Positions 1 to 64,000 of a DNA stretch of 64,000 nucleotides are shown here, one piece after another; position 1 is the stretch's first letter; each line of letters starts with the position of its first letter. The stretch comes from Candidatus Nitrospira neomarina (lineage in GTDB: Bacteria; Nitrospirota; Nitrospiria; Nitrospirales; UBA8639): assembly GCF_032051675.1 (NCBI RefSeq), contig NZ_CP116968.1, positions 2,790,001-2,854,000 on the forward strand, given 5' to 3'. The translations under genes and the position numbers were made by a program. Below the pieces are notes generated by a model. The model had not been told where the DNA came from. It worked only from the letters and a program-made list of their open reading frames with translations, and ran no database searches.

Positions 1-333
1 ACATACGAAGTGCAATTGGGTGCCAGCGCATTGAAAAATGTGGGGAAAAAGAGATGGAATCTCCGTCTGGCCAAAGCGATTGACATATTAGATCGAGTGA
101 TGAATTTCGACCATCTCTATATAGGGGGGGGCAACGGCAAAAAGGTCACCATTCCCTTGCCACCTCATGCCACAATCGTCTCAAATACCGCCGGGCTCCT
201 TGGGGGAATCGCGCTCTGGGCCGATCCCAATGTGGTCATTCCATCTAAGCCTAAGGTCCCTGGTGAAGGAAACGCACGAAAACAGGCTCCGCGAAAAAAG
301 TCATCGAAAACTCTCCGGAAGAAAAAGAATTGA
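1..333 (+). CDS. ROK-family sugar kinase, C-terminal part (polyphosphate glucokinase-like)
   Basis: This is the 3' end of a gene cut by the window edge. The frame is open from base 1, so the GTG at 10 is probably internal. The visible part holds the pattern FDHLYIGGGNGKK followed by NTAGLLGGIALW, which is the C-terminal glycine-rich segment of ROK kinases and is most like polyphosphate glucokinases, where it lies near the end of the protein. The last 30 residues are a Lys/Arg-rich tail. The expected role is cytoplasmic phosphorylation of glucose using polyphosphate or ATP. The N-terminal catalytic half is not in the window, so the phosphate donor cannot be judged. Confidence 0.7.
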   Translation, partial: TYEVQLGASALKNVGKKRWNLRLAKAIDILDRVMNFDHLYIGGGNGKKVTIPLPPHATIVSNTAGLLGGIALWADPNVVIPSKPKVPGEGNARKQAPRKKSSKTLRKKKN

Positions 334-428
334 CTCCCATAAACCCTTCACCATCCCTCAGCTCGTTCCATGCCAAGTTGCACCTTCCCTTCATCTTGAG
401 GGAAATTGCCTAACCGGCACACACCACC

Positions 429-818
429 ATGATTCCTTACGGATTACCTCAACTTTTCTGGGTTGGTTTGGGCGGGTTTTTAGGGTCGGTAGGCCGATTT
501 GTGATCTCCGGCTTCTTTAACCGCCTGAGTCCGACTCTTGCCTTCCCGATTGGCACTCTGGCCGTTAATATTCTCGGCTGTTTCCTGATCGGATTGCTCC
601 ATGGGTTGGCCGAGTCCAGGAATATGCTAGGAACCGACACCAGAATCTTTCTGTTTATCGGCGTTCTGGGTGGATTCACGACCTACTCCACATTCGGGTT
701 CGAATCCCTGGCACTTCTGAAAGACGGGGCCATGCTCAAAGCCTCCGCCAATATCCTCATCCATGTCTTCGTAGGTCTAGCCGCTGTCTGGCTGGGCGAT
801 ACATTAGGACGGCTGTAA
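429..818 (+). CDS. crcB: Fluoride ion channel CrcB/FluC
   Basis: A 129-residue membrane protein with four predicted hydrophobic segments, the usual length for this family. It shows the family signatures GGFLGSVGRF near the N-terminus, GTLAVNILGCFLIG in the second helix, and GVLGGFTTYSTFGFE, whose Thr/Ser/Phe residues line the fluoride pore. Members form antiparallel dimers in the inner membrane and export fluoride. I looked for a crcB-type fluoride riboswitch in the 95 bases upstream and did not recognise one. It stands alone between the ROK kinase gene and uvrA. Confidence 0.93.
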   Translation: MIPYGLPQLFWVGLGGFLGSVGRFVISGFFNRLSPTLAFPIGTLAVNILGCFLIGLLHGLAESRNMLGTDTRIFLFIGVLGGFTTYSTFGFESLALLKDGAMLKASANILIHVFVGLAAVWLGDTLGRL

Positions 819-966
819 GCTCAGGTCCCTACTTCCTCCTTGTCAATTTACAAAATAGATTTTGGGAGTGGATTACTTCTCTTGAAGCCACTTGGCGAGA
901 AGGGGGTGAACACGGTACAACCATTATTCGTCGTGTTCACTATCCGAATGGTTAGCATCCCTGAAT

Positions 967-3804
967 ATGTCCTCAAAGAAACAGTTATTATCTTCCAGTT
1001 CCCCCCATGCCGACCTGATCATTGAAGGCGCACGGCAAAATAACCTTAAGAATATTTCTCTCCGTATCCCGCACAACGCTGTCACCGTCATCACGGGGGT
1101 GTCAGGATCCGGAAAATCCTCTTTGGCCTTCGATACCTTGTTTGCGGAAGGCCAGTGGCGTTATGTGGAATCGCTCTCATCCTATACGCGCATGTTCCTG
1201 GACCGTGTAAAACGCCCTGATGTGGACCGACTCACCAATATCCGCCCCTCAATTGCCTTGGAACAAAAAAATCCGATTCGGACTTCGCGCTCCACCGTCG
1301 GCACTACCAGCGAAATTTCAGATTATCTCCGGTTGCTGTTCTCCAAAATCGGACGATTGACCTGTCCCGACTGCAAGGTGGAGGCCATCGCCCACCACCC
1401 CACCACGGTCGCGCAAGATTTACTGAATCGTTTTCCCAAGGAACGTGCCCTCGTCTGTTTTCCCAAACCCGCCCCCCATCCTGACGCACTGGATTTCATG
1501 AAAACGGCACTCCTCAAGCAAGGCTTCATTCGCGTCGTCATCAACCACCAACTGATCAACCTCAACACCGACCCCCTCCCCTCACCGCTGCCATCGGAGT
1601 TGTCAATCGTCGTTGATCGCCTGACTCTGGATACGGAATCGCGGAGTCGGTTGGTCGAAGCCTTGGAATCAGCGTTTCGCGAAAGTGAAGGACGCGCGAG
1701 TGTCATGATCGGGGATAACCACCCCCTAGCCTATAGTGCACACCTCTCATGCCCGGGCTGCGGCAGGACGTTCCCGACGCCACGACCCGTATCCTTTTCC
1801 TTCAATCATCCACTTGGAGCCTGTCCCGAATGTAAAGGGTTCGGCAACATCCTGCGCTACGACGAACGGTTACTGATTCCCGACCCCGACAAATCCTTAC
1901 AGGACGGGGCGATCGAACCATGGACAAAACCGTCCAATGTGTGGTGGCAGAAAGAAATGCTCAAAGCCTTCAAGAAGAAAAATCTCGACCCGACCACACC
2001 TTACAACCAACTCACCCAAGCAGAACTAGACCTGATTTGGAAAGGAGAAGGAAAGCTCGAAGGCATTGATGATTTTTTTACCTATCTAGAAGGCAAACGC
2101 TACAAGATGCATGTCCGGGTCTTCCTAAGCCGGTATCGCAGTCCTTTCCCCTGCACAACCTGCCAGGGAACCCGCTTACGGCCGGAATCTCTCATGGTCA
2201 AGATTTATGATTGCCACATTCACGAGGTATGTGGATGGCCCCTCTCTGACCTTCATCGATGGCTTCAGACCTTGCCGCTAAGAACATTTGAGGAGGCGAT
2301 CGCCAGGGATCTGTTGATGGCTTTGCAAACGAAACTGTCATTTCTCCTGCGCGTAGGGTTGGAGTATCTCACACTCAACCGGGAAATGCGGACGTTATCC
2401 GGAGGCGAAGCTCAGCGTATTCATCTGGCGACACAACTGGGGAGTCAGCTCATGGGCACACAGTATGTCCTGGATGAACCGACGATCGGCCTCCATGCCC
2501 GCGATACCGAGGCCATGGGCATGATTTTGCGGGAGTTGGCGGAGCGGGGCAACACCGTTATTGTGGTGGAACATGATCCGCAGATCATTCAACAGGCTGA
2601 TTACATCGTCGAACTGGGACCTCAATCAGGCGATCAAGGCGGAGAGGTCATCTGCGCAGCCCCCTACCAATCCTTTCTGAAGCATCCCCAGTCACTCACC
2701 GCACAATATTTGCGTGGGGAACGAACCATTCCCTTACCGTCCAAACGTCGATCAGGAAATGGAAAAGCGCTTCAGTTCACAGGAGTGAACGAACAGAATC
2801 TCAAAAACCTCACCGTCAACATTCCCCTCGGCACGCTGGTCTGTGTCACGGGTCCTTCCGGTTCGGGGAAAAGCACGTTAGTCGAGGCCACCATCTATGC
2901 AGCTCTGGCGCGCTTTTTTAAGGTGGACACTCCTCCCCAACCCGAGCTGGCAAGCATGACGGGGCCGGAACACCTTCGAACCGTCTGCCTTATTGACCAG
3001 GAACCCATCGGCAAAACCCCGCGCTCGAATCCCATCACCTACATTAAAGCCTATGATGAAATCCGGGCCTTATTTTCTCAATCGCCAGAAGCGCGGGCGC
3101 ACCGGCTCACGCCCGCGCATTTTTCGTTTAACACCGGGAAAGGACGATGCCCTCGTTGCCAGGGGAACGGGTATGAAAAACTGGAAATGTATTTTCTCGC
3201 GGACCTCTACGTACCCTGTGCAGACTGTGAAGGCAAACGGTTCAAAGAAAAAATCCTACAGGTCCACGTCAAAGGGCATTCCATTCATGATGTATTGAAC
3301 CTCACCGTCGATCAAGCGGTACCCTACTTCGCCACGTCATGTCCCAAGGTCCTCAAAGGATTGCGCGTGCTTCAACAGCTTGGACTTGGCTATCTCACAC
3401 TGGGACAACCAGCCACGACTCTATCCGGAGGCGAAACCCAACGCCTTAAAATCGCCCGAGAATTGACCAACGCCCCAAAACGATCAGCCGTCAACTCAGA
3501 CCACAACGGTGCCCTTTACATTCTGGACGAACCCACCAGGGGACTGCACCTTGAAGATATCACGCGCCTGTTAACCGTCTTGAATCAACTGGTCGAGGAA
3601 GGGAACACGGTCCTGGTAGTCGAACATCACCTGGACGTCATCAAATGCGCGGATTGGGTTATCGATTTAGGCCCCGGCGGAGGCGAATCCGGTGGCCACA
3701 TCGTCGCGCAAGGCCCGCCGAAAGAGATTGCCAACAGCCCTCAGTCACTCACCGGAAAATATCTCAAACCACTTCTCGGTCCTAAAGCCCAACCACTCAA
3801 ATAG
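967..3804 (+). CDS. uvrA: Excinuclease ABC subunit A (UvrA)
   Basis: A 945-residue protein, close to the usual 940 of UvrA, the damage-sensing ATPase of nucleotide excision repair. It has two ABC cassettes. The first Walker A is GVSGSGKSS at residues 44-52 and the first signature is [12 protein letters not shown], followed by [11 protein letters not shown]. The second half has [21 protein letters not shown] and [11 protein letters not shown]. Zinc-module cysteine pairs are visible (CPGC...CPEC in the first half, CPRC...CADC in the second). The motif [15 protein letters not shown] differs from the commoner YVESLSAYARQFL form, so it could be a UvrA paralogue. No uvrB or uvrC lies nearby. Confidence 0.9.
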
Positions 3805-4259
3805 TTCCACCTCAAGATTTGCTGCCTTGAATTATTTGGGTCGTCTTCTTGGACAAAATGAGCTCGGCACGTTAATTGATTAGGAACCTTTCTCATACGA
3901 TGTCCGTTCGCCTCGACAACCACAAACGATTTCAGTAACCCCTTTTTCAAAGTATGAGGTCAACACTCATTCCAGTTCATCAAGAACTTTGCTTTGGGTT
4001 GCAGAAGTCATTCACAGGCTTGTTAGAGATCTAATTCAAACCTCTATAGATATTCTTGCTCGAAGGGCTCCAACCTTTCGTCCGTGAAGCCAAACTTTTC
4101 TCTCAAAAGGCTTCAAAAGGCAGCTTCACGTCCTTGTTTCCATCATCCCGGATTTTCTTGGATAAGATAGGCCAGGGTTTTTACCAGCTTTCTCAAAGCC
4201 AGAATTTCCTTTATACTTTTTCCACAGTTCGTTTTTTGATTCAGAGCGCGCTTACTCTT
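3805..4259. other. Intergenic region with no recognised feature
   Basis: About 455 bases between uvrA and the next lipoprotein gene. The frame of the downstream gene is open from about 4056, but the residues it would encode look non-conserved and have no signal before the lipobox. I see no RNA gene and no strong hairpin. Confidence 0.4.
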
Positions 4260-4787
4260 ATGCTCTTTCCTTCCTTTCAAAATCCATCCTTAGTGAGACA
4301 GGAAGTCCTCACTCTCTGCTTCTTCGTTATCTTGGCCGTCGGCATCCAAGGATGCTCTGATTCCGAGGACAAAGCCTCACCGACTACCCAGGAAAAGCCG
4401 GCACCGACAACATCAGCAATTGCGCCAATAGATGAGCAGGCTCCATCAAGCACGAGCGAGCAAGGAAATGTTTCTCTGCCTGCCACAACACCGGAACCCT
4501 CCCGCCAACCAGCCCAGGAAGAATTGGAACGCGCAAACTTTGCCATAGGAAAAGCTGAACAACTCCTTCGTCGAGCTCCCATGGGCAAGGAATCGGACCT
4601 GGCATTATCCGCTTTGGAGCGGGACCTGGATTCAGCTCGAACCCTTCTTCGAACCGGTCAAACTCATTTCGATGAACAGAAATTCGAAATGGCCCAAACT
4701 CAGGCCAAACAAGCCACGGAAAAAGCTTCGGCTGTGTATGAGCACATTGAGCAGGCCATCAGTACGGTTAACGAAAATTCACGATAG
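4260..4787 (+). CDS. Lipoprotein with helical DUF4398-like domain
   Basis: The reading frame is open from 4056, but the ATG at 4260 places a hydrophobic signal directly before a lipobox (AVGIQGC), so this start was chosen and gives about 175 residues. After the lipid-anchored Cys comes a Pro/Thr/Ser-rich linker. The C-terminal part is helical with the pattern LERANFAIGKAEQLL...DSARTLL...KFEMAQTQAKQA, which resembles DUF4398 periplasmic helical domains. Such proteins are membrane-anchored in the periplasm and their function is unknown. The L,D-transpeptidase gene follows on the same strand after about 48 bases, which suggests a shared envelope role. The ribosome-binding site is weak. Confidence 0.7.
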   Translation: MLFPSFQNPSLVRQEVLTLCFFVILAVGIQGCSDSEDKASPTTQEKPAPTTSAIAPIDEQAPSSTSEQGNVSLPATTPEPSRQPAQEELERANFAIGKAEQLLRRAPMGKESDLALSALERDLDSARTLLRTGQTHFDEQKFEMAQTQAKQATEKASAVYEHIEQAISTVNENSR

Positions 4788-4835
4788 CTTGACGATTTTT
4801 ATGGTTAATTTGGTCTCTGGTGGTGATGTTCCATC

Positions 4836-5615
4836 ATGGCTCCCGACAACCGAGATCTTCAGTTTCCCCGGAAGACTTTTGAAACTATCAGAACCACCGG
4901 TTCCATAGTTTTCTGGGCGGCGGCAGCTTGGGGAGTCTTCATGCTTCCCCTGCTCATTGTCCTCGCATCACCATTCCTGAATTCTGCCCAATCCATCCCG
5001 TTATCCAAACCCCTCCTCCAGGTTTCTGCCAGTCTTTCTCCAGATGGGACTCTGGACGATACGTCGGCACACATTCGCCAGACCCGTTATAAGGAAATTG
5101 AATTTTCGCCATCCCAGCCACTCCACACCGCCCCTAGTCACGTACCAAATCCCATGCCCCTCACACCGCAGGCAACAGTCTATCTTCTTGTAGATACATC
5201 CCGACATCGGCTTTTCGTGAAAGAAGGCGATCGGGTTCTGCATGAGGCCCTTGCCTCAACCGGCAGCGGGAACACCTTAGCGGATCCCAGGAACCCGGAA
5301 AGAACGTGGACGTTCGAAACTCCCAAAGGGACATTCAGCATTCAGAGCAAGCTAGAAAAACCGGTATGGATTCGTCCCGATTGGGCCTTTATTGAACAAG
5401 GCGATCCCGTTCCCGGAAAAATGGCTGATCGGTTACAGCCGGGAGTGCTCGGACAATATGCGTTGGGTTTTGGCAATGGATATTTCATTCATGGGGCCTT
5501 GTACTCAAATTTATTAGGCCAGGATGTCACCCACGGATGCATACAACTGCATGCTGACGATCTTCAATTTGTGTTTGAAACCGTCCAATTGGGCACCCCG
5601 ATCATCATTATCTGA
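4836..5615 (+). CDS. L,D-transpeptidase (YkuD domain), membrane-anchored
   Basis: A 259-residue protein with one N-terminal hydrophobic segment (about residues 24-46) that acts as a signal or anchor. The C-terminal half has the YkuD catalytic pattern: His219 in FIHGALYS, then THGCIQLH with His233 and the nucleophile Cys235. The family forms 3-3 peptidoglycan cross-links or attaches proteins to peptidoglycan in the periplasm. The stretch VYLLVDTSRHRLFVKEGDRV is the usual start of the YkuD beta sandwich. It follows the DUF4398-like lipoprotein gene and is probably cotranscribed with it. The motif has Gln where many members have Arg after the Cys (CIQ instead of CIR). Confidence 0.88.
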   Translation: MAPDNRDLQFPRKTFETIRTTGSIVFWAAAAWGVFMLPLLIVLASPFLNSAQSIPLSKPLLQVSASLSPDGTLDDTSAHIRQTRYKEIEFSPSQPLHTAPSHVPNPMPLTPQATVYLLVDTSRHRLFVKEGDRVLHEALASTGSGNTLADPRNPERTWTFETPKGTFSIQSKLEKPVWIRPDWAFIEQGDPVPGKMADRLQPGVLGQYALGFGNGYFIHGALYSNLLGQDVTHGCIQLHADDLQFVFETVQLGTPIIII

Positions 5616-5638
5616 ACCATTTCAGGGGCTCAAAACTA

Positions 5639-6193
5639 TCAATAATAGGGATATGCGAGCGGACGATATCCAGTATAAAAATCGGCTGGATAACCCCCAC
5701 CCCAACCAAATCCTGAATAGCCTCGCCCCCAATACAGTGCCTTATCCCATATGGTCAAATCTTTGATGCCAAAGATGGGGACCTCTTTGGTATCTTCACC
5801 CACCTGGATAGTTTCCCTGCCTATAACCTCACCGACAATGGAAATGGCTTTGCCATTTTCAAGCACGGCTGGATCTAATGGATCCTTCCCCTTCGATAGC
5901 GCAATGAATCTTCCCTGAGTTTTGGTGCGATGAATCGCTGGAGTAAAATCATCGTTCAGTGGAAGTTGGAGTACTTCGATTCTTGTCGCATCCTGCTTTC
6001 GATTGACCGATAGCACTTCTCCTCCGACAACCATCAACTCTCCTTGATAATTATCAGGGTTCTCGCGAATCTGCTTAAAGTCCAAGGTGTGATTGACTTG
6101 ATTTTCCAACCCCTCGGGGATCACCTGGTATTGAGAACATCCACTAAACATCAGCGAAAGAAATAGCATGGTTGAAATAGTTGAATTTTTCAT
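5639..6193 (-). CDS. Slp-family outer membrane lipoprotein
   Basis: A 184-residue lipoprotein. The signal ends in the lipobox MFSGC. The mature part has the Slp pattern: QIRENPDNYQGELMVVGGEV, then TRIEVLQLPLN, GRFIAL, and DPAVLENGKAISIVGEVIG. In Escherichia coli, Slp-type proteins are starvation- or stationary-phase-induced outer membrane lipoproteins of unclear function. The C-terminus is rich in Gly, Tyr and Trp (YWGRGYSGFGWGGGY), as in many relatives. A good ribosome-binding site (AAGGAG) lies before the ATG. It converges with the L,D-transpeptidase gene. Confidence 0.85.
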   Translation of the reverse strand: MKNSTISTMLFLSLMFSGCSQYQVIPEGLENQVNHTLDFKQIRENPDNYQGELMVVGGEVLSVNRKQDATRIEVLQLPLNDDFTPAIHRTKTQGRFIALSKGKDPLDPAVLENGKAISIVGEVIGRETIQVGEDTKEVPIFGIKDLTIWDKALYWGRGYSGFGWGGGYPADFYTGYRPLAYPYY

Positions 6194-6716
6194 GGCGGCG
6201 ATTTCTCCTTAGGGATTTTAAAACGGGAAACACAGGTCGAAAAAAAAACGGGCCAAGTTTTTCTATCTTTTTAACCCTCTTTGTACTTTTTGAATTTTAA
6301 CTTGTTCGCTCGGTTTTGAAGCCTGCCAAAAACCCTTGGAAAAAGTGTCCTATTACGGGACGGAAGGTTTGGGGGAAATCTGTTATCGGTTTCCAAAGAC
6401 TTTTACAATCCAAAACTTTAGGGTGAAGACATTAGTGTGAAGACAGTGGATGGAATGGTCGGGAATAATCGGCCCAATGAAGAAATCGGACCGATAAAGG
6501 TGTCAAAAGTGACGACATCTTTTGCCCACTTTCCAAACAATCACCCCTACCGGTCGTAATTCGTGCGAACAATCTCACTCATTGGAGTCATCCCTACCTG
6601 AACTTTCTCCAGGGTTTTCTCCAGTTTGATACTCCTGAGCCTTGGGATACAGTAAAGCCCTAAATCGTTTACAAAGTTCAAAATATTTGCTGCTTATCCA
6701 ATGATGAGGAGGATCC
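6194..6716. other. Divergent intergenic region, promoters of the Slp-like and DUF6335 genes
   Basis: About 520 bases between divergently transcribed genes, so it must hold promoters for both. An A/T-rich run lies just upstream of the minus-strand gene. A perfect AGGAGG ribosome-binding site at about 6706-6711 fixes the ATG at 6717. I could not recognise a specific operator or sigma-54 element. Confidence 0.45.
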
Positions 6717-7139
6717 ATGGCTAAAAAGAAAAATACGAATTCATCACGGAAGGATGCGGATACGATGATACGGCAATATATTGAAAATCAAGATCCTGCT
6801 GAAGAGGCTATCCAAGAGGATTTTAGCGAGACAAGGGTTCAGCAGGAATCGGAGGTAGTCCTTACTCGTGGAAACAATCGCCAAAAACAGGCCAGACTTT
6901 TCGGTGGAGATCTTGACGCAACCATGGACGCGGGGAGTTCCGGCGATGAAACTGTAGGGGGTTCCAATCCTACTCCGGATCAAGATACCGTGGATGAGTT
7001 GGGCGAAGCGGTGGGTTTGACCTTTGAAAATTCTGAAGAACTTGTAGGAGAAAAAGTGTATGACCGGGATACCCACCGATGGGAACTCGATCCTGCATCC
7101 TCTGAAGATTATACGGAACGAATCAAAAGATACCGATAA
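6717..7139 (+). CDS. DUF6335-family protein
   Basis: A 140-residue, acidic, soluble protein. The C-terminal pattern GGSNPTPDQDTVDELGEAVGL followed by EKVYDRDTHRWELDPASSEDY matches my memory of the DUF6335 family, seen in cyanobacteria and Nitrospira-like bacteria. No catalytic residues or membrane segments are visible. The N-terminus is Lys/Asn-rich and probably disordered. The start is fixed by an AGGAGG site seven bases upstream. The function is unknown. Confidence 0.65.
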   Translation: MAKKKNTNSSRKDADTMIRQYIENQDPAEEAIQEDFSETRVQQESEVVLTRGNNRQKQARLFGGDLDATMDAGSSGDETVGGSNPTPDQDTVDELGEAVGLTFENSEELVGEKVYDRDTHRWELDPASSEDYTERIKRYR

Positions 7140-7211
7140 GCTTCTTCAGCACAACCAGAAGACAGGTTCAGTAGAAAGCGTTTTAAACACTCGTCCTACA
7201 AGCGGATTCAT

Positions 7212-7243
7212 ATGGGTGGGTGAGATTGATCATCCCCACCCAT
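7212..7243 (+). terminator. Possible terminator hairpin after the DUF6335 gene
   Basis: A 9-bp perfect inverted repeat (ATGGGTGGG at 7212-7220 and CCCACCCAT at 7235-7243) with a 14-base loop lies 70 bases past the stop codon of the DUF6335 gene. No clear U-tract follows, so intrinsic termination is uncertain. Confidence 0.4.
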
Positions 7244-7350
7244 CCATGTCATAGCCGCAAAGGAAAAGCCTACAGGGAAAACATTCAAGGCGCGATCGGC
7301 TTTTCTCCAATTTCACACCCTTCAAACAATCCTTAACTCCAACCTCCGTG

Positions 7351-7902
7351 CTACATACTTCCATGGGGGGAATGTCCCTCTATCTGATTCATGCGCTGAT
7401 GCAAGATCTCTCTAAATTTTCCGTATTGATCCTGAGTTAACACACCTCTCAATTTCAGCAGGGAATCAATGCGTGCCATCATCATATCTTCTTTAATGGC
7501 TCCAATGGTTTTGACCTGCTCTTCAATCGCCTGACGGTCTGGCTCACCCTTTCCGAGCAGGGTCGCAAGATCGACTTCCGCCGTTCGAACATCAGCGGTT
7601 TTTTTGACGACCATTTTATCGTAATCAAGTCGAAGCCTGTGAAAGGCCTCTTTTTGTTCATCGCTCAGCATTAATTCTTCTTCCATTGAGCCGGAAAAAT
7701 GATGATGGTCCATATAATTTTGAGTTGCATGCGGAGATTCGGATTCGTGCGTATAGGATTCATGAGAACGTGTTCCCTCGGTAGAACTTTTGCCATCATG
7801 CGCACAGCCGCTTAATGCAAAAACCATAGAAAGAAGAAGAAGGAGACCAGTTCTTCCAGGATCATGCCGAAATAGATCTTTTAAGGTAGGTAGGAACGCC
7901 AT
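7351..7902 (-). CDS. Spy/CpxP-like periplasmic lipoprotein
   Basis: A 183-residue protein with a hydrophobic signal and lipobox LSGC. A His-rich stretch (YMDHHHFSGS) precedes two LTxxQ-like motifs: LSDEQKEAFHRLR and LTQDQYGKFREIL. The helical region between them fits the Spy/CpxP/ZraP fold of envelope-stress chaperones and metal-sensing periplasmic proteins. The His clusters at both ends (DHHHFSGS and GHSPHGSM) could bind metal, which is inference. An AAGGAG site precedes the ATG. It stands alone in its orientation next to csaA. Confidence 0.72.
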   Translation of the reverse strand: MAFLPTLKDLFRHDPGRTGLLLLLSMVFALSGCAHDGKSSTEGTRSHESYTHESESPHATQNYMDHHHFSGSMEEELMLSDEQKEAFHRLRLDYDKMVVKKTADVRTAEVDLATLLGKGEPDRQAIEEQVKTIGAIKEDMMMARIDSLLKLRGVLTQDQYGKFREILHQRMNQIEGHSPHGSM

Positions 7903-8212
7903 AGTCGTCTCCTTTGGTTAAGCGGTTGGCCATTTCTTTTCCAATAGTTGATTGTGTCCATTATCAGAGAGCAGCATACACCCCACACCTGGCAAGAACC
8001 CTGGTTTCATTAAATCTCAGTAACTTAATGAGACTGGCCGGGTCGGTGTATCCAAGATACTGAATAGGTCTGGTGTCAGCATGTATTTCAATATCTCTGG
8101 CCATCTTCCCACCCATCCCACAGAGACCTCACGATATCTTAAATACTCCGAAGTAGGTGAAACTTGTTGTAAGGCATGGCTCTATCAGCAAATAGTTTAA
8201 GCAACGGAGAAA
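7903..8212. other. Intergenic region with no recognised feature
   Basis: About 310 bases upstream of the Spy-like gene and downstream of csaA. It should hold the promoter of the Spy-like gene. No RNA gene or strong repeat was seen. Confidence 0.4.
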
Positions 8213-8551
8213 CTACAACAACTTTCTGCCTAGAGGAACCGATTTGTCCGGGACACACAACGCCACCTCCCCGTTCTCAGTATGAAATCCGGTGACCAGA
8301 CATTCCGACATCACCGGACCGATTTGTTTGATTGGAAAATTCACAACAGCGACAACCAACTTTCCCACTAACTCTTCCGGTTTGTAAAGATCCGTGATCT
8401 GAGCGCTCGACTTCTTCATACCGATGTCCTTTCCGAAATCAACTTGCAGAATGTAGGCAGGCTTTTTGGCTTCCGGGAACCGCACCGCACTCACAATGCG
8501 CCCGACGCGAAGCTCGACTTTTATGAAATCATCCCATGATATGGTCTGCAC
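8213..8551 (-). CDS. csaA: CsaA-type tRNA-binding-domain protein
   Basis: A 112-residue protein that consists almost entirely of one EMAP/tRNA-binding OB fold. The pattern DFIKVELRVGRIVSA, then PAYILQVDFG, SSAQITDLY, and VNFPIKQIGPVMSECLVTGF is typical of CsaA, a homodimeric protein with tRNA-binding and proposed chaperone activity. The start is GTG, placed by a strong AAGGAGG site five bases upstream. It is monocistronic. Confidence 0.9.
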   Translation of the reverse strand: MQTISWDDFIKVELRVGRIVSAVRFPEAKKPAYILQVDFGKDIGMKKSSAQITDLYKPEELVGKLVVAVVNFPIKQIGPVMSECLVTGFHTENGEVALCVPDKSVPLGRKLL

Positions 8552-8867
8552 TTCAGCCTCCTTAATTAACTCATAACAGTTATTCGTATAAGAGTAGCAC
8601 CCTTCTTCCGAAGCCCGTTCTCACTTTTATTCTCTATCTTTTTTTTACCTCCTGGAGGTCCAATAAAATCAATATTCTCCTATTCCTCTCATCCTGTTTG
8701 GTCCCCAGCTACGATTTCCAAGCTAGAGGCTAGACCATCTCCTCAATAACAGCGATTTCCAGAACAGATTCATGTCCCCAAGGAAAGTCCAAATATTTAT
8801 TTAAGATTGCAAGAGGTTATTCCGAATTAACAGGCATTAAATTTAACCCTCTCTTAAGGAGAAGAAC
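8552..8867. other. Divergent intergenic region between csaA and a lipoprotein gene
   Basis: About 315 bases. A T-run next to the short palindrome ACCTCCTGGAGGT lies near 8640-8660, but the T-run is upstream of the palindrome on the plus strand, so it is not a plus-strand terminator. Nothing else was recognised. Confidence 0.35.
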
Positions 8868-9230
8868 ATGCCCAAAATCTGGCGATCGGTTCTGTTACTG
8901 ACATGTATGTTGGCGGGATGCAGTACCACTGGAACTTTGGGGATTGTGACCAAAAGTTCAGCCGATCCAGCTTCGCTCTTGAAAACCAGCCAAGGTTATG
9001 AGGAGTTAGGGCCAGCTGAAGGGCAAGCTTGCCGTCATTTCATTTTGGCCATTATCCCATTTGGGCAATCGGACATGGCTAAAGCGGTGGATAAGGCCTT
9101 AGAAACCACGGGCGGAGATGCCTTACTCAATGTCTCAGCAGAAAGCAGCCTGTACGGTTTCATTCCCATTTACAACGTTTATACTTTTACCTGTACCACG
9201 GTCAAAGGAACCGCCATCAAATTTAAATAG
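8868..9230 (+). CDS. Small conserved lipoprotein of unknown function
   Basis: A 120-residue protein with a short signal and lipobox LAGC. The mature part has the pattern CRHFILAIIPFGQSDMAKAV, then GGDALLNVSAES and YGFIPIYNVYTFTC, with two non-lipid Cys residues that could form a disulfide. I recall similar small lipoproteins in proteobacteria, but I cannot name a family with confidence. A ribosome-binding site (AAGGAG) precedes the ATG. It is probably periplasmic or outer-membrane anchored. Confidence 0.65.
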   Translation: MPKIWRSVLLLTCMLAGCSTTGTLGIVTKSSADPASLLKTSQGYEELGPAEGQACRHFILAIIPFGQSDMAKAVDKALETTGGDALLNVSAESSLYGFIPIYNVYTFTCTTVKGTAIKFK

Positions 9231-9500
9231 AGTACTGAATTGACTTTGATTCTCTGGTAAACAGAAATCGTACGGCTTTTCTGTCGGATTGGCCCTTGCT
9301 ATTTCCTCGATCTCATTCGATTGTAATACTGTTGAAGGTTTACTGAATCATGAGTACCCATACCTTAGCTTAGGCCGGCTCTGCCGCTTCGGCAGCCCTG
9401 ATTCCCGCCGCTTAACTATAAGATAAATTACACAACGTTTTGCCCTGGAGCAGGGCGGAGGTGAGTAAACCGCATGCTTTGTAAGAATTGCTGGTTGTAT
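9231..9500. other. Intergenic region with a small GC hairpin
   Basis: About 270 bases between convergent genes. CTGCCG (9381-9386) and CGGCAG (9390-9395) form a tight hairpin that flanking GGC/GCC can extend. It is a possible terminator without a clear T-run. Nothing coding was seen. Confidence 0.4.
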
Positions 9501-10199
9501 TCATTGAATGTTTGCACTCTTCTCAATATTGTGGCGTGCACATAAAAGTTGGATATTCTCGACTTTCACAGAAGTCCCGCCCTTTGAATACGGAACAATA
9601 TGATCGAAATGAAGCTCATCAGTCGCTCCGCAGGATACGCAACGGCCGCTATCCCGTGTCCATACCTCCAACTTTACGCTTGTTGGAATAATACGACTAC
9701 GCTCTACAAGTCTAGTGGGCGGATCTTCGGCTAATGATTCATCTTCGATGCCTTCAATCGCGACCAACTTGAACTTAAATACATTTCTTTTTCCATCATG
9801 CTCGATCCACGAATCCACAAGGTGGAAGTAGCCGTTATCTGACCAAATCCCCGCCTTAATTTTCTCGTATACGCGAACAATGTCAGGTCCTTTCTCCCCC
9901 AACGTATAAGCTTGCGCAGCTTTGTGAAATTTTCCATTTTCCGTCAGAGAGTTATTTTGCCTTCGCTCTGGTTGGTCCAGGATTTTTGGGTCGACACCGC
10001 CGTTTTTCTTTGGCTCATCATGCCCTTCATAGACCAATACAGCGCCATCCTCCAACACTATATCCCTGTAGGGAGCATTAGGACGAACCGACATGAGAAT
10101 TACTGAGTGTTTTCCCTTTAATCGAAAGTTCATCCCCTTCTGTAAACTCGTGCCTTCCTTCTGACACATTTGGATGTAGGCGATGATGTTTCCTCTCAC
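9501..10199 (-). CDS. HNH endonuclease with N-terminal SRA-like domain
   Basis: A 232-residue protein. The C-terminal ~60 residues form an HNH nuclease: CVSCGATDELHFDHIVPYSK followed by NIQLLCARHN, with two Cys pairs of the zinc-stabilised type. The N-terminal ~130 residues (FRLKGKHSVILMSVRPNAPY, VLVYEGHDE, LTENGKF) resemble SRA/YDG-type modified-base readers that are often fused to HNH nucleases in type IV-like restriction. That part is inference from the pattern. The start is GTG, supported by an AAGGAA site six bases upstream. No methyltransferase is adjacent, which fits a solitary modification-dependent nuclease. Confidence 0.78.
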   Translation of the reverse strand: MRGNIIAYIQMCQKEGTSLQKGMNFRLKGKHSVILMSVRPNAPYRDIVLEDGAVLVYEGHDEPKKNGGVDPKILDQPERRQNNSLTENGKFHKAAQAYTLGEKGPDIVRVYEKIKAGIWSDNGYFHLVDSWIEHDGKRNVFKFKLVAIEGIEDESLAEDPPTRLVERSRIIPTSVKLEVWTRDSGRCVSCGATDELHFDHIVPYSKGGTSVKVENIQLLCARHNIEKSANIQ

Positions 10200-10264
10200 T
10201 CTGGTTCCTTCTTATGCATTACCATGTATTATTGTGAGCCAGCATGTCCTGCTCAATATGGTAT

Positions 10265-10996
10265 TCATCTTGCGGATAGCGAGTCGGAAAGCGCGCGAAG
10301 CAGTTTGGCGCCATCACCACGCCATGCACTCCCGTGCATGCACGCGAGTATGGTTGGATTGGTCGAGGCGAGCTTTTCCAGGAGCACACCATCCTTCTTC
10401 GTATGGGAGAAATAATCCATTTCGGATCGAAAGGATTCGCTGGGCTCCAGAATGTCCGACTCCGTAACAGGAGGGTGGTCTGCCCCTCCCTGCGTGAATA
10501 GATCGCCGCAGAACAACGTCGACGTCCGCTCTTCCATCAGTAAGCCGCATTCCCAGGCGTGAGGCAGATGCGGCGTGTCGAACCAACGCACAGTATGTTC
10601 GCCCAGAGTGAGCTGCTCTCCATCCGTTAGGGCGCGAGGTGCCCGATCGGCAAGGTCATTAATCGAGACCATGGCCGCAACTGTCCCACACAACGGCATA
10701 GCCTGGGGAGCAGCGGCCAGCCATTCGTTGAGTGACCCGCATTCGTCGGCTTCTACATGAGAAAACGAAATGTATCGAAGTTTCTCAACCGGCAACACGC
10801 TCGCCACGGCTTCACGGACGAATGGGAACATTTTCCGCGGGCCGGTATGGAAGAGCAGTGGTTCATCATCTACGATGAGGTATTGGTTAAACGAGAACCC
10901 ACCCGCACCTTCGATGACGACCGGTGTGTTAATGCGATAGATCCCGTTAGCAATCTCATGCACGTTCGTTCCTGACTGCTTATTCGTTATGATCAT
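10265..10996 (-). CDS. Metallo-beta-lactamase-fold protein, flavodiiron (ODP) type
   Basis: The frame is open to 11050, but the ATG at 10996 has an AGGAG site about seven bases upstream, giving 243 residues. The motif SHVEADECG is the HxExDE diiron ligand set of flavodiiron-type (oxygen-binding) metallo-beta-lactamase domains. Later ligands are plausibly in TPHLPHAWECG, CGDLFTQGG and ACMHGSAW. There is no flavodoxin domain, so it is a stand-alone diiron domain. Relatives reduce oxygen or NO, or act as hydrolases or sensors. The actual substrate cannot be read from the sequence. Confidence 0.8.
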   Translation of the reverse strand: MIITNKQSGTNVHEIANGIYRINTPVVIEGAGGFSFNQYLIVDDEPLLFHTGPRKMFPFVREAVASVLPVEKLRYISFSHVEADECGSLNEWLAAAPQAMPLCGTVAAMVSINDLADRAPRALTDGEQLTLGEHTVRWFDTPHLPHAWECGLLMEERTSTLFCGDLFTQGGADHPPVTESDILEPSESFRSEMDYFSHTKKDGVLLEKLASTNPTILACMHGSAWRGDGAKLLRALSDSLSAR

Positions 10997-11357
10997 AAAA
11001 CTCTCCTCGTTACCGATTGGAACGCCACATTTAGGATATGAGAGATCCACCTGGTTGTTAAACTGGTAGTTAAAAAATTGTCGAGCCTAACAAATTGATT
11101 TTTGGTCAAATAACTAAGAATGTCAATTTGCCATAGGTTCAATGTTTTGATTTCTACATTGTCTGGACCATTATTGATTTCATGAATCCTTATGTAATGC
11201 GACGGTCCTAGATTCTTTGGTATCGTATTCCTGGCTCAGGGCAATCCGTGCTCAGGGCTACAATGCCTTTGAAAAGCATAACCAGGAAACGAGTTTCCCT
11301 CACCCATTTTTAACCAGGGAACTTCTATTTGCAAGTGAACGAAGGGAGTGGCTGACC
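10997..11357. other. Divergent intergenic region
   Basis: About 360 bases between the minus-strand MBL-fold gene and the plus-strand ATPase gene. The frame of the ATPase is open from a TTG at 11217, but that stretch looks unconserved. Promoters for both genes should be here. No operator was recognised. Confidence 0.4.
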
Positions 11358-13820
11358 ATGTCTGATTTTGAAAAGCTCGGAGTGTTGTATTTAGGGAGGC
11401 CATACGACCTCGCCACCAAATCAGCAAAATCCGGCCCCCTCCTCTATGACTCGAAAGATCTGGTCACCCATGCGGTCTGTGTCGGCATGACGGGCAGCGG
11501 CAAGACCGGCTTGTGTATTGGCCTGTTGGAAGAAGCCGCGATCGACAATGTTCCTGCCATCATCATTGACCCCAAAGGCGATATCGCCAACCTCTTACTA
11601 ACCTTTCCTGATCTGCAAGGCAGCGATTTTCTTCCCTGGATCAATCACGATGATGCAAAGAAACAATCCCTCACGCCGGAAGGTTTCGCGGACGAGGAAG
11701 CGGCCAAATGGAAAGCAGGCTTGAAAGCTTGGGGACAGGATGGAGCCAGAATCGCGAAACTCCGTGAAGCAGCGGACTTTCTGGTTTATACCCCTGGCAG
11801 CACGGCAGGACTTCCTGTATCCATTCTCCAATCGTTTGCCGTTCCCTCCCCCAACATCCTTGAAGACGCAGAACTTTTAGGGGATCGGGTGGGCACTACG
11901 GCGACCAGCTTACTCAATCTGGTTGGTCTGGATGCCGACCCCCTGCAAAGCCCCGAACATATTCTGCTGGCCAATGTTCTGAAAACCTCCTGGGAAGCCG
12001 GACAAGACCTCACGCTTTCTTCGCTTATCCAACAGATTCAAACCCCGCCGTTTTCCAAGTTGGGAGTGATGGATTTGGAATCGGTTTTTTCCTCGAAGGA
12101 TCGCTTCGCGTTAGCCATGCGTTTTAATAATTTATTGGGAGCACCAGGGTTTTCTGCATGGCTGGAGGGCCAGCCGATGGATATCGATCAGATTTTGCAC
12201 TCCCCAGCCGGCAAGCCCCGCATCGCCATTTTTTCCATCGCGCACCTGAATGATACTGAGCGCATGTTTTTTGTCAGTCTCCTGCTCACTCAAATGGTCA
12301 GTTGGATGCGAAGCCAATCGGGCACCACCAGTCTGCGCGCACTGCTCTATATGGATGAAGTCTTCGGCTTTTTTCCTCCGATCAAAAACCCGCCATCCAA
12401 AGCCCCGATGCTCACCATGCTGAAACAAGCTCGAGCCTTTGGCCTGGGTGTCGTGCTCGCGACTCAAAACCCGGTTGACCTGGATTACAAAGGATTGGGC
12501 AATACGGGAACGTGGTTTATCGGACGTCTCCAGACCGAACGGGACATGGCCCGCGTATTGGATGGATTGGAAGGCGCGGCGGCCAACAGTCAAGGAAACT
12601 TCAATCGTCAGAAGATGGAGCAGATTATCTCCGGCCTCGGGAACCGGGTGTTTCTCATGAACAACGTCCATGACGATGGGCCGGAAATTTTTGAGACCCG
12701 TTGGGCATTGTCCTATCTTCGAGGGCCTTTAACCCGAACACAAATCAAAACCTTGATGGATCCGGTGAAAGCAGCGCTTTCCGTTTCTACAGCCTCATCC
12801 GCTTCCACCAAAACCCTAACCACCGCTTCTCAATCTCTTCCCGGAACACCTCCTAAAGAAAGCACCACGCATCCACCGGTTCTTCCTCCGGACATCCGCC
12901 AATATTTCATACCCATTCGGGGAGCCAGGCCCGCAATCGGCTCACTCATGTATTATCCACGACTGTATGGTGCCGCATCGGTCCATTACCAGGATGCCAA
13001 AAGGAAATTGGATGAAGTCCGTGAGGTCCAAGCCCTTGTAGAGATAACCACGGGCGCGGTACCGGTCCATTGGGACCAAGCAGACCCTCTCGATATTCCA
13101 CCTGCCGATTTAAATACTCATCTTTCTGACGGAGCACAGTTCGGGGAACTGCCAGGCGCCGCCACCCAGGCGAAATCCTATAAGGAATGGGAAAAGGATT
13201 TTGAGGATTGGGTCTACCGGACACAAACCTTGGATATATTCAGAAATGCCTCGTTAGGGGTGACTTCCGGCCCACATGAATCGGAACGTGATTTCCGCCT
13301 TCGATTACAACAGCTCGTCCGCGAACGGCGGGATGACGAGACCGACGCACTCCGAAAAAAATATGCCGGGAAAATGACGACACTCGAAGATCGAATCCGG
13401 CGGGCCGAACAGGCCGTTCAACGGGAATCCGAGCAGGCCAAACAACAAAAACTCCAAACGGTTATTTCCATCGGCGCGACTCTCTTATCGGTATTCATGG
13501 GCCGTAAAACCGTCAGCCGATCTTCGATGGGCAAGGCCACATCCGCCGTTCGAGGGATGAGCCGAACCATGAAAGAAGGCAAGGATGTGGACCGTGCCGA
13601 GGAAAACGTGGACGCCCTTCAACAACAATTGGTTGCGTCAGAGGCGGAGTTACAAGAAGAGATTCAATCACTAACCGCTCAGTGGGATGTCGAAACCATT
13701 CCCCTGGAGACTCTCAATGTGCGCCCCAAAAAGTCGAATATTTCGACAAAGTTGATGTGTTTGGCGTGGGTCCCGTATTGGGCAGAAACCAACGGCCAAC
13801 AGACTCCAGCGTGGCGTTGA
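11358..13820 (+). CDS. HerA/DUF87-type ATP-binding protein with C-terminal coiled coil
   Basis: The ATG at 11358 is preferred over the in-frame TTG at 11217. The protein is about 820 residues. Near the N-terminus, CVGMTGSGKTGLC is Walker A and IIIDPKGDIANL is the next conserved strand, as in HerA/DUF87 DNA-translocating ATPases. ALLYMDEVFGFFPP is Walker B, and LKQARAFGLGVVLATQNP is the sensor region. The C-terminal third has long charged coiled coils (RERRDDETDALRKKY, RIRRAEQAVQRE, DALQQQLVASEAELQEE) around a short hydrophobic segment. There is no NurA partner nearby, so it is probably a stand-alone ATPase of unknown role. The neighbouring DUF2780 and DUF2959 genes are on the same strand. Confidence 0.85.
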   Translation: MSDFEKLGVLYLGRPYDLATKSAKSGPLLYDSKDLVTHAVCVGMTGSGKTGLCIGLLEEAAIDNVPAIIIDPKGDIANLLLTFPDLQGSDFLPWINHDDAKKQSLTPEGFADEEAAKWKAGLKAWGQDGARIAKLREAADFLVYTPGSTAGLPVSILQSFAVPSPNILEDAELLGDRVGTTATSLLNLVGLDADPLQSPEHILLANVLKTSWEAGQDLTLSSLIQQIQTPPFSKLGVMDLESVFSSKDRFALAMRFNNLLGAPGFSAWLEGQPMDIDQILHSPAGKPRIAIFSIAHLNDTERMFFVSLLLTQMVSWMRSQSGTTSLRALLYMDEVFGFFPPIKNPPSKAPMLTMLKQARAFGLGVVLATQNPVDLDYKGLGNTGTWFIGRLQTERDMARVLDGLEGAAANSQGNFNRQKMEQIISGLGNRVFLMNNVHDDGPEIFETRWALSYLRGPLTRTQIKTLMDPVKAALSVSTASSASTKTLTTASQSLPGTPPKESTTHPPVLPPDIRQYFIPIRGARPAIGSLMYYPRLYGAASVHYQDAKRKLDEVREVQALVEITTGAVPVHWDQADPLDIPPADLNTHLSDGAQFGELPGAATQAKSYKEWEKDFEDWVYRTQTLDIFRNASLGVTSGPHESERDFRLRLQQLVRERRDDETDALRKKYAGKMTTLEDRIRRAEQAVQRESEQAKQQKLQTVISIGATLLSVFMGRKTVSRSSMGKATSAVRGMSRTMKEGKDVDRAEENVDALQQQLVASEAELQEEIQSLTAQWDVETIPLETLNVRPKKSNISTKLMCLAWVPYWAETNGQQTPAWR

Positions 13821-14007
13821 CCCTCTAGTGTTTCCAGCCAAAGATTTGGCGAGTCTGGTTTCTTTTACAGCGGCATATCCCGTATCTTATCACCTACGGC
13901 TGATGCTTCAGCATCAAAGATCGACTGAAGTGGAGGCAATCGGCCCACCCTCACTCACTTTTCACCCGCGTGTCCATGCATTCGATTGTTTATCAGGAGG
14001 TCTTGCC

Positions 14008-14445
14008 ATGGAATTGATTCAACAACTTGTCAGCAGTTTGAACATCAATGAAGGCCAAGCCAAAGGCGGCGCCGGTCTCTTGTTCAACCTCGCGAAGGAA
14101 AAATTGAGCTCAGGCGAGTTTCAACAGCTCGCCGACAAGGTTCCAGGGGTCAGGGACCTCTTAGGGGCAGCACCCGCTCCCTCCCCAGCAGCCTCTGCGG
14201 GCGGCGGCATGATGGGAGCATTAGGAGGAATGGCCGCTTCACTCGGCGCCGGGGGGTTAGGCGAGAAGATGGGGGGATTGGGAAATCTCGCCAATTTGGC
14301 AAGCGGGTTTTCGCAACTTGGATTAAGCCCTGATATGATTGGAAAGTTTGTGCCGATCGTCCTTTCCTTCGTCCAGAATCAAGGCGGGGATTCCATGAAG
14401 GGTCTTTTGGAAAAAGTCTTGAAGCCCGGGCCTTCGACAACCTGA
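14008..14445 (+). CDS. DUF2780-family protein
   Basis: A 145-residue protein. The ATG at 14008 is fixed by a perfect AGGAGG at 13995-14000. The frame is open further upstream, but that stretch is not protein-like. The N-terminal helices (LVSSLNINEGQAKGGAGLLF, LSSGEFQQLADKVPGV) and the Gly/Ala/Met-rich middle (GGGMMGALGGMAA) followed by LGLSPDMIGKFVPIVLSFV are typical of DUF2780, small proteins of unknown function. Its stop overlaps an ATG (TGATG at 14443-14447) in the frame of the next gene, which suggests cotranscription. Confidence 0.8.
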   Translation: MELIQQLVSSLNINEGQAKGGAGLLFNLAKEKLSSGEFQQLADKVPGVRDLLGAAPAPSPAASAGGGMMGALGGMAASLGAGGLGEKMGGLGNLANLASGFSQLGLSPDMIGKFVPIVLSFVQNQGGDSMKGLLEKVLKPGPSTT

Positions 14446-14486
14446 TGATTGGGCCAATGAATATAAACCCTTTGTACAAGGATGAC

Positions 14487-15179
14487 ATGATGTACCCTCA
14501 ATATTCTCCAGGAGGTTCCCGCAGACTCTTTCCTTACCTGACATGGTTAACCATGCTCTTGAGTCTGAGCACATTTGGTTGTCAGAGTGTCTATTATGAT
14601 GCGATGGAGAGAATCGGCTACCATAAACGCGACCTGATGGTCAGTGATGTGGAAAAAGCTCGTGACGCTCAAGAGGACGCCAAAGAACAATTCAAGTCGG
14701 CGCTTGACCGCTTCACCAAAACCCTTAATATCAAGGGCGGTGAGTTACAGGAGAAATACGAGGTCCTGAATGCGGAATACGAACGGAGCGAAGCCAAAGC
14801 CCAGGCAGTTCGAGACCGCATCGCGTCGGTGGAGGATGTCTCGGAAGCTTTATTTGATGAATGGGAGGCTGAACTCAAAGAATATTCCAGCGCCGCCTTG
14901 CGCAAAAACAGCCAAAAGCAACTCACACAAACACGCACCCAATATGCTCAATTGATAAAAGCCATGAAACGTGCCGAATCGAAAATGGATCCGGTATTGG
15001 CAAAATTCAAAGACCAAGTCCTCTTTCTAAAACACAACCTGAATGCAGAAACGATCGCGTCATTAAAGAGTGAATTGGTCTCGGTGGAAGGCAATATCGC
15101 CGCCCTCATTAAGGAATTGAACGCCTCCATTAAGGAAGCCGATTCATTTATCGCCTCAATGGAAAAAACAAGCCCATAA
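14487..15179 (+). CDS. DUF2959-family lipoprotein
   Basis: The frame starts at an ATG at 14445 that overlaps the previous stop, but the ATG at 14487, after AAGGATGAC, gives a cleaner lipoprotein signal and is preferred (about 230 residues). The lipobox is STFGC. The mature part starts with YYDAMERIGYHKRDLMVSDV and continues as long charged helices (KARDAQEDAKEQFKSALDRF), which is the DUF2959 pattern. The protein is likely a membrane-anchored periplasmic coiled coil. The family function is unknown. Confidence 0.82.
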   Translation: MMYPQYSPGGSRRLFPYLTWLTMLLSLSTFGCQSVYYDAMERIGYHKRDLMVSDVEKARDAQEDAKEQFKSALDRFTKTLNIKGGELQEKYEVLNAEYERSEAKAQAVRDRIASVEDVSEALFDEWEAELKEYSSAALRKNSQKQLTQTRTQYAQLIKAMKRAESKMDPVLAKFKDQVLFLKHNLNAETIASLKSELVSVEGNIAALIKELNASIKEADSFIASMEKTSP

Positions 15180-15331
15180 CCAGGTTGGAGCATGTCCCAT
15201 TTCAACCCGTCACTCTCACGGCCCTTTGATTGAAGGCCAGAAGCCAAATACTGCAGGAGTCTGTTGAATATTTCAAATATTTTCGTTTTTCATCGTCATT
15301 TGAGTGATCGAAACCAACACAAGAAAAATGA

Positions 15332-15454
15332 GGGAGTGTTCAAAAAGGCCCGTCCAGCAAGGCCGCAGCCACTTGGACGGGCGGAGCGTACGGAGGAGTA
15401 CGTGAGCACGGCCAAGGGGCGAGAACGCCGCTGGCGGCATGTTTCAACACTCCC
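15332..15454. repeat. Dispersed palindromic repeat A, copy 1
   Basis: A roughly 120-base element with inverted ends (GGGAGTGTT at the left, AACACTCCC at the right). Its inner core contains GTCCAGCAAGGCCGCAGCC and GGCGAGAACGCCGCTGGCGG, with small differences between copies. Two related copies lie at 15902-16042 and, inverted, at 28733-28853. The inverted ends would let each copy fold into a long hairpin. It lies 35 bases before the GlsB-like gene and could affect its mRNA. Confidence 0.85.
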
Positions 15455-15488
15455 TGCAGTTCATCCTGAATCACAAGGAGGGTCCTCA

Positions 15489-15737
15489 TTGGGCATCATT
15501 TCCTGGATCGTATTCGGCCTTATGGCAGGGGTTCTGGCAAAGATTATCATGCCGGGAAAGGACCCTGGTGGAATGATTATCACCATCCTGATTGGGATCT
15601 CCGGCGCCATGGTGGGAGGACTGATCAGCACCTACTTTGGCTATGGCGAGGTCACCGGGTTTAATCTGCCAAGTTTTGGCATCGCCGTTGGCGGATCATT
15701 TCTGCTCCTTTTTGCTTACCGAATGATCAAAGGATAA
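15489..15737 (+). CDS. GlsB/YeaQ/YmgE-family stress-response membrane protein
   Basis: An 82-residue membrane protein. The start is TTG at 15489, placed by an AAGGAGGG site seven bases upstream. The frame is open further upstream, but through the repeat. The sequence GIISWIVFGLMAGVLAKIIM, then GAMVGGLISTYFGYG and LPSFGIAVGGSFLLLFAYR, is the typical three-helix Gly-rich pattern of the transglycosylase-associated (GlsB/YeaQ/YmgE) family. Relatives are induced by stress and their molecular role is unclear. Confidence 0.88.
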   Translation: MGIISWIVFGLMAGVLAKIIMPGKDPGGMIITILIGISGAMVGGLISTYFGYGEVTGFNLPSFGIAVGGSFLLLFAYRMIKG

Positions 15738-15901
15738 CTATTTATACCCACACCACTAATCTTCAACTTACGTTCCTCTCTGTGTGTCCCCAGCCTTGCC
15801 CGTTCCCGATCGTATCAAACAAGCCCACATGGGGAGTGATAATAAAGATGTTCAAGGGCAAATTTGCCCAGGATTAGATTACTCATCAAAGGCTCCGGGT
15901 C

Positions 15902-16042
15902 GGTTCAAAAAAGCATGCCCTGAGTCTTCCCGAAGGGTCCGTCCAGCAAGGCCGCAGCCGTTTTTGCGCGCGGAGCGTACGCGTAGTACGTGAGCACGGG
16001 AAAATGGCGAGAACGCCGCTGGCGGCTTTTTTCAACAGACCC
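15902..16042. repeat. Dispersed palindromic repeat A, copy 2
   Basis: It shares the core of copy 1 (CCAGCAAGGCCGCAGCC and GGCGAGAACGCCGCTGGCGG) and the TTCAAAAAA/TTTTTTCAA-type inverted ends, but carries an extra segment near its left end. It lies in the 570-base gap between the GlsB-like gene and the AsmA-like gene. The rest of that gap shows no recognised feature. Confidence 0.82.
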
Positions 16043-16310
16043 ACATGGTGACTTCTGTCATTCCGAAAAGAATTTCCGTTTCCCTCGCATTCAGAAATCC
16101 CCAATCAGGTATCCTAAAAAATTTCATTCCTTTATTTAAGACATGAAGTTGACTAAACTCTTAGGTAATAGCCGTTATCCGGCATAGGAGACTGAACGGA
16201 TCATACAAAACATCAGACTCTTCACGCCTTCACTAATCTGTATGATCTGTCTTACCTCCAATAATGAAAAAGGTCTCGTCGCTTTCCGGCAATAGGATTC
16301 CCCCACCTCC

Positions 16311-19300
16311 ATGACGACTTCCGATACCCCCCAACAAGACACACCTCCGTCGGCAACGCCACCACGTTCAAGAAAAATCTTGAAATGGTTTGCCTGGACA
16401 GGCCTGGGCATACTGGCCCTTCTTCTCTGTGCGGGTCTGTTACTGACCTACTGGTTTCCTTCAGACATGGTCCGGCAAGAGCTGGAAATTCGTCTTTCCG
16501 AGCTTCTTCAAGGAACGGTCCGAATCCAATCCCTTTCGTTTAATCTGCTGACCGGCCTTCGAGTCAGTCAATTGGAATTGACCAAGCCGGGCCAAATCCC
16601 ACTCTCACTCGAACACCTGACATTGGATTACAGCCTTTTCGGACTGTTGAAGGGCACCTTCACCATCAACGAAATCTCCATCGATCAGGCAGACATATCA
16701 CTCAATCTGCCTGAACTCACAAAAGCCGAACCAGAACCTCCTCCCCCACCCTCTCCCGAACCGGCAGCCCTTCCGACTCTTCCTGTCTCGATTGATCTGG
16801 AAACCCTTAAAATTATCGAGAGCAATATCCAGCTTGTGGTGTCCCACGACCTCACAGTGAACCTGACCCATCTGAATCTCCAGAGTTCGGGAGGTGTGTC
16901 ATCGGATGATGCACATCTCAACGGTACGCTGCAGGTTAAGCAGGTCGCGGTGGCGCTCCAAGGGAAACACATTCAACTGCCCCTGGTCGTGAAGTTTGAC
17001 ACTGCGATTCATCTTCCGACTCAACACCTCGATCTGAAACAGCTCACCATTGAATCGGATCCGGCCCTTCGTCTCACACTTGCCGGAACCATCAACGAAT
17101 TCTTAACCCAAAAAGCCGTGAATCTTTCCCTTGCCGATACGGATCTTGACCTCGGGAAACTTATGGCCCTCGCTAAAGATTTTGTACCGCCGGAATTTGC
17201 CACGGCTTCAGTTGGGGGGAATCTGTCTCCCTCATTCACCCTCACCGGCTCACTTCCCGATTCCGGATTTGAGGGGACCATTCACGCGGGATTAGACGGG
17301 AAAAATGTCGAATTGCATCTACCAGGCCACGCCCTGACCGTGGGACCGACAAATCTGGCATTCGCTGCCAAAAGACTGCAGATCAAGGAGAACCTCCCGT
17401 TGACGGGAAACGTCTCGGCGAAACTTTCTACTCATGATGTGACGTTTCAAGCCTATGGAATACAAAACTTCGGTTTGAGTCTCCAGAGCGACTATCAGGC
17501 CTCCGGACCCTTTTCCGGAATCCTGCAGGTCTCCGGCACCACGGCATTACCCGGCGATTTACTTGGCACACCATTCACTCTTCCTTTTGCCGTGACCCTC
17601 GATACCAGTGGCAATCATCACACCCGTCACATAGAGGTAAAGCATCTGAACGCAGACCTTAGCCCCTATGGCACCTTACAGATAAACGGCGCGGTACAAC
17701 CTCATCCTGCCCCGAAGGAAGGCATGGATGCTTCGCTGAAACTTCGTCTGTCCCCAAACATTAGCGCTCTACTCTCCCTCATCCCAAAAGACCGGCTTCA
17801 AGGACTCGTTCTCCAGAAAGGATCCGAACCGGATACCTTTGTGCTGCACGCCACCGGAGCACTTCATCCGGATTTCCGTCCCGAATGGGCAAAAGCGACG
17901 GCGGCGCTCAAGCTGTCCTCTCTTCAAGCTCAATTGAAACCCTTCGGCGCAGGAGGCACCATGCACCAACTCACCTTCCTGCTTTCTTCCGGCTATCAGG
18001 AAACCAATGGTGCGATTCAGGGAACGGTCGGATTTTCGTCACATTTCTCTGACCTCCATGCGGCTGAGACGATGACAATCGGGACCAGCCATGTGATCCT
18101 GAAATCTCACTTTCAAGGCCATCTCTCTCCGACCTATCAACCCACGAACCTTCGCTCCGAAGACCAGCTCCAGGTCACGCTCAGCAACCTGACCTACCAG
18201 GATCCCTCCCTGACGGCCACCCTTCCTTCAATCAGACTGACATTAAAAACCAAGGAAGATGTGCTCAAACAGGATTATTTACTGGAGAGCCTGCGACTGA
18301 CCAGCGAAGAAATATTAGAGATGGGGATGAAAGCCCGGTATCAGCAGGCGAACCAACAATTTGACGTAGATCTGCAGCTACCCCTTCTCCATGTCGGCAA
18401 CCTTCTCCCACATCTATCGGGACCGCTCATGAAGGGAGTAGATGAAATCAATCCAAAAGGACGGGTCAGCCTGATTCTGCGGACAGCGGGTAGGGTCCCC
18501 ACGGAAGATGATCTCAAGAAATTGACCCTTCCGTTGGGAGTCAACGGAAAACTCACGATGCGGGACCTTGAGGGAGCCGTCTCGGGATATCGGGTTCAGG
18601 GAGGCAACGGCACCATGACCATGGCCTATTCCCCACAAGCGGCACCTCAAACCCAGCTCACCACTGATGTCACGCTCAATCGTATTCACCTGCCGGAAAC
18701 CCTACCGATCAGGGAACTAGCCAACACTTCTTTGCACGTGAACCTATCGTCTCCTGATCTCAATGAGGTCCAGATTGATCCGATCCATGTGACATCAAGG
18801 GGAGTCGACCTTTCCATAAAGAGCACGGTGGTGGGCTTGCGTGAGCTATTGTCCTCCAACGCGCCCCATGGCACCCAATTGGCAAAACTCTTTGCCCAAC
18901 TGCACACCCGCCTGGCTCTGGATGTGGAACCCTTTCAAGAAGCTCTCGAACCATTGGGGATTCAGGGAAACGGCAAGGCTCTGGTCACCCTGTCCATGCT
19001 CAAAAAAGAACAAGGGAGTCTGGATGCCTCTGTGGAGATCGGGTCTGAAACACTTTCACTGACTCGGGATGGCACGGAACTCCGTGACATGAACGGTGGA
19101 ATACAGCTCAGAAAATCACTGGCCTGGAACCCGGATGGACTCCCGTCTCCGCCGAAAAAGCCATTTCAACCGTCCGACCGTATTGCCCAGCTAAAATCGT
19201 TTTCCCGAAAAGGACAGACCCTCACCATTGATCGCCTTCAGCTCGGGCCATTCACGGTCGAAAACCTCTCGACAAATTTGGCGTTTGAGCAACAGTCCTT

Positions 19301-19886
19301 GAAAATGCAAAATCTCGCCATGAATGTGTTGGGTGGAGGGATTGGGGGAAATGTCATCATCGCCGCCGAACATCCCTTGCGTCTATCGGCGGAGTTTGAA
19401 ATAGCGAATCTCGATGCCAACCGACTCATTCAAACAGAATCCAAAATCAGAGGGGATAGCAACATCGCCGCCACCATTGGACTCACAACCCTATTGCAGG
19501 AAACCACGGGAGCCGTGGATTTGAGCCGGTTAGAATGCAATCTGCACATTACGCACATCGGAAACGAAGCGCTGGATCGTCTCCTCGTGTTCCTGGACCC
19601 GGAAGGGAGCAAACCGACGATTTCCAATGTTCGCTCCCAACTAAAATTCGCGAATCCCTCCCGGGTGATGGTGGAAGTGGCCAGAGGGCAATTAAATCTG
19701 ACGATCCACTTTCAAGGCAGTCTGATCCCCACCTTTAGATTGGAGCGCATCCCGATCGCCAAAATGAAAAACATTGAAAAACTCACCGCCGCCATCCCCA
19801 ACTGGGAAGACCTGGACAAGGTATTGGAATTAATCGGAGCCGAGACCTATTCGTTCACCCCTGAAGGAGAGATCGTGCTTCAATAA
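16311..19886 (+). CDS. AsmA-like envelope protein
   Basis: A 1191-residue protein with a Pro/Thr-rich cytoplasmic N-terminus, one transmembrane helix at about residues 25-48, and a long beta-rich periplasmic part. The segment after the helix (ELEIRLSELLQGTVRIQSLS, LRVSQLEL) has the AsmA/TamB-type pattern of alternating beta strands, as does the C-terminal region (LKSFSRKGQTLTIDRLQLGP, NLAMNVLGGGIGGNVII). AsmA-like proteins bridge inner and outer membranes and are thought to move phospholipid. A proline-rich linker (EPEPPPPPSPEP) lies near residue 145. It precedes the lipoprotein/CHAT cluster on the same strand. The exact subfamily is uncertain. Confidence 0.75.
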   Translation: MTTSDTPQQDTPPSATPPRSRKILKWFAWTGLGILALLLCAGLLLTYWFPSDMVRQELEIRLSELLQGTVRIQSLSFNLLTGLRVSQLELTKPGQIPLSLEHLTLDYSLFGLLKGTFTINEISIDQADISLNLPELTKAEPEPPPPPSPEPAALPTLPVSIDLETLKIIESNIQLVVSHDLTVNLTHLNLQSSGGVSSDDAHLNGTLQVKQVAVALQGKHIQLPLVVKFDTAIHLPTQHLDLKQLTIESDPALRLTLAGTINEFLTQKAVNLSLADTDLDLGKLMALAKDFVPPEFATASVGGNLSPSFTLTGSLPDSGFEGTIHAGLDGKNVELHLPGHALTVGPTNLAFAAKRLQIKENLPLTGNVSAKLSTHDVTFQAYGIQNFGLSLQSDYQASGPFSGILQVSGTTALPGDLLGTPFTLPFAVTLDTSGNHHTRHIEVKHLNADLSPYGTLQINGAVQPHPAPKEGMDASLKLRLSPNISALLSLIPKDRLQGLVLQKGSEPDTFVLHATGALHPDFRPEWAKATAALKLSSLQAQLKPFGAGGTMHQLTFLLSSGYQETNGAIQGTVGFSSHFSDLHAAETMTIGTSHVILKSHFQGHLSPTYQPTNLRSEDQLQVTLSNLTYQDPSLTATLPSIRLTLKTKEDVLKQDYLLESLRLTSEEILEMGMKARYQQANQQFDVDLQLPLLHVGNLLPHLSGPLMKGVDEINPKGRVSLILRTAGRVPTEDDLKKLTLPLGVNGKLTMRDLEGAVSGYRVQGGNGTMTMAYSPQAAPQTQLTTDVTLNRIHLPETLPIRELANTSLHVNLSSPDLNEVQIDPIHVTSRGVDLSIKSTVVGLRELLSSNAPHGTQLAKLFAQLHTRLALDVEPFQEALEPLGIQGNGKALVTLSMLKKEQGSLDASVEIGSETLSLTRDGTELRDMNGGIQLRKSLAWNPDGLPSPPKKPFQPSDRIAQLKSFSRKGQTLTIDRLQLGPFTVENLSTNLAFEQQSLKMQNLAMNVLGGGIGGNVIIAAEHPLRLSAEFEIANLDANRLIQTESKIRGDSNIAATIGLTTLLQETTGAVDLSRLECNLHITHIGNEALDRLLVFLDPEGSKPTISNVRSQLKFANPSRVMVEVARGQLNLTIHFQGSLIPTFRLERIPIAKMKNIEKLTAAIPNWEDLDKVLELIGAETYSFTPEGEIVLQ

Positions 19887-19906
19887 GTGATTATCCTCTT
19901 ATCTAG

Positions 19907-19992
19907 TGTCATTCTGAGCTGAAGGCGAAGCCTCTGACTAAGCCATGGCTCAGTTGAGCTGGACACAGATCCTTCGTCCGACTCAGGATGAC
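19907..19992. repeat. Intergenic repeat B, copy 1
   Basis: The ends TGTCATTCTGAGC and CAGGATGACA are inverted, a common bacterial intergenic palindrome. An inner 37-base stretch (19940-19976) is identical to 20079-20115 in copy 2. Confidence 0.85.
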
Positions 19993-20047
19993 AAAACGGA
20001 GGGCGGGATGAACGACCGAGTTACCTTCTGCCTCGTTCATTGTTTAT

Positions 20048-20132
20048 TGTCATGCTGAGCAGCGCGAAGCATCTCGCCAAGCCATGGCTCAGTTGAGCTG
20101 GACACAGATCCTTCGCTTTACCCAGGATGACA
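20048..20132. repeat. Intergenic repeat B, copy 2
   Basis: A direct repeat of copy 1, about 140 bases away, with the same inverted ends and a 37-base identical core. A short diverged relative appears at about 45615-45651 (CACAGATCCC then TCAGGATGACA). Each copy could fold as a hairpin between the AsmA-like gene and the next lipoprotein gene and might act as an mRNA stabiliser or attenuator. Confidence 0.85.
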
Positions 20133-20233
20133 TGAATCCGGTTCTAGATGACCATTTGGAGATTTTTCTTCAGCAGCTTTCCGGAATTTGATAAGATAAG
20201 GAAGACCCTACCCTCTTGAGGAGCCGATTAGTT

Positions 20234-20854
20234 ATGTCCTACCTCCGATTATCGTCTTACACCAATATGCACACGTTCTTTTCCCATCCTATGTCCTTGG
20301 TCATGATGACCCTCCTTCCGGCCCTCCTGACAGCGTGCGGCGGTCCTTTAGTCGGGGTGACCGTGGTTGATGAACGCACGGCCTTGGAAAACCAGGTGCT
20401 TGGCACGTATCAAGAACTCAATCAGCAAGTCATGCTGGTGGCGTCCGTTCGCTATATCGATCCGAAGGGAAAATTGAAACAGACCCAGGAACTTCCCCCG
20501 GGGAAAAAGGACGTCGTGCGTGCCCTCCAACGAGTGTCTTTCAACAAAGATGATCTCAATCGCTATAAATCATTAGGAATCATCGGAGAAAACAATGAAG
20601 GCGGTGTCACCCTCCTGGAGCCGGAAAAAGTCCAACCTGACGATCGAGCATTTGTTGAGAATTTGATTAAGGAGGAGAATGAAGATCGCCTCGCGATCAT
20701 GGGCCGGATTGTTGAAACCAACGAGACTCTGACACCTTCAGAATTACCACGGGTCCACAAAATGTTTGCCGCACTCAATCGGGATAAAGCACTCAAGGGA
20801 GAACGAATCCAATTGGACAATGGGACATGGACTCAAAAAGACGCCACACCCTAG
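20234..20854 (+). CDS. Lipoprotein, DUF1318-like
   Basis: The ATG at 20234 is preferred because GAGGAG lies about ten bases upstream. The next in-frame ATGs are 20267 and 20291. The signal ends in lipobox LTAC. The mature part has NQVLGTYQELNQQVMLVASV and, later, LGIIGENNEGGVTLLEP followed by VENLIKEENEDRLAIMGRIV. That GE...G...N.(D)R..I pattern resembles DUF1318/YdbL, small periplasmic proteins seen next to AsmA-type proteins such as YdbH. The location after an AsmA-like gene supports this. Its end overlaps the start of the CHAT gene by 28 bases, so the two are likely coupled. Confidence 0.65.
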   Translation: MSYLRLSSYTNMHTFFSHPMSLVMMTLLPALLTACGGPLVGVTVVDERTALENQVLGTYQELNQQVMLVASVRYIDPKGKLKQTQELPPGKKDVVRALQRVSFNKDDLNRYKSLGIIGENNEGGVTLLEPEKVQPDDRAFVENLIKEENEDRLAIMGRIVETNETLTPSELPRVHKMFAALNRDKALKGERIQLDNGTWTQKDATP

Positions 20855-23800
20855 CTCAAGACTCCATGTGGCGAGGTCATCTTCTTTCTCTCCCTCCGCA
20901 CGAGGCTCGAAAGAGCACATCAGGAAGAAGAGAGAGCCGATTCTTTCATTTTCACCGAGCCCTATCCGGCTTAATCGCCTTCACCGGCCTGATCGGATTC
21001 CTGTGCTCCTCCCTCCCCGCTCTCGCTACGACACCTGAACGCCTGACCACTCACCCGGCCCTGGATTATCAACCGTCTGTCTCCATGGATGGACAAACGC
21101 TTGCATTCGTTTCTACTCGTTCGGGAAATTCGGATATCTGGGTCCAAACTCTCAAGAGTGCCGCCCTCACACTTCCCCGACAAATGACCACTCACCCGGC
21201 CAGCGATCAGGAACCGGCCTTGAACCGGGATGGGACCCGACTTTTGTATGTGTCGCATAAGTCCGATCCCCGTGGCGATGTGTACCTCCTGGATCTGATC
21301 ACCCGTGAGGAACAACGACTGACGGATTTAACCAGCGGGGATGGGTCTCCTCAGTGGGATCAAGAAGAACAAGGATTTTTCTATCTCAAAAGTGATCCGC
21401 TTCACAACACCTCCGCCATCTACCGGAAAACTTTCTCAAACCAGTCGGAAGAATTGGTCGTGGCCCAGGCCACCAGCTTTTCTGTGAATGGTCAGGGACA
21501 GCTCCTGTATTCCACTGGTGCCCATTTGACCTTATTGAATCTTCAGGACAACAGCTCCACCTCCTTCGACCAGGACAGCCATGCTCTGGATCTCTGGCCT
21601 GCCTTGGACCACAACCCCTCTGACCTCACCACGACTCGTCACCTGGTGTTTACCCGCTATGACCGGGACACCAACGATGACGGGCTGGTTGATACCGATG
21701 ATGAATCGTCCATTTGGATGAGACTCTGGGGCCCACAGCAGGCTGAATTCCAAACAATCTATCGGATCACTCCCGCGCACCAATTTCATATTTACCCTGC
21801 CGTGTCCGGGGATTTTCTCTATTACTCCGACCTAAAAGCCGGCGATATTTTCCGGATGGACATCCCCGCGTTTCTCAGGGATTACGTCGACCTCGATCAC
21901 GCCAAATCGCTGGCCGCCTCCTATCAGGATCACGGGCAACTGGATCTCGCGCTCCTGGTTCTGGGAAACATTTCTCACAATCTGTTGGCACAACAACCTC
22001 CTGACGCACGAGCAGAATTTGACTTTTCCCTTGCCGAAGCACAGACACAGGAAGGAAATTTTCCTGCGGCCCGCGAATCGTTGGAGCCCTACACCCGCCA
22101 ACCGGGACGGACCGGCGCGTTGGCCCGGATCTTTACCATCGTCTTGCGGGTCCAGGAGCAGGCACAGGGCATCAGCTCTGCGGCAAGACGCCGGTTGGTC
22201 ACCACCGGCGTGTCCGATTTACTCACCATCGGGCAGGAGCACCGGGACATGGATGAGGTGTACGGTCAAGCCCTCATTGAAGCCGGACGGCTTTACCTCT
22301 TTGCGGACGATCCCCTGACCGCCTTGGAATACCTCGTCAAAGTCGAAGATCTGCACAACAAAGAGATTCGAGCCAAGGGTCTTTTCACCAGAGGGGAAGC
22401 CTATCGGATTCTGGGAGACGCTCCCAATGTGATCCGCGTGTTCGTGGATGTCATTCAATTATTTGGCGAGCGTTCCTCCTGGGGCAAACGTGCTATCCAA
22501 AAGGTCGTAACACTCTCCCAACAGGGTGAAACGGAACGTGAGCGCCTGACCGCCTTAAACAGGATCATCCCCCAATATCCTGACCTTCCCGTCCTGATCG
22601 CTACCGCCCGTTTAACCATTGCCGATCTCTATCACGAACAGGGAGAACAACTGTCCGCTCTGGAAACTCTGGATTTCGTCATCCCGGTTCCCGACCTTCC
22701 CCACGAACTCGTCATCCAGGCCTATCGAAAAAAGGCCGAAATCCTTTCAGAATCGGAACGGTACCAGGAAGCGGCGGATACCTATGCGGCCTTGAGTCAA
22801 TTTACCGGGGAAAATCAGACTGAGCTCGAGGGAACCAAAAATCTTCTCATTTTACAATTGGTGAAAAAAGCCCTGAAGGACCGGAAGATCGGGGAGACCC
22901 GCATCGCCGCCAAATCGCTGAAACAGCTCATCGAGCAATATCCCGAATCCGTGGAAGCCCATCGGGCGTATATTGAAACCAAAGTCATGCTCAAAGAGAC
23001 GATGGAGGTCCAAGCCTGGTATACCACCTTAGTTAAGACACATCCCGATCACGCGGTCTATCAGTATGGACAGGCCCTGGCATTGTCCTATGCCGAACCG
23101 CCCGACCTCCCGGTTGTGATCCGCCTCCTCCAACGAGCCATGAAAAAGGATCCCGCCCTGGGCTATGTCCACCAAACCCTGGGATGGGCCTACGAACAAA
23201 CCGAACGGTCCGGCAAGCAAGGTTACCTTGAGAAGGCCGAGCAGGAGTATCGAATCGCGTTGGAGCTCAACGATGCCGGTCGCTTTCCCGACGTAGAATC
23301 CCAACTGCTGTTGAATTTAGGAAACACCTATCTGGCGCTCTCGAATGCCCGCGAAGCCTATCGACACTACCGGCAGCGCGAGGAACAATTCACTCCGTCA
23401 GGCGAATCTATCACCGAAATGCTCTATCGCAAAAACTATGGGGAAGCCTGTTTTAAAGCCGGACGCACCGAGGAATCGTTGGCGCAATACCAGTTGGCCT
23501 TACGGAACGTCCCTCCCGAGCAGTCAAGCCTACAAGCCGAAATCCTGGAACGCATAGGATTGTCCCATCAGGACATCGGCCAATATGCCAAAGCCATTGA
23601 GGCGTTCTCCCGGGCCTTAGTCCTCAACCGTGAGTTAGGGCAGGAACACAATGTCACATTGCTCCAGCGAAATATCGGGGTCAACCTGTTTAACCTGAGC
23701 CGCGCCAGCGAAACGGGTGGACGCGAGGAACTCAAACAAGCGTTGGGCAGTTACTTTACCAGCCTGGAACACCTCACCACCGGCGGCGGTAAAACTCTTT

Positions 23801-26800
23801 CCAAGGGACCGGGCTTGTTCAATGTGAATGTGGCCCTCAATGAAGGGGGGTCTCAGGCGGCCAGCGGGTTCGATCGAATGGGCGAACAAAAGCTCATGTT
23901 CAGTTATATCGCCAGCACCTATGAGCAATTAGATGAACCTGATCCCGCTCGAGATTTTTATCGCAAAAAACTCGCGCTCCTCAATCAGGGAGCATCGGCT
24001 GCGCAGGATGCGGCAACTCTGACAGAAAAAGCCATTGTCCTGAATCGGCTGGGAGTGCTTTCCCACCAATTAGATGAACCTGAGCAGGCGATGGAGTCCT
24101 TTCGTCAATCCTTGAATTACACCCGGACGTTGAATATCCCGTTCGGGACCAGCGTCAATATTTATAACTTGTCGACATTGGCCGTCGAAAGCATCCTACA
24201 GGGCCACACCCCGGACCACAGCCTTGTGGAGGCCATCACCTCGGGCATTCAGGATCTTCAACAACGAAACTATGAAGACCGCAATCTGTTTTTCACCCTC
24301 ACCAACACCGCCATGCTCCTGTCCCTTCTTCCCGACCCATCGCCGGACCAGCGCCTCAAGCCGGCCGCTGCCGTCCAACGCATGCATGAGCAGTTCACAA
24401 CCAGGACGCTTCCGTGGTCGTATTACCAAAAGGCCGACTCGCTCCTGAACAAGCCGGCTCTCTTTTCAGATTCAGAACGACTTCCCGCTCAATTCCTGGT
24501 GAAGTTGAATCAGGCCGAACTGGCACGCACATCGGATCAACCTCAGGTCTATCAGAACATTCAGGACGACTTACTTAAACTGGTGGAAGACCGGCAATCG
24601 CCCAATAGCTGGTTGTGGTATCTATCTCAAGCCGAAGCAACCGCGGATCCCCTTAGGCACGAGGAGCTTCTCACCCAATCTGTTGAGGCCGTCCTTCGTT
24701 TCCCCGCGCAAACCGACCCTCCCACGGGTCAGACCAATACCTGGCCCGCATATGAACGTCTGATTCAGCTCTCGGTTGATCAATTGATTAAAGCAGGCCG
24801 GCCCGACGACGCCTTTACCGTGGCGGAGCAACTGAGCCTTCGACAAGTAACCAGCGCCGTCTATGAAGCACTGGGAGAAAAAATCTTCCTCAAAGGGTTG
24901 GGAGACTATGAACCGGAATTACACTCGCTACTCGGAGAACTCCGGCAGGCCAGAAATCACGGGAACGTCGCGGCCATTGAAGAACTGGCTCCTGCCCTTC
25001 AAGACACGCTCTATGCCCTGTTTGAAGAATATCCCTGGGCCACCGCCTCCTTCTGGGCGTATCCGCCGACCAGAGACCTCATATTTTTGGGAGTGGACGC
25101 GCAACACCCCTACCTGAAAATTCTCAAAGGCATGCAAGGCTATCATGGCTTTGTGCATGATGGGGACACGCTCCATTACAGCCCGCTGGTGGTCACCGAA
25201 AAAGGAATCACGGGGGATCAAGAATTTCACAAGCGGCTCAAACAATCCGCCTCCGCCTATGTGGCGATGCCGCAGGAACTGGAATCCACCCTTCCTTCCC
25301 TGACGCTCGATCGGAAACCGCTCACGTGGGTCAGCAACTTCTATGATTTCCTGAATGGCTATCATCAGCGCAGCCTCTTTTTTTCTCACATCACCACCTC
25401 AAGCACGTTTCTCCCTTCCACGCCTCCCAGTGCGGGGGAAATTCCATTTGTGCTCCAGCAATTTAGCGGGGTCGAGACGCACGATCATCCGCTGGCCAGC
25501 CATACCAATATTGCCGCGTTTCTAAAAAATCCTGAGACGTTCGCCTTTGAAGTGCAGGAAGCTCAAAATGTCCGGGAATTTGTCTCCGTGCTTGATTTTG
25601 CCGGCAGTCAACACCATTCGATCCTGCTCTTCGGCGGTGTTCCGTCCTCATCGCCTTCTCCATGGGTGCTGATCTCCTCGCTCCTGCGGGCGGGATTTCC
25701 TCATGTCATCGTGAGCCGGACACCGCTCGATTCCCCAACCGCCACCAGGTTTCTGAATCAATATCTTACGCATCTCAATACGCTTCCTCCCGATGAAGCC
25801 GTCATGGCCGCGTCAAAGGATCTGTGGGGATCGGACACGGGAAAATACCCCTTCCGCCACTACGGATTTGCCGGCATGGGTCCGGACGAACGCCAGGAAT
25901 ATGCCGCCTCCATCTATGACCAGGAAGTGGCGGAAGCCATTCACGCATTTGAGACCAAAGACTTTCCCGCTTCTTTACGGCATATCGAGCATGCACTCGC
26001 CCTTATCGAGCATGCAAAAAAACGACAGGATTTCAAAGAACTCACCACCCTGGCCGTCGAAACCGCCTTTGAAGTCAGCGATTATGAAAAGGGCCTATTC
26101 TTTCAACAGAAACTTCTGGATGCGCTCACGCCGGAGACTCCGGCCAACGAACGGGCTGAGGCGGAATATCGCCTGGGCATCCTGCATTCCCGTCTCGAAC
26201 ATTTTGACCTCGCCGTGCAACATCTCGAACAGGCCAACCAGATCTGGGAACAAGGCGAACAGCTTGATCGACTCGCGGAAGGCATGGCGACATTGGGAAT
26301 TGTCCGTGAAAATATGGGGGCCTATACGGAAGCCCTGGACCAATTCAACCAGTCGTTTTCCCTGTATCAGGAAATCGGGGAAATGGGGCACACGGCGTTT
26401 CAATACCGTCGAATCGGGCGTATTTATTACCTTCGATTGGGCCGGTATGAGAAAGCCCGTGAAAACTTTCTGGCCGCGCTCAAGCTCTATCAGGAACAAA
26501 GCGATCCCCAGGGAGAAGCCGAGGCGCTGTACGAAGTGGGATTGACCTATGAAAAAGTCGGCCTGTTCGACCAGGCCGCGGAACGCTACCACCAGGCCCT
26601 TGCCATTGCGAAAGAACTGGAGAACCCCAAGCTCCTCTCGACGGGCGATCTCTACCTCGCCAATGTGGCCTGGTTCCAAGGGAACTATCAAGCGGCCTTT
26701 CAACTTTTAACCCAGGCCGACAAAAAAGCCAAACAGGCCAATGACCCGCAATTACGCATTATGGTGAAAAATACCCGCGGGCTGATTTACTGGACACTGA

Positions 26801-28731
26801 ATGACACCGACAAAGGACTCGTCCATTTACATGATGCGGTCACGCTCAGCCGGTCTTCCAATATTCAAACCGAGTTAGCCTCTTCGCTGAACAATCTTGG
26901 CTTGATCTACCGGCAACGGGGCGACCATGCCACCGCACTGGACTATTTTCAACAGGCGAAAACGCTTGACGAGTCCCTAAAAAGCCAATGGGGATTGGGC
27001 TATGACCATCGGAACATCGGCATCTCCCTACTGGCTCTGGGACAGTTGGAAAAAGCCGAAGAGCATTTCATCAAGGCCGAACAGATCAGCGCCGAGATCA
27101 ACAATGTCATCAATTGGGTTAAGGCCCTGCTGGAACTGGGCAATGTCAATAAAGCGCTGCTGCGACCCGAACAGGCCCTGGGCTATTACGAGCGGGCGCA
27201 TGAGATCTCCCGGCGATACGGCATCAAGGAAGTGGAATGGCGGGCCGCAGCGGGCAAGGCGACCCTGTTGCGAAAGGAAGGAAAGCTGCCGGACGCCCTG
27301 GACTGGTTTACCAAAGGCGTCGAGGTGGTGGAAGGCATGCGGGCCGCTCTGAAAATTGATGAACTCCGCAATAGTTTCCAGACGAACAAACTGGATCTGT
27401 ACCGGGACATCATTACCCTGCTCATCACCATGAACCGGACCGATGACGCCTTTAATTTTTTAGAACGCTCCCGATCCCGAAGTTTTATCGACCTGTTGGG
27501 CAATCAAAAACTCGAATTCAAAAACCAGGGCGACCGGGAAACCTGGACCAAAATCAACAGGCTGGCTTCCACGGTGGATTCACTCAAATCGGAATTAGGA
27601 TCGTATGAGGAGCCTCCTGCCGACCTTCAGGATCGGTATCGCAATACGAAGGCTCTCTATGAAGAAGCCATCCTGGAGGTCAAACAGCAGAATCCGGCCC
27701 TCAGTAGTTTTGTATCCGTGGATCCGCTCAATCTGGAGGGCGTGCAACAGCTCCTGGAACCTCGAGTGGGACTGCTCACCTACTTTATGACAACAGACCA
27801 GCTCTACCTGTGGCTCATTACCAAAGAACGGACCATCTTTAAAACGGTGTCGGCGAAGGAAGAAGATCTCACGCGCCTGGTAACCCGCTATCGGCAACTC
27901 GTTCAGCATCTGGAACCCGTTGATGATGAATTACAGAAACTCTATGGATCTCTGATTCAACCGGTTGAAGCCAACATCACAAACCTGGAGTATTTGGGAA
28001 TTATTCCCGATGGACCGTTACACTTTCTCTCCTTTGCCGCACTCAAACACGGTCCGGCATATCTGGTGGATGAGATCCCGCTCTTTTACGCACCCTCGGC
28101 CAGTGTTTTTCAATTCACCTTTGCCAAACGGCAGGCCGTGAAAAATGACAAAGTCCTTGCGATCGGAAATCCGGATTTGGGAAATTTCAATTACGATCTT
28201 CCGCTGGCCGAATTAGAGGCCAAAAGCATCAAATGGAATTATCCCAATATGGATATTCTGACCGGAACGAAAGCCACGAAAGAATGGGTGGTGAAGAATA
28301 TCTCCCGATATGGCATCATCCATTTAGCGGCCCATGGGGAATTCGATGAGGGCAATCCGCTGTTGTCTTCACTCTGGCTGGCTTCAGAAAACCCCGAAAA
28401 CCGCCGACTGACCGTCAAGGAGATTTTCGGTTTGGAATTGAACGCGGATCTGGTGACGTTAAGCGCCTGCCAAACGGGTCTGGGCAAATTGGAGGCCGGA
28501 GAGCTCATCGGCCTGAACCGCGCATTTGTCTATGCCGGCACGCATGCCCTGGTGTCCGCCCTGTGGCGGGTGGATGATCTCTCCACCTCGGTGCTCATGA
28601 AACATTTTTACCGAAATTATGTGACGGCGAATAAAGCCAAAAGTTTGCGGCAAGCGCAACTCATCGTCAAAAAAGACTTCCCTCACCCGTCCTATTGGGC
28701 GGGGTTTAGTTTAATCGGAGACTATCAATAA
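20827..28731 (+). CDS. Giant exported propeller-TPR-CHAT protein with two CHAT-like domains
   Basis: A 2634-residue protein. A hydrophobic export signal lies at residues 45-67, ending in ALA. Residues ~70-345 are TolB/PD40-type propeller repeats (VSMDGQTLAFVSTRSGNSDI, LNRDGTRLLYVSHKSDPRGD). Many TPRs follow to ~1350. Residues ~1400-1690 look like a degenerate CHAT domain: LASHTN with His1559, then LLFGGV, where Gly1604 sits 45 residues on. More TPRs run to ~2200. The C-terminal domain is a full CHAT protease: LAAHGEFDEG with His2503 and TLSACQTGLG with Cys2548, also 45 residues apart, followed by GLNRAFVYAGTHALVSALW. CHAT proteases are caspase-like cysteine peptidases. Export is unusual for the family as I know it. 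It is clustered with lipoprotein, SH3 and M48 genes. The n-region before the signal is long, and the ATG at 20866 is an alternative start. Confidence 0.88.
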   Translation: MDSKRRHTLAQDSMWRGHLLSLPPHEARKSTSGRRESRFFHFHRALSGLIAFTGLIGFLCSSLPALATTPERLTTHPALDYQPSVSMDGQTLAFVSTRSGNSDIWVQTLKSAALTLPRQMTTHPASDQEPALNRDGTRLLYVSHKSDPRGDVYLLDLITREEQRLTDLTSGDGSPQWDQEEQGFFYLKSDPLHNTSAIYRKTFSNQSEELVVAQATSFSVNGQGQLLYSTGAHLTLLNLQDNSSTSFDQDSHALDLWPALDHNPSDLTTTRHLVFTRYDRDTNDDGLVDTDDESSIWMRLWGPQQAEFQTIYRITPAHQFHIYPAVSGDFLYYSDLKAGDIFRMDIPAFLRDYVDLDHAKSLAASYQDHGQLDLALLVLGNISHNLLAQQPPDARAEFDFSLAEAQTQEGNFPAARESLEPYTRQPGRTGALARIFTIVLRVQEQAQGISSAARRRLVTTGVSDLLTIGQEHRDMDEVYGQALIEAGRLYLFADDPLTALEYLVKVEDLHNKEIRAKGLFTRGEAYRILGDAPNVIRVFVDVIQLFGERSSWGKRAIQKVVTLSQQGETERERLTALNRIIPQYPDLPVLIATARLTIADLYHEQGEQLSALETLDFVIPVPDLPHELVIQAYRKKAEILSESERYQEAADTYAALSQFTGENQTELEGTKNLLILQLVKKALKDRKIGETRIAAKSLKQLIEQYPESVEAHRAYIETKVMLKETMEVQAWYTTLVKTHPDHAVYQYGQALALSYAEPPDLPVVIRLLQRAMKKDPALGYVHQTLGWAYEQTERSGKQGYLEKAEQEYRIALELNDAGRFPDVESQLLLNLGNTYLALSNAREAYRHYRQREEQFTPSGESITEMLYRKNYGEACFKAGRTEESLAQYQLALRNVPPEQSSLQAEILERIGLSHQDIGQYAKAIEAFSRALVLNRELGQEHNVTLLQRNIGVNLFNLSRASETGGREELKQALGSYFTSLEHLTTGGGKTLSKGPGLFNVNVALNEGGSQAASGFDRMGEQKLMFSYIASTYEQLDEPDPARDFYRKKLALLNQGASAAQDAATLTEKAIVLNRLGVLSHQLDEPEQAMESFRQSLNYTRTLNIPFGTSVNIYNLSTLAVESILQGHTPDHSLVEAITSGIQDLQQRNYEDRNLFFTLTNTAMLLSLLPDPSPDQRLKPAAAVQRMHEQFTTRTLPWSYYQKADSLLNKPALFSDSERLPAQFLVKLNQAELARTSDQPQVYQNIQDDLLKLVEDRQSPNSWLWYLSQAEATADPLRHEELLTQSVEAVLRFPAQTDPPTGQTNTWPAYERLIQLSVDQLIKAGRPDDAFTVAEQLSLRQVTSAVYEALGEKIFLKGLGDYEPELHSLLGELRQARNHGNVAAIEELAPALQDTLYALFEEYPWATASFWAYPPTRDLIFLGVDAQHPYLKILKGMQGYHGFVHDGDTLHYSPLVVTEKGITGDQEFHKRLKQSASAYVAMPQELESTLPSLTLDRKPLTWVSNFYDFLNGYHQRSLFFSHITTSSTFLPSTPPSAGEIPFVLQQFSGVETHDHPLASHTNIAAFLKNPETFAFEVQEAQNVREFVSVLDFAGSQHHSILLFGGVPSSSPSPWVLISSLLRAGFPHVIVSRTPLDSPTATRFLNQYLTHLNTLPPDEAVMAASKDLWGSDTGKYPFRHYGFAGMGPDERQEYAASIYDQEVAEAIHAFETKDFPASLRHIEHALALIEHAKKRQDFKELTTLAVETAFEVSDYEKGLFFQQKLLDALTPETPANERAEAEYRLGILHSRLEHFDLAVQHLEQANQIWEQGEQLDRLAEGMATLGIVRENMGAYTEALDQFNQSFSLYQEIGEMGHTAFQYRRIGRIYYLRLGRYEKARENFLAALKLYQEQSDPQGEAEALYEVGLTYEKVGLFDQAAERYHQALAIAKELENPKLLSTGDLYLANVAWFQGNYQAAFQLLTQADKKAKQANDPQLRIMVKNTRGLIYWTLNDTDKGLVHLHDAVTLSRSSNIQTELASSLNNLGLIYRQRGDHATALDYFQQAKTLDESLKSQWGLGYDHRNIGISLLALGQLEKAEEHFIKAEQISAEINNVINWVKALLELGNVNKALLRPEQALGYYERAHEISRRYGIKEVEWRAAAGKATLLRKEGKLPDALDWFTKGVEVVEGMRAALKIDELRNSFQTNKLDLYRDIITLLITMNRTDDAFNFLERSRSRSFIDLLGNQKLEFKNQGDRETWTKINRLASTVDSLKSELGSYEEPPADLQDRYRNTKALYEEAILEVKQQNPALSSFVSVDPLNLEGVQQLLEPRVGLLTYFMTTDQLYLWLITKERTIFKTVSAKEEDLTRLVTRYRQLVQHLEPVDDELQKLYGSLIQPVEANITNLEYLGIIPDGPLHFLSFAALKHGPAYLVDEIPLFYAPSASVFQFTFAKRQAVKNDKVLAIGNPDLGNFNYDLPLAELEAKSIKWNYPNMDILTGTKATKEWVVKNISRYGIIHLAAHGEFDEGNPLLSSLWLASENPENRRLTVKEIFGLELNADLVTLSACQTGLGKLEAGELIGLNRAFVYAGTHALVSALWRVDDLSTSVLMKHFYRNYVTANKAKSLRQAQLIVKKDFPHPSYWAGFSLIGDYQ

Positions 28732-28732
28732 T

Positions 28733-28853
28733 GGGTGTGTTGAAAAAGCCCGCCAGCGGCGTTCTCGCCCCTTTGTCATGCTCACGTACTCCCACGTACG
28801 TTCCGCGTGCCAAAGAGGCTGCGGCCTTGCTGGACGGCCTTTTTGAACACCCC
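28733..28853. repeat. Dispersed palindromic repeat A, copy 3 (inverted)
   Basis: Reverse-complement relative of the copies at 15332 and 15902, with inverted ends GGGTGTGTT and GAACACCCC. It sits two bases after the stop codon of the CHAT gene, where the hairpin would form at the end of its mRNA and could terminate or stabilise it. Confidence 0.85.
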
Positions 28854-28951
28854 TTCATTAGGTCCCTTGATATATTAATGATATCGCAATGATTAAAACT
28901 CGTGAGAATTTTGAATAATCACGTCCTAGTCTCAAGCTGAAAGGGGGCCTC

Positions 28952-29479
28952 ATGCCAGACCGTATCGCTCGAGTGATCGTCGGAATTGTCTTCCTCACGT
29001 TGGCTGCCTGGATATTACCCTCATCCAATTGGGCGGCCACACTTTATGCCAAGCAGGATGACGTCAAAGTTAATGCAGAGAAATCTCCGACCTCCGCGGT
29101 CATCGCCACCCTGGCGCTGGGAGATGCCGTCACCGTGCTAGCCGAGGAAGGGCGACTGGCCAAAGTCAAAACCGCCACAGGAAAAACCGGCTGGGTGTTT
29201 AAATTCCGGCTGGCAGAAGAGAAGCCTTCCACCGGTGGTGGCGGGCTTGGCCTCTCCGGACTCACGGGACGGAAAACCATTGCCGCGCGAGAGTCACGGG
29301 CAGGAGGTAGCATTCGAGGCCTCAAGGAATCCACCGAACAATATGCCAAAGCCAAAAATATCAAAAAGGAAGACCGTGATGCAGTGGATCGCATGGAGGC
29401 CTTTTCCATTGCCCCGGATGAATTGATGCAGTTTAAAAAAGCGGGAAACTTAGGAGAATTTTCGGGAGGTGTCCAATGA
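28952..29479 (+). CDS. Exported bacterial SH3-domain protein
   Basis: A 175-residue protein with a signal peptide (hydrophobic residues ~8-25). Residues ~30-90 (ATLYAKQDDVKVNAEKSPTS, VTVLAEEGRLAKVKTATGKT, GWVFKFRL) form a bacterial SH3 (SH3b) domain, which often binds peptidoglycan or other envelope partners. The C-terminal part is helical and charged. A good site (AAGGGGG) precedes the ATG. Its stop overlaps the ATG of the M48 gene by four bases, so the two are translationally coupled. Confidence 0.82.
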   Translation: MPDRIARVIVGIVFLTLAAWILPSSNWAATLYAKQDDVKVNAEKSPTSAVIATLALGDAVTVLAEEGRLAKVKTATGKTGWVFKFRLAEEKPSTGGGGLGLSGLTGRKTIAARESRAGGSIRGLKESTEQYAKAKNIKKEDRDAVDRMEAFSIAPDELMQFKKAGNLGEFSGGVQ

Positions 29480-30375
29480 ATACCGGAAAAATTTTGGCGG
29501 GTGTCAGCATTCTGAGTCTCCTCTTGTCCAGCATGGGATGCGGTGGATCACAATCCGGGCAATCGTCACAACAAACGGATCTCATTGGAGGTATCGGAGC
29601 GGCCCTTGGCATGAAACAACAGAAAATCGACCTTCTGAAAAAAGGCGTCGGTGTCGTTCAAGCGATGGAGCCTATCGGAGAAGAAGAGGAAATCACGTTG
29701 GGGGAAGCGGTCGCGGTGGAAGCCTTTAGCCGTTTCGGCGGGGAATATTCCAATCCAGCCTGGACACGCTATATCAATCTGGTGGGAAAGACGGTGGCGG
29801 AAGTCTCGGACCGGCCAACCCTGAACTACCATTTCGCCATTCTGAACAGTCAGGAACAGAATGCCTTTGCCGCTCCCGGTGGCTATATCTTCATCACCGT
29901 CGGGCTCTTGAAGACCTTGAAAAATGAAGCCGAATTAGCGGGCGTGTTGGCCCATGAGATTGCGCATGTCACCCAGAAACACATGCTGGACGCCATTCGC
30001 CGGGGAGCCCTGATGGGCAGTGTCTCGGAACTGTCACTCACCGCCATGAAACAGGATCCGGCGCTGTTCTCCAACGTCATCGACGAAATGACCGACCTCT
30101 TGTTCACCAAAGGTCTGGACAAGGACAAAGAATTTGAAGCCGATGTGGTAGGCGTAGAGTATGCCTATCGGGCAGGCTATAACCCGCAAGGACTGGAAGA
30201 TTATCTGCAGACATTGGCCAAAGAAGAAGGGCATGTGGAGTCCAAGTTTTTCACCACGCATCCTTCCACCACCCTCCGTATCTCCAAAATCGATACACTC
30301 TTAAAAGAGTATTCCGACATCAAAAATCTGCCGTTTCTCGCGGAGCGGTTTCACCAATATGTGAAGGCGGGATAG
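29476..30375 (+). CDS. M48-family metalloprotease lipoprotein
   Basis: A 299-residue protein with lipobox SSMGC. LAHEIAHVTQKHMLD carries the zinc motif His160-Glu161-x-x-His164, and KEFEADVVGVEYAYRAGYNP supplies the third ligand Glu221, the M48 pattern. It ends soon after FFTTHPSTTLRISKIDTL, so it has no TPR tail of the BepA kind. It is expected to cleave or quality-control envelope proteins in the periplasm. Its coupling to the SH3 gene and its position beside an exported CHAT protease make two different protease classes in one cluster. Confidence 0.92.
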   Translation: MNTGKILAGVSILSLLLSSMGCGGSQSGQSSQQTDLIGGIGAALGMKQQKIDLLKKGVGVVQAMEPIGEEEEITLGEAVAVEAFSRFGGEYSNPAWTRYINLVGKTVAEVSDRPTLNYHFAILNSQEQNAFAAPGGYIFITVGLLKTLKNEAELAGVLAHEIAHVTQKHMLDAIRRGALMGSVSELSLTAMKQDPALFSNVIDEMTDLLFTKGLDKDKEFEADVVGVEYAYRAGYNPQGLEDYLQTLAKEEGHVESKFFTTHPSTTLRISKIDTLLKEYSDIKNLPFLAERFHQYVKAG

Positions 30376-30426
30376 CCTCTAAAGGTAAGGACGGGATGGA
30401 ATTAGGCCTGTGCCCTTCGCATCTAG

Positions 30427-30455
30427 CATGACACAATGCTATTTTTTATGTCATG
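30427..30455. terminator. Possible terminator hairpin after the M48 gene
   Basis: CATGACA at 30427-30433 and TGTCATG at 30449-30455 form a 7-bp stem with a T-run inside the loop. No T-run follows the stem, so this is a weak candidate. Confidence 0.3.
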
Positions 30456-30578
30456 TCAACACTGAGTTGCGTAAAACCCTGAGAAGCCTATAAATTATTT
30501 CGTCAATTAGAGCCATTTTTCTGTCTGGGTTTTCAAAATTAACCACTCTGTATACTTGAAAGTTGGCTTTTGAAATTA

Positions 30579-31295
30579 ATGATTGATCGATACATCACAC
30601 TGAACCGGGCTGTTCGGGCAACCGCAAGACTTTCTCGGGAATTGCTTGAAGCAGAGAGATATGACGAAGGCAGCTACGCCGTCGGAGTCCTCATTTCATT
30701 AATATCACGCTGTTTGTCTGATCTTGAGCGTTTATGGCCCAAAGATCTTTCCGCAGAAGATATTAAACGCATCAACACTCTCTTAGGACAAGGAAAGCAA
30801 AGCGCTTACTATGACATTCTTGAGACACACATTCCAAACCTGGAGAATACAATTGATGACTATTTTCTAGTTCAGCCGTCCAGTGACCTTGCTTATGCAG
30901 TTCTGGATCTCCTACATCCTCGCGTTACAACCGCCGCATACGCTCACTTTCGTGGGGGTCGCTTCCGGGATGCAGTTCTAAATTCCATAGTTGTTGTCTT
31001 CGACATGTTGCGAGAACGGACAGGACTCGATGCCGATGGCGCAGAATTGGTAACAGAGACTTTTTCATTACAACGTCCGCGGTTAGTCTTTACTTCACTT
31101 GATACTGAATCGGGGCGAAATGAGCAAAAGGGTTTCATTCAAATTTTACAGGGTTACTATCTCGGAATTCGCAATCCGAAAGCCCATTCTCTGACAATCG
31201 AAACAGACCAGGTTTCGTCTGCACAGTACCTTGTCTTATCGAGCATTCTATGCAGAAAAATAGAAGAAGCAACCAAAATCGACACCGATCAATAA
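30579..31295 (+). CDS. Hypoth_Ymh/TIGR02391-family HEPN protein
   Basis: The ATG at 30579 is preferred over the TTG at 30570. The protein has 238 residues. The C-terminal ~110 residues have the TIGR02391 (Hypoth_Ymh) pattern: LLHPRVTTAAYAHFRGGRFR, then RDAVLNSIVVVFDMLRERTG and GYYLGIRNPKAHSL. RNPKAH fits the Rx4-6H motif of HEPN ribonucleases. The family is found in phage-defence and restriction islands. Its base composition is lower in G+C than the preceding cluster, consistent with an island boundary here. The N-terminal half is helical and not recognised. Confidence 0.78.
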   Translation: MIDRYITLNRAVRATARLSRELLEAERYDEGSYAVGVLISLISRCLSDLERLWPKDLSAEDIKRINTLLGQGKQSAYYDILETHIPNLENTIDDYFLVQPSSDLAYAVLDLLHPRVTTAAYAHFRGGRFRDAVLNSIVVVFDMLRERTGLDADGAELVTETFSLQRPRLVFTSLDTESGRNEQKGFIQILQGYYLGIRNPKAHSLTIETDQVSSAQYLVLSSILCRKIEEATKIDTDQ

Positions 31296-31408
31296 CCAAA
31301 GGTCCATCGAACAAAGCGCAGTACCTGCAAAAGGAATTTAGGGTACACAAATTTTAGCCAATGTGAGGTAAGAAACACTCCACTGCCCCATTTGACCCAC
31401 CATCTGGT

Positions 31409-31561
31409 GTGTCAGCCGGAACGAAAGCAAAATTCTCGCTTAACAAGGAACTTGAAACCATCGTCTGGACAAACGGGGCCGATTTCGCGCCTGAGTTCCT
31501 TTACCAGAAATTGTGCCCTACCTATTCCCTCAAGCCAACATCCAAAAGCAGCGTGGCTTAA
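31409..31561 (+). pseudogene. Remnant of a DUF2442 protein (toxin-antitoxin type)
   Basis: A frame from 31409 to a TAA at 31559-31561 reads FSLNKELETIVWTNGADFAP then EFLYQKL, which matches the C-terminal half of DUF2442, a small protein usually paired with a DUF4160 partner. There is no N-terminal half and no partner gene, so it appears to be a decayed fragment. Bases on both sides have no other recognised gene. Confidence 0.65.
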
Positions 31562-31585
31562 CGCTGCATAAACCACATCAAGTCC

Positions 31586-31725
31586 AAAAAAAACAGGGAG
31601 TCAAGTCTGTTGCTGAGGGTTTCGTGCGCTGGTATGCAAAAGCAGTCTGCAGACAAAGCCTTTAAAAACCAGATGCAACGGGTGGCAATTCATCAACAAC
31701 AGATCTGACCCCATACCCGCTTTCA
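31586..31725. repeat. Island repeat D, copy 1
   Basis: It starts with an A-run, then CAGGGAGTCAAGTCTGTTG and ends with GGTGGCAATTCATCAACAAC followed by AGATCTGACCCCATACCC. The same layout, diverged, occurs at 42764-42900, and its right end recurs at 43165-43216. No transposase is intact. These could be remnants of a mobile element or of REP-type sequences. Confidence 0.65.
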
Positions 31726-31940
31726 ACAATATGTGAAAGCGGGTTAACTTGCCGTCAGGAAGAAGTGTCTGGTAGGAAGGTTAAATTATTCATCACTCTG
31801 ATCGTCTATCCAGATAATACGAGAAGAGATCAGACCGTCAGGCGCTAGGACGTCGCATTGCTTGAGCGGCGTTGCTCAACCCTTTGCCGATCAGCAGCTG
31901 CACGAAGCTCCGTCCGTCTGCATCGGCCTGTTAAATAACT

Positions 31941-32654
31941 TCACAGCTCTACCACATAGAGCCGCACGTCAATTCTCTTCCCGCGCACAACTTGGACACC
32001 AGAGGTTTTGCGTTCGAACTGACGAGGATCTGGAAGATCCCTCACGGTGTCCAAAACCACAAACACGAGCGTCTCGCATGATGGATGCTCAGGGTAACAC
32101 TGGATATCCGTGTGGATCTGCTCAAGTATCTTCTTCCATTGCCCTGTCTTGCCAATCCATTTGAGTTCGATGAAGAGACGGGATGCCTTGCTAGCCAGAT
32201 CGACAATCTTGTGAGTCTGGACCAAAGATGGCGTAGGTTCCTCCTGGTTCAGGTCAAGCAAGCTCGCCCTCAGCATGACGTAGAGCAAATCACGCACATC
32301 GTCTTCTCTCGAGACGATCCAGGGATCGAACCCCTTCTCGCGTTTGCCGAAGGACCTAATCGCGGGAGTCAGGGCTGCTGCCCTCGCGATAGTAAACAGA
32401 GCCGATTCTCGCCCCAATAGTTCCAGAACCGTCTGACGTTCTGGTGATCCTCCGCACGATAGGGACTCCGAGTGCGGGCCGAGGAATGCCGCGAAGCAGT
32501 GATAAGGCGGCGGTTGGACAACGCCATCCACCGACTGCAATGAATAGGTGTCCGCATCTTGGGCGATATCTTGGGCGATATCTTCGTCGATTTCTGCGAC
32601 ATCACGCGCCCACTCGACTCCTTCAGCGCGGAAAAACAGTTCGTACGCTGCCAA
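31941..32654 (-). CDS. PD-(D/E)XK (DpnII/MboI-like) nuclease domain, probably the C-terminal part of the TIR-STAND protein
   Basis: About 237 residues read from a TTG, with no convincing ribosome-binding site. The C-terminal half has DPWIVSREDDVRDLLYVMLR, HKIVDLASKASRLFIELKWI and IHTDIQCYPEHPSCETLVFV. Asp in KIVD and ELK in FIELKWI fit the D...ExK catalytic core of restriction-type nucleases, most like the DpnII/MboI-like effector domain. The first ~30 residues (AAYELFFRAEGVEWARDVAE) would continue naturally from the upstream STAND gene, which ends in another frame 32 bases into this one. The two are best read as one gene split by a frameshift, or less likely as an overlapping pair. Confidence 0.7.
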   Translation of the reverse strand: MAAYELFFRAEGVEWARDVAEIDEDIAQDIAQDADTYSLQSVDGVVQPPPYHCFAAFLGPHSESLSCGGSPERQTVLELLGRESALFTIARAAALTPAIRSFGKREKGFDPWIVSREDDVRDLLYVMLRASLLDLNQEEPTPSLVQTHKIVDLASKASRLFIELKWIGKTGQWKKILEQIHTDIQCYPEHPSCETLVFVVLDTVRDLPDPRQFERKTSGVQVVRGKRIDVRLYVVEL

Positions 32655-33567
32655 AGTCGCTTAGCATGGATGGGGCATCGTCACGCGACATAGAGCTCAA
32701 GTTGATGCTCCTAAACCTGTCGACGAGCGGGACTGGTACTTGGCGTCGTGACGTGATAATTGCGCGACATCCGAGCCGCAACGCCTCCTGCAGCAGGACT
32801 TCCAAGTCGGCAGCTGGGGAGGCTTCATCATAGCCGTCCAAGAAAACCAATTTGCCCTCATGGGCGGCGTGTAGTTGCCAGCTCTTCAGTCTGCCAACGG
32901 CGTCTTCGAGCTTGACGACTTCTCGACCAGGCACATAAAGCACAGCTGCTTTCACCGGTTCGTCATACCCGAGGTAGCCAAGGGCGGTGATCCAAGTCTG
33001 TACCAGGCCACTCTTCCCATTTCCCCCGAGTCCCTGAATCCATGCGCCTCGGGCAGGCTCTGACCACCACTCGTCTAGGTGGCGAAGCTCGTCTTGCCGA
33101 CCCGACCAATTACTCGGTTGTCCGAGTCCGTTGCCTTCGATCGAGACGCTCGAGACATCCGCGTTTGCGGCAATGACTCTTCTTGGCGTCGATCGTACTG
33201 CAAGGAGTTCAGCAAGGCTCTCGCACGCAACAGTGTCTAGCGGAAATGAGTTGTCCCACGGTGATCCCACTTGACCTTCGCATGGCGGAGAGTAGACGCG
33301 AGCGAGCGTGTGAGAGCGGCCCTCTCTGCGAAAGCGGATCGCCGTCTTGACTTCTCTTGACACCCAGTGGGACCGACGACTGAGAGGCGTATCCACCATC
33401 AGGAAGGCATCGGATCGTTGCAGCGCTTCTCCCAGCTTCGCCACAAAGGCTTGACCCATGGGGATGTTGGATTCGTCCAGCCAGCACTCGACTCCCTTAC
33501 TTGCGAGGTCGCCAGAGAGAATCTTTGTCTCTGTGACATCAACTCTGGAATAGGAGATGAACAGCAT
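32623..33567 (-). CDS. TIR-domain STAND-type NTPase, likely truncated by a frameshift
   Basis: 314 residues. Residues 1-~85 are a TIR domain: LFISYSRVDVTETKILSGDL, GVECWLDESNIPMGQAF, and RRSHWVSREVKTAI, where Glu72 is at the position of the catalytic Glu of TIR NAD-cleaving enzymes. Residues ~150 on form a P-loop NTPase: WIQGLGGNGKSGLVQ (Walker A) and GKLVFLDGYDEASP (Walker B), followed by AIITSRRQVPVPLV as in NACHT/STAND proteins. The frame stops soon after LSSMSRDDAPSMLSDFG, where such proteins normally continue. The nuclease frame starts there. This is the layout of an anti-phage sensor-effector. It starts 29 bases after an attC-like site. Confidence 0.85.
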   Translation of the reverse strand: MLFISYSRVDVTETKILSGDLASKGVECWLDESNIPMGQAFVAKLGEALQRSDAFLMVDTPLSRRSHWVSREVKTAIRFRREGRSHTLARVYSPPCEGQVGSPWDNSFPLDTVACESLAELLAVRSTPRRVIAANADVSSVSIEGNGLGQPSNWSGRQDELRHLDEWWSEPARGAWIQGLGGNGKSGLVQTWITALGYLGYDEPVKAAVLYVPGREVVKLEDAVGRLKSWQLHAAHEGKLVFLDGYDEASPAADLEVLLQEALRLGCRAIITSRRQVPVPLVDRFRSINLSSMSRDDAPSMLSDFGSVRTVFPR

Positions 33568-33595
33568 CCCACCGCTTCCATATGGTCGTTGAATC

Positions 33596-33656
33596 GCCTA
33601 ACACTCCAACATCAGCGGTGGCAAGCAGCGCCATCCGCTGCATGCCGTTGTTATGC
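33596..33656 (-). other. Integron attC-like recombination site
   Basis: A 61-base site in minus orientation. The left end is GCATAAC (complement of 33650-33656) and the right end is GTTAGGC (complement of 33596-33602), fitting RYYYAAC...GTTRRRY with one mismatch. The inside is an imperfect palindrome: CAGCGG-TGGC pairs with GCCA-T-CCGCTG, leaving an unpaired T. Such an extrahelical base is a hallmark of attC hairpins. GTTG and CAAC form the L-box pair. The TIR gene ATG follows 29 bases after the right end, the normal geometry for a cassette gene. Confidence 0.7.
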
Positions 33657-33774
33657 GGTTGGAGGATGTTCTTCCTAATTCGTTAGTCAAAAGTTCCGGC
33701 AATCGAGACATTCCTAGGACGAGCCTGGGTGCTTTCGAGCGAACGAAGGCTGGCAGCCAGTTTTGTGGCCGACT

Positions 33775-36700
33775 TCACACCACCAAGACCCGTTCGACGA
33801 TCTTCTTGGCGACTGTTCTTGCAAGGCCTTTGGCGTCGAGTCTGGCGTTGAACGAAACCGGCCCGAATGGCTGGCCAGCGTACTTCCCGCGCACGTGCAA
33901 CGTCGCAATTCCCCGGCCTTGGCAGGCGTCCATGTTGCCGCTCACGTCGATTGTGAGGTTCTGGTCGAAGAGTGTCTTGGCACCACCCTGCAAGTACTTG
34001 ATGCCCTGAGAGACCGGCGACGGCAGGAGCGCTAAGGCCCCGCTGATGGCCCATCGGAACCCGGCCCCGATCGTCTCGTACGTGGTCAAGTTGATCTTCA
34101 GTGCACCGTAGACGGCGATGTAGGCCTCCCATGTCGTGATGAAGTGTTCTTTGTTCCACGGCAATTTCGTGGCGTCGCGCCTCAGGCCATGGAGCGCCCA
34201 CCTGAGTTTGGCGTCCACGGCCCTGTGAAGGGCCTGCTCCGCCTGGATCGCGGCTTCGGCGAGCACGAACGGCGAAAAGCTCTCATCGAAGTGACCCGTG
34301 ATGGTCATTTTTCCGAAGGTGGACGGACTGAGTGTCCCGGCGGTTATCTGCAGTGCTAGGGTGGCGCTATCGCAAGGCAGCGTCAGGCTGGTCTTGAGCT
34401 CGAAGGTCTCGTGGGTGATGGTGAATGCGTCCTCGGTACGGGCGCCGAACAGCTTTACAACCGCGCTGCCCTTGGCGCCGAAACCCTCGGCCGTGATCCA
34501 GGCGCTCAAGTCGCCCTTCAGTTCGAGAACCTTTTCGAGACCCGGGAAAAGATTCGCCTCGCCGGCAAAATATATCCTCTCTGTCGTTAGCTCGGCGTCG
34601 GCCTCGAGGATCACGTGATCGCCGACGCTTAGCTTGGCCTGGCCCGTGAATCCGCTCGCAGGAAACGCGCCGCCGGTCTCGGCGGCATCGTCGTCATTGA
34701 AGAAGACGGCCGCGATGCCCTGCAGCTCGTAGGTGAGCTGGTTCACGAACGTCGTGCGCAGTCTCACGCCCGTGGCGAACCCGCTACGCTTGGCGGTCAT
34801 CATCCCGAACTCACCCTCAAACTCGAACAGCTTCTTAACACCGCTCTTACCGCGCAGCATGAGGACGAGGCCGTCAGTGTTCGGCAGTGGGGGAGGCACA
34901 AGCGCGATAAGCGCGTTCCGCTCCTCCTGGCTCAGCCCTACGAGACCGGAGCCCGGCGCCGTGCTGGGTTTGCCCCACTTCAACCCCGTAGCGAATTCTT
35001 CGCGCGTCGTCGCCGCCCAGGCCATGCTAATGAACTCGACAGGACCGAATACCAAGTCGATCTTGCCGCAGCGGTGCTCGAGCGGGATGCCCCGGAGGAA
35101 ATCCGAGAGCGAGAAGAACTTGATGCCGTTGAGGACGTTTGCGAATGCCTCATAGAGATCGACTTCCAGCAGCGGTGCTCCCGCGGCGCCGAATGACTTG
35201 CCGCCCAGCAGCGCGGGGAGCCGGAGGTACGTCTTCCCGATCTTCGGCTCCAGTTCGAGGGCACCCTTCGTCGGTAGCTCGCCCTCGGGGCGGTCCTTGT
35301 ACTTGGCGAAGTTATAGAGGTCGCGGAGCGTCGTGAGGACCTGCTCGAGGCCATTGGCGAGCGGGTCGAACGTGACGCTCGCCTCCATCGCCAGACCGGA
35401 GGGCCTGAAGCTGTGGATCCCGAGCTCCTTGAAGGAAACCGGGACGGGGATCGGGACGACGGCTTCGTAGATGATGAAACCGACGAGGTTGTTGATCACG
35501 ATCGTCTCACGGGCTTCCTTCGCATTGGGTAGCAGCTTCTGCATCGCATCGCTCTCAGCGGCCGCAACCGCCCCGCCGATCGCCGCCACATCGAAGACGT
35601 CAATGTCGGCGTCGAGCTTCAACATGAAGAGCGCGCCGCCGAAGACCGGGCCAAAGCTTAGGCTGTAGATCGTGAGACCCATGAGATTCGGAACGCTTGG
35701 GAATAGCACCCGGAGTGGCTTCGGGTCTTTCTCGCCGTGGCGTTCCCGATCGGCCCCCGTCGAAAGTTTGACCGTGAGCGAGCCACTGGCGCTCGCCGTG
35801 GCATGAAAGTGGAACTCGTGAGGCAAGCCGGCCTCGAGATACTCGATGAACCGGGCAGGAAGACCCGAGGCCGCCTTGCCTAAGGCCTCGATCGACTTCC
35901 TCAGTACGGGGTTGAGCTTGAAGTTTTGGTCGGCGTGCTTGCCGATCTTCTCAATGGTTTCGATCAGCTTGTCGGTGAAGAGCTTGCCTTTGCTGAACAG
36001 CGGTGGCCGATCGTGCAGCAGCAAGATCTTGTCGGGAAGATGCTTCCCGATGCCACCGAGGTGGTTTCCGAGCAGCTCTTTGAACGGCGTGAGCGGAAGG
36101 CCGATCGGGTCGTCATCGTCCTGCTTGAAGCCGCCCCCGACCTCGAAGGCGCCGTTTGCGCCGGCCTTGAAGACCGGAACATCGATATTGATCGTGCCCG
36201 CCGGCCCGAGCTGGCACGGCAGGTAGCGCCCGAGCTCACTATCCTCCTTGATTTCAAGCTTCGCAAAAGGCAACTTGGTCAGGGCAAAGGATGCCCCCGG
36301 AGAACCGCCAATGAGCCCGAAGGCCAGCTCGGCGGCGATGGCGGCATCGGTCGCGAAGATCGTGTGCTTCTCGAGGCCGTCCTTGGTTTTGCCGAATAGC
36401 ACCTGGTTGATGTTGTCGGGCAGCTGAATCGTCGGCTCTAGCGAGAACGTGATATCGCCGCCAAAGTTGACCGTCACCGTGGGTTTGTAGGCGTTCACCT
36501 TCAGGTCGTGGAGTTGCGCCCCGCTCAGTGGGAGCGCCGGCAGGTCGATCGGAACGTCTTCGATGACTTTGCTAACGGAGAACTTCACCGACGCCGCGTC
36601 GACGCTGATTGTGCCTTCAATGGTCCCACTCGGCAAAACCTGCTGAACACGCTCAGGGAACGATTCGAAGCTCACTTGCGTCCCGCCCGCCAAGGTCCAG

Positions 36701-38850
36701 GGGCCATTGCCTTGCTGCGCGAACTTGATGGATGCCTCATGGATCGAAAGCGTGGGTGGCGCGGCATCAGTACCGACGAGTATGCTCGGAGCCCGGATCT
36801 CGAGCGGCTTCTGGGCACGAAGCACGAACTCGAGCCCCTTCTCTTCCATTTCTTTCTTGTCGGCTTGGGCCCGAAGCAGGTGCTCGGGGAGCGCTCCGAG
36901 CTTACCGCATTGGAGGCGGCCCTCAAGGTCCAGCTTGTCTAGTACGGTCAAGCGGGCGCCGGCGTCGAACATGAAGGTCGTTAAACCCTCGTTCCCATCT
37001 GGCGTGACTTCGCGCGCAAGGATGAAGTTGACGTCTCGGACCTTGAGCGTCGCCTTGTCGGTGAAGGCCAGCACGTCGAGATCTGCCTCGCCGCGCAGCG
37101 ACCGGAGCAGGAGCTTGTTACGTTCGTCGGCGTTCTCGGCGTGGTGCTTGCTCAGCACGAGGGCGCTCGACATCTCACCGTGCGTGTACATGGCGCCCAG
37201 GCGGATGTCCTTTGCCTCGAAGAGATCGATGACAAGCTCGCCTCCAGCTGTCCACCCGTCTTTGTTGTCTTTATGGTGTTTACCGTGCGAGAACTCGACA
37301 TGAAAGCGCTTGGCGAGCACCCCGGCGACGATCGGCTCAGCCCGCTCACCATTGTCCGCCGATACCTCGATCGAGAACAGATAACTCGGGGTGTCGCCGT
37401 TTTTCTCCCGCGCGAGTCGAAAGGCGGCGCGGTCCAGATGAAAGCCGGCACCGTCCTGCAGGAGATCCCACTTGCCGTGCATCTCCCCGCGGAATTCGAA
37501 GGCTCCCGTCGCCGGCGTGACCGCGACGCTGACCTCGTCGAAGACCAGCTTAGGGACCATGGCAGGGAGTGCAACGTGCGGCATGCCAAACGTCTCGACC
37601 ACGTCGGCGACGAGTTGCTCGAGGTCGACGTGCGTGAGGGTGCCTTTGAATGTCCACTGTTCCTTGCCCTTAACCGCGCCTCGAACATACCCTTCAACGG
37701 TTCCGATACTGAAGTGCGATTCAATTTGCACGGCGACCTTCATCTTGCCAGCTGCGGAAGGTGTGGCGGTTACGGACAACGTCGGCTGCAGAAGCGTAAA
37801 GTGGGGTACCAGATGAATCCCGTGCTCCGGGGCCACCACGAGGTCGAACCGCGCTTCCGTGAGATTTCTCGCGTCAAAGTCATAGCCCATCACCAGATCA
37901 CGCAACTCGGCACCTGTGTTTGCAAATGCATCGGGGAGTATTGAACGGAGGTCTTGACCGCCGATCAGATCCGCGACATCGGACAGACTCGGAAGTGATA
38001 TTCGTGAAGCGCCAAACTGAACGCTCCATCCAGCATCGCCAAGGACCACCCTCACCTCTACCTCTGTCTTGGTCCCAAGGTTTGCTCGGGCGACAATCAC
38101 CGCGCCGATGCCAGGGTGACCACCGTTCCTGGATGGGCGCATACCAACATGAAGAGACAGGTCCCGCACCTTCAACCACCCCGGCGTAAGCTGCCAGTTT
38201 TTGTCCACCGTTAGCCGCGTTGAAAGACGTACCCATGTGACCACATTGTTCTTGGGATTGAAGTTTACGTCCAAGCCAAACAGTGCTAAGTTCTCGATCG
38301 CCGAATTGAGCCCCGCGGGCAGGAAGTCCAACCCTCTCCCCAGAACGGCATTCGCCAAGTCCATACTAATAGGCTCATTTTGACAGGCGATCGAAAATAT
38401 CCAGGAATCGTCGCATTTCGGGATTTCGAGTCTGACCGGCAACGTCATTTCCCCAACATGGGCTTTACCGGTAACCCACCCAGACTCTTGGCTTCCTTTC
38501 ACGACCGTGTGCACGTCGATGTTCTTGATGGACAGCCACTTCAGACCGGGCAACGAGAGGTCATGCTCTCTGGAAAGGCTCAAATCGGTTGTGACTCTCA
38601 ACTCGGGTTCAGAGTCCGCGAAGCCAAGTTGGAGCTGCGTAGTGCCGTTTCCAAAGGCGGTCGTCGTACCGATTAGGGTGAATTCTGGCTCGTCTGAGAT
38701 GCGGCAGTTGTCCAGCACAATTTGGTTCCCTTGGACCGCCTCGCCAATAAATTCCCACCAGGAACCAAGCCCGAGTTGATTTGGATCGAGCTCAAGCTTG
38801 CCTCCATGTATAGCACCTCTCAGGTAACGCTCTAGAGCTGCAGCGTCCAT
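33775..38850 (-). CDS. Giant beta-rich protein of unknown function (1691 residues)
   Basis: I do not recognise a family with confidence. It is possibly a DUF6603-like giant protein, but that is only an impression. It has no signal peptide, transmembrane helix, cysteine motif or ATPase motif. Most of it alternates short amphipathic beta-strand patterns with Gly/Asp turns (for example LRVTTDLSLSREHDLSLPGL and GFTGQAKLSVGDHVILEADA), like a long beta-sheet scaffold. Several segments share a theme of LEVDL-, LELKGDL- and AEANLFPGL-type strands. Base composition is visibly G+C-richer than the zincin gene next to it. Its ATG shares a base with the stop of that zincin gene (TAATG), so the two are coupled. 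Confidence 0.8.
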   Translation of the reverse strand: MDAAALERYLRGAIHGGKLELDPNQLGLGSWWEFIGEAVQGNQIVLDNCRISDEPEFTLIGTTTAFGNGTTQLQLGFADSEPELRVTTDLSLSREHDLSLPGLKWLSIKNIDVHTVVKGSQESGWVTGKAHVGEMTLPVRLEIPKCDDSWIFSIACQNEPISMDLANAVLGRGLDFLPAGLNSAIENLALFGLDVNFNPKNNVVTWVRLSTRLTVDKNWQLTPGWLKVRDLSLHVGMRPSRNGGHPGIGAVIVARANLGTKTEVEVRVVLGDAGWSVQFGASRISLPSLSDVADLIGGQDLRSILPDAFANTGAELRDLVMGYDFDARNLTEARFDLVVAPEHGIHLVPHFTLLQPTLSVTATPSAAGKMKVAVQIESHFSIGTVEGYVRGAVKGKEQWTFKGTLTHVDLEQLVADVVETFGMPHVALPAMVPKLVFDEVSVAVTPATGAFEFRGEMHGKWDLLQDGAGFHLDRAAFRLAREKNGDTPSYLFSIEVSADNGERAEPIVAGVLAKRFHVEFSHGKHHKDNKDGWTAGGELVIDLFEAKDIRLGAMYTHGEMSSALVLSKHHAENADERNKLLLRSLRGEADLDVLAFTDKATLKVRDVNFILAREVTPDGNEGLTTFMFDAGARLTVLDKLDLEGRLQCGKLGALPEHLLRAQADKKEMEEKGLEFVLRAQKPLEIRAPSILVGTDAAPPTLSIHEASIKFAQQGNGPWTLAGGTQVSFESFPERVQQVLPSGTIEGTISVDAASVKFSVSKVIEDVPIDLPALPLSGAQLHDLKVNAYKPTVTVNFGGDITFSLEPTIQLPDNINQVLFGKTKDGLEKHTIFATDAAIAAELAFGLIGGSPGASFALTKLPFAKLEIKEDSELGRYLPCQLGPAGTINIDVPVFKAGANGAFEVGGGFKQDDDDPIGLPLTPFKELLGNHLGGIGKHLPDKILLLHDRPPLFSKGKLFTDKLIETIEKIGKHADQNFKLNPVLRKSIEALGKAASGLPARFIEYLEAGLPHEFHFHATASASGSLTVKLSTGADRERHGEKDPKPLRVLFPSVPNLMGLTIYSLSFGPVFGGALFMLKLDADIDVFDVAAIGGAVAAAESDAMQKLLPNAKEARETIVINNLVGFIIYEAVVPIPVPVSFKELGIHSFRPSGLAMEASVTFDPLANGLEQVLTTLRDLYNFAKYKDRPEGELPTKGALELEPKIGKTYLRLPALLGGKSFGAAGAPLLEVDLYEAFANVLNGIKFFSLSDFLRGIPLEHRCGKIDLVFGPVEFISMAWAATTREEFATGLKWGKPSTAPGSGLVGLSQEERNALIALVPPPLPNTDGLVLMLRGKSGVKKLFEFEGEFGMMTAKRSGFATGVRLRTTFVNQLTYELQGIAAVFFNDDDAAETGGAFPASGFTGQAKLSVGDHVILEADAELTTERIYFAGEANLFPGLEKVLELKGDLSAWITAEGFGAKGSAVVKLFGARTEDAFTITHETFELKTSLTLPCDSATLALQITAGTLSPSTFGKMTITGHFDESFSPFVLAEAAIQAEQALHRAVDAKLRWALHGLRRDATKLPWNKEHFITTWEAYIAVYGALKINLTTYETIGAGFRWAISGALALLPSPVSQGIKYLQGGAKTLFDQNLTIDVSGNMDACQGRGIATLHVRGKYAGQPFGPVSFNARLDAKGLARTVAKKIVERVLVV

Positions 38851-40043
38851 TACTTCTTCAACCCTACTAGGCTGAAAACTCTCGCGATGAATTCTGAAGA
38901 CTCTTTAATTTTAAGATAATCTAGAATTGGGTCTGAGTAAGTTCTAGTTTCCACGCTGTTTCTGATTGTTTTTTTCCATTCTTCGAATGCGTTCACCCCT
39001 TTCTTGGGCTTGGGCAACACCTCCCAATCCACAAGATCACGTTCAATGTTGGATCCGGACGCGACTTTTTTATCCATATTGCTGCCCACCTTTGAAGCAG
39101 CCTCCAAAAGCTGAACTACGGTCGACTCTTTAACAACCTTACCTGCAACCTTTCTTTCTTGCACCGGTATATTGAATTCGTCAACTATACGTTTGAAATC
39201 TGTCCATTCGCCCGAAAGATAGGCTTTGCCCCAGGCGCTTCGATAATCCTTAGATTTTTTTTCAGAGTCAAAGTCCAAACCATGCTTCTGAAAGTATTTT
39301 TTTAACATCTGTTCGACAACCCGAATGAAGATTTCATATTTTGGTAGATTTTGGTCGTCGACCATGATTTCGATTTTCAGATCATTATTCTTTTTGTTTC
39401 TGCGGTAAGTTATCAAACGAGCCAGAAACTCAGTGAAACCCTCATCAACGCACCATTTTATAGTTTCGTTAATATTCTGTTGCGAGGGTTTCCAGTCGTT
39501 GAAACCACCATTGTGAGCATGAAGGTGCAAAAATTCATGAGTAACTAGATGCTCTAGTTGATTGGGTGCCCTCTTTAATTCGGGACATGCTGAATTCACA
39601 TATAACGCCTTTTCTGTTGGCTTCTTAAGCCTGACCCCCCCGAAACCAGGGTAATTGTGACTGAATCTGCCCCCCGTCAGGGCATCTTTAAAATCTCGGT
39701 TGTCCCGCAGCGCGAAGTCCAGAGTTGCCAACCCTGGAATAAGGCAAATCGCCTTTTTTTTGGCCGTCGTCTCCTTGTAATATTCGTTGAGATTCAGGCG
39801 GTCATCAACGTTAAACTTCTGTAACAGAGGATTCAGCCCTTTGATAAGCTCATCCGCATACTTATCTGCGCCGTCTTGGAAGAGCATCTTGAAGTCATAG
39901 GCCAACGAGAACGCCGGATTCTCCATCTCGAAGTAATTCTCACCGAGTTTGATGCTGAGTTCTAAAGGCTCCGCCCCAAACTCTTTACGAATTTCACTGA
40001 TTCCTTTCGCAATGTCGCTGCAGCTTTTTGGTGGTATTGGCAT
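38850..40043 (-). CDS. Zincin-type metalloprotease-like protein
   Basis: 397 residues. HLVTHEFLHLHAHNGGFNDW carries HEFLH, a HExxH zinc motif, and 30-odd residues later CVDEGFTEFLARLITYRR gives a likely third Glu ligand, as in gluzincins. The N-terminal part has no signal peptide, so it acts in the cytoplasm or is delivered by another route. The C-terminal part is Lys-rich and unrecognised. Base composition is lower in G+C than the neighbouring giant gene, which suggests a different origin. It is coupled to the giant gene through TAATG. An effector or toxin role is possible but unproven. Confidence 0.72.
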   Translation of the reverse strand: MPIPPKSCSDIAKGISEIRKEFGAEPLELSIKLGENYFEMENPAFSLAYDFKMLFQDGADKYADELIKGLNPLLQKFNVDDRLNLNEYYKETTAKKKAICLIPGLATLDFALRDNRDFKDALTGGRFSHNYPGFGGVRLKKPTEKALYVNSACPELKRAPNQLEHLVTHEFLHLHAHNGGFNDWKPSQQNINETIKWCVDEGFTEFLARLITYRRNKKNNDLKIEIMVDDQNLPKYEIFIRVVEQMLKKYFQKHGLDFDSEKKSKDYRSAWGKAYLSGEWTDFKRIVDEFNIPVQERKVAGKVVKESTVVQLLEAASKVGSNMDKKVASGSNIERDLVDWEVLPKPKKGVNAFEEWKKTIRNSVETRTYSDPILDYLKIKESSEFIARVFSLVGLKK

Positions 40044-40080
40044 GCAAGCTCCTTCCGGATCCCCCGGCCTGGCGCCTCAG

Positions 40081-41170
40081 TTATGCACACGGTGTGCCGC
40101 GCGCAATGCGCGTCGTGTTGACCACTTTGGCGCTCGCGGTCCGCGACAGGTAGATGCGCAGATTCTTGGGATCATAGTGGCAGTCGGGAAGGTTCACACG
40201 ATCAATCGCTGACTGATGCACTGCCTCATCGTCGCCAGCCTGTTGGCCGATTAATCTGGCACGTGGTCCCATCACTTTGCACATCGCACTCATCGAATCC
40301 TGGAGCACCAAGTTGAAGCACGGTTGGTAATGGTCTAGGAACGACTTGTCAAATTCGAGTCCCAACCCTTCAGCCTTTTCAACCATCCAGTGCAAAGCTT
40401 CGTTCGCCAATCCGTCTGGATGGTAGCCGCCGCCGACGTTGGAAAGCACGCCCGCAAACCAGACTTGCTCGAGCGTCCCGGTCCAGCCCGATGGTCGCTG
40501 CCAGACACTAGGTGCAAACGGTTTGCGGCGTTCGTCAATGGCCAGTGCCTGATAAGCATGCAGGATAGTCGGATGCAGACCGACGTCATGGTATTTGTAC
40601 TTGTTGCGATTGAACAGTTGTCCCAGCGCACCCGGTACACCAAGCGCACCCACCGTGTCCCAGACACCGATGAAGTGAATCGGTGGATATGCTCTTGCCT
40701 CCTTCATATTACGAAACGCATGTTTCCACTGCGGGTCATCCGTTGGTGTGTTGAGTGATAGAGGTCGTAGATCTCGGCGGTGTAATACTCGTCATCCTTT
40801 TGCAGCAGCCCCACCTTATGCATGAAGCCCGCAAGCGTCCGCACCGTGAATGCGCCGCGGCTAAAACCGAAGAAATACACCTCATCCTCCGATTCGTAGT
40901 TATAGACGAGAAAGCGGTACAGGGCACGGACGTTGTGCGCCATACCACGGCCAAAGGCTCCGCCGGTCCATTTATCGAGCCCGCGTTCGGTCCCCACCCC
41001 CTCATGGTAGTAGACCACCTGCTCGACCCCCGCGCCCGATCGCGGCCGCACTGCGCGTGCCACCTTGAGCACGTTAGTCGGCTGCGGTCGACCGGATTTT
41101 TCGTCTTTCCTCTCAGGTCGTTCCACGTTCCATCATCATTTTTCGCGCTGCCACAATTCCCTACATACAC
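40081..41170 (-). pseudogene. DUF2235 alpha/beta-hydrolase (Tle-like), broken by two frameshifts
   Basis: The frame from 41170 has NDDGTWNDLRG, the N-terminal DGTWN motif of DUF2235. The next frame (from 41126) has PTNVLKVARAVRPRSG, VVYYHEGVGTERG and FFGFSRGAFTVRTLAGF, with the nucleophile elbow GFSRGA. The third frame (ending at 40081) has HFIGVWDTVGALGVPG, LEQVWFAGVLSNVGGGYHPD and ALHWM. The first break lies near an A5 run, the second near 40715. The same residues in the right frames form one normal DUF2235 protein, the fold of type VI secretion phospholipase effectors. A sequencing error remains possible for each break. No immunity partner was recognised. Confidence 0.8.
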
Positions 41171-41268
41171 CTCAGCACACCGGCCCTCGCCTGAGTTTAA
41201 GCAATCCAGATAAGGTGCGAACCGCAGAGTCCGTACTCTAGGTTTAGAGGTTTGGCTTTGCGGTTAAG

Positions 41269-41688
41269 TTATGCACAGCCATAACGTATCCAAACAGGGT
41301 CCAATGGTGCTGGTAAGATCCCGTTATTCCTGAGCTTGGCTCGTTCAAGAGTCTCGCAAATATAGATTTCAGCGTCTCGATCACACCTGTTCCGCTCGCC
41401 ACGGTTTTGGGCGCCCCTCAGACACACAAGGTAATCGGTCTCGGCCTTTCTGATTTCGTCGGCTATGTAGTCGAGAATTGGTTTACTGATAATAAGCAAA
41501 GTGCCTACGAATTCAATACCCTCATCTGTCAGGAACACAGCCTGAGCGTCAGCCGGAATAGATTGTCCTCGGCTGGTCGAAGAAAAGAAGTTACGAACGC
41601 TTTCGACTGTGGCGCGAAGGCCCTCAGATGTCAGAAACTTGGCGATCTCAAGTGATGCCCAGAGTTGAATTATGTTGTCGGGTGTCAT
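41269..41688 (-). CDS. Small protein of unknown function in cassette position
   Basis: A 139-residue protein. The ATG at 41688 follows AAAGGAGACAAT, a strong ribosome-binding site, so the longer start at 41721 was rejected. The sequence is helical and soluble, with IIQLWASLEIAKFLTSEGLR at the N-terminus and a Cys/Arg-rich stretch (CLRGAQNRGERNRCDRDAEI) in the second half. I recognise no family. It begins about 35 bases after a degenerate attC-like site, so it looks like a cassette gene. Confidence 0.55.
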   Translation of the reverse strand: MTPDNIIQLWASLEIAKFLTSEGLRATVESVRNFFSSTSRGQSIPADAQAVFLTDEGIEFVGTLLIISKPILDYIADEIRKAETDYLVCLRGAQNRGERNRCDRDAEIYICETLERAKLRNNGILPAPLDPVWIRYGCA

Positions 41689-41722
41689 ATTGTCTCCTTT
41701 TGGATGGCTTTGCCTCTGCAAC

Positions 41723-41811
41723 GCCTAATATTCCTCCGCATGAGCGGCGCGACATTCAAATTATTTCCTCGGCACTTTATTCATATCCGAACCCGCTCCA
41801 TGCGGTTGGTA
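41723..41811 (-). other. Second attC-like site, degenerate
   Basis: On the plus strand, GCCTAAT (41723-41729) and GTTGGTA (41805-41811) are degenerate core sites. Between them, CCGCATGAGCGG (41736-41747) pairs with CCGCTCCATGCGG (41793-41805), a 12-bp stem with one extra base on one arm, as in attC hairpins. The minus-strand gene at 41688 follows directly, and the broken gene before it ends inside the site, the normal cassette geometry. Confidence 0.5.
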
Positions 41812-42263
41812 GGAGGCGGTCTCAGCAACGGTTGTTGTTTCCAGTGCGTACCAACCGGTCCCTCAAGCCATGAATCGATTAGTGTTCCGCGGACAAACCG
41901 GCTGAGGTCGCTATGGCATGTCGAGGTATACGCAAGTTGCTTGGTGTCTGAATACAAGGGGCCCAACACAATCGTGTTCATGTGATTCAACCATTTGAGC
42001 AAAAATTGAGCACAGACTTTCCGTCCTTTGAGAGGGAGGGTGCCCTCATAGGGTTGAACCACTCTTCTCAGAACCGCTTCTGATCGAAAATTTCTTAGCA
42101 TCCCACCCACGGTCCCCATCGAACTGAAAGACCAGACCAGGTTCGCGCCAGCACGGAGCTAGGCCATGCGTGTCGGTAGCTGCGTGCGAATTGCAAAACG
42201 AATACGAGTAGCGCAGTCGAATACAGAGCTGCTAAAGATGAGCTCTTTGCTCTCAAGTGACAT
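41781..42263 (-). pseudogene. Unknown cassette-like gene with an internal stop codon
   Basis: An ATG at 42263 after GCAGGAAACGCG opens a frame MSLESKELIFSSSVFDCATR that meets TAG at 42159-42161 after 34 residues. The same frame then continues to 41781 with GGMLRNFRSEAVLRRVVQPY and GRKVCAQFLLKWLNHMNTIV. The same frame runs on both sides of the stop, so I read it as one gene with a nonsense mutation. It shows no known family. It ends inside the attC-like site at 41723-41811. Confidence 0.45.
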
Positions 42264-42290
42264 CGCGTTTCCTGCATCTCTTAACATTGT

Positions 42291-42643
42291 TTAGACGGAT
42301 CCGCATAAGAGCCGGATCTGTCCGTTTCTGTCCGTATAACACGCCATCGAATTTTCTGAAAATAATGACATGATCCTTGCCATTTCTAGTGAGTCCACCC
42401 GAATGGCATTCGGTCGCATCTGCTTCCCTTAAATGTTCTGCAGTCCCCTGGCATTTTCGGTCACTTATGTGTGCTCTCGAAACACAAGGACCACACCATA
42501 CAGCCAGCCTCGATGCGACGAATTCTTGTACAATGTTGTAAATATGTCAAGGATTCAGATCTTCATTTATAGTGTCTCCAGAGCTCTTTCTTTGCCTCCT
42601 GCCAGTCAAAAATCTGCTCCGGTCCGGATGGGTAAATATGATG
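42291..42643. repeat. Island repeat C, full copy
   Basis: About 350 bases. The left part (42291-42388) has ATCCGCATAAGAGCCGGATC, a perfect-armed small hairpin, then CGCCATCGAATT and ATGACATGATCCTTG. The right part (42433-42643) has TTTTCGGTCACT, ACACAAGG, CAGCC and TCGATGCGACG, then TTGTACAATG and TAAATATGTCAA. The left part recurs at 44461-44570 and the right part at 45383-45594. It sits upstream of the broken cassette-like gene. Confidence 0.8.
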
Positions 42644-42763
42644 GGTGCAAGATTGCGGTTCATCTGGCCGGTATAGTTTTCTCATTGGTGGACACTCAAT
42701 GGCACACACGCAAAGGGAGGCAAAGTATCCTAAGCCCTTTGACAAATTCCGGCCAAATTCAAC

Positions 42764-42900
42764 GAAAACAGGGGGTCAAGTCTGTTGTTAAGAGTTTCGT
42801 GCGAAGGAATGGGGAAGCAATCCGCAGGCAAAAGCTTAAAGAAGCAGTTGGAACAGGTGGACAGAAATTCGTCACCAACAGATTTGTTCCCATACCCTTA
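42764..42900. repeat. Island repeat D, copy 2
   Basis: It starts AAAACAGGGGGTCAAGTCTG and ends near GGTGGACAGAAATTCGTCAC, the same order as copy 1 at 31586-31725. A third, right-end-only relative is at 43165-43216 (GGTGGCAGTAATTCAACAAC). The remaining bases up to 43295 show only a lone core-like GTTAGGC at 43263-43269. Confidence 0.6.
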
Positions 42901-43295
42901 AAAAAAAAGTTCCATTCCCCCCTGATCCGTTGCCTGCCGCCCGTCCCATGGTCGGACGCTCTTTTTCCTGGCGGGCCTTGTGTGAGCCTGCCGAGTTGGC
43001 CCGCTCTCCCGTGGTTAGCGTCCGATCAATCAGATGAGACGGGCGGGGGCGTCAATGGTTTTAGGTCCTTTTGCCTCCACAACAATGGTCGCGCTCTTCG
43101 AGACGCAGCAGGCAAAACCTCGCCTGCCGGGGCGAAACCCGGCAACACAGAACATCACGCTGAGACGAGGAACAGGGGGTGGCAGTAATTCAACAACCGA
43201 TCTGACCTCAGACCCTACCCGGCATCATCTGCGGCCCGAAGCGTTGTTAGCTGCATGCCATAGTTAGGCTACTCTTAATGTTTCTCGAATCCGCC

Positions 43296-44438
43296 TCACA
43301 TCTGTTTCAGGAATTCCCTGCGCCGCTGGATGATGTCCTCTGCCTTTCTGGCCGCTGGACTGACGATCTTATCGTCAAGCGATTTTATCAGATCTTCTAA
43401 GCCATCATAATGATAGGGCGTGAGAACCCACGGATAATCTCTGAAATCCGAGAACATCCCATATTCATATGTGGACGAGAGAATAATCGGCTGTATGGGA
43501 AGCGATGGCAGGCCCGGAACGATCCGTTGCAGCTCCTGTGGGATGCTCTTCGCTTCCGTAATGTCGGCGATAACAAATCGCGCCATGTGAGCGAGCGTCG
43601 ATATCGTTTCCGTGAGATTTCGATTCGATGGCCTCTCAAAGTCGAAGACCACAGGCACCCAACTTCCGAGTCGGAGTTCACGCCGAAGCGCATCCAGGAT
43701 CGACTTTCGCTCCGGTGTAAATCTGCCAAGGATCAGCACGACCTTAGAGGTAACAACGTCGATGACGTCACGAATCTCCTCGTTACCGAGCAGAAGATAA
43801 AGGAATTGAGCTAACCGCAGGTCGTCCGTGACAACGTCGTTCTCTCCTTGCGGTGTAATCACCAGATTCGTTTGATCCTTGGGCTTACCTTGGATTTGCC
43901 AAGCAGACAATCCGTAAACGAAGGAGCCCGTAAGAACAGCGTCAGACAAGTCGCATTCGATAAGCGATGCATGCTCGAGAATGGCGTTGCTCAGGTTCGC
44001 GTTCGTGAATTTCGTCCTGAACAGGTAGGTCGCGGAAAGATCGGAGCCCTCAAGGTCGGCGTCTCTGAAAGTGGAACCGGTTAGATTGGTTTCTTTTAAC
44101 ACGGTCCTATGCAGTATCGCTCGATCGAGATTGACATAGGCCAAATACGACCAGGCCACATGCGCGCGGCTGAGGTCGGCTGATTCGAAGCTAGCCTGGG
44201 AGATGTAGAGACGCCATAGATTCGCTCCAGTTAGGTTAACGTTGTCCAAACGGGCCCCACTCAAGTTAGCTTCACTCAAATTGACACCAGTCAGGTCCAC
44301 GCCCGTAAAATCTGAATCTCTCAGATCGGGGCGAACTCCAGGATGTTGGTCTCTCCACTCGTTCCAGGCAGAGACCCCCTCAGGCCCTTGCGTCAACAGG
44401 GCACGAATCTCGCTCGGGATGGGCTGCGCGATTGCCAT
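43296..44438 (-). CDS. Pentapeptide-repeat protein with C-terminal TIR-like domain
   Basis: 380 residues. Residues ~40-180 are pentapeptide repeats with the A(D/N)Lxx rhythm (DLTGVNLSEANLSGARLDNV, TNANLSNAILEHASL), forming a right-handed beta helix. Residues ~230-370 have KVVLILGRFTPERKSILDAL, VPVVFDFERPSNRNLTETIS, and ARFVIADITEAKSIPQELQR, a Rossmann-like pattern similar to TIR-type or nucleoside-hydrolase-type domains seen fused to pentapeptide repeats in other bacteria. It is probably a cytoplasmic conflict or signalling protein. Its ATG lies 22 bases after a GTTAGGC core-like sequence (minus strand), as in the attC-preceded genes. Confidence 0.75.
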   Translation of the reverse strand: MAIAQPIPSEIRALLTQGPEGVSAWNEWRDQHPGVRPDLRDSDFTGVDLTGVNLSEANLSGARLDNVNLTGANLWRLYISQASFESADLSRAHVAWSYLAYVNLDRAILHRTVLKETNLTGSTFRDADLEGSDLSATYLFRTKFTNANLSNAILEHASLIECDLSDAVLTGSFVYGLSAWQIQGKPKDQTNLVITPQGENDVVTDDLRLAQFLYLLLGNEEIRDVIDVVTSKVVLILGRFTPERKSILDALRRELRLGSWVPVVFDFERPSNRNLTETISTLAHMARFVIADITEAKSIPQELQRIVPGLPSLPIQPIILSSTYEYGMFSDFRDYPWVLTPYHYDGLEDLIKSLDDKIVSPAARKAEDIIQRRREFLKQM

Positions 44439-44460
44439 ATGACTATATCTCTACCTGTGC

Positions 44461-44655
44461 GCCTAACAATGTTTAGGCGAATCCGCATAAGAGCCGGATC
44501 TGCTCATTTTCGGTCCATAAAATACGCCATCGAATTCCCGAGAATAACGACATGATCCTTGGCATTTCTCGGTAGCATCTTCCTCCCTTAATTGTTCATG
44601 CCGTTCCCTTGGATTTTCAGTCACGCCTGTGTGCTCTCAATCCATAAAGGCCATA
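44461..44655. repeat. Island repeat C, partial copy
   Basis: It matches the left part of the copy at 42291 and a shortened right part. The left end is GCCTAACAATGTTTAGGC, a small palindrome resembling integron core sites back to back. ATCCGCATAAGAGCCGGATC is conserved. It lies between the GNAT gene and the pentapeptide gene, and the whole intergenic gap is filled by it. Confidence 0.8.
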
Positions 44656-44664
44656 TGGGTTCAC

Positions 44665-45249
44665 TTAACGTGCGGCACGGAGCATAGGGAAAATGGGTTG
44701 TGAACTGCCAGCCTGAATTTCTCCCACAATCTCGAACCCGAAGCGCCTATAGAGAGGAATATTGACCGGGTTGGTCGCCTCAAGATAAGCGGCAACGTGA
44801 GCCCCATCACACACTGCAACGCCCTGCGCAAGCAACGCACTGGCGTACCCCTTGCCCTGAAACATCGGCTCAACCCCAATGGCAGGCAGGTACCAGTGTG
44901 CCACCGGGGGATGTGAGGCGCTTGCCTGTTCTAATATGGCAAAGACTTCCCCTTGCCGTTCAGTGGCCACGCCTTCTTGCAAGACCGTGCCGAGCCCCTC
45001 TTCGTCAGGGCTGACGCCGGGAGGGAGCCAGAGCGCTGCGGCTTTAAAGTCCTCGGAACGATAGGCCGATCCGTGGTCGAAGGCGCGTCCAGCAAAGTTT
45101 TTGAGTGCTTGTGGGAAGTAATGCAGATACTGCTTTGCGTCGGGAAACATCCAGCGAATGAACGGATCGGAGATAAACGCGGTCACGAGAGTGGCGATTG
45201 TTCTCTCGTAGTCGGAAAAGGATGCGCATGTTGCTGACGGTGCGGACAT
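44665..45249 (-). CDS. GNAT-family N-acetyltransferase
   Basis: 194 residues. The acetyl-CoA binding region is visible as YLPAIGVEPMFQGKGYASAL, where the QGKGYA segment is motif A (Q/RxxGxG/A), followed by YLEATNPVNIPLYRRFGFEI, motif B. The N-terminal pattern (FSDYERTIATLVTAFISDPF, IRWMFPD) fits the GNAT subgroup that acetylates small molecules, including some drug-modifying members. The substrate is unknown. It is on the minus strand with the other cassette-like genes. Confidence 0.85.
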   Translation of the reverse strand: MSAPSATCASFSDYERTIATLVTAFISDPFIRWMFPDAKQYLHYFPQALKNFAGRAFDHGSAYRSEDFKAAALWLPPGVSPDEEGLGTVLQEGVATERQGEVFAILEQASASHPPVAHWYLPAIGVEPMFQGKGYASALLAQGVAVCDGAHVAAYLEATNPVNIPLYRRFGFEIVGEIQAGSSQPIFPMLRAAR

Positions 45250-45880
45250 TTTCCCTCTTGGAATGATGGTAGGGTGGGAAGGTATTGACTATGGCCACAG
45301 GAACTGCGAGCAAACGTGACTGAGGCCAAATGCCGCGTGCAGCGCTTTGTTAAACTCTTTTGGTTTCGCTTAACCTATTCCCCTGTTCATGTTGTTCCAT
45401 ACCATTTTCGGTCACTCATATGTGCCCCGAAACACAAGGGCCACACGATTCAGCCAGTCTCGATGCGACGGCATTTTTGTACAATGGTGTAAATATGTCA
45501 AGAATTCTGATATTCATTCATCGCGCTTTCGTAGATCTTTCTTCGCTCACTGCCAGTCAAATATCTGCTCCCGTCCGGATGAGAAAATATGATGACCAAG
45601 ATCTCGCTGAAACCTGTCTGCTCTACCTGCGCACAGATCCCTTGCCTCCCGCTCAGGATGACAATAGGTTGATGGCTTTTTTATCTTATGTTTAGCCACC
45701 TGTGCCACGGTGATCTTCGCTCATTCTGGCACAAATCTTTAATGAGGATTTTGGAAAAATCAAGATACTGAGAAATGCGGTTTCTCGCTCAAGGCTCACA
45801 CAATTTCATTTGATACAATGAATTCATTAACGTGTTAGGCTTCATTAATTATCCCGCTACAAATTCTCAAAGATTCAACT
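45250..45880. other. Long intergenic region of the island, mostly repeats
   Basis: About 630 bases. It contains the right part of repeat C (45383-45594) and a short relative of repeat B (about 45615-45651). A GTTAGGC at 45834-45840 lies 40 bases before the transporter gene in plus orientation, but no matching partner site was seen. The rest shows no recognised feature. Confidence 0.55.
45383..45594. repeat. Island repeat C, right part only
   Basis: It matches 42433-42643 base by base with scattered differences: TTTTCGGTCACT, the ACACAAGGGCCACACGATTC stretch, TCGATGCGACGG, TTTGTACAATG, and TAAATATGTCAAGAATTC. The left half of the unit is missing here. Confidence 0.8.
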
Positions 45881-46501
45881 ATGGCTGATTGTTGCAATGA
45901 CAAAGCGTGTGAAATCGAGGTGCTTCAAGATCGCCAAAGCTCGATACTCAAAATCGTGTTGGCGATTAATGCGGTTATGTTCTTCGTCGAACTGATCGCA
46001 GGACTGCTCGCTGGTTCTGTTTCCTTGATCGCTGATTCGCTGGATATGCTGGGCGATGCTCTGGTCTATGGCTTCAGTATTTACGTTGTCGCGCGCGGCG
46101 CAAGAATGAAAGCCAAGGCCGCTCTTCTCAAAGGCGGCATCATGGCGGCCTTTGGTCTGTTCGTGTTTGGGCAGGCGATATATAAAATGATTCTTCCCCA
46201 TGTTCCCGTCTTCGAGACCATTGGCCTTATTGGCTTGCTTGCGCTTGCCGCCAATAGCCTGTGCCTTGTGCTGCTCTGGCGACATCGGGGAGATGACATC
46301 AATATGAGTTCCGTATGGTTATGTTCCCGTAACGATATTATTGCGAATATGTCGGTGCTGTGTGCCGCCGTGGGCGTATGGTTCACCGGTTCAGGCTGGC
46401 CGGATATACTTGTGGGTTTGGGACTCGCGGCCCTTTTTCTGCGGTCGTCGATATTCGTCTTGCGGGGTGCGAAGGAGGAGCTTCGAGTCATTCAGACCTG
46501 A
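45881..46501 (+). CDS. Cation diffusion facilitator (CDF) family transporter
   Basis: 206 residues with about six hydrophobic segments. The conserved metal-site region is LIADSLDMLGDALVYGFSIY (SLDMLGD), and later CSRNDIIANMSVLCAAVGVW provides the second acidic site. The N-terminus has a Cys-rich CCNDKACE that could bind metal. It lacks the long C-terminal cytoplasmic domain of larger CDF proteins. The expected role is efflux of Zn, Co, Cd or similar ions across the inner membrane. It is on the plus strand at the right end of the island. Confidence 0.85.
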   Translation: MADCCNDKACEIEVLQDRQSSILKIVLAINAVMFFVELIAGLLAGSVSLIADSLDMLGDALVYGFSIYVVARGARMKAKAALLKGGIMAAFGLFVFGQAIYKMILPHVPVFETIGLIGLLALAANSLCLVLLWRHRGDDINMSSVWLCSRNDIIANMSVLCAAVGVWFTGSGWPDILVGLGLAALFLRSSIFVLRGAKEELRVIQT

Positions 46502-46687
46502 ATGGACGCTTAATTTTGGGCACCACATCTCCTCGTGATCCTAAAGAATCCTGGATTCTCCATCTGAGCACCGATCTTTCGCCCTTGGAACAGGATAACT
46601 TCTTGTTGACGGTCCGCTTGTTTCTCATGGTTCCCTACCGATTAACGTGTTTTACGCCCATTTCAGCAAACGTTCTATAATCGTTCC

Positions 46688-47947
46688 ATGCGCATTCTTA
46701 TTTTGAACAGCGGCAGTTCCTCTTTGAAGTTCCGGCTGGTTGATTACCCGCTATCTTCGTCCGAGGCCGAAACCAATCCCAATACGTTACTGCAGGGGAT
46801 TGTGACAGGTATCGGGAAAGAGGCCTCACTGAAGATCAGTGCTCCCGAGCGCGCCCCATGTACCTACACCCGGCAAAACATGCTGAACCATGGACAGGCA
46901 GTGGGTTGGGTATGGGAAAGCCTTCAAGGCCTGATGACACCAGAGGGAGAAACCTTAAGAGGATCCGGGATCACCATTGATGCGGTCGGCGTTCGCGTGG
47001 TGCATGGCGGACACCGGTTTACACAATCTGTCCTGATCGATGAAACCGTCTTGGGCCAAATTGAAGAATTGAGCCCCTTGGCTCCGCTCCATAATCCACC
47101 CTGCCTGGAAGGCATCTATCAGATTCGTGCTCTACTGGGTCCACAGATACCCATCGTGGCGACCTTCGATACCAGCTTTCATCGCACGCTTCCCGAACAT
47201 GCCCGCACCTATGCGATTCCCCGGGAATGGACGACACAGCATGGCATTGAGCGCTTTGGCTTCCATGGAATTGCCCATGCGTCTCTGGCCCACAGCTATG
47301 CCCGCTATTCCGGTCGATCGTTGGAGGCAACCCGTCTCATCACCTTTCAATTGGGGCAGGGCTGCTCGGTCACCGCCATGAAGAATGGAGCCGTGGTTGA
47401 CACGTCAATGGGATTCACACCGTTAGAAGGTCTGGTGATGGGCACACGATGTGGCGATATGGATCCGGCCATTATTGGATACGCCGCCGAACATGGACAC
47501 CTTTCGATAGAAGAGATCGACCATCAATTGAATACACAATCCGGCCTATTGGGCTTGTCCGGCCAGACCTCCGATATGCGTCAACTTTTGAAGGCGGTCC
47601 AGGAACGACAGGATCCTCGCGCCACTCTGGCCGTTGAGGTGTTCTGTCATCGGGCACGAAAATATTTGGGGGCGTATCTGGCCACCTTGGGTGGAGCGGA
47701 TGCGGTCGTCTTTGGCGGCGGCATTGGTGAACGGGCTCCTGACATTCGCGCTCGAATCTGCCAGGGAATGGACTGGTGCGGTCTCTCACTGGATAGCCCT
47801 CGAAATTTCGAGGCCTCTGAAGTGCAGGCAGGAGAGGCCATTCCCATTCATAGCAAGGAATCCGCTATTCAATTGCTGGTGATTGGAACCGACGAAGAAT
47901 CGTGGGTGGCCCGTGAAACATTTCAATGCCTGAGAAATGTCCGATGA
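46688..47947 (+). CDS. ackA: Acetate kinase
   Basis: 419 residues. The N-terminal MRILILNSGSSSLKFRLVDY and the internal AVGVRVVHGGHRF, PLAPLHNPPCLEGI, VATFDTSFHRTLP and RFGFHGIAHASLAHSY are the classic acetate kinase signatures, including the catalytic Asp/His region. The expected reaction is acetate + ATP to acetyl phosphate + ADP, or the reverse. No phosphotransacetylase (pta) is visible nearby. Propionate kinase is possible since the family overlaps. Confidence 0.93.
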   Translation: MRILILNSGSSSLKFRLVDYPLSSSEAETNPNTLLQGIVTGIGKEASLKISAPERAPCTYTRQNMLNHGQAVGWVWESLQGLMTPEGETLRGSGITIDAVGVRVVHGGHRFTQSVLIDETVLGQIEELSPLAPLHNPPCLEGIYQIRALLGPQIPIVATFDTSFHRTLPEHARTYAIPREWTTQHGIERFGFHGIAHASLAHSYARYSGRSLEATRLITFQLGQGCSVTAMKNGAVVDTSMGFTPLEGLVMGTRCGDMDPAIIGYAAEHGHLSIEEIDHQLNTQSGLLGLSGQTSDMRQLLKAVQERQDPRATLAVEVFCHRARKYLGAYLATLGGADAVVFGGGIGERAPDIRARICQGMDWCGLSLDSPRNFEASEVQAGEAIPIHSKESAIQLLVIGTDEESWVARETFQCLRNVR

Positions 47948-48442
47948 ACACAAGCGAAAACGTATTGGCCAGACGAAAATGCCCTTCAGGAGCTGACAAA
48001 ACCATTCTCATTTAGTTGATTATCAACAAGGCAACATCCATTCTGTGGATAAACCATTTTTAGATGATCATGATGAGAGTTTGAAGACACTCCCGAGGAT
48101 CAACTAAATCAAAAAAGTCAAGACATAATCTTCAATCTACCTTTACGACTACGCCAAAAATTTCTCACCCCTAGATGTAGTATCGAAAAATATTTTTCAT
48201 ACAATGCCCAAAATATGTGCATTCCGCTCATTTCTTTATCAATCCATCGGAAAGAGGCCTGTCCTGGCCATTAACCACCAAGTTATCCACAAAATTTGTG
48301 GACGGCATTTTTCTCTGCTGGTCTGTAATTTGCCAATTATAAAAATGTGATTTTTTTCTAATGCCTCCGATCAGTATCGCGGCATGATATGGTCTCTATA
48401 GCAATCGCCACTTCCTGATTTACAAAGATTTTTCATTCACCC
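47948..48442. other. AT-rich intergenic region with DnaA-box-like sites
   Basis: About 495 bases, visibly richer in A/T than its neighbours. It holds TGTGGATAA (48044-48052) and TTATCCACA (48283-48291), perfect DnaA boxes in opposite orientations, and a one-mismatch box TTATCAACA (48020-48028). Between and after them are A/T-rich stretches (for example near 48185-48200 and 48345-48360). This resembles part of a replication origin or a DnaA-regulated promoter region. No dnaA, dnaN or gyrB is in the window to support an origin. Confidence 0.5.
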
Positions 48443-49195
48443 ATGGCCCGGACACTTCAACAGGTTCCCTTATCGCCGACTTCCCTCGACATTCGGATCG
48501 TGACCTATAACGTTCACCGGTGCTGCGGGATGGATCGTCGAATCATGCCCAGACGGATTGCGGAAGTTCTGTCGGACCTGCATCCGGATGTCATTGCCCT
48601 CCAGGAAGTCCTGGGGCTTGGCCCCAAGGGCCGGGGACAGGATGAACTGCTTGGTGCATTGATGGGGATGGGATGGGTCATGGCATCTGCCAGGCTGCGT
48701 CACGGATATCCCTTTGGGAACATGATTTTAAGCCGATTCCCGATCGTCAATGATGCACAACATGACTTGACCTGGAGAACCCGGCGCGGCCGATGTTGTC
48801 AACGCGCTGACCTCCGGTTGGGTAATCAGACCTTACATGTCTACAACGTGCATATGGGGACCGGTTTGCGGGAACGCAAGTATCAAGCGGAGCACCTGGC
48901 TATGATTTTGGACCAGCATCGAGGGGCCGGACCGAAAATCATTCTCGGGGATTTCAACGAGTGGGGGCGTGGTGTGACCACCGATATCCTCACCCCACGA
49001 TTTCAGAGCCTGGACATTCGCCCCTTTGTCAAACGACGACGGACCTATCCGGGATTTTTGCCCCTCTTGCATCTCGACCATATTTTTTATGAGGGCCGGA
49101 TTGACGTGAGCCATGTGCACCTTCCGAAATCTCGTGCTGCACTCATCGCCTCAGATCACCTTCCGCTCGTCGCGGACCTTCGCATTCATTTCTGA
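48443..49195 (+). CDS. Endonuclease/exonuclease/phosphatase (EEP) family protein
   Basis: 250 residues. It shows the EEP motifs in order: IRIVTYNVHRC, PDVIALQEVLG (the metal-binding Glu), LHVYNVHMGTG, IILGDFNEWGRG, LLHLDHIFYEG and SDHLPLVADL (final Asp-His). There is no signal peptide, so it is cytoplasmic. The family includes DNA repair nucleases, sphingomyelinases and phosphatases. This sequence looks like the small soluble subgroup, and the substrate is not evident. Confidence 0.88.
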   Translation: MARTLQQVPLSPTSLDIRIVTYNVHRCCGMDRRIMPRRIAEVLSDLHPDVIALQEVLGLGPKGRGQDELLGALMGMGWVMASARLRHGYPFGNMILSRFPIVNDAQHDLTWRTRRGRCCQRADLRLGNQTLHVYNVHMGTGLRERKYQAEHLAMILDQHRGAGPKIILGDFNEWGRGVTTDILTPRFQSLDIRPFVKRRRTYPGFLPLLHLDHIFYEGRIDVSHVHLPKSRAALIASDHLPLVADLRIHF

Positions 49196-49299
49196 CCTCG
49201 TGCTTGCATTTTTTCCGGACGGTTGATCCGAACGTCGATATTTGAATGAATGTCGTCCCAAGAAATCCTTTGCCTTCACCACTCTCTCTCCTTTCTGAA

Positions 49300-50862
49300 T
49301 CACCACTGTAGGGCCATATCGGGATCGGGGCATTTCGGTAACGGCTTACAAATGAACGCCAGTATATAAATGTTCTTGTCAGGAACGGTGGCCGGAGGCG
49401 ATGCCGGCGTTGCAGGACGTGGCGCCGGCCTCCGAACCGGGGTCGTCGGCAACCGGGTATAGGCCGACGCCTTCAGGGTCACCATGGACCGGGGAAAAGC
49501 CGGTCGAGCGATCATTGGAGTCATGACCGCTGGTTTTACCAAGACATTCCCTCTGGTTGGCTGAGTTGGCACCCTGATGGCCGTTGACTTAAACGAGGCC
49601 ATCGCCTGGGGCCGCATTTTCATGATTAAGGGTTGCACAGGTTGGGCTTTCATGTGTTGTGGTGGTATCGGCGGCCTTTTCATCAATTGCGGTTGCACGG
49701 CTTGCAGGACAGCAGGATTTATTCTTTTTATCGAATTTTGATCCTTCACCGCATAGTTAAAACGCAAATCTACAGACATTTTCGGGTTGGAAGAAGTTGA
49801 TGGGGTTTGTTTTGCCTCGACGACCACCTTCCGTGCAAAAACGATTGCCGTGACATAGGCCGGACAATCTCCGGAAGGCGGACTGCCACCGTCAGAAAAA
49901 ACCTTGGTCGAATCTGACAACCGCCAGAACCGTGCCCGGAATATTTCAGAGTCAAACCAGGACCGCTTGATGGCCGCAGAACTGAATTCCAAGGTCACAG
50001 ATTTCATCGTGGACACTTTTCCATCAGCCGAAAATCGCTCGCGGAGATCTGCCGGTGCTTCATTCACCAATGTTTTGATCTCCGCCTCGCTGAGAGAAAA
50101 GGGATTCCACGAACCTTCTTCCAAGGCATTTGACGGGGTAAAGCTGCTTGGGAAAACCGTAAAATTATCCTGCGCAGTGGTCTCACTGTCGAGGTCCTGA
50201 TTAAAACATCCTTTCCACTCATCCCAGGTCATTGTGGGAGATTTGGCTCCAAGATTCTGGTACTGACTTCTGGCAATATTGACTTCATTCTTGTAACCCT
50301 CCAGGATCCACTGATTATCCAGATCTTTGAGCTTTGCCCGAAACGCAGGCTCATCGACCTCCCGCCAGTGTTTTTTCTCGGATTCATCCTCTGCGGCCTC
50401 ACCCGTACTTCTCGCCTCCATGAATTCCTGCTCAGCCATAATATAGGCATCCTTATACTGGTTATAGACCCTGACCTTCGGGCTGTCCTGTAAAAGGCCT
50501 CCCTCACCGGGTACTTTCAGAAAGGCCAATGCCTCATGATAGGCCACTTCTTCTTCCGGTGTACGCGTCGAAGATGCAAGCCTGCCTTCTCTCAACACAT
50601 ATTCCAACTCATTCCACAAAAAGCGTGTTTCGGTGGGTAGCCAGGCCTCATCATGGGGAATCAGATTCACGAGCGTTGAAAATGCAGCCAGATTAGCCTT
50701 GCTCTTGAGAAGATCACTCCCAGTTTCTTGTGAAAAGAAATCCAGATCTTCTTTGGTATAGGCCAACGGTGTCACAGGAAAACTCAGAAACGTTCCTTCC
50801 TTTTCAAAAACCTTTTTGGCTTTGGACATCAAGGCCAATTGCACAATAGAGTCGATAGCCAT
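49300..50862 (-). CDS. Unknown protein, related to the adjacent upstream gene
   Basis: 520 residues, no signal peptide and no known family. The N-terminal half is helical (LDFFSQETGSDLLKSKANLA and EAEEEVAYH-like stretches). A middle part has the pattern KRSWFDSEIFRARFWRLSDS, then SDGGSPPSGDCPAYVTAIVF. A Pro/Met-rich linker (QLMKRPPIPPQHMKAQPVQP) precedes a last segment IYILAFICKPLPKCPDPD. The neighbour at 50959-52542 has the same order of motifs (VRPWFKTSFINSKLWRFD, SDGGKPATGLCPAYPTAIIF, GFKCHVLPKSPDP). The two are paralogous and probably work together. Confidence 0.65.
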   Translation of the reverse strand: MAIDSIVQLALMSKAKKVFEKEGTFLSFPVTPLAYTKEDLDFFSQETGSDLLKSKANLAAFSTLVNLIPHDEAWLPTETRFLWNELEYVLREGRLASSTRTPEEEVAYHEALAFLKVPGEGGLLQDSPKVRVYNQYKDAYIMAEQEFMEARSTGEAAEDESEKKHWREVDEPAFRAKLKDLDNQWILEGYKNEVNIARSQYQNLGAKSPTMTWDEWKGCFNQDLDSETTAQDNFTVFPSSFTPSNALEEGSWNPFSLSEAEIKTLVNEAPADLRERFSADGKVSTMKSVTLEFSSAAIKRSWFDSEIFRARFWRLSDSTKVFSDGGSPPSGDCPAYVTAIVFARKVVVEAKQTPSTSSNPKMSVDLRFNYAVKDQNSIKRINPAVLQAVQPQLMKRPPIPPQHMKAQPVQPLIMKMRPQAMASFKSTAIRVPTQPTRGNVLVKPAVMTPMIARPAFPRSMVTLKASAYTRLPTTPVRRPAPRPATPASPPATVPDKNIYILAFICKPLPKCPDPDMALQW

Positions 50863-50958
50863 GTCTTACCTCATTAAGTAGTTATGTTGGTCGAATTCCC
50901 GCATTCCCCTGATAGCCCCGCCCCAACTTTTATTTTTGAGGCGGGGCTCCTTCGAGAG

Positions 50959-52542
50959 TTAAATCCAATCAGTGATTTCGCTTAACGGATCAGGGCTCTT
51001 CGGTAACACATGACATTTGAATCCAATGATTTGATGACCCGGCACTCGCATTTCTTGTTTTTCCGAATCGTAGTGGAATTTTGAGGACCGTTCTCCGCTG
51101 GCAGAACTCCGTCCATGCGAGCCACCGAAATGAAATGGCCCAAAATGCACGGCGCCACCACCACTCGCCGACGACCGTTGCCAACTTTGTGCGGCCTCTG
51201 AAAAACCACTGCTATTCCGAAAGCCTATCACGAGATCTTTGATGAAAATGATGGCAGTGGGATAAGCCGGGCAGAGTCCTGTTGCAGGTTTGCCGCCGTC
51301 ACTAACAATTTGCTTTGATGATTCGGGATTATTTTGGTCAAAGCGCCACAACTTACTATTAATAAAACTTGTTTTAAACCAAGGCCGAACAATTTGGCAT
51401 TGGGTAATCGAAAAATTCATATAAAATTGGTTGCTGTCAAACGTAATTTTAGATTCCGATTGTCCACTGGCATTGCTGGCAGACGCGCCACCGCCGAAAA
51501 TGCCTAACCATCCCCCTCCGGCACTGGTCTTAGACCGTTTCATTTGGTAACTGGAATTGGAGGAATTATTATAATCCGAAGATTGGAAACTAAAATTGGT
51601 CCATCCTGCCGCCTGCATGGGGTTGCTGGGCACGAGCGAGGTATAGAAGAAATCGCTTCCGGATGACATCCCGGTGATTCTGGCTTTCTCCAAATCATCC
51701 TGATATTGAGCTTTCAGCAGTGCCATATCCCGTCTCATAACCTGATCAATAAACGCGTTAATGCCTTCATAATCATTTTTGTACCCATTACTGACCCAAT
51801 CTCCCATAGCTGCCTTGACCCTGTTGCGCAGAATATTGGCGTTCATCCCCCAATAATGCACCGCTTTGACATTGTCGGCTGTCAGGGCATCGATGCGGGC
51901 ACTGTTGTATGCCAATGCCGCCGCTTCATATTCCGTCATCTTCTGGTTATACAGATTCACTAAGGCACTGGGTTCTGAGACCTCGACCTCTTCATCAGTC
52001 ACAAGATTCTTTTTGACCCTCGTCGTCGAGAGCAGCCCTCTGAATTTTTCAATTTTTTCTTTTGTTTTTTCATCTAATTTAGTTTCCATGATCTGGCTCA
52101 TGCGTAAAATGTACTCGAAACGCTCTGAAAGCGATCCTTCATTGTTCATGATACTCATGGCCGCGAATTGATTATTCGTTGTTGCCGCCAGGTCGGGGAC
52201 AAAATCGACGAGCCGCGCAAAGCTTTCTGCATTCATATACTGTTTGCTGGCATCTTGTGCACGCAATCCTTCTAATACTGCCGGTGTCAACTCTGGCTGA
52301 TTTGATTCACCTTCTCCGGCCCCACCTTCAATCACCATGTCCTTCAGGGCTTTCTTTTTCACCACACCCGTTAACCCTTGTGTTAAAAAATCAAAATCAT
52401 CAGGTTCAACAGCCAATCCGGGTGTGCACCAACTAAAAAAATTGTCTTCCGATTTGGGGACGGTATCATCCCCGTTGGTTAGCACATTGTAGATTTTCCC
52501 CATAATCGAATTAAGCATAACGCTCGGTTCAACCTGTGGCAT
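50959..52542 (-). CDS. Unknown protein, paralogue of the downstream gene
   Basis: 527 residues with the same motif order as the gene at 49300-50862: a helical N-terminal region, then ITQCQIVRPWFKTSFINSKL, SDGGKPATGLCPAYPTAIIF, and the C-terminal IIGFKCHVLPKSPDPLSEI. In place of the Pro-rich linker it has a Ser/Gly-rich one (SASGGGAVHFGPFHFGGSHG). No membrane segment, signal peptide or catalytic motif was recognised. A site near AAGGAGGAGTC precedes the ATG. The 96-base gap between the paired genes suggests one operon. Confidence 0.65.
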   Translation of the reverse strand: MPQVEPSVMLNSIMGKIYNVLTNGDDTVPKSEDNFFSWCTPGLAVEPDDFDFLTQGLTGVVKKKALKDMVIEGGAGEGESNQPELTPAVLEGLRAQDASKQYMNAESFARLVDFVPDLAATTNNQFAAMSIMNNEGSLSERFEYILRMSQIMETKLDEKTKEKIEKFRGLLSTTRVKKNLVTDEEVEVSEPSALVNLYNQKMTEYEAAALAYNSARIDALTADNVKAVHYWGMNANILRNRVKAAMGDWVSNGYKNDYEGINAFIDQVMRRDMALLKAQYQDDLEKARITGMSSGSDFFYTSLVPSNPMQAAGWTNFSFQSSDYNNSSNSSYQMKRSKTSAGGGWLGIFGGGASASNASGQSESKITFDSNQFYMNFSITQCQIVRPWFKTSFINSKLWRFDQNNPESSKQIVSDGGKPATGLCPAYPTAIIFIKDLVIGFRNSSGFSEAAQSWQRSSASGGGAVHFGPFHFGGSHGRSSASGERSSKFHYDSEKQEMRVPGHQIIGFKCHVLPKSPDPLSEITDWI

Positions 52543-53419
52543 GACGACTCCTCCTTACAGTAAGACGTACCCTTTGAAGGATACGTGAAGATTAAATAAT
52601 TGGGCCCATTTGGTTCATTGACGTGAGCAAGACTTATTCCCAATTTGCATGTGGTATGTTGACGAGTGTTGTAAAGACTTATCCCCCTTGTATTGCAACT
52701 CTTTTCAACCTTATCTTCAGTGCTCCCCTGACGCAGGCGTTCCTTTCATAAGGTTCACGGTGTATCCGATTGTTAGACATGGTTATCTGTTTAGATAACC
52801 GGTACCATCTTCACGGTTTGTTAAAAATTTGATTGGAGGCAGGACTTCACATCCGATCTCCACGTGATCCCCTGCCATTCACGAAGCCGAACAAAAGATG
52901 ATGAAAGACATGACCCAAAGTTTATACGTCGAGACTTCGAAGATCAGGGTCAACCGAAAACGGGTAGGACATTCTGGAAATGCACTTCCAAAATGAAATT
53001 CATGGACAGGCCAATGAGCCGCTCACGAACCGGAGCGGTAACAAAATGAGAGAATGACGCCAAGAGAGAGAGGAAAATGCCAATGGAATATTTTGTTTAA
53101 CTATATCTTCATCGGCCGGAACGCTGTAGGTTAAAGAAAAAACTATGAGATTACCTGTTGAGTCTCGATATCCCAAATGCAGAATGTCGGAAAGAGCAGC
53201 AGTGCAGGTGGATTTCCGCGAAAAAAAATGGCGCCAAAAGAGGCGATTGGCCATTTCCATTCATACCCGTTGTGGCTTCCACAATAAGGGGTGAGGAGAA
53301 GATTGAAAATTTTCTATAAATTGGTTGACCTCATCATCCTATTTTGTTAAACAATCAGTGTTTCATGCCGCTTTATTCTCCCGCTACACTTCCCCATTCA
53401 TAGTTCGGAGGGTGTCACC
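52543..53419. other. Long intergenic region with one clear hairpin
   Basis: About 880 bases upstream of both a minus-strand and a plus-strand gene, so it carries promoters for both. The hairpin at 52781-52800 is listed separately. A short inverted repeat TTGTGG/CCACAA lies at 53270-53284. Nothing coding was convincing. Confidence 0.45.
52781..52800. promoter_or_regulatory. Perfect 8-bp palindromic hairpin
   Basis: GGTTATCT pairs with AGATAACC across a 4-base loop. It lies about 240 bases upstream of the 527-residue unknown gene. It could be an operator or a small terminator. No T-run follows. Confidence 0.4.
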
Positions 53420-53986
53420 ATGTCTCAGGAAACAGAAGAACTTTGGTCCAGGCGTTTTTTCCTGAAGTCCTCCCTTGCAGGCATGCTGATTCTTGGCAGC
53501 CGGTTGATGTTTCCGGAATCCGCATGGGCCCAGTCCCTGCCTGAAGGCCGGCTTCACCTCTATAACGCCCACACCGACGAACGACTCCAGGTGACCTATC
53601 GCAATCAATCCGGCCAATATGACCAGCAAGCCTTAAAAGACATAAATTATCTCCTGCGATGCCATCATTCCAAAAAAATATGCCAGATGGACATTCAATT
53701 GCTGGAATATATGAATCAGGTAGAAAAGTTAGTCGGTCAGGGGAAGGAAATTCACGTCTACTCTGCCTACCGTTCGCCCTCATACAATAAATTGTTGATT
53801 CGCCTTGGTCGAGGCGCCGCGCCAAATAGCCTACATACGGTCGGACAAGCGATGGACTTCTCGATTCCCGGCGTTCGGCTTTCAAAAATTCGACGCGCCG
53901 CTGTGAAGCTTCGGTTGGGTGGAGTCGGCTATTACGGCCGGCGAGGATTCATCCATATCGATACCGGAGCGGTCCGGTACTGGTAA
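53420..53986 (+). CDS. DUF882/YcbK-like peptidoglycan peptidase
   Basis: 188 residues. The N-terminus has WSRRFFLKSSLAGML, a twin-arginine signal (SRRFFLK), so the protein is probably exported folded by Tat. The mature part has GRLHLYNAHTDERLQVTYRN, IHVYSAYRSPSYNKLL, SLHTVGQAMDFSIP and RGFIHIDTG, the DUF882/M15-type zinc site pattern (His in SLHTVGQAMD, Asp in AMD, His in FIHID). Relatives such as YcbK/MepK cut peptidoglycan cross-links. It is monocistronic. Confidence 0.88.
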   Translation: MSQETEELWSRRFFLKSSLAGMLILGSRLMFPESAWAQSLPEGRLHLYNAHTDERLQVTYRNQSGQYDQQALKDINYLLRCHHSKKICQMDIQLLEYMNQVEKLVGQGKEIHVYSAYRSPSYNKLLIRLGRGAAPNSLHTVGQAMDFSIPGVRLSKIRRAAVKLRLGGVGYYGRRGFIHIDTGAVRYW

Positions 53987-54124
53987 ATCCTTCTTTCATT
54001 ATCACGTTCCAACCAACATCTTCCGGTTTTATAAGGGCTCTGAGGAATAGTCGGGGAATTAAATCCTGCCTATAGGATGGGCAAATCCCATGGGTAAATT
54101 CCGCATAGGACACCGGCCCCGAAC

Positions 54125-54530
54125 TTACGCTTCAAGTGGCAGCCACTTCCCTTTTTTATTACGAATTACCTTGCGATTGGCACAAAGGGAAGCGACCCAT
54201 TCAGGATTTTTACCTCTTTCACGGCATGCTTCAATCGCTTTAACAGAAAATCGCGATCTATCAACTGGCGACAGAATTCCATCTGGGCCATCACCTGACG
54301 GCTTAAGACTTATGACGAACAGAGCCCCCAAATGATGCCCCTCCGGCGTTTTCAGTGGAGCCCCGGCATACAATCGAAGGTTCGGTTCCTGGGTGACCAA
54401 AGGATTATCAGCAAATCGGGTATTGATAGCATCAGACACAACCACGACGTCCGATTGCAGGATGCAATGTGCGCAAAACGCCACGTCCCTGGAGGTCTCT
54501 CTCTCTCAGAGATCCCAACCTTTGACTCTG
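54125..54530 (-). pseudogene. Truncated GAF-domain fragment with a GA-run frameshift
   Basis: From about 54484 to 54125 the frame encodes most of a GAF domain: VAFCAHCILQSDVVVVSDAI, RFADNPLVTQEPNLRLYAGA, PLKTPEGHHLGALFVI. Upstream, ESKVGISERE continues the domain in another frame. The two frames join at a (TC)6 run on the plus strand at 54496-54507. Five units would restore the frame. The rest of a GAF domain is missing further upstream, so this is a remnant rather than a switchable gene. Confidence 0.65.
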
Positions 54531-54812
54531 CACATATTTCCTGACATTGATGCTTCGAGGGTGTGAGTCATATCCTTTAGAAAAACAGGCCTCTCCAAAC
54601 TCAACCCCGTCAATGAAAATTTTTTTGATATTGACTGCCCCTACTTCTGTGCTAGCCTTTTACGGGGGTATTTTTTACATGGTCTTATATCTTAATCCCG
54701 CATTATTCCGGCTCTCTTCCCGAACTATGATATCGTTATGTGAACAGGATGGAGCATGCCCTCCTCAAATGAGTCAGGCATCGTATTGTCCCCTTTTCCA
54801 AAAGGAACCCTA

Positions 54813-55337
54813 ATGATGGAAGATGGCTTGTCCACCCCGGTAGGAACCCGCCGGTCATTCTTTATAAAAACCACCGTATTTATTTCATCCCTTATCGGAA
54901 TTTCCCTTGCTGTCCCATTGATCGGATACGTCATCGCCCCTGCTCTTCAACGACGAAACAAGGAATGGGTCTCACTGGGAAAAGCCGATGCGCTTCCGGT
55001 TGGTGAACCCAAGGCGATGGATTACACCTTGACGCAAAAGGATGGCTGGCAGGAAATCCACACCACCAAGGGCGTGTGGGCGGTGAAACAGCCCGATGGA
55101 GAGGTGACAGTATTTTCGCCAATCTGTCCCCATTTAGGCTGTGGTTATCGATGGGACCAACAGGACCGTCTATTTAAATGCCCCTGCCATGGAAGCGTCT
55201 ATGACATAAACGGAACCGTGAAAGCCGGCCCCGCACCACGCCCGTTGGACACACTGCCCTCCAGAATCGAAAATGGTGACTTGCTGGTCCAATACGAAGA
55301 ATTTAAATCCGGCCTGGCGAAAAAGGTTGAACTCTAA
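54813..55337 (+). CDS. Rieske iron-sulfur protein
   Basis: About 174 residues from the ATG at 54813 (AGGA seven bases upstream); the frame is open a little further. After a short cytoplasmic N-terminus comes one transmembrane helix (FFIKTTVFISSLIGISLAVP). The Rieske motifs are CPHLGCGYRW and CPCHGSVYD, which supply two Cys and two His ligands and the disulfide pair. The [2Fe-2S] cluster passes electrons from quinol to cytochrome c in a cytochrome bc-type complex. Its stop is two bases before the cytochrome b gene, so the pair is one operon. Confidence 0.93.
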   Translation: MMEDGLSTPVGTRRSFFIKTTVFISSLIGISLAVPLIGYVIAPALQRRNKEWVSLGKADALPVGEPKAMDYTLTQKDGWQEIHTTKGVWAVKQPDGEVTVFSPICPHLGCGYRWDQQDRLFKCPCHGSVYDINGTVKAGPAPRPLDTLPSRIENGDLLVQYEEFKSGLAKKVEL

Positions 55338-55339
55338 GC

Positions 55340-56662
55340 ATGGCCTCCCGTCTTTACCAATGGATCGACCAGCGGCTGAAATTAAAGCCCCTGGAGCAAA
55401 CCCTCCTGGACGAGCCTATTCCCGGAGGTGCCAGCTGGAACTATGTCTTCGGCTCGGCCACACTTTTTCTCTTTGTTTTACAAGCACTGACTGGCATGTT
55501 TCTCATGGTGTATTACGTGCCGGCGACTGACCATGCCTACGACACCGTTCAGTATATTCAACATGAGGTGTGGGGCGGATGGTTTGTCCGTGGCCTGCAT
55601 CATTGGGGTGCCTCAGCTGTCATGGTGGCCATCGGGCTCCACATGTTGCAGGTTTTTTTTGACGGTGCGTATAAACGCCCTCGAGAACTCATGTGGATTG
55701 TCGGCGTCATCCTCCTCGCCATCATGCTGGCGTTCGGATTCACGGGATATTTGCTTCCTTGGGATCAAAACGCCTATTGGGCGACCCAGGTGGGAATCAA
55801 CATGGTGGGCAGCGTTCCTCTTATCGGAGATTTCCTGGTGAAAGCCCTTCGTGGCGGGGAAACTCTTGGCGCCCTGACCATTTCACGTTTTTTTGCCATT
55901 CACGTCGCGTTCCTTCCCCTAATCATTGCAGTGGGAATCATGCTCCATCTTTTTATTCTCAGACGGGTGGGGCCCGCCGGCCCTCATGATGAAAGGAGAG
56001 CCAGAGCCGGGAGTGAAACCTTCTACCCACGGCAGGTTTTCATGGATGCGGTGGTCATGCTTGGAGTATTTGGCGTTGTCGCCATGTTGGCGATCAGCGT
56101 GGAGTTCCCATTGGCTGACCGGGCCGATCCGTCAGACCATTCATTTGTCCCCGTCCCGGAATGGTATTTTCTGTTTTTTTATCAGCTTCTCAAATATGCC
56201 CCAGGGGCATGGGGACCTCTGGCGACCTGGCTTCTGCCCACACTCTTTTTCATCGGATTGCTGCTCCTGCCTTTTGTGGATCGCAACCCCGAACGACACC
56301 CGTCCTCACGCCGGGTCGTGTTGGGTGCGGGGTTGGGGTTTTTGGTTATCGTGTTCAGCCTGTTGAGTATTTCTTTCCGCGACCTGTACGCCGTCCCCAA
56401 ACGTGATCCGTCAGTGGCTCGGGGAATGGCATTAGTAGAAGAACACAAATGTCAAACCTGCCATCGGATTCATGGGGAAGGTGGAAACTTGGCCCCGGAC
56501 CTCTCGTATGTTGCCGATCGACGACCCGACCGAGAATGGCATCTTCAGCATTTTAAGGATCCGCAATCCGTTTCCCCTGGTTCCTTCATGCCGAAATTTC
56601 CCCTAAACGACAAACAGCTGAACGACCTTACCAATTACATGCTGACGCTCAAGAGTGGGTAA
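55340..56662 (+). CDS. Cytochrome b fused to a C-terminal c-type cytochrome domain
   Basis: 440 residues, membrane protein. Haem b ligands are seen as HHWGASAVMVAIGLHMLQVF (His87 and His101, 13 residues between) and FAIHVAFLPLIIAVGIMLHL (His188 and His203, 14 between, as in b6-type). The quinol-site motif PEWYFLFFYQ is at about residue 270. The C-terminal soluble part has CQTCH at 371-375, a covalent haem c site, and later SFMPKFPL with a likely Met ligand. This joins cytochrome b6, subunit IV and a cytochrome c in one chain. It follows the Rieske gene directly and works in the same quinol:cytochrome c oxidoreductase. Confidence 0.93.
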   Translation: MASRLYQWIDQRLKLKPLEQTLLDEPIPGGASWNYVFGSATLFLFVLQALTGMFLMVYYVPATDHAYDTVQYIQHEVWGGWFVRGLHHWGASAVMVAIGLHMLQVFFDGAYKRPRELMWIVGVILLAIMLAFGFTGYLLPWDQNAYWATQVGINMVGSVPLIGDFLVKALRGGETLGALTISRFFAIHVAFLPLIIAVGIMLHLFILRRVGPAGPHDERRARAGSETFYPRQVFMDAVVMLGVFGVVAMLAISVEFPLADRADPSDHSFVPVPEWYFLFFYQLLKYAPGAWGPLATWLLPTLFFIGLLLLPFVDRNPERHPSSRRVVLGAGLGFLVIVFSLLSISFRDLYAVPKRDPSVARGMALVEEHKCQTCHRIHGEGGNLAPDLSYVADRRPDREWHLQHFKDPQSVSPGSFMPKFPLNDKQLNDLTNYMLTLKSG

Positions 56663-56856
56663 CACGTCTTCCTACCCTGCGAGTATCGGTTACTCTCGTT
56701 AAGAGCAGCCATCAGCATGGAGCAAATTGTCCTTTCAACTGAGGGCTGGGGGAGAATAAATCAGCCACGACACCGGCATCAGATTCGGCCGATTGCGAGG
56801 CGAGAGTCAATAACCTCATACCCGATTGCAGGCACATCCCGACTGAACACAACGTG

Positions 56857-56889
56857 TCCCCCACGGCCATGTTCAACAGCCGTGGGGGA
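56857..56889. terminator. Strong hairpin between convergent genes, probably a bidirectional terminator
   Basis: TCCCCCACGGC (56857-56867) and GCCGTGGGGGA (56879-56889) form a perfect 11-bp GC-rich stem with an 11-base loop, between the cytochrome b/c gene and the convergent mechanosensitive-channel gene. No T-run follows on either side, but the position fits termination in both directions. Confidence 0.6.
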
Positions 56890-56895
56890 TAGGCT

Positions 56896-58362
56896 CTACC
56901 CTCGACGTTCGCCACGGGCTTGACTGAGCCAATGCTCCATTTGTTTGCCTGCTGCTTCCCGACCTCCTAGACCAAAGGATAACGCCACCGCCACCGCAAT
57001 GGCTCCAAGCGTCAGGCCAAATGCCAGGTTGACGATTTCATTGGCCAACCCCATGGCTCGGAGACCCATGGCGAGCACCAACCCGAGAATCGCGAATCGG
57101 GCAATATTTGCAACCCCTCCAGAATTCGCTCCATGAACACGAATGATGGCTTCATATGCGAGATTCGACAACCAGAACCCGATGGCAATGATCGCACTGC
57201 CCAATATCACCTGACTACCAAACTCTATAAACATGGTGACCAATTCAGACACCTGATGAAAACCTAACTGGTTGGCCGCTTCAACAACCGCAAATAACAT
57301 AATAAAAAAGGCCAGAACATTTCCGACCACAGACGAAGGAGTGGTTTGACCGAATGCCTGTCCCAATCCCAGCTTTTCCGGCAGAGCGTCGAAACCGAGC
57401 CCGCCTAATAAACTCGCCACGATTTGCGAGACTAATCGGGCAATAGCAAAGGCGATTCCTAAAATAATTGCCGCCGCAAAAATATCGGGAATGGCCGACA
57501 TCATGGTATTCAACATATCGGTGGCCGGTCCTGTAATCACTTCAATTTCCAAGGCTTGCAGTGCGGCAACGACCGCAGGGACCAAAATCAGGATATACAC
57601 CACCAAAGCCAGTAAATGAGACAAGGACATCGTTCCGCGCAATCCTATTTGTTCACCCAACCGGTCGGTTCCGGCAGCCGTCAACAAGTTACTCACCAAG
57701 TCCCTGACGATTTTGGCCAAGAACCATCCAGCAACTCCAATTAACACTGCACCGAAAATATTCGGAAGCATGCTTAACATTTCATTGACCATGTTTTGGA
57801 CCGGAATCAATAGGCCGTCAATCTCCAGAGTCCCTAAGATGGCGGGGAGGAATAACAGCACAACCAGCCAAAACACCACATTCCCCAAATTAGCGCTGAT
57901 GGGTCGCACCCCGGCCCCCGCACTCAATTTTTCATCCATCGTCGTCGATTGCAAAGCCTTGGACACAAGGGTTCGAAGTACGGTGGCGATAACCCACACG
58001 ATTAACATCAATACTCCACCAGCCACTAATTTCGGAACAAAGGCCATCACCTGATCGACCAAAGTCCCTAGAGGACCGGAGACCATTTCCAAATGTAACG
58101 CGTTAAAAAATGCCACTAAAACTAATAAAAGAATTAAATAATAGATTCCTACCGCTGTACCTCCTTCCACATCCATGGTGGTACCGGTGGTCGAACGCAA
58201 TCGCTGATTGACGTTCAACATGCCCAGACCCTTTCTGATTCCAGCTCTCACAACCAGAGCCACTATCCATCCCAGGATGAGGATACCCAATGCACCCAAT
58301 ACATTTGGCAACGTTTCCCCAAGATTCACTTGTAACGTTTCGGTCAATTTACTCATGTCCAT
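56896..58362 (-). CDS. CmpX-type mechanosensitive channel protein (conserved TM helix family)
   Basis: 488 residues with about ten transmembrane helices arranged as repeated helix pairs (VLGALGILILGWIVALVVRA, LVLVALFNALHLEMVSGPLG, LLMIVWVIATVLRTLVSKAL). Repeats share a hallmark pattern of LPNILGA, GWFLAKIVRDLVSNLL and GLGxxGLGQAFG type. This fits the CmpX/PF05552 family of small-conductance mechanosensitive-channel-like proteins. It lacks the MscS beta domain. The C-terminal VALSFGLGGREAAGKQMEHW is typical of the family. Confidence 0.85.
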   Translation of the reverse strand: MDMSKLTETLQVNLGETLPNVLGALGILILGWIVALVVRAGIRKGLGMLNVNQRLRSTTGTTMDVEGGTAVGIYYLILLLVLVAFFNALHLEMVSGPLGTLVDQVMAFVPKLVAGGVLMLIVWVIATVLRTLVSKALQSTTMDEKLSAGAGVRPISANLGNVVFWLVVLLFLPAILGTLEIDGLLIPVQNMVNEMLSMLPNIFGAVLIGVAGWFLAKIVRDLVSNLLTAAGTDRLGEQIGLRGTMSLSHLLALVVYILILVPAVVAALQALEIEVITGPATDMLNTMMSAIPDIFAAAIILGIAFAIARLVSQIVASLLGGLGFDALPEKLGLGQAFGQTTPSSVVGNVLAFFIMLFAVVEAANQLGFHQVSELVTMFIEFGSQVILGSAIIAIGFWLSNLAYEAIIRVHGANSGGVANIARFAILGLVLAMGLRAMGLANEIVNLAFGLTLGAIAVAVALSFGLGGREAAGKQMEHWLSQARGERRG

Positions 58363-58752
58363 AGATCACTCCTTTCGATAAAAATACATAACGCCGAACA
58401 CCCCGTAGATATTCTCTACAGTTTGATGGTGAGACAGGAAAATACTATTGGTCAGCTTATATTGAGAAAAATACGAAAGGTAGCTATCGAATTAGGAAGG
58501 CTCTTACCTTAACAATTGAGGAAAATTAAGTCCACCTACGCGCAGAAAACCTCAATTTCCTGGATATTTTTCATATTATTTAAAAAACGGCATATGCTCA
58601 TTGTCGGGCTGGACACCGTGTCAGAAATTATTTTTTACCCTTCAAGTCGGGGTTTTGTCGTCAGCACATTTTTTTAAATGAACCAGTCGGCTGGTCACAA
58701 GTCATCTCTATTTGCCCTAACCTTATGCCAACCCTGGGCCAGTTATGATCCA
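58363..58752. other. Intergenic region between two channel genes, nothing recognised
   Basis: About 390 bases upstream of the CmpX-like gene. It must hold its promoter. AT-rich stretches are present near 58560-58580. No operator or RNA gene was recognised. Confidence 0.4.
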
Positions 58753-59214
58753 TTACGCGGACTTCGCAAATTCGGAAGTACAATGTCCGCACTTGGTGGC
58801 TTGTATGGGTATCGTCATGTGGCAGAATTTGCATTCTTTCGTTGTAGGATCGGCAGGCGGGGCCTCTTTTTCTTCACGTTTCATCTGATTGATGGCTTTA
58901 ATCACCACAAAAACGGCAAGGGCCACAATAAGAAAGCTAATAACCGAATTGAGAAATACTCCATAATTCATGGTGACAGCGCCCGCTGCCTGAGCGTCGG
59001 ACAAGGCCAGATATGGCCCTGGAGGCACACCCTCCTTAAGGGTGACAAAGAGGTTGGAAAAATCAACGCCACCCAACAAGAGTCCAATTGGGGGCATCAA
59101 CACATCGGCCACCAGCGATTTGGCAATGGTGCCAAAGGCCCCTCCAACAACGATACCGACTGCCATATCGATAACATTGCCTCGCATGGCAAACTCTTTG
59201 AACTCTTTAAGCAT
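58753..59214 (-). CDS. mscL: Large-conductance mechanosensitive channel MscL with a C-terminal zinc ribbon
   Basis: The ATG at 59214 has a perfect AAGGAGG site upstream, so the longer frame to 59340 is rejected; 153 residues. The MscL core is [40 protein letters not shown] and [20 protein letters not shown]. Past the usual end there is [18 protein letters not shown], a CxxC...CxxC zinc-ribbon-like tail not found in typical MscL. The channel opens under membrane tension to release solutes. It is next to another mechanosensitive channel gene on the same strand. Confidence 0.92.
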
Positions 59215-59553
59215 CACATCCTCCTTATCATGAGTGTGAACTTTAGAACCGGTTGTTTTCCAGGATGATCCTAAAAAGACTGCATCATCCTCTCTCAACA
59301 CACACACAAATGCAAGATTATTCCAGAGCTTCCCGGTCATGGCCTAACCGGGCTTTCACCTCAAAATTTTCTTCATTCCGTGAAACAACGGGACCGGCGG
59401 TAGTCAAAAAAACCTGGGGCGGCCCGCCTATCCTCGCCCACTTCCAGTTGAAGACCCCCTCTAAAAGCCCCAACTGTTAAGCTCAGCTCGAATAGGTTAG
59501 CCGCCCTGCGCGTTCCGCACCCTGACAAACCGTCTACCGTTACGATCCCCCTT
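59215..59553. other. Intergenic region with no recognised feature
   Basis: About 340 bases upstream of mscL and downstream of the receiver-like gene. The mscL promoter should be here. No hairpin or RNA gene was seen. Confidence 0.4.
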
Positions 59554-59967
59554 TTAATCATCTTGTGATGCGCATCTTTGCGTTTTCAAAAAAAGACATT
59601 CATCCATTAATCTTCCCATCTGACGATAATCCAACGGTTTTTTCAGCTCACGAAAATGCCTCGTTTCACCCGATTGAGGAAGATCTCCCAATACCACCAC
59701 CATCGGAGAACCTGAGGCATGGGATGTTCCAGACCTCATGCCATGCTTCAATTGCTCCAGAAAGTGGCTTTCAATGAAAAGTACATCAAATCCCTTCCAG
59801 GTTTGTTCCATCATGGCCTTTGGAAATTCCTCAAGGTATTCGCAATCATACCCGTGCAGTTTCAATATCTGTCCCAGAAAATCACGAATTGAATGATCCC
59901 TCGTGATGATCAAGACGCGGCCTGGCCTTGGGCTAGACTGAAGAACTTCATTTTTCGCCGTTCCCAT
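59554..59967 (-). CDS. Degenerate response-regulator receiver domain
   Basis: The frame is open to a GTG at 60015, but the ATG at 59967, with GAAGAG upstream, is preferred. About 137 residues. VLIITRDHSIRDFLGQILKL and GYDCEYLEEFPKAMM match a receiver fold, and GFDVLFIESHF is where the phosphorylated Asp would sit but Glu is present. The usual double acidic patch after the first strand is also reduced (ITRD). KKPLDYRQMG has the conserved Lys. It probably acts without standard phosphorylation. There is no output domain. Confidence 0.65.
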   Translation of the reverse strand: MGTAKNEVLQSSPRPGRVLIITRDHSIRDFLGQILKLHGYDCEYLEEFPKAMMEQTWKGFDVLFIESHFLEQLKHGMRSGTSHASGSPMVVVLGDLPQSGETRHFRELKKPLDYRQMGRLMDECLFLKTQRCASQDD

Positions 59968-60087
59968 AAGGTCTCTTCTTTCCCGGAGGATGCGAAGAAA
60001 GTCTGGTCTCGACACGTCCCATTCCGAGTTGGTTGCTCGATATTCATCAGGTCTGAATTTGGAATAGGCACAATGCTCTCCTGGCGT

Positions 60088-60483
60088 TCAGACAGGCCCC
60101 CATCTTCCATTTGACTCACTGATCTCTGTTGGATCTCGTCTATTCCTACTCCAGCAGGAGGCTTCTCTTTGCCAAAGAACATCTGAATCGGATGCGAATT
60201 CCGTGAGCGAGAACAAATCCCTCGACACCTCCGGAATATAACTCCTGACCGTGATGACCGTTCCCTTATCTTTTTTGACCACTTCGATGACTGATATCCC
60301 TCCCTGAACCTTTCCGTCACAATGTGAATAGATGGCTGGTCTCGCGGAAATTTTCTCGCCATCCCAGGCAATCCGTGGCTCAAGCCCTTCCGGTTCTATT
60401 CCCAAGCCGAAAAACACCCCTAACATTCCGATGGCACCGCAGAGACTCATGAAGGAAATTGTATGGAAGGTTTGAATGTTCAT
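60088..60483 (-). CDS. Small exported protein of unknown function
   Basis: The ATG at 60483 gives 131 residues and a signal-like N-terminus (MNIQTFHTISFMSLCGAIGM, GVFFGLGIEPEG); a longer frame to 60540 exists. The mature part has a short beta-rich core: WDGEKISARPAIYSHCDGKV, GGISVIEVVKKDKGTVITVR. The C-terminal ~40 residues are polar. I recognise no family. It lies upstream of the receiver gene on the same strand. Confidence 0.4.
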   Translation of the reverse strand: MNIQTFHTISFMSLCGAIGMLGVFFGLGIEPEGLEPRIAWDGEKISARPAIYSHCDGKVQGGISVIEVVKKDKGTVITVRSYIPEVSRDLFSLTEFASDSDVLWQREASCWSRNRRDPTEISESNGRWGPV

Positions 60484-60573
60484 TGTTTGGGTTCCACCTA
60501 GTCTCTGTGTACCCATAATCATTAACAATAATGATGCCAAATGAATTTCCCTTAGAATTCAATCATTCCCATT

Positions 60574-60599
60574 CACAATAGGGAATGTTTCCCATTGTG
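60574..60599. promoter_or_regulatory. Imperfect palindrome, possible operator or terminator
   Basis: CACAATAGGGAATG and TTTCCCATTGTG form an imperfect 12-bp inverted repeat in the 60484-60935 gap, between the end of the sigma-54 regulator gene and the start of the small exported gene, both on the minus strand. It could terminate the first or regulate the second. GGGAA recurs nearby. Nothing else was recognised in that gap. Confidence 0.45.
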
Positions 60600-60935
60600 A
60601 AACAGCAGGGTGTCTCAGGGTGTCCCAGTCAAAAACACTTTGAAGCAGGCGAGTGAGAAAACAAAAGGACACAGGAAAGTAACAGCGTTGAGGGCCCGAA
60701 CATTTACCCTGTCCGAGCCCCTCCGATTAGAACCTCGCCTTATGCATCACATGCATATCCGAGCGACAGGATAATTAAGTGTCCGATTTTTTTTGGTTCC
60801 AGGAGCCGGGAGTTTTATGCCATATGGCCATGCACATAGGCCGTCGATGGCAACCGATATTGACGGATACCCCATTACTTGTACCCTGGTTTTAATCCCC
60901 GACGAATGTTCAGGATTTATACAGAAATGGAGGAA

Positions 60936-62723
60936 TCAGCGGGAGGATTCTTCTTGAGAGATATTCAACTCGGTTAAGCGGCGGTAAAAGGTAGAACGGC
61001 TCATACCGACCAATTTTGCGGCTTGCGCACGTTTTCCTTTCGTTTGGGTCAGGGCATCAAGGATAAGCTGGCGTTCATTTGGTTTACAAAAAGGCGAGGC
61101 CTGAACAATCGGAGGCCCGTCACACAATTCAGGAGGCAGATCGGTCGGAAGAACGCTTCCTCCACGGCAATGTATCAGTGCATATTCCAAGGCCCCTTTT
61201 AATTCCCGGACATTCCCCGGCCAAGAATAGCGTAAGAACCGCTGCATCGTTTCCGGAGCAATGCTCAGAACATGCATTTTCCCAAGGGCGACGCGGCTTT
61301 TCACGAAAAAGGCCGTGCTCAACAACGGAATATCCTCGCGGCGCTCTCGCAGAGGAGGAAGCCTTAATCGCGCAACACGGATCCGATAGAGTAAATCCGC
61401 ACGGAAGGCACCCTTGTCGACCAATGTTTGAAGCTGCTGATTGGTGGCCGCCAATACCCGGACATTCACTTTCCGTGGCCGGGACTCCCCGAGACGGATA
61501 ATCTCTCCCTCTTGCAGCACACGGAGTAGGGTCGTCTGAATCGATAACGGCATATCTCCGATTTCATCCAACAATAACGTGCCGCCTTCAGCCGACTCGA
61601 AAAATCCTGCATGGTCACTCGTCGCTCCCGTAAAGGCGCCGCGTTTGTGACCAAATAACTGACTCCCTAAGAGGGAATCGGTCAATCCTGCACAATTGAC
61701 CGGCAGAAATGGATGATCATGACGCGGACTTAATTGATGTAACGCACGGGCGACTAATTCTTTGCCCGTCCCGGTTTCCCCATCAATGAGCACCGGCACA
61801 TCTACCGTGGCAATGTCTCGAATCCGTTCATATACCATGCGCATGGCGGGACATTTTCCAACCAGATCGTGAAATTGTGTTGTCCCCACCAACTGCCGGC
61901 GCAACTCTTCTATCTCGGTGACATCTTTTAACAACAAAATGGTTCTTCGAGAATCTCGAGGATCATCTTGAACTTCAACTTCCACCGCGCGTGGAGAACG
62001 GTTTTTCCCATCCATCGCGACCGACACAACCTGACGCTGCGGCCCAGGTAACCGGCCCATTGCCTCGACCCTGGCATTGTCTTCTGTTTTCCATGGAAGG
62101 CCCTTACCGAGAGAGCGGCCGATCATGGTGTCAGGATCGATCTGCAATAACTCACGGGCTTTTCCACTCACAAACGTCACCTCCCGATTCGCATCGACCA
62201 TGATGGCCCCCAATCCCAGCCCGTCGAGCAGGGCCATCACATCATCCCGCTCTTGTTCGCTTTTCGCTAATCGATTACCAAGTTGAGTTTCCGTGCGTTC
62301 ATGATGATCGACGGCCTGACGGTGCGAAAGCTGTTCTTCACGGGCCTTTTGCAGTAAGGGCTGGATCGGAAGGATCTCGGGTCCAAAGCGTTGTAAAATG
62401 ACATATCGAACAGACCCATGACGGACGGCAGTGGCTTCCAGAACAACGTCTTCTCCAAATAATGCCGGTTCACTCCACAAACCGGATTTCCATTGGCCGG
62501 TCTCAGCTGAATCCCACCATGCCTGCGCTTCATGGAGAAAATGTTGAAGAAAAAATGAATGCCCCATTAATTGTCCAGGAGACACCTCACTCCCCTGGGA
62601 CAGGCCAGGAGGAGGAAACCAACTGGGCAAATCACCCACACAGTCGAAACGATCCACAGTTTTTTGGAAAATTAACGCATTAAAGACACTGAGAAGAGCG
62701 GGATCGTGGATGGAACCGGACAT
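60936..62723 (-). CDS. Sigma-54-dependent transcriptional activator with PAS domain
   Basis: About 595 residues from the ATG at 62723; a GTG at 62735 is also possible. A first unrecognised N-terminal part is followed by a coiled coil and a PAS-like segment (VMALLDGLGLGAIMVDANRE, VTFVSGKARELLQIDP). The AAA+ domain has GETGTGKELVARALH (Walker A), KRGAFTGATSDHAGFFESAE with the sigma-54 loop GAFTGA, and GGTLLLDEIGDMPL (Walker B). The C-terminus has a Fis-type helix-turn-helix (QTKGKRAQAAKLVGMSRSTF). It drives sigma-54 promoters. No receiver domain is present, so it responds to its own PAS or N-terminal signal. Confidence 0.92.
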   Translation of the reverse strand: MSGSIHDPALLSVFNALIFQKTVDRFDCVGDLPSWFPPPGLSQGSEVSPGQLMGHSFFLQHFLHEAQAWWDSAETGQWKSGLWSEPALFGEDVVLEATAVRHGSVRYVILQRFGPEILPIQPLLQKAREEQLSHRQAVDHHERTETQLGNRLAKSEQERDDVMALLDGLGLGAIMVDANREVTFVSGKARELLQIDPDTMIGRSLGKGLPWKTEDNARVEAMGRLPGPQRQVVSVAMDGKNRSPRAVEVEVQDDPRDSRRTILLLKDVTEIEELRRQLVGTTQFHDLVGKCPAMRMVYERIRDIATVDVPVLIDGETGTGKELVARALHQLSPRHDHPFLPVNCAGLTDSLLGSQLFGHKRGAFTGATSDHAGFFESAEGGTLLLDEIGDMPLSIQTTLLRVLQEGEIIRLGESRPRKVNVRVLAATNQQLQTLVDKGAFRADLLYRIRVARLRLPPLRERREDIPLLSTAFFVKSRVALGKMHVLSIAPETMQRFLRYSWPGNVRELKGALEYALIHCRGGSVLPTDLPPELCDGPPIVQASPFCKPNERQLILDALTQTKGKRAQAAKLVGMSRSTFYRRLTELNISQEESSR

Positions 62724-62823
62724 GAGTCTCACCAATCACTGCTAGCGACAAGGGGATGAGGGAATCCTGTTAAGGATGCTAAAGAATATCTACCGGTTGA
62801 CGCGTTTTTCATCCAGTCCGTCT

Positions 62824-63321
62824 TCAGGATTTCAGCATCGCTTCAGATAACGCGGAAAACGCCGCCTCGACACCTTCCCCGGTTTTTGCGCTAACCATGG
62901 ACACCAGACAGGCCTGGCCACTGAGATCAGATACCATGGGACACTCCACCACCCACTCGTCCACCAAATCATGTTTATTAAGCAGGAGGACAAAAGGAAC
63001 AGGACCGATGGTCTTCAAAGCTAATTCATGTAATCTGCATGCCACATCAACCGTTTCTTGCCTTGTGCCATCAATAACCAGGATATATCCCGATGACCCC
63101 TGCAAATACGACGCCCGAACTTTTTGGAAGTCATCATCGCCATAGAGATCCCAAAGAACCAGCAGAATGTCCTGCCCGCGTACCGACAAAGATTTTTGGT
63201 CAATCTTGACACCAACCGTGGTGAGATATTTTTCGGAAAAAATGCCGGAGACCAATCGTTTCACCAGGCTCGTTTTCCCCACGGCAAACCCACCCAACAT
63301 ACAAATTTTTTTCTGAATCAC
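62824..63321 (-). CDS. Ras-like small GTPase (Rab/Rup-type)
   Basis: 165 residues. G1 is GGFAVGKTS, G2 Thr is likely in YLTTVGV, G3 is WDLYG (DxxG), G4 is NKHD and G5 is SAKTG. This is the Ras superfamily fold seen in some bacteria (Rup/MglA-like). The G3 box has no Gln/His after the Gly, as in many bacterial members with low intrinsic activity. Its start overlaps the end of the OmpA-family gene by four bases, so both are translated together. Confidence 0.85.
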   Translation of the reverse strand: MIQKKICMLGGFAVGKTSLVKRLVSGIFSEKYLTTVGVKIDQKSLSVRGQDILLVLWDLYGDDDFQKVRASYLQGSSGYILVIDGTRQETVDVACRLHELALKTIGPVPFVLLLNKHDLVDEWVVECPMVSDLSGQACLVSMVSAKTGEGVEAAFSALSEAMLKS

Positions 63322-64000
63322 GGTCCGGTCCTCGCTCCCGCTTTCCTGGTCTGTGTTATCCCGGGCTCCACCACTTTGAAGGACACTCGCCGACTGGCAG
63401 AATACGCCTGTCCTTCCCCTGTCCCAGGCTTCACTTCGGGGTCAACCCCTTTGCCCTGGGCTGACAGTTTTAAGACATGAAAAGGCTTTTCACTGATGAG
63501 CTCCAGAACTTTGTTCGCTCGCCGTTCACTCAGGGATACATTGATCGGGTGAGAGCCCGCAGGGCTGGAATATCCCATGACCTCAATAGCGGGCTCCCGA
63601 CCGAGCAGCATAGCTTTGTTATCCAATTCCTGAAGAATGTGTTTCACCTGCTGAATTTTTACCAATTCCCGATTCGGCAACCGCTCCTGCCCTGGCAAAA
63701 AGTAAATCGCCTGCCCTTCCAATTCAACTTGAAGTGCTTCAAATTGTTTCATGTCCGTGTCAATGAGACGTTCCAGGGAAATCTCCGAAATCCCCGGGAT
63801 TGCCAATGCGGATTGCGTTACTTTGGAAATCCAGTCATGGGAACTTTCCCCCATCAGGATGATCCGGCTATCCTCAACGCGTACCTCTACCGATTGGGGT
63901 GGTTGTAAAGCTGTCACTGCCCGCTTACGAACCATCTCCGGAGTAAGGGCAATAAACGGTTCCAAATGAAATCCGACCGCATGGGAAGAATATCCCACCT
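63318..64000 (-). CDS. OmpA-family protein with a BON-like domain, 5' end cut by the window
   Basis: The gene continues beyond the window end; the GTG at 63998 is probably internal since no ribosome-binding site precedes it. Residues PQSVEVRVEDSRIILMGESS and ALAIPGISEISLERLIDTD resemble a BON domain. The C-terminal ~90 residues (IEVMGYSSPAGSHPINVSLS, ERRANKVLELI) form an OmpA peptidoglycan-binding domain, with the D/N...LS.RRA pattern. The protein is expected in the outer membrane or periplasm. It is coupled to the Ras-like GTPase gene, which suggests joint function. Confidence 0.82.
   Translation of the reverse strand, partial: VGYSSHAVGFHLEPFIALTPEMVRKRAVTALQPPQSVEVRVEDSRIILMGESSHDWISKVTQSALAIPGISEISLERLIDTDMKQFEALQVELEGQAIYFLPGQERLPNRELVKIQQVKHILQELDNKAMLLGREPAIEVMGYSSPAGSHPINVSLSERRANKVLELISEKPFHVLKLSAQGKGVDPEVKPGTGEGQAYSASRRVSFKVVEPGITQTRKAGARTGP

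Follow-up and report, generated by a model that had tools for sequence, protein, structure and literature searches.

A predicted exported protein of Candidatus Nitrospira neomarina with an intact and a degenerate CHAT unit in one chain

CHAT proteases are known chiefly from CRISPR systems, gasdermin defence and cyanobacterial development. The window analyzed here, a 64,000-nucleotide stretch of contig NZ_CP116968.1 of the nitrite-oxidizing bacterium Candidatus Nitrospira neomarina, encodes a large CHAT protein with a predicted export signal (Table 1), and the locus raises three questions: whether an internal segment of this protein is a second CHAT domain, whether that segment could still cut, and what such a protein might do among genes for envelope proteins.

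Table 1. Positions of the CHAT gene, its parts and its operon neighbours in the window
Feature	Position	Strand	Evidence
AsmA/DUF748-like membrane-anchored protein, 1191 aa, lipid-bridge superfamily	16311..19886	+	PF05359 E=1.7e-9; TamB model E=4.6e-9; syntenic
DUF1318 (YdbL-type) lipoprotein, overlapping the CHAT gene start	20216..20854	+	PF07027 E=2.4e-9; lipobox LLTAC; syntenic
Gene for predicted exported propeller-TPR-pseudoCHAT-TPR-CHAT protein, 2634 aa	20827..28731	+	Open frame; full-length homologues in Nitrospirota and Pseudomonadota
Predicted Sec-type signal sequence, residues 45-68 (GFLCSSLPALA at its end)	20959..21030	+	Top hydropathy segment of the whole protein
TolB-like PD40 beta-propeller, ~residues 69-355	21031..21891	+	PF07676 E=3e-13; TIGR02800 (TolB propeller) E=4.8e-14
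TPR array 1, ~residues 356-1130	21892..24216	+	TPR families
Internal degenerate CHAT unit (modelled), residues 1318-1690	24778..25896	+	AF2 model; fold matches; sub-threshold PF12770; hhalign
His1559, first proposed as catalytic; non-conserved helix residue	25501..25503	+	25 relatives; model; hhalign
Gly1604, approximate Cys counterpart	25636..25638	+	Site without Cys in all 25 relatives
TPR array 2, ~residues 1691-2165	25897..27321	+	TPR families
C-terminal CHAT peptidase domain of the active type, residues 2296-2634	27712..28728	+	PF12770
Predicted catalytic His2503	28333..28335	+	Invariant in 20/20 full-length homologues
Predicted catalytic Cys2548	28468..28470	+	Invariant in 20/20 full-length homologues
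Exported SH3_3-domain protein	28952..29479	+	SH3_3 domain; syntenic in Nitrospirota and Nitrotoga
M48 metalloprotease lipoprotein, BepA/LoiP-like	29476..30375	+	PF01435 E=9.8e-32; lipobox SSMGC; syntenic

The export signal, TolB-type propeller and TPR arrays proposed in a first-pass annotation of this DNA were all borne out. The signal is a hydrophobic stretch ending in ALA and is preceded by a long N-terminal extension; the ATG at 20866 may be the true start of the gene. Homologues that have an N-terminus retain a comparable signal, the sequence of which is itself not conserved. The propeller is matched by PF07676 and by TIGR02800 (the latter under that model's curated cut-off), and TPR families match two separate arrays. 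Nitrospirota and Pseudomonadota homologues as little as 33% identical keep the order propeller, TPR, degenerate CHAT, TPR, intact CHAT, and it is this layout that is new here. Export, which had been put forward as a novelty for CHAT proteins, is not one, since a signal peptide or lipobox is present in almost every related TPR-CHAT protein that was inspected, whether from Nitrospirota or from cyanobacterial plasmids. These exported relatives share TPRs and a C-terminal CHAT domain (in most cases 25-38% identical to our protein's C-terminal part) but are mostly 470-1190 aa long, too short for a propeller and two TPR-CHAT units.

The C-terminal unit is, as judged from its sequence, an intact and strongly conserved CHAT peptidase domain, as the first-pass annotation had held. 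PF12770 matches residues 2368-2632 across model positions 3-289 of 289 (E=1.5e-65, 221.9 bits, cut-off 24), and the predicted dyad residues, His2503 and Cys2548, are exactly 45 residues apart and unchanged in homologues as low as 33% overall identity. The identity of this domain rests on Pfam because the alignment was too shallow for AlphaFold (pLDDT 54). One alternative is that neither CHAT domain cuts and that the fold serves protein binding in the envelope, as a pure scaffold. The loss of catalytic residues from the internal copy, described below, would fit such a protein, but among homologues of at least 33% identity neither the C-terminal dyad nor the residues around it vary, as catalysis would predict, and we regard a pure scaffold as quite improbable.

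Structural comparison indicates that the internal segment is a second CHAT-fold domain within the same chain. The AlphaFold (AF2) model of residues 1318-1690 is confident (pLDDT 90.9, pTM 0.91) and consists of pre-CHAT helices followed by a CHAT core that starts at about residue 1406. A Foldseek search with this model returned, at E<=0.001, one axonemal chain and otherwise CHAT proteins and separases, and VIA gave Z scores of 12-17 against CHAT and separase structures, mostly across 260-320 residues; axonemal chains aside, the top structural matches are all CHAT or separase chains. The first-pass annotation had named a predicted structure lacking the CHAT fold here as grounds for its own refutation; the fold is there. 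Best among the Foldseek matches is the Craspase TPR-CHAT protein Csx29 (VIA Z up to 16.5), and eukaryotic separase, whose type of protease fold is common to all CHAT proteins, gave Z 13-17. DdvA (PDB 8rot/8rw5), a CHAT protein in which the aligned positions hold His and Cys, matched with Z 15.6. Wide profiles compared with hhalign paired the two units end to end (internal 1-368 with C-terminal 28-462, P=4e-5), and a comparison of the cores only scored 24.2, against 15.2 +/- 2.5 (maximum 22.8) for column-shuffled nulls. In addition, PF12770 gave a sub-threshold match to the internal domain in 15 of 25 family members when each sequence was searched singly. Of the profile searches suggested earlier for each CHAT domain, the one with the C-terminal domain succeeded and the one with the internal domain fell short (19.7-20.6 bits, E 3e-4 to 6e-4, cut-off 24).

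Could the internal segment instead be an unrelated alpha/beta domain that resembles CHAT by chance, as the motif argument of the first-pass annotation would by itself permit? Its Pfam score lies under the curated cut-off, BLAST, phmmer and single-sequence hhalign found no match between the two units, hhalign of profiles built from close relatives alone was weak (prob. 4.5), and the internal-domain profile met only chance matches among PDB sequences. This reading is nevertheless scarcely credible, since the model, the fold search, the wide profiles and the independent Pfam matches all agree, and the Foldseek and VIA results largely refute it. Among the same homologues the internal domain is 23% identical and the C-terminal domain 68%, which shows that the internal sequence has relaxed while its fold was retained.

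The internal unit had been described as keeping the catalytic His and losing the Cys, on the strength of LASHTN (His1559) and a Gly-Gly that ends at Gly1604, 45 residues on. Both motifs are present, and only 3 of the protein's 75 His residues have Gly at that distance, His1559 alone with Gly-Gly. His1559 is, however, not a retained catalytic residue: its alignment column holds His for just 6 of the 25 relatives (H6 N5 Q3 T3 K2 G2 R2 M1 V1), the residue lies in the AlphaFold model at the end of the helix preceding the strand that would bear the His, and profile alignment places it opposite residue 2494 instead of 2503. The actual counterpart of the catalytic His falls at about 1566-1568, and neither position 1566 nor 1568 is His in any of the 25 relatives. 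Gly1604 is plausibly the counterpart of the Cys by strand register, to within ~2-4 residues. The internal unit therefore lacks both dyad residues and is incapable of Cys-His chemistry, so that of the earlier proposal the fold and the missing Cys stand and the retained His does not.

The earlier association with envelope genes is supported by conserved synteny. In Nitrospirota and Pseudomonadota the CHAT gene usually lies in an operon with genes for an AsmA-like protein and a DUF1318/YdbL-type lipoprotein, joined in Nitrospirota by the SH3 and M48 genes, and every operon neighbour of the CHAT gene in the window bears an export signal. DUF1318 (38.1 bits with PF07027, cut-off 27) adjoins CHAT at 13 of 13 Nitrospirota and Nitrotoga loci having that flank, in G154 and at 6 of 9 Pseudomonadota loci. 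As in the ydbH-ynbE-ydbL lipid-transport locus of E. coli, an AsmA-superfamily gene and a YdbL-type gene occur together, but the E. coli locus lacks a CHAT protease, and inspection by eye of the gap in our window, whose short ORFs show no lipobox, turned up nothing like YnbE. The failure to see a YnbE-like gene there counts against a lipid-bridge link, as do the scores of the AsmA-like protein, which are all under the curated cut-offs (DUF748 36.7 bits against 50, AsmA 24.0 against 29.8, TamB 34.7 against 825). HerA-like and HEPN-like genes also lie within the window.

Our preferred explanation, in which we place about even confidence, is that the protein is an exported, envelope-localized, separase-like regulatory cysteine protease with the degenerate CHAT unit as a platform. 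In its favour are the invariant dyad, the CHAT-fold model and retained fold of the internal unit, the conserved co-occurrence with DUF1318 and AsmA-like genes, and the exported neighbours. A TPR-CHAT unit would have been duplicated and one copy would have degenerated into a non-catalytic scaffold, sensor or substrate-binding module; a regulatory pseudo-protease role of this kind is what we infer for the internal CHAT. The peptidase would be kept off until binding at the propeller, the TPRs or the degenerate CHAT shifted its conformation, a step likened to RNA binding in Craspase. It might then cut a protein of the envelope at a specific site, the likeliest target being the AsmA-like or DUF1318 operon product, and so adjust outer-membrane lipid transport or assembly. 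That an operon neighbour is the substrate is a weaker guess, and rather doubtful, although Csx30, cut by Craspase, is a precedent for a neighbour-encoded substrate (PMC9729208). We hold it equally doubtful that there is a widespread envelope system in which a double-CHAT protease, one unit dead and one live, switches an AsmA-type bridge by cleaving the bridge or its lipoprotein partner and thereby controls outer-membrane lipid supply.

A catalytic thiol is unusual in the oxidizing periplasm, which counts against a periplasmic cysteine peptidase. Against this objection may be set the near absence of other Cys from the protein, the predicted mature chain having only two (Cys2548 and Cys875). The protein may act in the manner of separase but is not classed as one: eukaryotic separase (C50) likewise has long helical repeats followed by a caspase-like protease, but is nuclear or cytosolic, cleaves cohesin and lacks an upstream full CHAT unit with its own TPR array. 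Csx29 likewise has TPRs followed by a CHAT domain with a His-Cys dyad, but is cytoplasmic and CRISPR-effector-bound, with one CHAT and neither propeller nor signal sequence. If correct, our reading would bring the bacterial envelope, in two phyla, within the reach of caspase/separase-type proteolysis, live and dead CHAT units in one chain would offer a natural pseudo-protease, and the AsmA-like link raises the question of whether proteolysis controls outer-membrane lipid transport. The locus hints at a conserved form of envelope control by proteolysis that has not been described before.

For three homologues from Pseudomonadota, the genes directly upstream encode hybrid histidine kinases instead of AsmA and DUF1318 proteins, so that a link to lipid transport does not hold throughout. 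These two-component genes are consistent with a signalling protease, whose propeller would sense an envelope ligand and which would cut a regulator as a relay, the neighbours being co-regulated housekeeping genes and not substrates. The TolB-like propeller and the degenerate CHAT could serve it as binding modules, and DdvA, membrane-linked by its name of transmembrane anti-sigma factor, offers a parallel, although DdvA has 991 aa and one CHAT seen. We consider a signalling role unlikely, as no sigma or anti-sigma gene was identified beside the CHAT gene in the window and DUF1318 adjacency is much more constant than kinase adjacency. Still less probable is a role in defence or cell death, as a protease like those of bacterial gasdermin systems or Craspase. 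CHAT proteases do cleave gasdermins and Csx30 in defence (PMC9729208), and the HerA-like and HEPN-like genes would suit such a role, but the protein is predicted to be exported, conservation of its core gene set together with envelope genes extends across phyla, and PADLOC gave the protein a generic TPR match only, with no further defence model.

Finally, the copies in Ca. Nitrotoga suggest horizontal transfer. For strain M5, as distinct from strain BS, contamination was rejected as their source because the same contig carries a Proteobacteria-typical tsf-uppS-cdsA-dxr-rseP-bamA-lpxD-lpxA-lpxB cluster (gene names read by eye).

The C-terminal CHAT domain is the best-conserved part of the protein and, as the first-pass annotation had described, has a complete dyad: H2503 and C2548 lie 45 residues apart and are invariant in 10 homologues and then in all 20 full-length sequences of a later alignment, the lowest overall identity among them being 33%. 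The internal domain has diverged much more quickly; in three homologues (L020 and, from Nitrospirota, L021 and L022) it is 23-35% identical to that of the window protein versus 68-74% for the active CHAT, the values for L021 and L022 being 23% and 68%.

Features of the CHAT gene, its product and the surrounding DNA
Feature	Window position	Residues	Remark
CHAT gene (+)	20827-28731		open frame, 2634 aa by translation; possible starts ATG 20827 or ATG 20866
PD40 propeller repeat		71-106	Pfam
TPRs, many			Pfam
His1440	25144-25146	1440	kept in 24/25 relatives, 18/20 in wide set
His1597	25615-25617	1597	start of strand before lost Cys; kept in 25/25, 18/20 in wide set
CHAT domain		2368-2632	Pfam, E=1.5e-65
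Two direct repeats	19925-20132		69 nt, 87% identical, 139 nt apart; between AsmA-like and DUF1318 genes
HerA/DUF87-like ATPase	11217-13820		867 aa; weak PADLOC matches mad8, HerA; DUF2780, DUF2959 and Transgly_assoc genes come after it
TIGR02391/Hypoth_ymh protein	30570-31295		PADLOC matches Aga_HEPN, PD-Lambda-3_B

Comparison of the internal and C-terminal units as single sequences found no similarity. Pfam matches residues 1616-1672 to CHAT positions 215-272 below the curated cut-off (E ~4e-4), 15 of 25 relatives match the CHAT family independently in this domain (best 5.8e-5; no other family as often), and a separate search gave the same match for the Ca. Nitrotoga copies. Structure prediction of this segment, proposed earlier as a check, revealed a CHAT fold: the AlphaFold model, for which 25 homologues were used, has high confidence (pLDDT 90.9, pTM 0.91), and its Foldseek matches at E<=0.001 are Craspase TPR-CHAT, DdvA, SAVED-CHAT, separases and one axonemal central-pair chain, with VIA Z of 12-17, mostly across 260-320 residues, followed by gingipains at 10.6-11.1 and unrelated rows at 7-8. 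By hhalign with wider alignments, internal positions 1-368 pair with C-terminal positions 28-462 along a single collinear path (P=4.1e-5), indicating that the internal domain is a diverged copy of the entire pre-CHAT-plus-CHAT unit. The N-terminal part of this match alone scored 29.2 versus a shuffled null of 11.5 +/- 2.3 (maximum 24.2), from which the core part separates less clearly.

Loss of the catalytic Cys from the internal domain, also claimed earlier, holds, since no relative has Cys at 1600-1604. The accompanying claim of a retained catalytic His1559 does not: His occupies this position in just 6 of 25 relatives (3 of 20 in a wider set), helix 1550-1559 of the model precedes strand 1562-1565, the catalytic His of CHAT comes after the equivalent strand, and hhalign pairs H1559 with residue 2494 and L1566 with H2503. 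Strand register in the model suggests N1568 as the catalytic-His counterpart, and none of the 25 relatives has His at 1566 or 1568. Because both dyad residues are lost, the internal domain is doubly dead, and the 45-residue His1559-Gly1604 spacing, once read as a dyad remnant, is a coincidence, with L1566 or N1568 at the catalytic-His place. The best-conserved His residues of the dead domain, His1597 and His1440, both lie away from that place and could mark a binding site.

The hydropathy peak of the whole protein (~residues 45-68, ending in ALA) agrees with the N-terminal export signal noted previously; homologues keep a hydrophobic signal, the sequence of which is not itself conserved. The protein is probably exported to the periplasm, and once its signal is removed no Cys other than C2548 and C875 remains. 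A TolB-propeller likeness was also found with NCBIfam. Export had been regarded as new for CHAT proteins, but a heuristic reading found a signal peptide or lipobox in nearly all CHAT-bearing ORFs with readable N-termini (Nitrospirota and cyanobacterial plasmids), so that export appears to be an ordinary trait of this branch. Novelty lies in the pairing of a dead with a live CHAT unit, in the propeller and size of the protein, and in the conservation of its envelope operon.

AsmA/DUF748-like and DUF1318 lipoprotein genes lie 5' of the CHAT gene, the end of the latter overlapping the CHAT start, and SH3 protein and M48 lipoprotein genes lie 3'. Among Nitrospirota/Nitrotoga loci extending that far, DUF1318 is upstream in 13/13 and SH3 plus M48 downstream in all; most of the loci also have the AsmA-like gene, none being seen in Ca. 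Nitrotoga M5 or within the available 3 kb of locus L048. Six of nine Pseudomonadota loci have AsmA-like and DUF1318 genes upstream and no SH3/M48 matches, and in the other three (L096, L099, L100) the genes immediately upstream encode hybrid histidine kinases and response regulators, with no AsmA/DUF1318 there. The arrangement resembles E. coli ydbH-ynbE-ydbL, in which YdbL, a DUF1318 protein, is paired with a member of the AsmA superfamily for which a role in carrying phospholipid to the outer membrane has been proposed.

The protein may be an autoinhibited protease switched on by a ligand, by analogy with Craspase, in which binding of target RNA exposes catalytic residues that are otherwise buried (PMC9729208); the dead CHAT would serve as a platform and a neighbouring gene's product as substrate. 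Clan CD offers a precedent for such pairing of an inactive domain with a similar active one in gingipain, whose protease-dead subdomain A resembles active subdomain B (PMC4626109); an inactive second caspase-like domain in separase is disputed (PMC4626109).

Nitrospirales, the order of the window, includes full-length relatives at genus, family and order level; the internal-domain profile matched 25 of 236 genomes of the order, and many related genomes have no such relative. A distant Nitrospirota genome (G154) encodes a protein of 2839 aa that shares this layout, its internal part being still more eroded. In Pseudomonadota the profile matched 12 of 398 sampled genomes, and the ORFs in the nine loci retrieved are 2565-2804 aa long, show 33-48% identity and keep the C-terminal dyad intact. 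Copies 82% identical to the window gene are found in two genomes (BS and M5) of Ca. Nitrotoga, a betaproteobacterial nitrite oxidiser, flanked by DUF1318, SH3 and M48 genes and, in BS, also an AsmA-like gene; none of 148 other members of its family searched has such a copy. The M5 gene lies on the same contig as a proteobacterial-type tsf/bamA/lpx cluster, and nothing in the window's genome matches a stretch adjoining the gene, so that horizontal transfer from one nitrite oxidiser to another is the likely explanation.

Finally, axonemal central-pair chains (PDB 7n6g_1N, residues 2151-2765, and 9ijj_B) matched the dead CHAT at Z 15.6-17.1, and this model comparison suggests a ciliary protein with a separase/CHAT-like, perhaps inactive, domain.

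Follow-up and report, generated by a model that had tools for sequence, protein, structure and literature searches.

Do the lipoprotein, CHAT protease, SH3 and M48 protease genes that lie side by side in Candidatus Nitrospira neomarina form a single envelope system, and what would such a system do? We examined them in a window of 64,000 nucleotides, which is the whole stretch of DNA analysed. An earlier note on this DNA had proposed the four genes as a system provided that they are conserved as a unit, and had guessed that the AsmA-like gene before them belongs as well. The gene positions, the shared strand and both overlaps that it described are correct (Table 1); the lipoprotein and CHAT genes share 28 bases (20827-20854) and the SH3 and M48 genes share 4 bases (29476-29479). 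The protein types were also confirmed, with Pfam matches above cut-off to DUF1318, CHAT, SH3_3 and Peptidase_M48. Export signals and lipoboxes, which the note had claimed for each product, were judged by eye only. They are seen in the DUF1318, CHAT and SH3 proteins, the latter two having signal-peptide-like N-termini. The M48 protein has a weak lipobox (SMGC), found only in the window's closest relatives; other M48 orthologues have an ordinary signal-peptide-like N-terminus instead.

Table 1. Coordinates, in the window, of the five genes and of the features of the CHAT protein.
Feature	Position	Strand	Remark
AsmA-superfamily-like gene	16311-19886	+	1191 aa product
Lipoprotein (DUF1318) gene	20234-20854	+	ORF caller start is TTG 20216; ATG 20234 in same frame
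CHAT gene: propeller-TPR-pseudoCHAT-TPR-CHAT protein, exported (predicted)	20827-28731	+	2634 aa product; Pfam, profiles, fold comparison
TolB-like beta-propeller, residues 60-385	21004-21981	+	Profile A6 vs PDB TolB 1.5e-20
EF-hand-like loop DTNDDGLVDTDDE, residues 281-293, inside propeller	21667-21705	+	Conserved alignment columns
Pseudo-CHAT domain, separase fold, residues 1310-1684	24754-25878	+	AF2 pLDDT 90.4
CHAT protease domain, intact dyad, residues 2368-2632	27928-28722	+	Best-conserved part of protein
Putative catalytic His2503	28333-28335	+	Invariant in 15/15; H...HG motif in 8/8 Pseudomonadota
Putative catalytic Cys2548 (SACQTG)	28468-28470	+	Invariant in 15/15 and in 8/8 Pseudomonadota
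SH3 gene	28952-29479	+	175 aa product
M48 gene	29476-30375	+	299 aa product

The neighbourhood survey that the earlier note had called for gave a clear result in Nitrospirota and Ca. Nitrotoga. The DUF1318 lipoprotein gene lies directly upstream of CHAT in all 24 orthologues with visible neighbours, and SH3 then M48 follow directly downstream in 21 of 23. True orthologues of the CHAT protein thus do occur beside M48 and SH3 genes, the opposite of what the note had named as its refutation; ordinary CHAT-TPR proteins encoded elsewhere in these genomes (L060, L061) lack these neighbours. The guess about the AsmA-like gene was also borne out, as it directly precedes DUF1318 in 19 of 22 testable genomes. 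An AsmA orthologue was found in 20 of the 23 genomes examined (the match in G211 is weak), and in a draw of 198 genomes of the phylum the AsmA-like protein matched only three, all of them carriers. One contig carries all five genes in 12 genomes, and the cassette was found in several Nitrospirales genera and two Ca. Nitrotoga.

There are exceptions. The DUF1318-CHAT pair of G211 adjoins none of AsmA, SH3 and M48; G028 lacks SH3-M48, and its CHAT match ends near residue 1602; in Nitrotoga M5 and G020 the AsmA gene is located elsewhere; and in G027, which has no DUF1318 or AsmA match, the M48 gene is accompanied by a fragment of SH3 at the edge of a contig. Broken frames were observed in G417 and G583. 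The gene order persists in relatives at a protein identity of only 29-64%, and all five genes are under purifying selection, with pN/pS of 0.07-0.18 against G018 and 0.18-0.33 against Nitrotoga BS. The arrangement is therefore not due to chance.

Other Pseudomonadota carry the same parts reordered, as SH3-M48-AsmA-DUF1318 and then CHAT. AsmA and DUF1318 are adjacent in 11/11 strong carriers, CHAT follows DUF1318 directly in six and lies within 10 kb in 9/11, and the order SH3-M48-AsmA was seen in four genomes. An orthologous M48 was not seen in five of the 11 strong carriers, some of whose genomes are fragmented. It is close to demonstrated that the five genes are one conserved unit composed of two blocks, AsmA-DUF1318-CHAT and SH3-M48, which occur in either order and whose parts are found together in Nitrospirales, in Ca. 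Nitrotoga and in further Pseudomonadota. Two useful and unrelated modules might instead have come together through operon drift and lateral transfer. SH3-M48 and AsmA-DUF1318 do each occur alone, a more distant version of the former without the cassette DUF1318 being present in 33 of 395 Nitrospirota genomes, and G563 keeps the core without an orthologous M48. However, the blocks are linked in both orders across two phyla, and an orthologous M48 (E 1e-110 or better) was found in 6/12 Pseudomonadota carriers compared with 0/14 of the non-carriers searched. We consider such a fortuitous union improbable; the five genes very probably form one cell-envelope system.

Lateral transfer has played its part, as the sequences indicate that the cassette reached the two Ca. 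Nitrotoga in this way, moving as a set between nitrite oxidisers. The Nitrotoga cassette proteins are about 61-82% identical to those of the window, and the Nitrotoga CHAT protein nests within genus g1 (98/99, 100/100). On the cassette contig of Nitrotoga M5, S2 is 86% identical to an S2 from Nitrotoga's own family and 47% identical to that of the window genome. Among 60 genomes of Nitrotoga's family, the cassette-type DUF1318 was found only in the query genome. A plasmid origin found no support: the plasmid collection gave only generic CHAT proteins of about 30% identity, mostly cyanobacterial.

The giant CHAT protein combines a TolB-like PD40 propeller, TPRs and CHAT (221.9 bits to Pfam CHAT for the whole protein, cut-off 24). 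Only the propeller of TolB is matched; the full TolB equivalog, which includes an N-terminal domain, scored 52.1 bits (cut-off 343.15) and covered residues 72-212 only. Within the propeller, residues D222, T223, N224, D226 and D233 (aligned-region numbering) of the EF-hand-like loop, which we take to be a calcium loop, are invariant in 15/15 members. The C-terminal CHAT domain is a putative protease with an intact His/Cys dyad. The pseudo-CHAT domain, in contrast, lacks Cys at the catalytic site in 15/15 members and in 8/8 from Pseudomonadota (23/23). Pfam CHAT matches this region in 9/15 members (best 8.4e-5), and its model matches separase (VIA Z 18.5), the Craspase TPR-CHAT protein (17.3) and DdvA (16.7). 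The profiles of this region and of the C-terminal CHAT domain could not be matched directly (probability 6%), so the pseudo-CHAT assignment rests on the Pfam and fold matches.

These matches invite two other readings. DdvA is titled a transmembrane anti-sigma factor, and the CHAT protein could sense periplasmic damage and cut a regulator in envelope stress signalling. However, separase and Craspase match the pseudo-CHAT model as well as DdvA or better, and no sigma or anti-sigma gene lies between the cassette parts; we give this reading little credence. We also considered a system for phage defence or cell death that uses a caspase-like effector, since structure titles present CHAT-TPR proteins as effectors in Craspase and defence-like genes lie just downstream of the cassette in the window. 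Those genes fall outside the conserved unit, the signal peptides and lipoboxes seen by eye place the products outside the cytoplasm, and the only PADLOC matches were of the CHAT protein to generic TPR models, the remaining products having none. This reading is very improbable and was dropped.

The earlier note had read the two protease types as a possible cascade or quality-control device in the periplasm. The AsmA-DUF1318 pair is the more informative partner and suggests that lipids or lipoproteins are moved between the membranes. In L097 the genes of this pair share 4 bases. The lipoprotein carries a C-terminal DUF1318 domain (PF07027; 38.1 bits, cut-off 27) and a lipobox, LTAC, whose Cys is invariant in 11/11 rows. 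E. coli YdbL is a member of PF07027, and hhalign paired it with the lipoprotein at a probability of 72.7 (E 3.2e-5). In E. coli, ydbL is encoded beside ydbH and ynbE, and YdbH, the partner of YdbL, moves phospholipid between membranes. The AsmA-like protein matches Pfam DUF748 (36.7 bits) and AsmA (24 bits); among 15 orthologues, DUF748 was matched by 10, AsmA by nine and YhdP by five (best 3.7e-12). These family matches are significant by E-value, yet fall below the curated cut-offs. From its model (pLDDT 79.4, pTM 0.53; helix 19-47, then beta strands), the protein presumably has an N-terminal membrane helix and a long beta-rich periplasmic part. Among the fold matches listed, those of the model to apolipoprotein B, LptD, porins and TamB are weak and give no clear answer. 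The protein was not recognised as YdbH by profile comparison (hhalign probability 0.1%), and PF11739 (YdbH) had no match in the window or in the 15 orthologues. A YnbE-like ORF was sought in the AsmA-DUF1318 gap (19887-20215), which held only repeat DNA.

An AsmA-like protein might alternatively serve surface display or secretion, acting like GspN to move lipoproteins to the surface while CHAT matures or releases the cargo. A passage of PMC12802150 states that GspN, which is AsmA-like, is required for lipoprotein surface transport in Acinetobacter. The AsmA-like N-terminus matches the NCBIfam model T2SS_GspN_Lepto and Pfam T2SSN is found in 1/15 orthologues, but the GspN matches are below cut-off (42.8 bits for the former, cut-off 50), and the frames scanned between the cassette parts showed neither a secretin nor an usher, Omp85 or T2SS gene. 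We regard this reading as unlikely.

Of the remaining two proteins, the SH3 protein is predicted to be exported, matches SH3_3 (PF08239) at 29.3 bits (cut-off 27) and has a conserved C-terminal element. The comparison of this C-terminus with the YdbL domain is only suggestive of a shared module (hhalign P 0.0015, or 3.8e-4 with deeper sets), as a control pair in the same run gave 1.8e-4, aligned near hydrophobic N-termini. The M48 protein matches Peptidase_M48 at 110.7 bits (cut-off 20.3), its HExxH residues H160, E161 and H164 are invariant in 7/7, and its nearest PDB entry is 3c37 (2.4e-38), followed by BepA.

Our preferred reading, held tentatively and at somewhat less than an even chance, is that the system made by the five proteins is a trans-envelope bridge for lipid or lipoprotein under proteolytic control by CHAT and with the help of SH3-M48. 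We infer its mechanism as follows. The AsmA-like protein would be anchored in the inner membrane and span the periplasm with a beta-groove, and its partner would be the DUF1318 lipoprotein, which probably sits in the outer membrane and would do the work of YdbL and perhaps that of YnbE; together they would move lipid or lipoprotein outward. The 2634-residue CHAT protein may dock through its TolB-like propeller and TPR arms, its activity restrained by the inactive pseudo-CHAT domain, and, when signalled, may cut a bridge partner or client. The SH3 protein, possibly bound to peptidoglycan, and the M48 peptidase could attach to the bridge site or clean it up. The whole would be a bridge across the envelope that carries its own caspase-family checkpoint. 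With more doubt, we suggest that it might be an undescribed kind of envelope machine exchanged between bacteria as a cassette, an AsmA-type conduit for lipid between the membranes. Cleavage by the giant caspase-family (CHAT) enzyme would set the opening, length or partner of this conduit, and a tandem pseudo-protease would gate the enzyme, as in separase.

Passages of PMC8593681 and PMC10900882 describe the phospholipid route to the outer membrane and its control as still being worked out, with AsmA-like proteins as the leading carriers. If the bridge exists, regulated proteolysis enters phospholipid transport and the operon supplies named candidates. The CHAT/separase fold would also have a use in the periplasm; most of the solved structures of this fold that were matched belong to CRISPR proteases, separases or an anti-sigma factor.

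No described system combining these parts was found in the open-access literature, and each known system resembles the cassette in part. The TPR-CHAT proteases (Csx29/Craspase) and separase share with the CHAT protein the CHAT/separase fold, the TPRs and the His/Cys dyad. Unlike them, the cassette protein is predicted to be exported, carries a TolB-like propeller and holds a separate cysteine-less pseudo-CHAT and an intact CHAT in one chain, and no CRISPR or cohesin context was seen around it. DdvA (PDB 8rot, 8rw5) likewise has a CHAT-type fold in a membrane-associated protein, but its anti-sigma part and a sigma gene were not seen in the cassette. BepA and LoiP have, like the cassette M48, an exported M48 domain with HExxH; the cassette protein is far below their equivalog cut-offs (101.3 vs 570 and 54 vs 365) and is paired with an SH3 gene. 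In the E. coli ydbH-ynbE-ydbL locus, which according to a passage of PMC8593681 suppresses tamB yhdP defects, a long AsmA-superfamily-like gene likewise adjoins a DUF1318 (YdbL) gene. In contrast to that locus, the cassette has an AsmA-like protein not recognised as YdbH and no YnbE gene, places its YdbL domain on a lipoprotein, and adds CHAT, SH3 and M48.

The linkage of the cassette genes is conserved, which the neighbourhood counts establish or very nearly so. An earlier note had joined the lipoprotein, CHAT, SH3 and M48 genes of the window, which spans 2,790,001-2,854,000 of a single-contig 4.8 Mb genome (closest named relatives: Nitrospirales records, e.g. NPIRA03, NPIRA06 and UBA8639), into one envelope cluster with an AsmA-like gene as possible member. 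The four genes and both overlaps were found on the plus strand as described, and a survey of CHAT orthologues bears out the grouping, including the AsmA-like gene. The table behind it covers thirty genomes with CHAT-orthologue sequence, and each count takes in those where the neighbour is visible; G001, G004, G009 and G059, with CHAT fragments without flanks, were excluded. DUF1318 is the immediate upstream neighbour of CHAT in 24/24, SH3 and then M48 follow CHAT immediately in 21/23 (exceptions G028, where the CHAT match ends near residue 1602, and G211), and AsmA lies directly upstream of DUF1318 in 19/22. The exceptions to the last are Nitrotoga M5 and G020, whose AsmA gene is at another genomic site, and G211. 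A single contig carries all five genes in 12 genomes. At loci L097-L099, from Nitrospira-type genomes that belong to a different family, the cassette proteins are 29-64% identical to those of the window and the genes overlap or almost touch. All five genes are under purifying selection.

Features of the cassette and its flanks, in window coordinates
Feature	Position	Strand	Remark
DUF2959 gene	14445-15179		upstream of cassette
AsmA-like gene	16311-19886	+	ahead of the four genes
69-base repeat, two copies	19925-20132		between AsmA and DUF1318 genes
YdbL-domain start, YKSLGIIGENNEGG	~20519-20605		
SH3 protein C-terminal tail, FKKAGNLGEFSGG	~29374-29476		
M48 N-terminal part, with lipobox	29476-29550		
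Defence-like genes	30570-33567		immediately downstream of cassette
TIGR02391/Ymh protein		+	in defence-like stretch
DpnII-MboI-like nuclease	31941-32654	-	
TIR-NACHT fragment	32623-33567	-	
1691-aa ORF	33775-38850	-	no Pfam match

Within the genus the DUF2959 gene keeps its syntenic place (L049-L051, L053, L064), and it was not found beside the cassette in other genera or Nitrotoga. The two copies of the 69-base repeat share 87% identity and have an end of CTCAGGATGACA type; they look like a dispersed intergenic repeat. The stretch that holds the 1691-aa ORF has about 61% GC vs about 52% around it and is possibly recent foreign DNA.

DUF1318 is strongly matched (E <= 1e-80) in 12 of the 395 Nitrospirota genomes surveyed, each of which matches SH3 and M48 strongly as well, the SH3 match of G417 being split into two pieces. 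In G211 the matches to all three are weaker, and DUF1318 shares a contig with CHAT while SH3 shares a different one with M48; G027 shows M48 plus a partial SH3 at the edge of a contig, and no DUF1318. Because SH3 and M48 also stand side by side, in more distant form and with no DUF1318, in 33 further genomes, this pair is an older module. In other parts of the phylum, lipoproteins of the DUF1318 type occur downstream of an AsmA-type gene, and no CHAT was seen at those loci; 6/13 upstream frames scanned (10 partial) match the AsmA, DUF748 or YdbH families, most of the six below cut-off.

The DUF1318 profile (E 1e-12 or better) was matched by 13/398 genomes of Pseudomonadota, namely Nitrotoga BS, 11 strong carriers and G530. 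AsmA is immediately upstream of DUF1318 in all 11 strong carriers; CHAT is immediately 3' in six, one with only the CHAT start on its contig, and within 10 kb in nine. In G583 (L165) the AsmA gene is spread over two frames and about 5.3 kb separates DUF1318 from CHAT. Cassette-type M48 (E 1e-110 or better) was found in 6/12 carriers searched vs 0/14 non-carriers (best 1.3e-52). SH3 immediately precedes this M48 in 6/6 and AsmA immediately follows it in four; therefore the blocks are known in both orders, AsmA-DUF1318-CHAT-SH3-M48 vs SH3-M48-AsmA-DUF1318-CHAT, the latter divided between two contigs in G603. In G530 (L170 1600-10440), CHAT-type genes lie on both sides of a distant DUF1318 gene; their frames are 787 and 1967 aa long, and the second shows none of the dyad motifs that would be expected towards its end.

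A CHAT tree by a quick method places Pseudomonadota (86) apart from Nitrospirota plus Nitrotoga (94), with long branches for G211, G563 and G551. The cassette proteins of two Ca. Nitrotoga (Betaproteobacteria) are about 61-82% identical to those of the window, and their CHAT proteins fall within the window's genus (support 98/99 and 100/100). Ribosomal protein S2 on the M5 contig shares 86% identity with its counterpart in a Nitrotoga-family genome and 47% with the one in the window genome. Cassette-type DUF1318 was found among 60 Nitrotoga-family genomes in the query genome alone; one other has a distant DUF1318. Transfer of the cassette as a set is thus established or nearly so.

The giant CHAT protein has a signal-peptide-like N-terminus, a TolB-like propeller (E 1.5e-20 to PDB TolB) with an invariant EF-hand-like loop, TPRs on both sides of region 1310-1684, and a C-terminal CHAT domain. 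Region 1310-1684, modelled with pLDDT 90.4, matches the folds of separase (Z 18.5), Craspase TPR-CHAT (17.3) and DdvA (16.7), and Pfam CHAT in 9/15 orthologues; its direct profile comparison with the C-terminal CHAT failed. His2503 and Cys2548, which form the C-terminal dyad, do not vary in 15/15 orthologues, and the motifs occur in 8/8 Pseudomonadota; the Cys is absent at the corresponding place of the first domain in both sets. Conservation peaks in the C-terminal domain (majority identity 0.85-0.94 at residues 2451-2634); the pseudo-domain is among the least conserved parts (0.52-0.64). An intact CHAT dyad and a dead tandem domain are established or nearly so. In separase a pseudo-protease adjoins the active domain. 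The window's genome encodes a second, ordinary CHAT-TPR protein elsewhere (782-aa open frame, G000:C1:3106896-3109061).

The window's DUF1318, CHAT, SH3_3 and M48 proteins exceed curated Pfam cut-offs; the AsmA-like protein is below them (DUF748 36.7 of 50, AsmA 24 of 29.8), and its model has a single N-terminal helix followed by a long beta-rich part. The M48 lipobox is restricted to close relatives; in other orthologues the N-terminus resembles a signal peptide and has no lipobox Cys. By profile comparison the SH3 tail resembles the YdbL-domain start, a likeness that is suggestive only. The cassette proteins would be exported, the lipoprotein probably to the outer membrane under the general lipoprotein sorting rules. 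The AsmA-like protein may form a bridge; the giant protein, docking via its propeller and TPRs, could cleave a partner or client, SH3-M48 probably having a supporting role. TolB itself docks on the lipoprotein Pal. Among the matches listed from 5.39 million open-access PMC papers we found no such system with a periplasmic, TolB/WD40-bearing or Nitrospira CHAT protein, nor one joining CHAT with AsmA, TamB, YdbH or DUF1318, a weak sign of novelty.

The AsmA-like protein was not recognised as YdbH by profile comparison or by Pfam over orthologues, and a YnbE gene was absent from the window's AsmA-DUF1318 gap and L097. E. coli YdbL, whose gene adjoins ydbH and ynbE, belongs to the same Pfam family as the window's lipoprotein, the alignment spanning almost all of mature YdbL. 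PMC8593681 describes ydbH-ynbE-ydbL as a suppressor locus for defects of a tamB yhdP mutant. GspN, also AsmA-like, transports lipoproteins in Acinetobacter (PMC12802150), so the cargo of the cassette may be lipid or lipoprotein.
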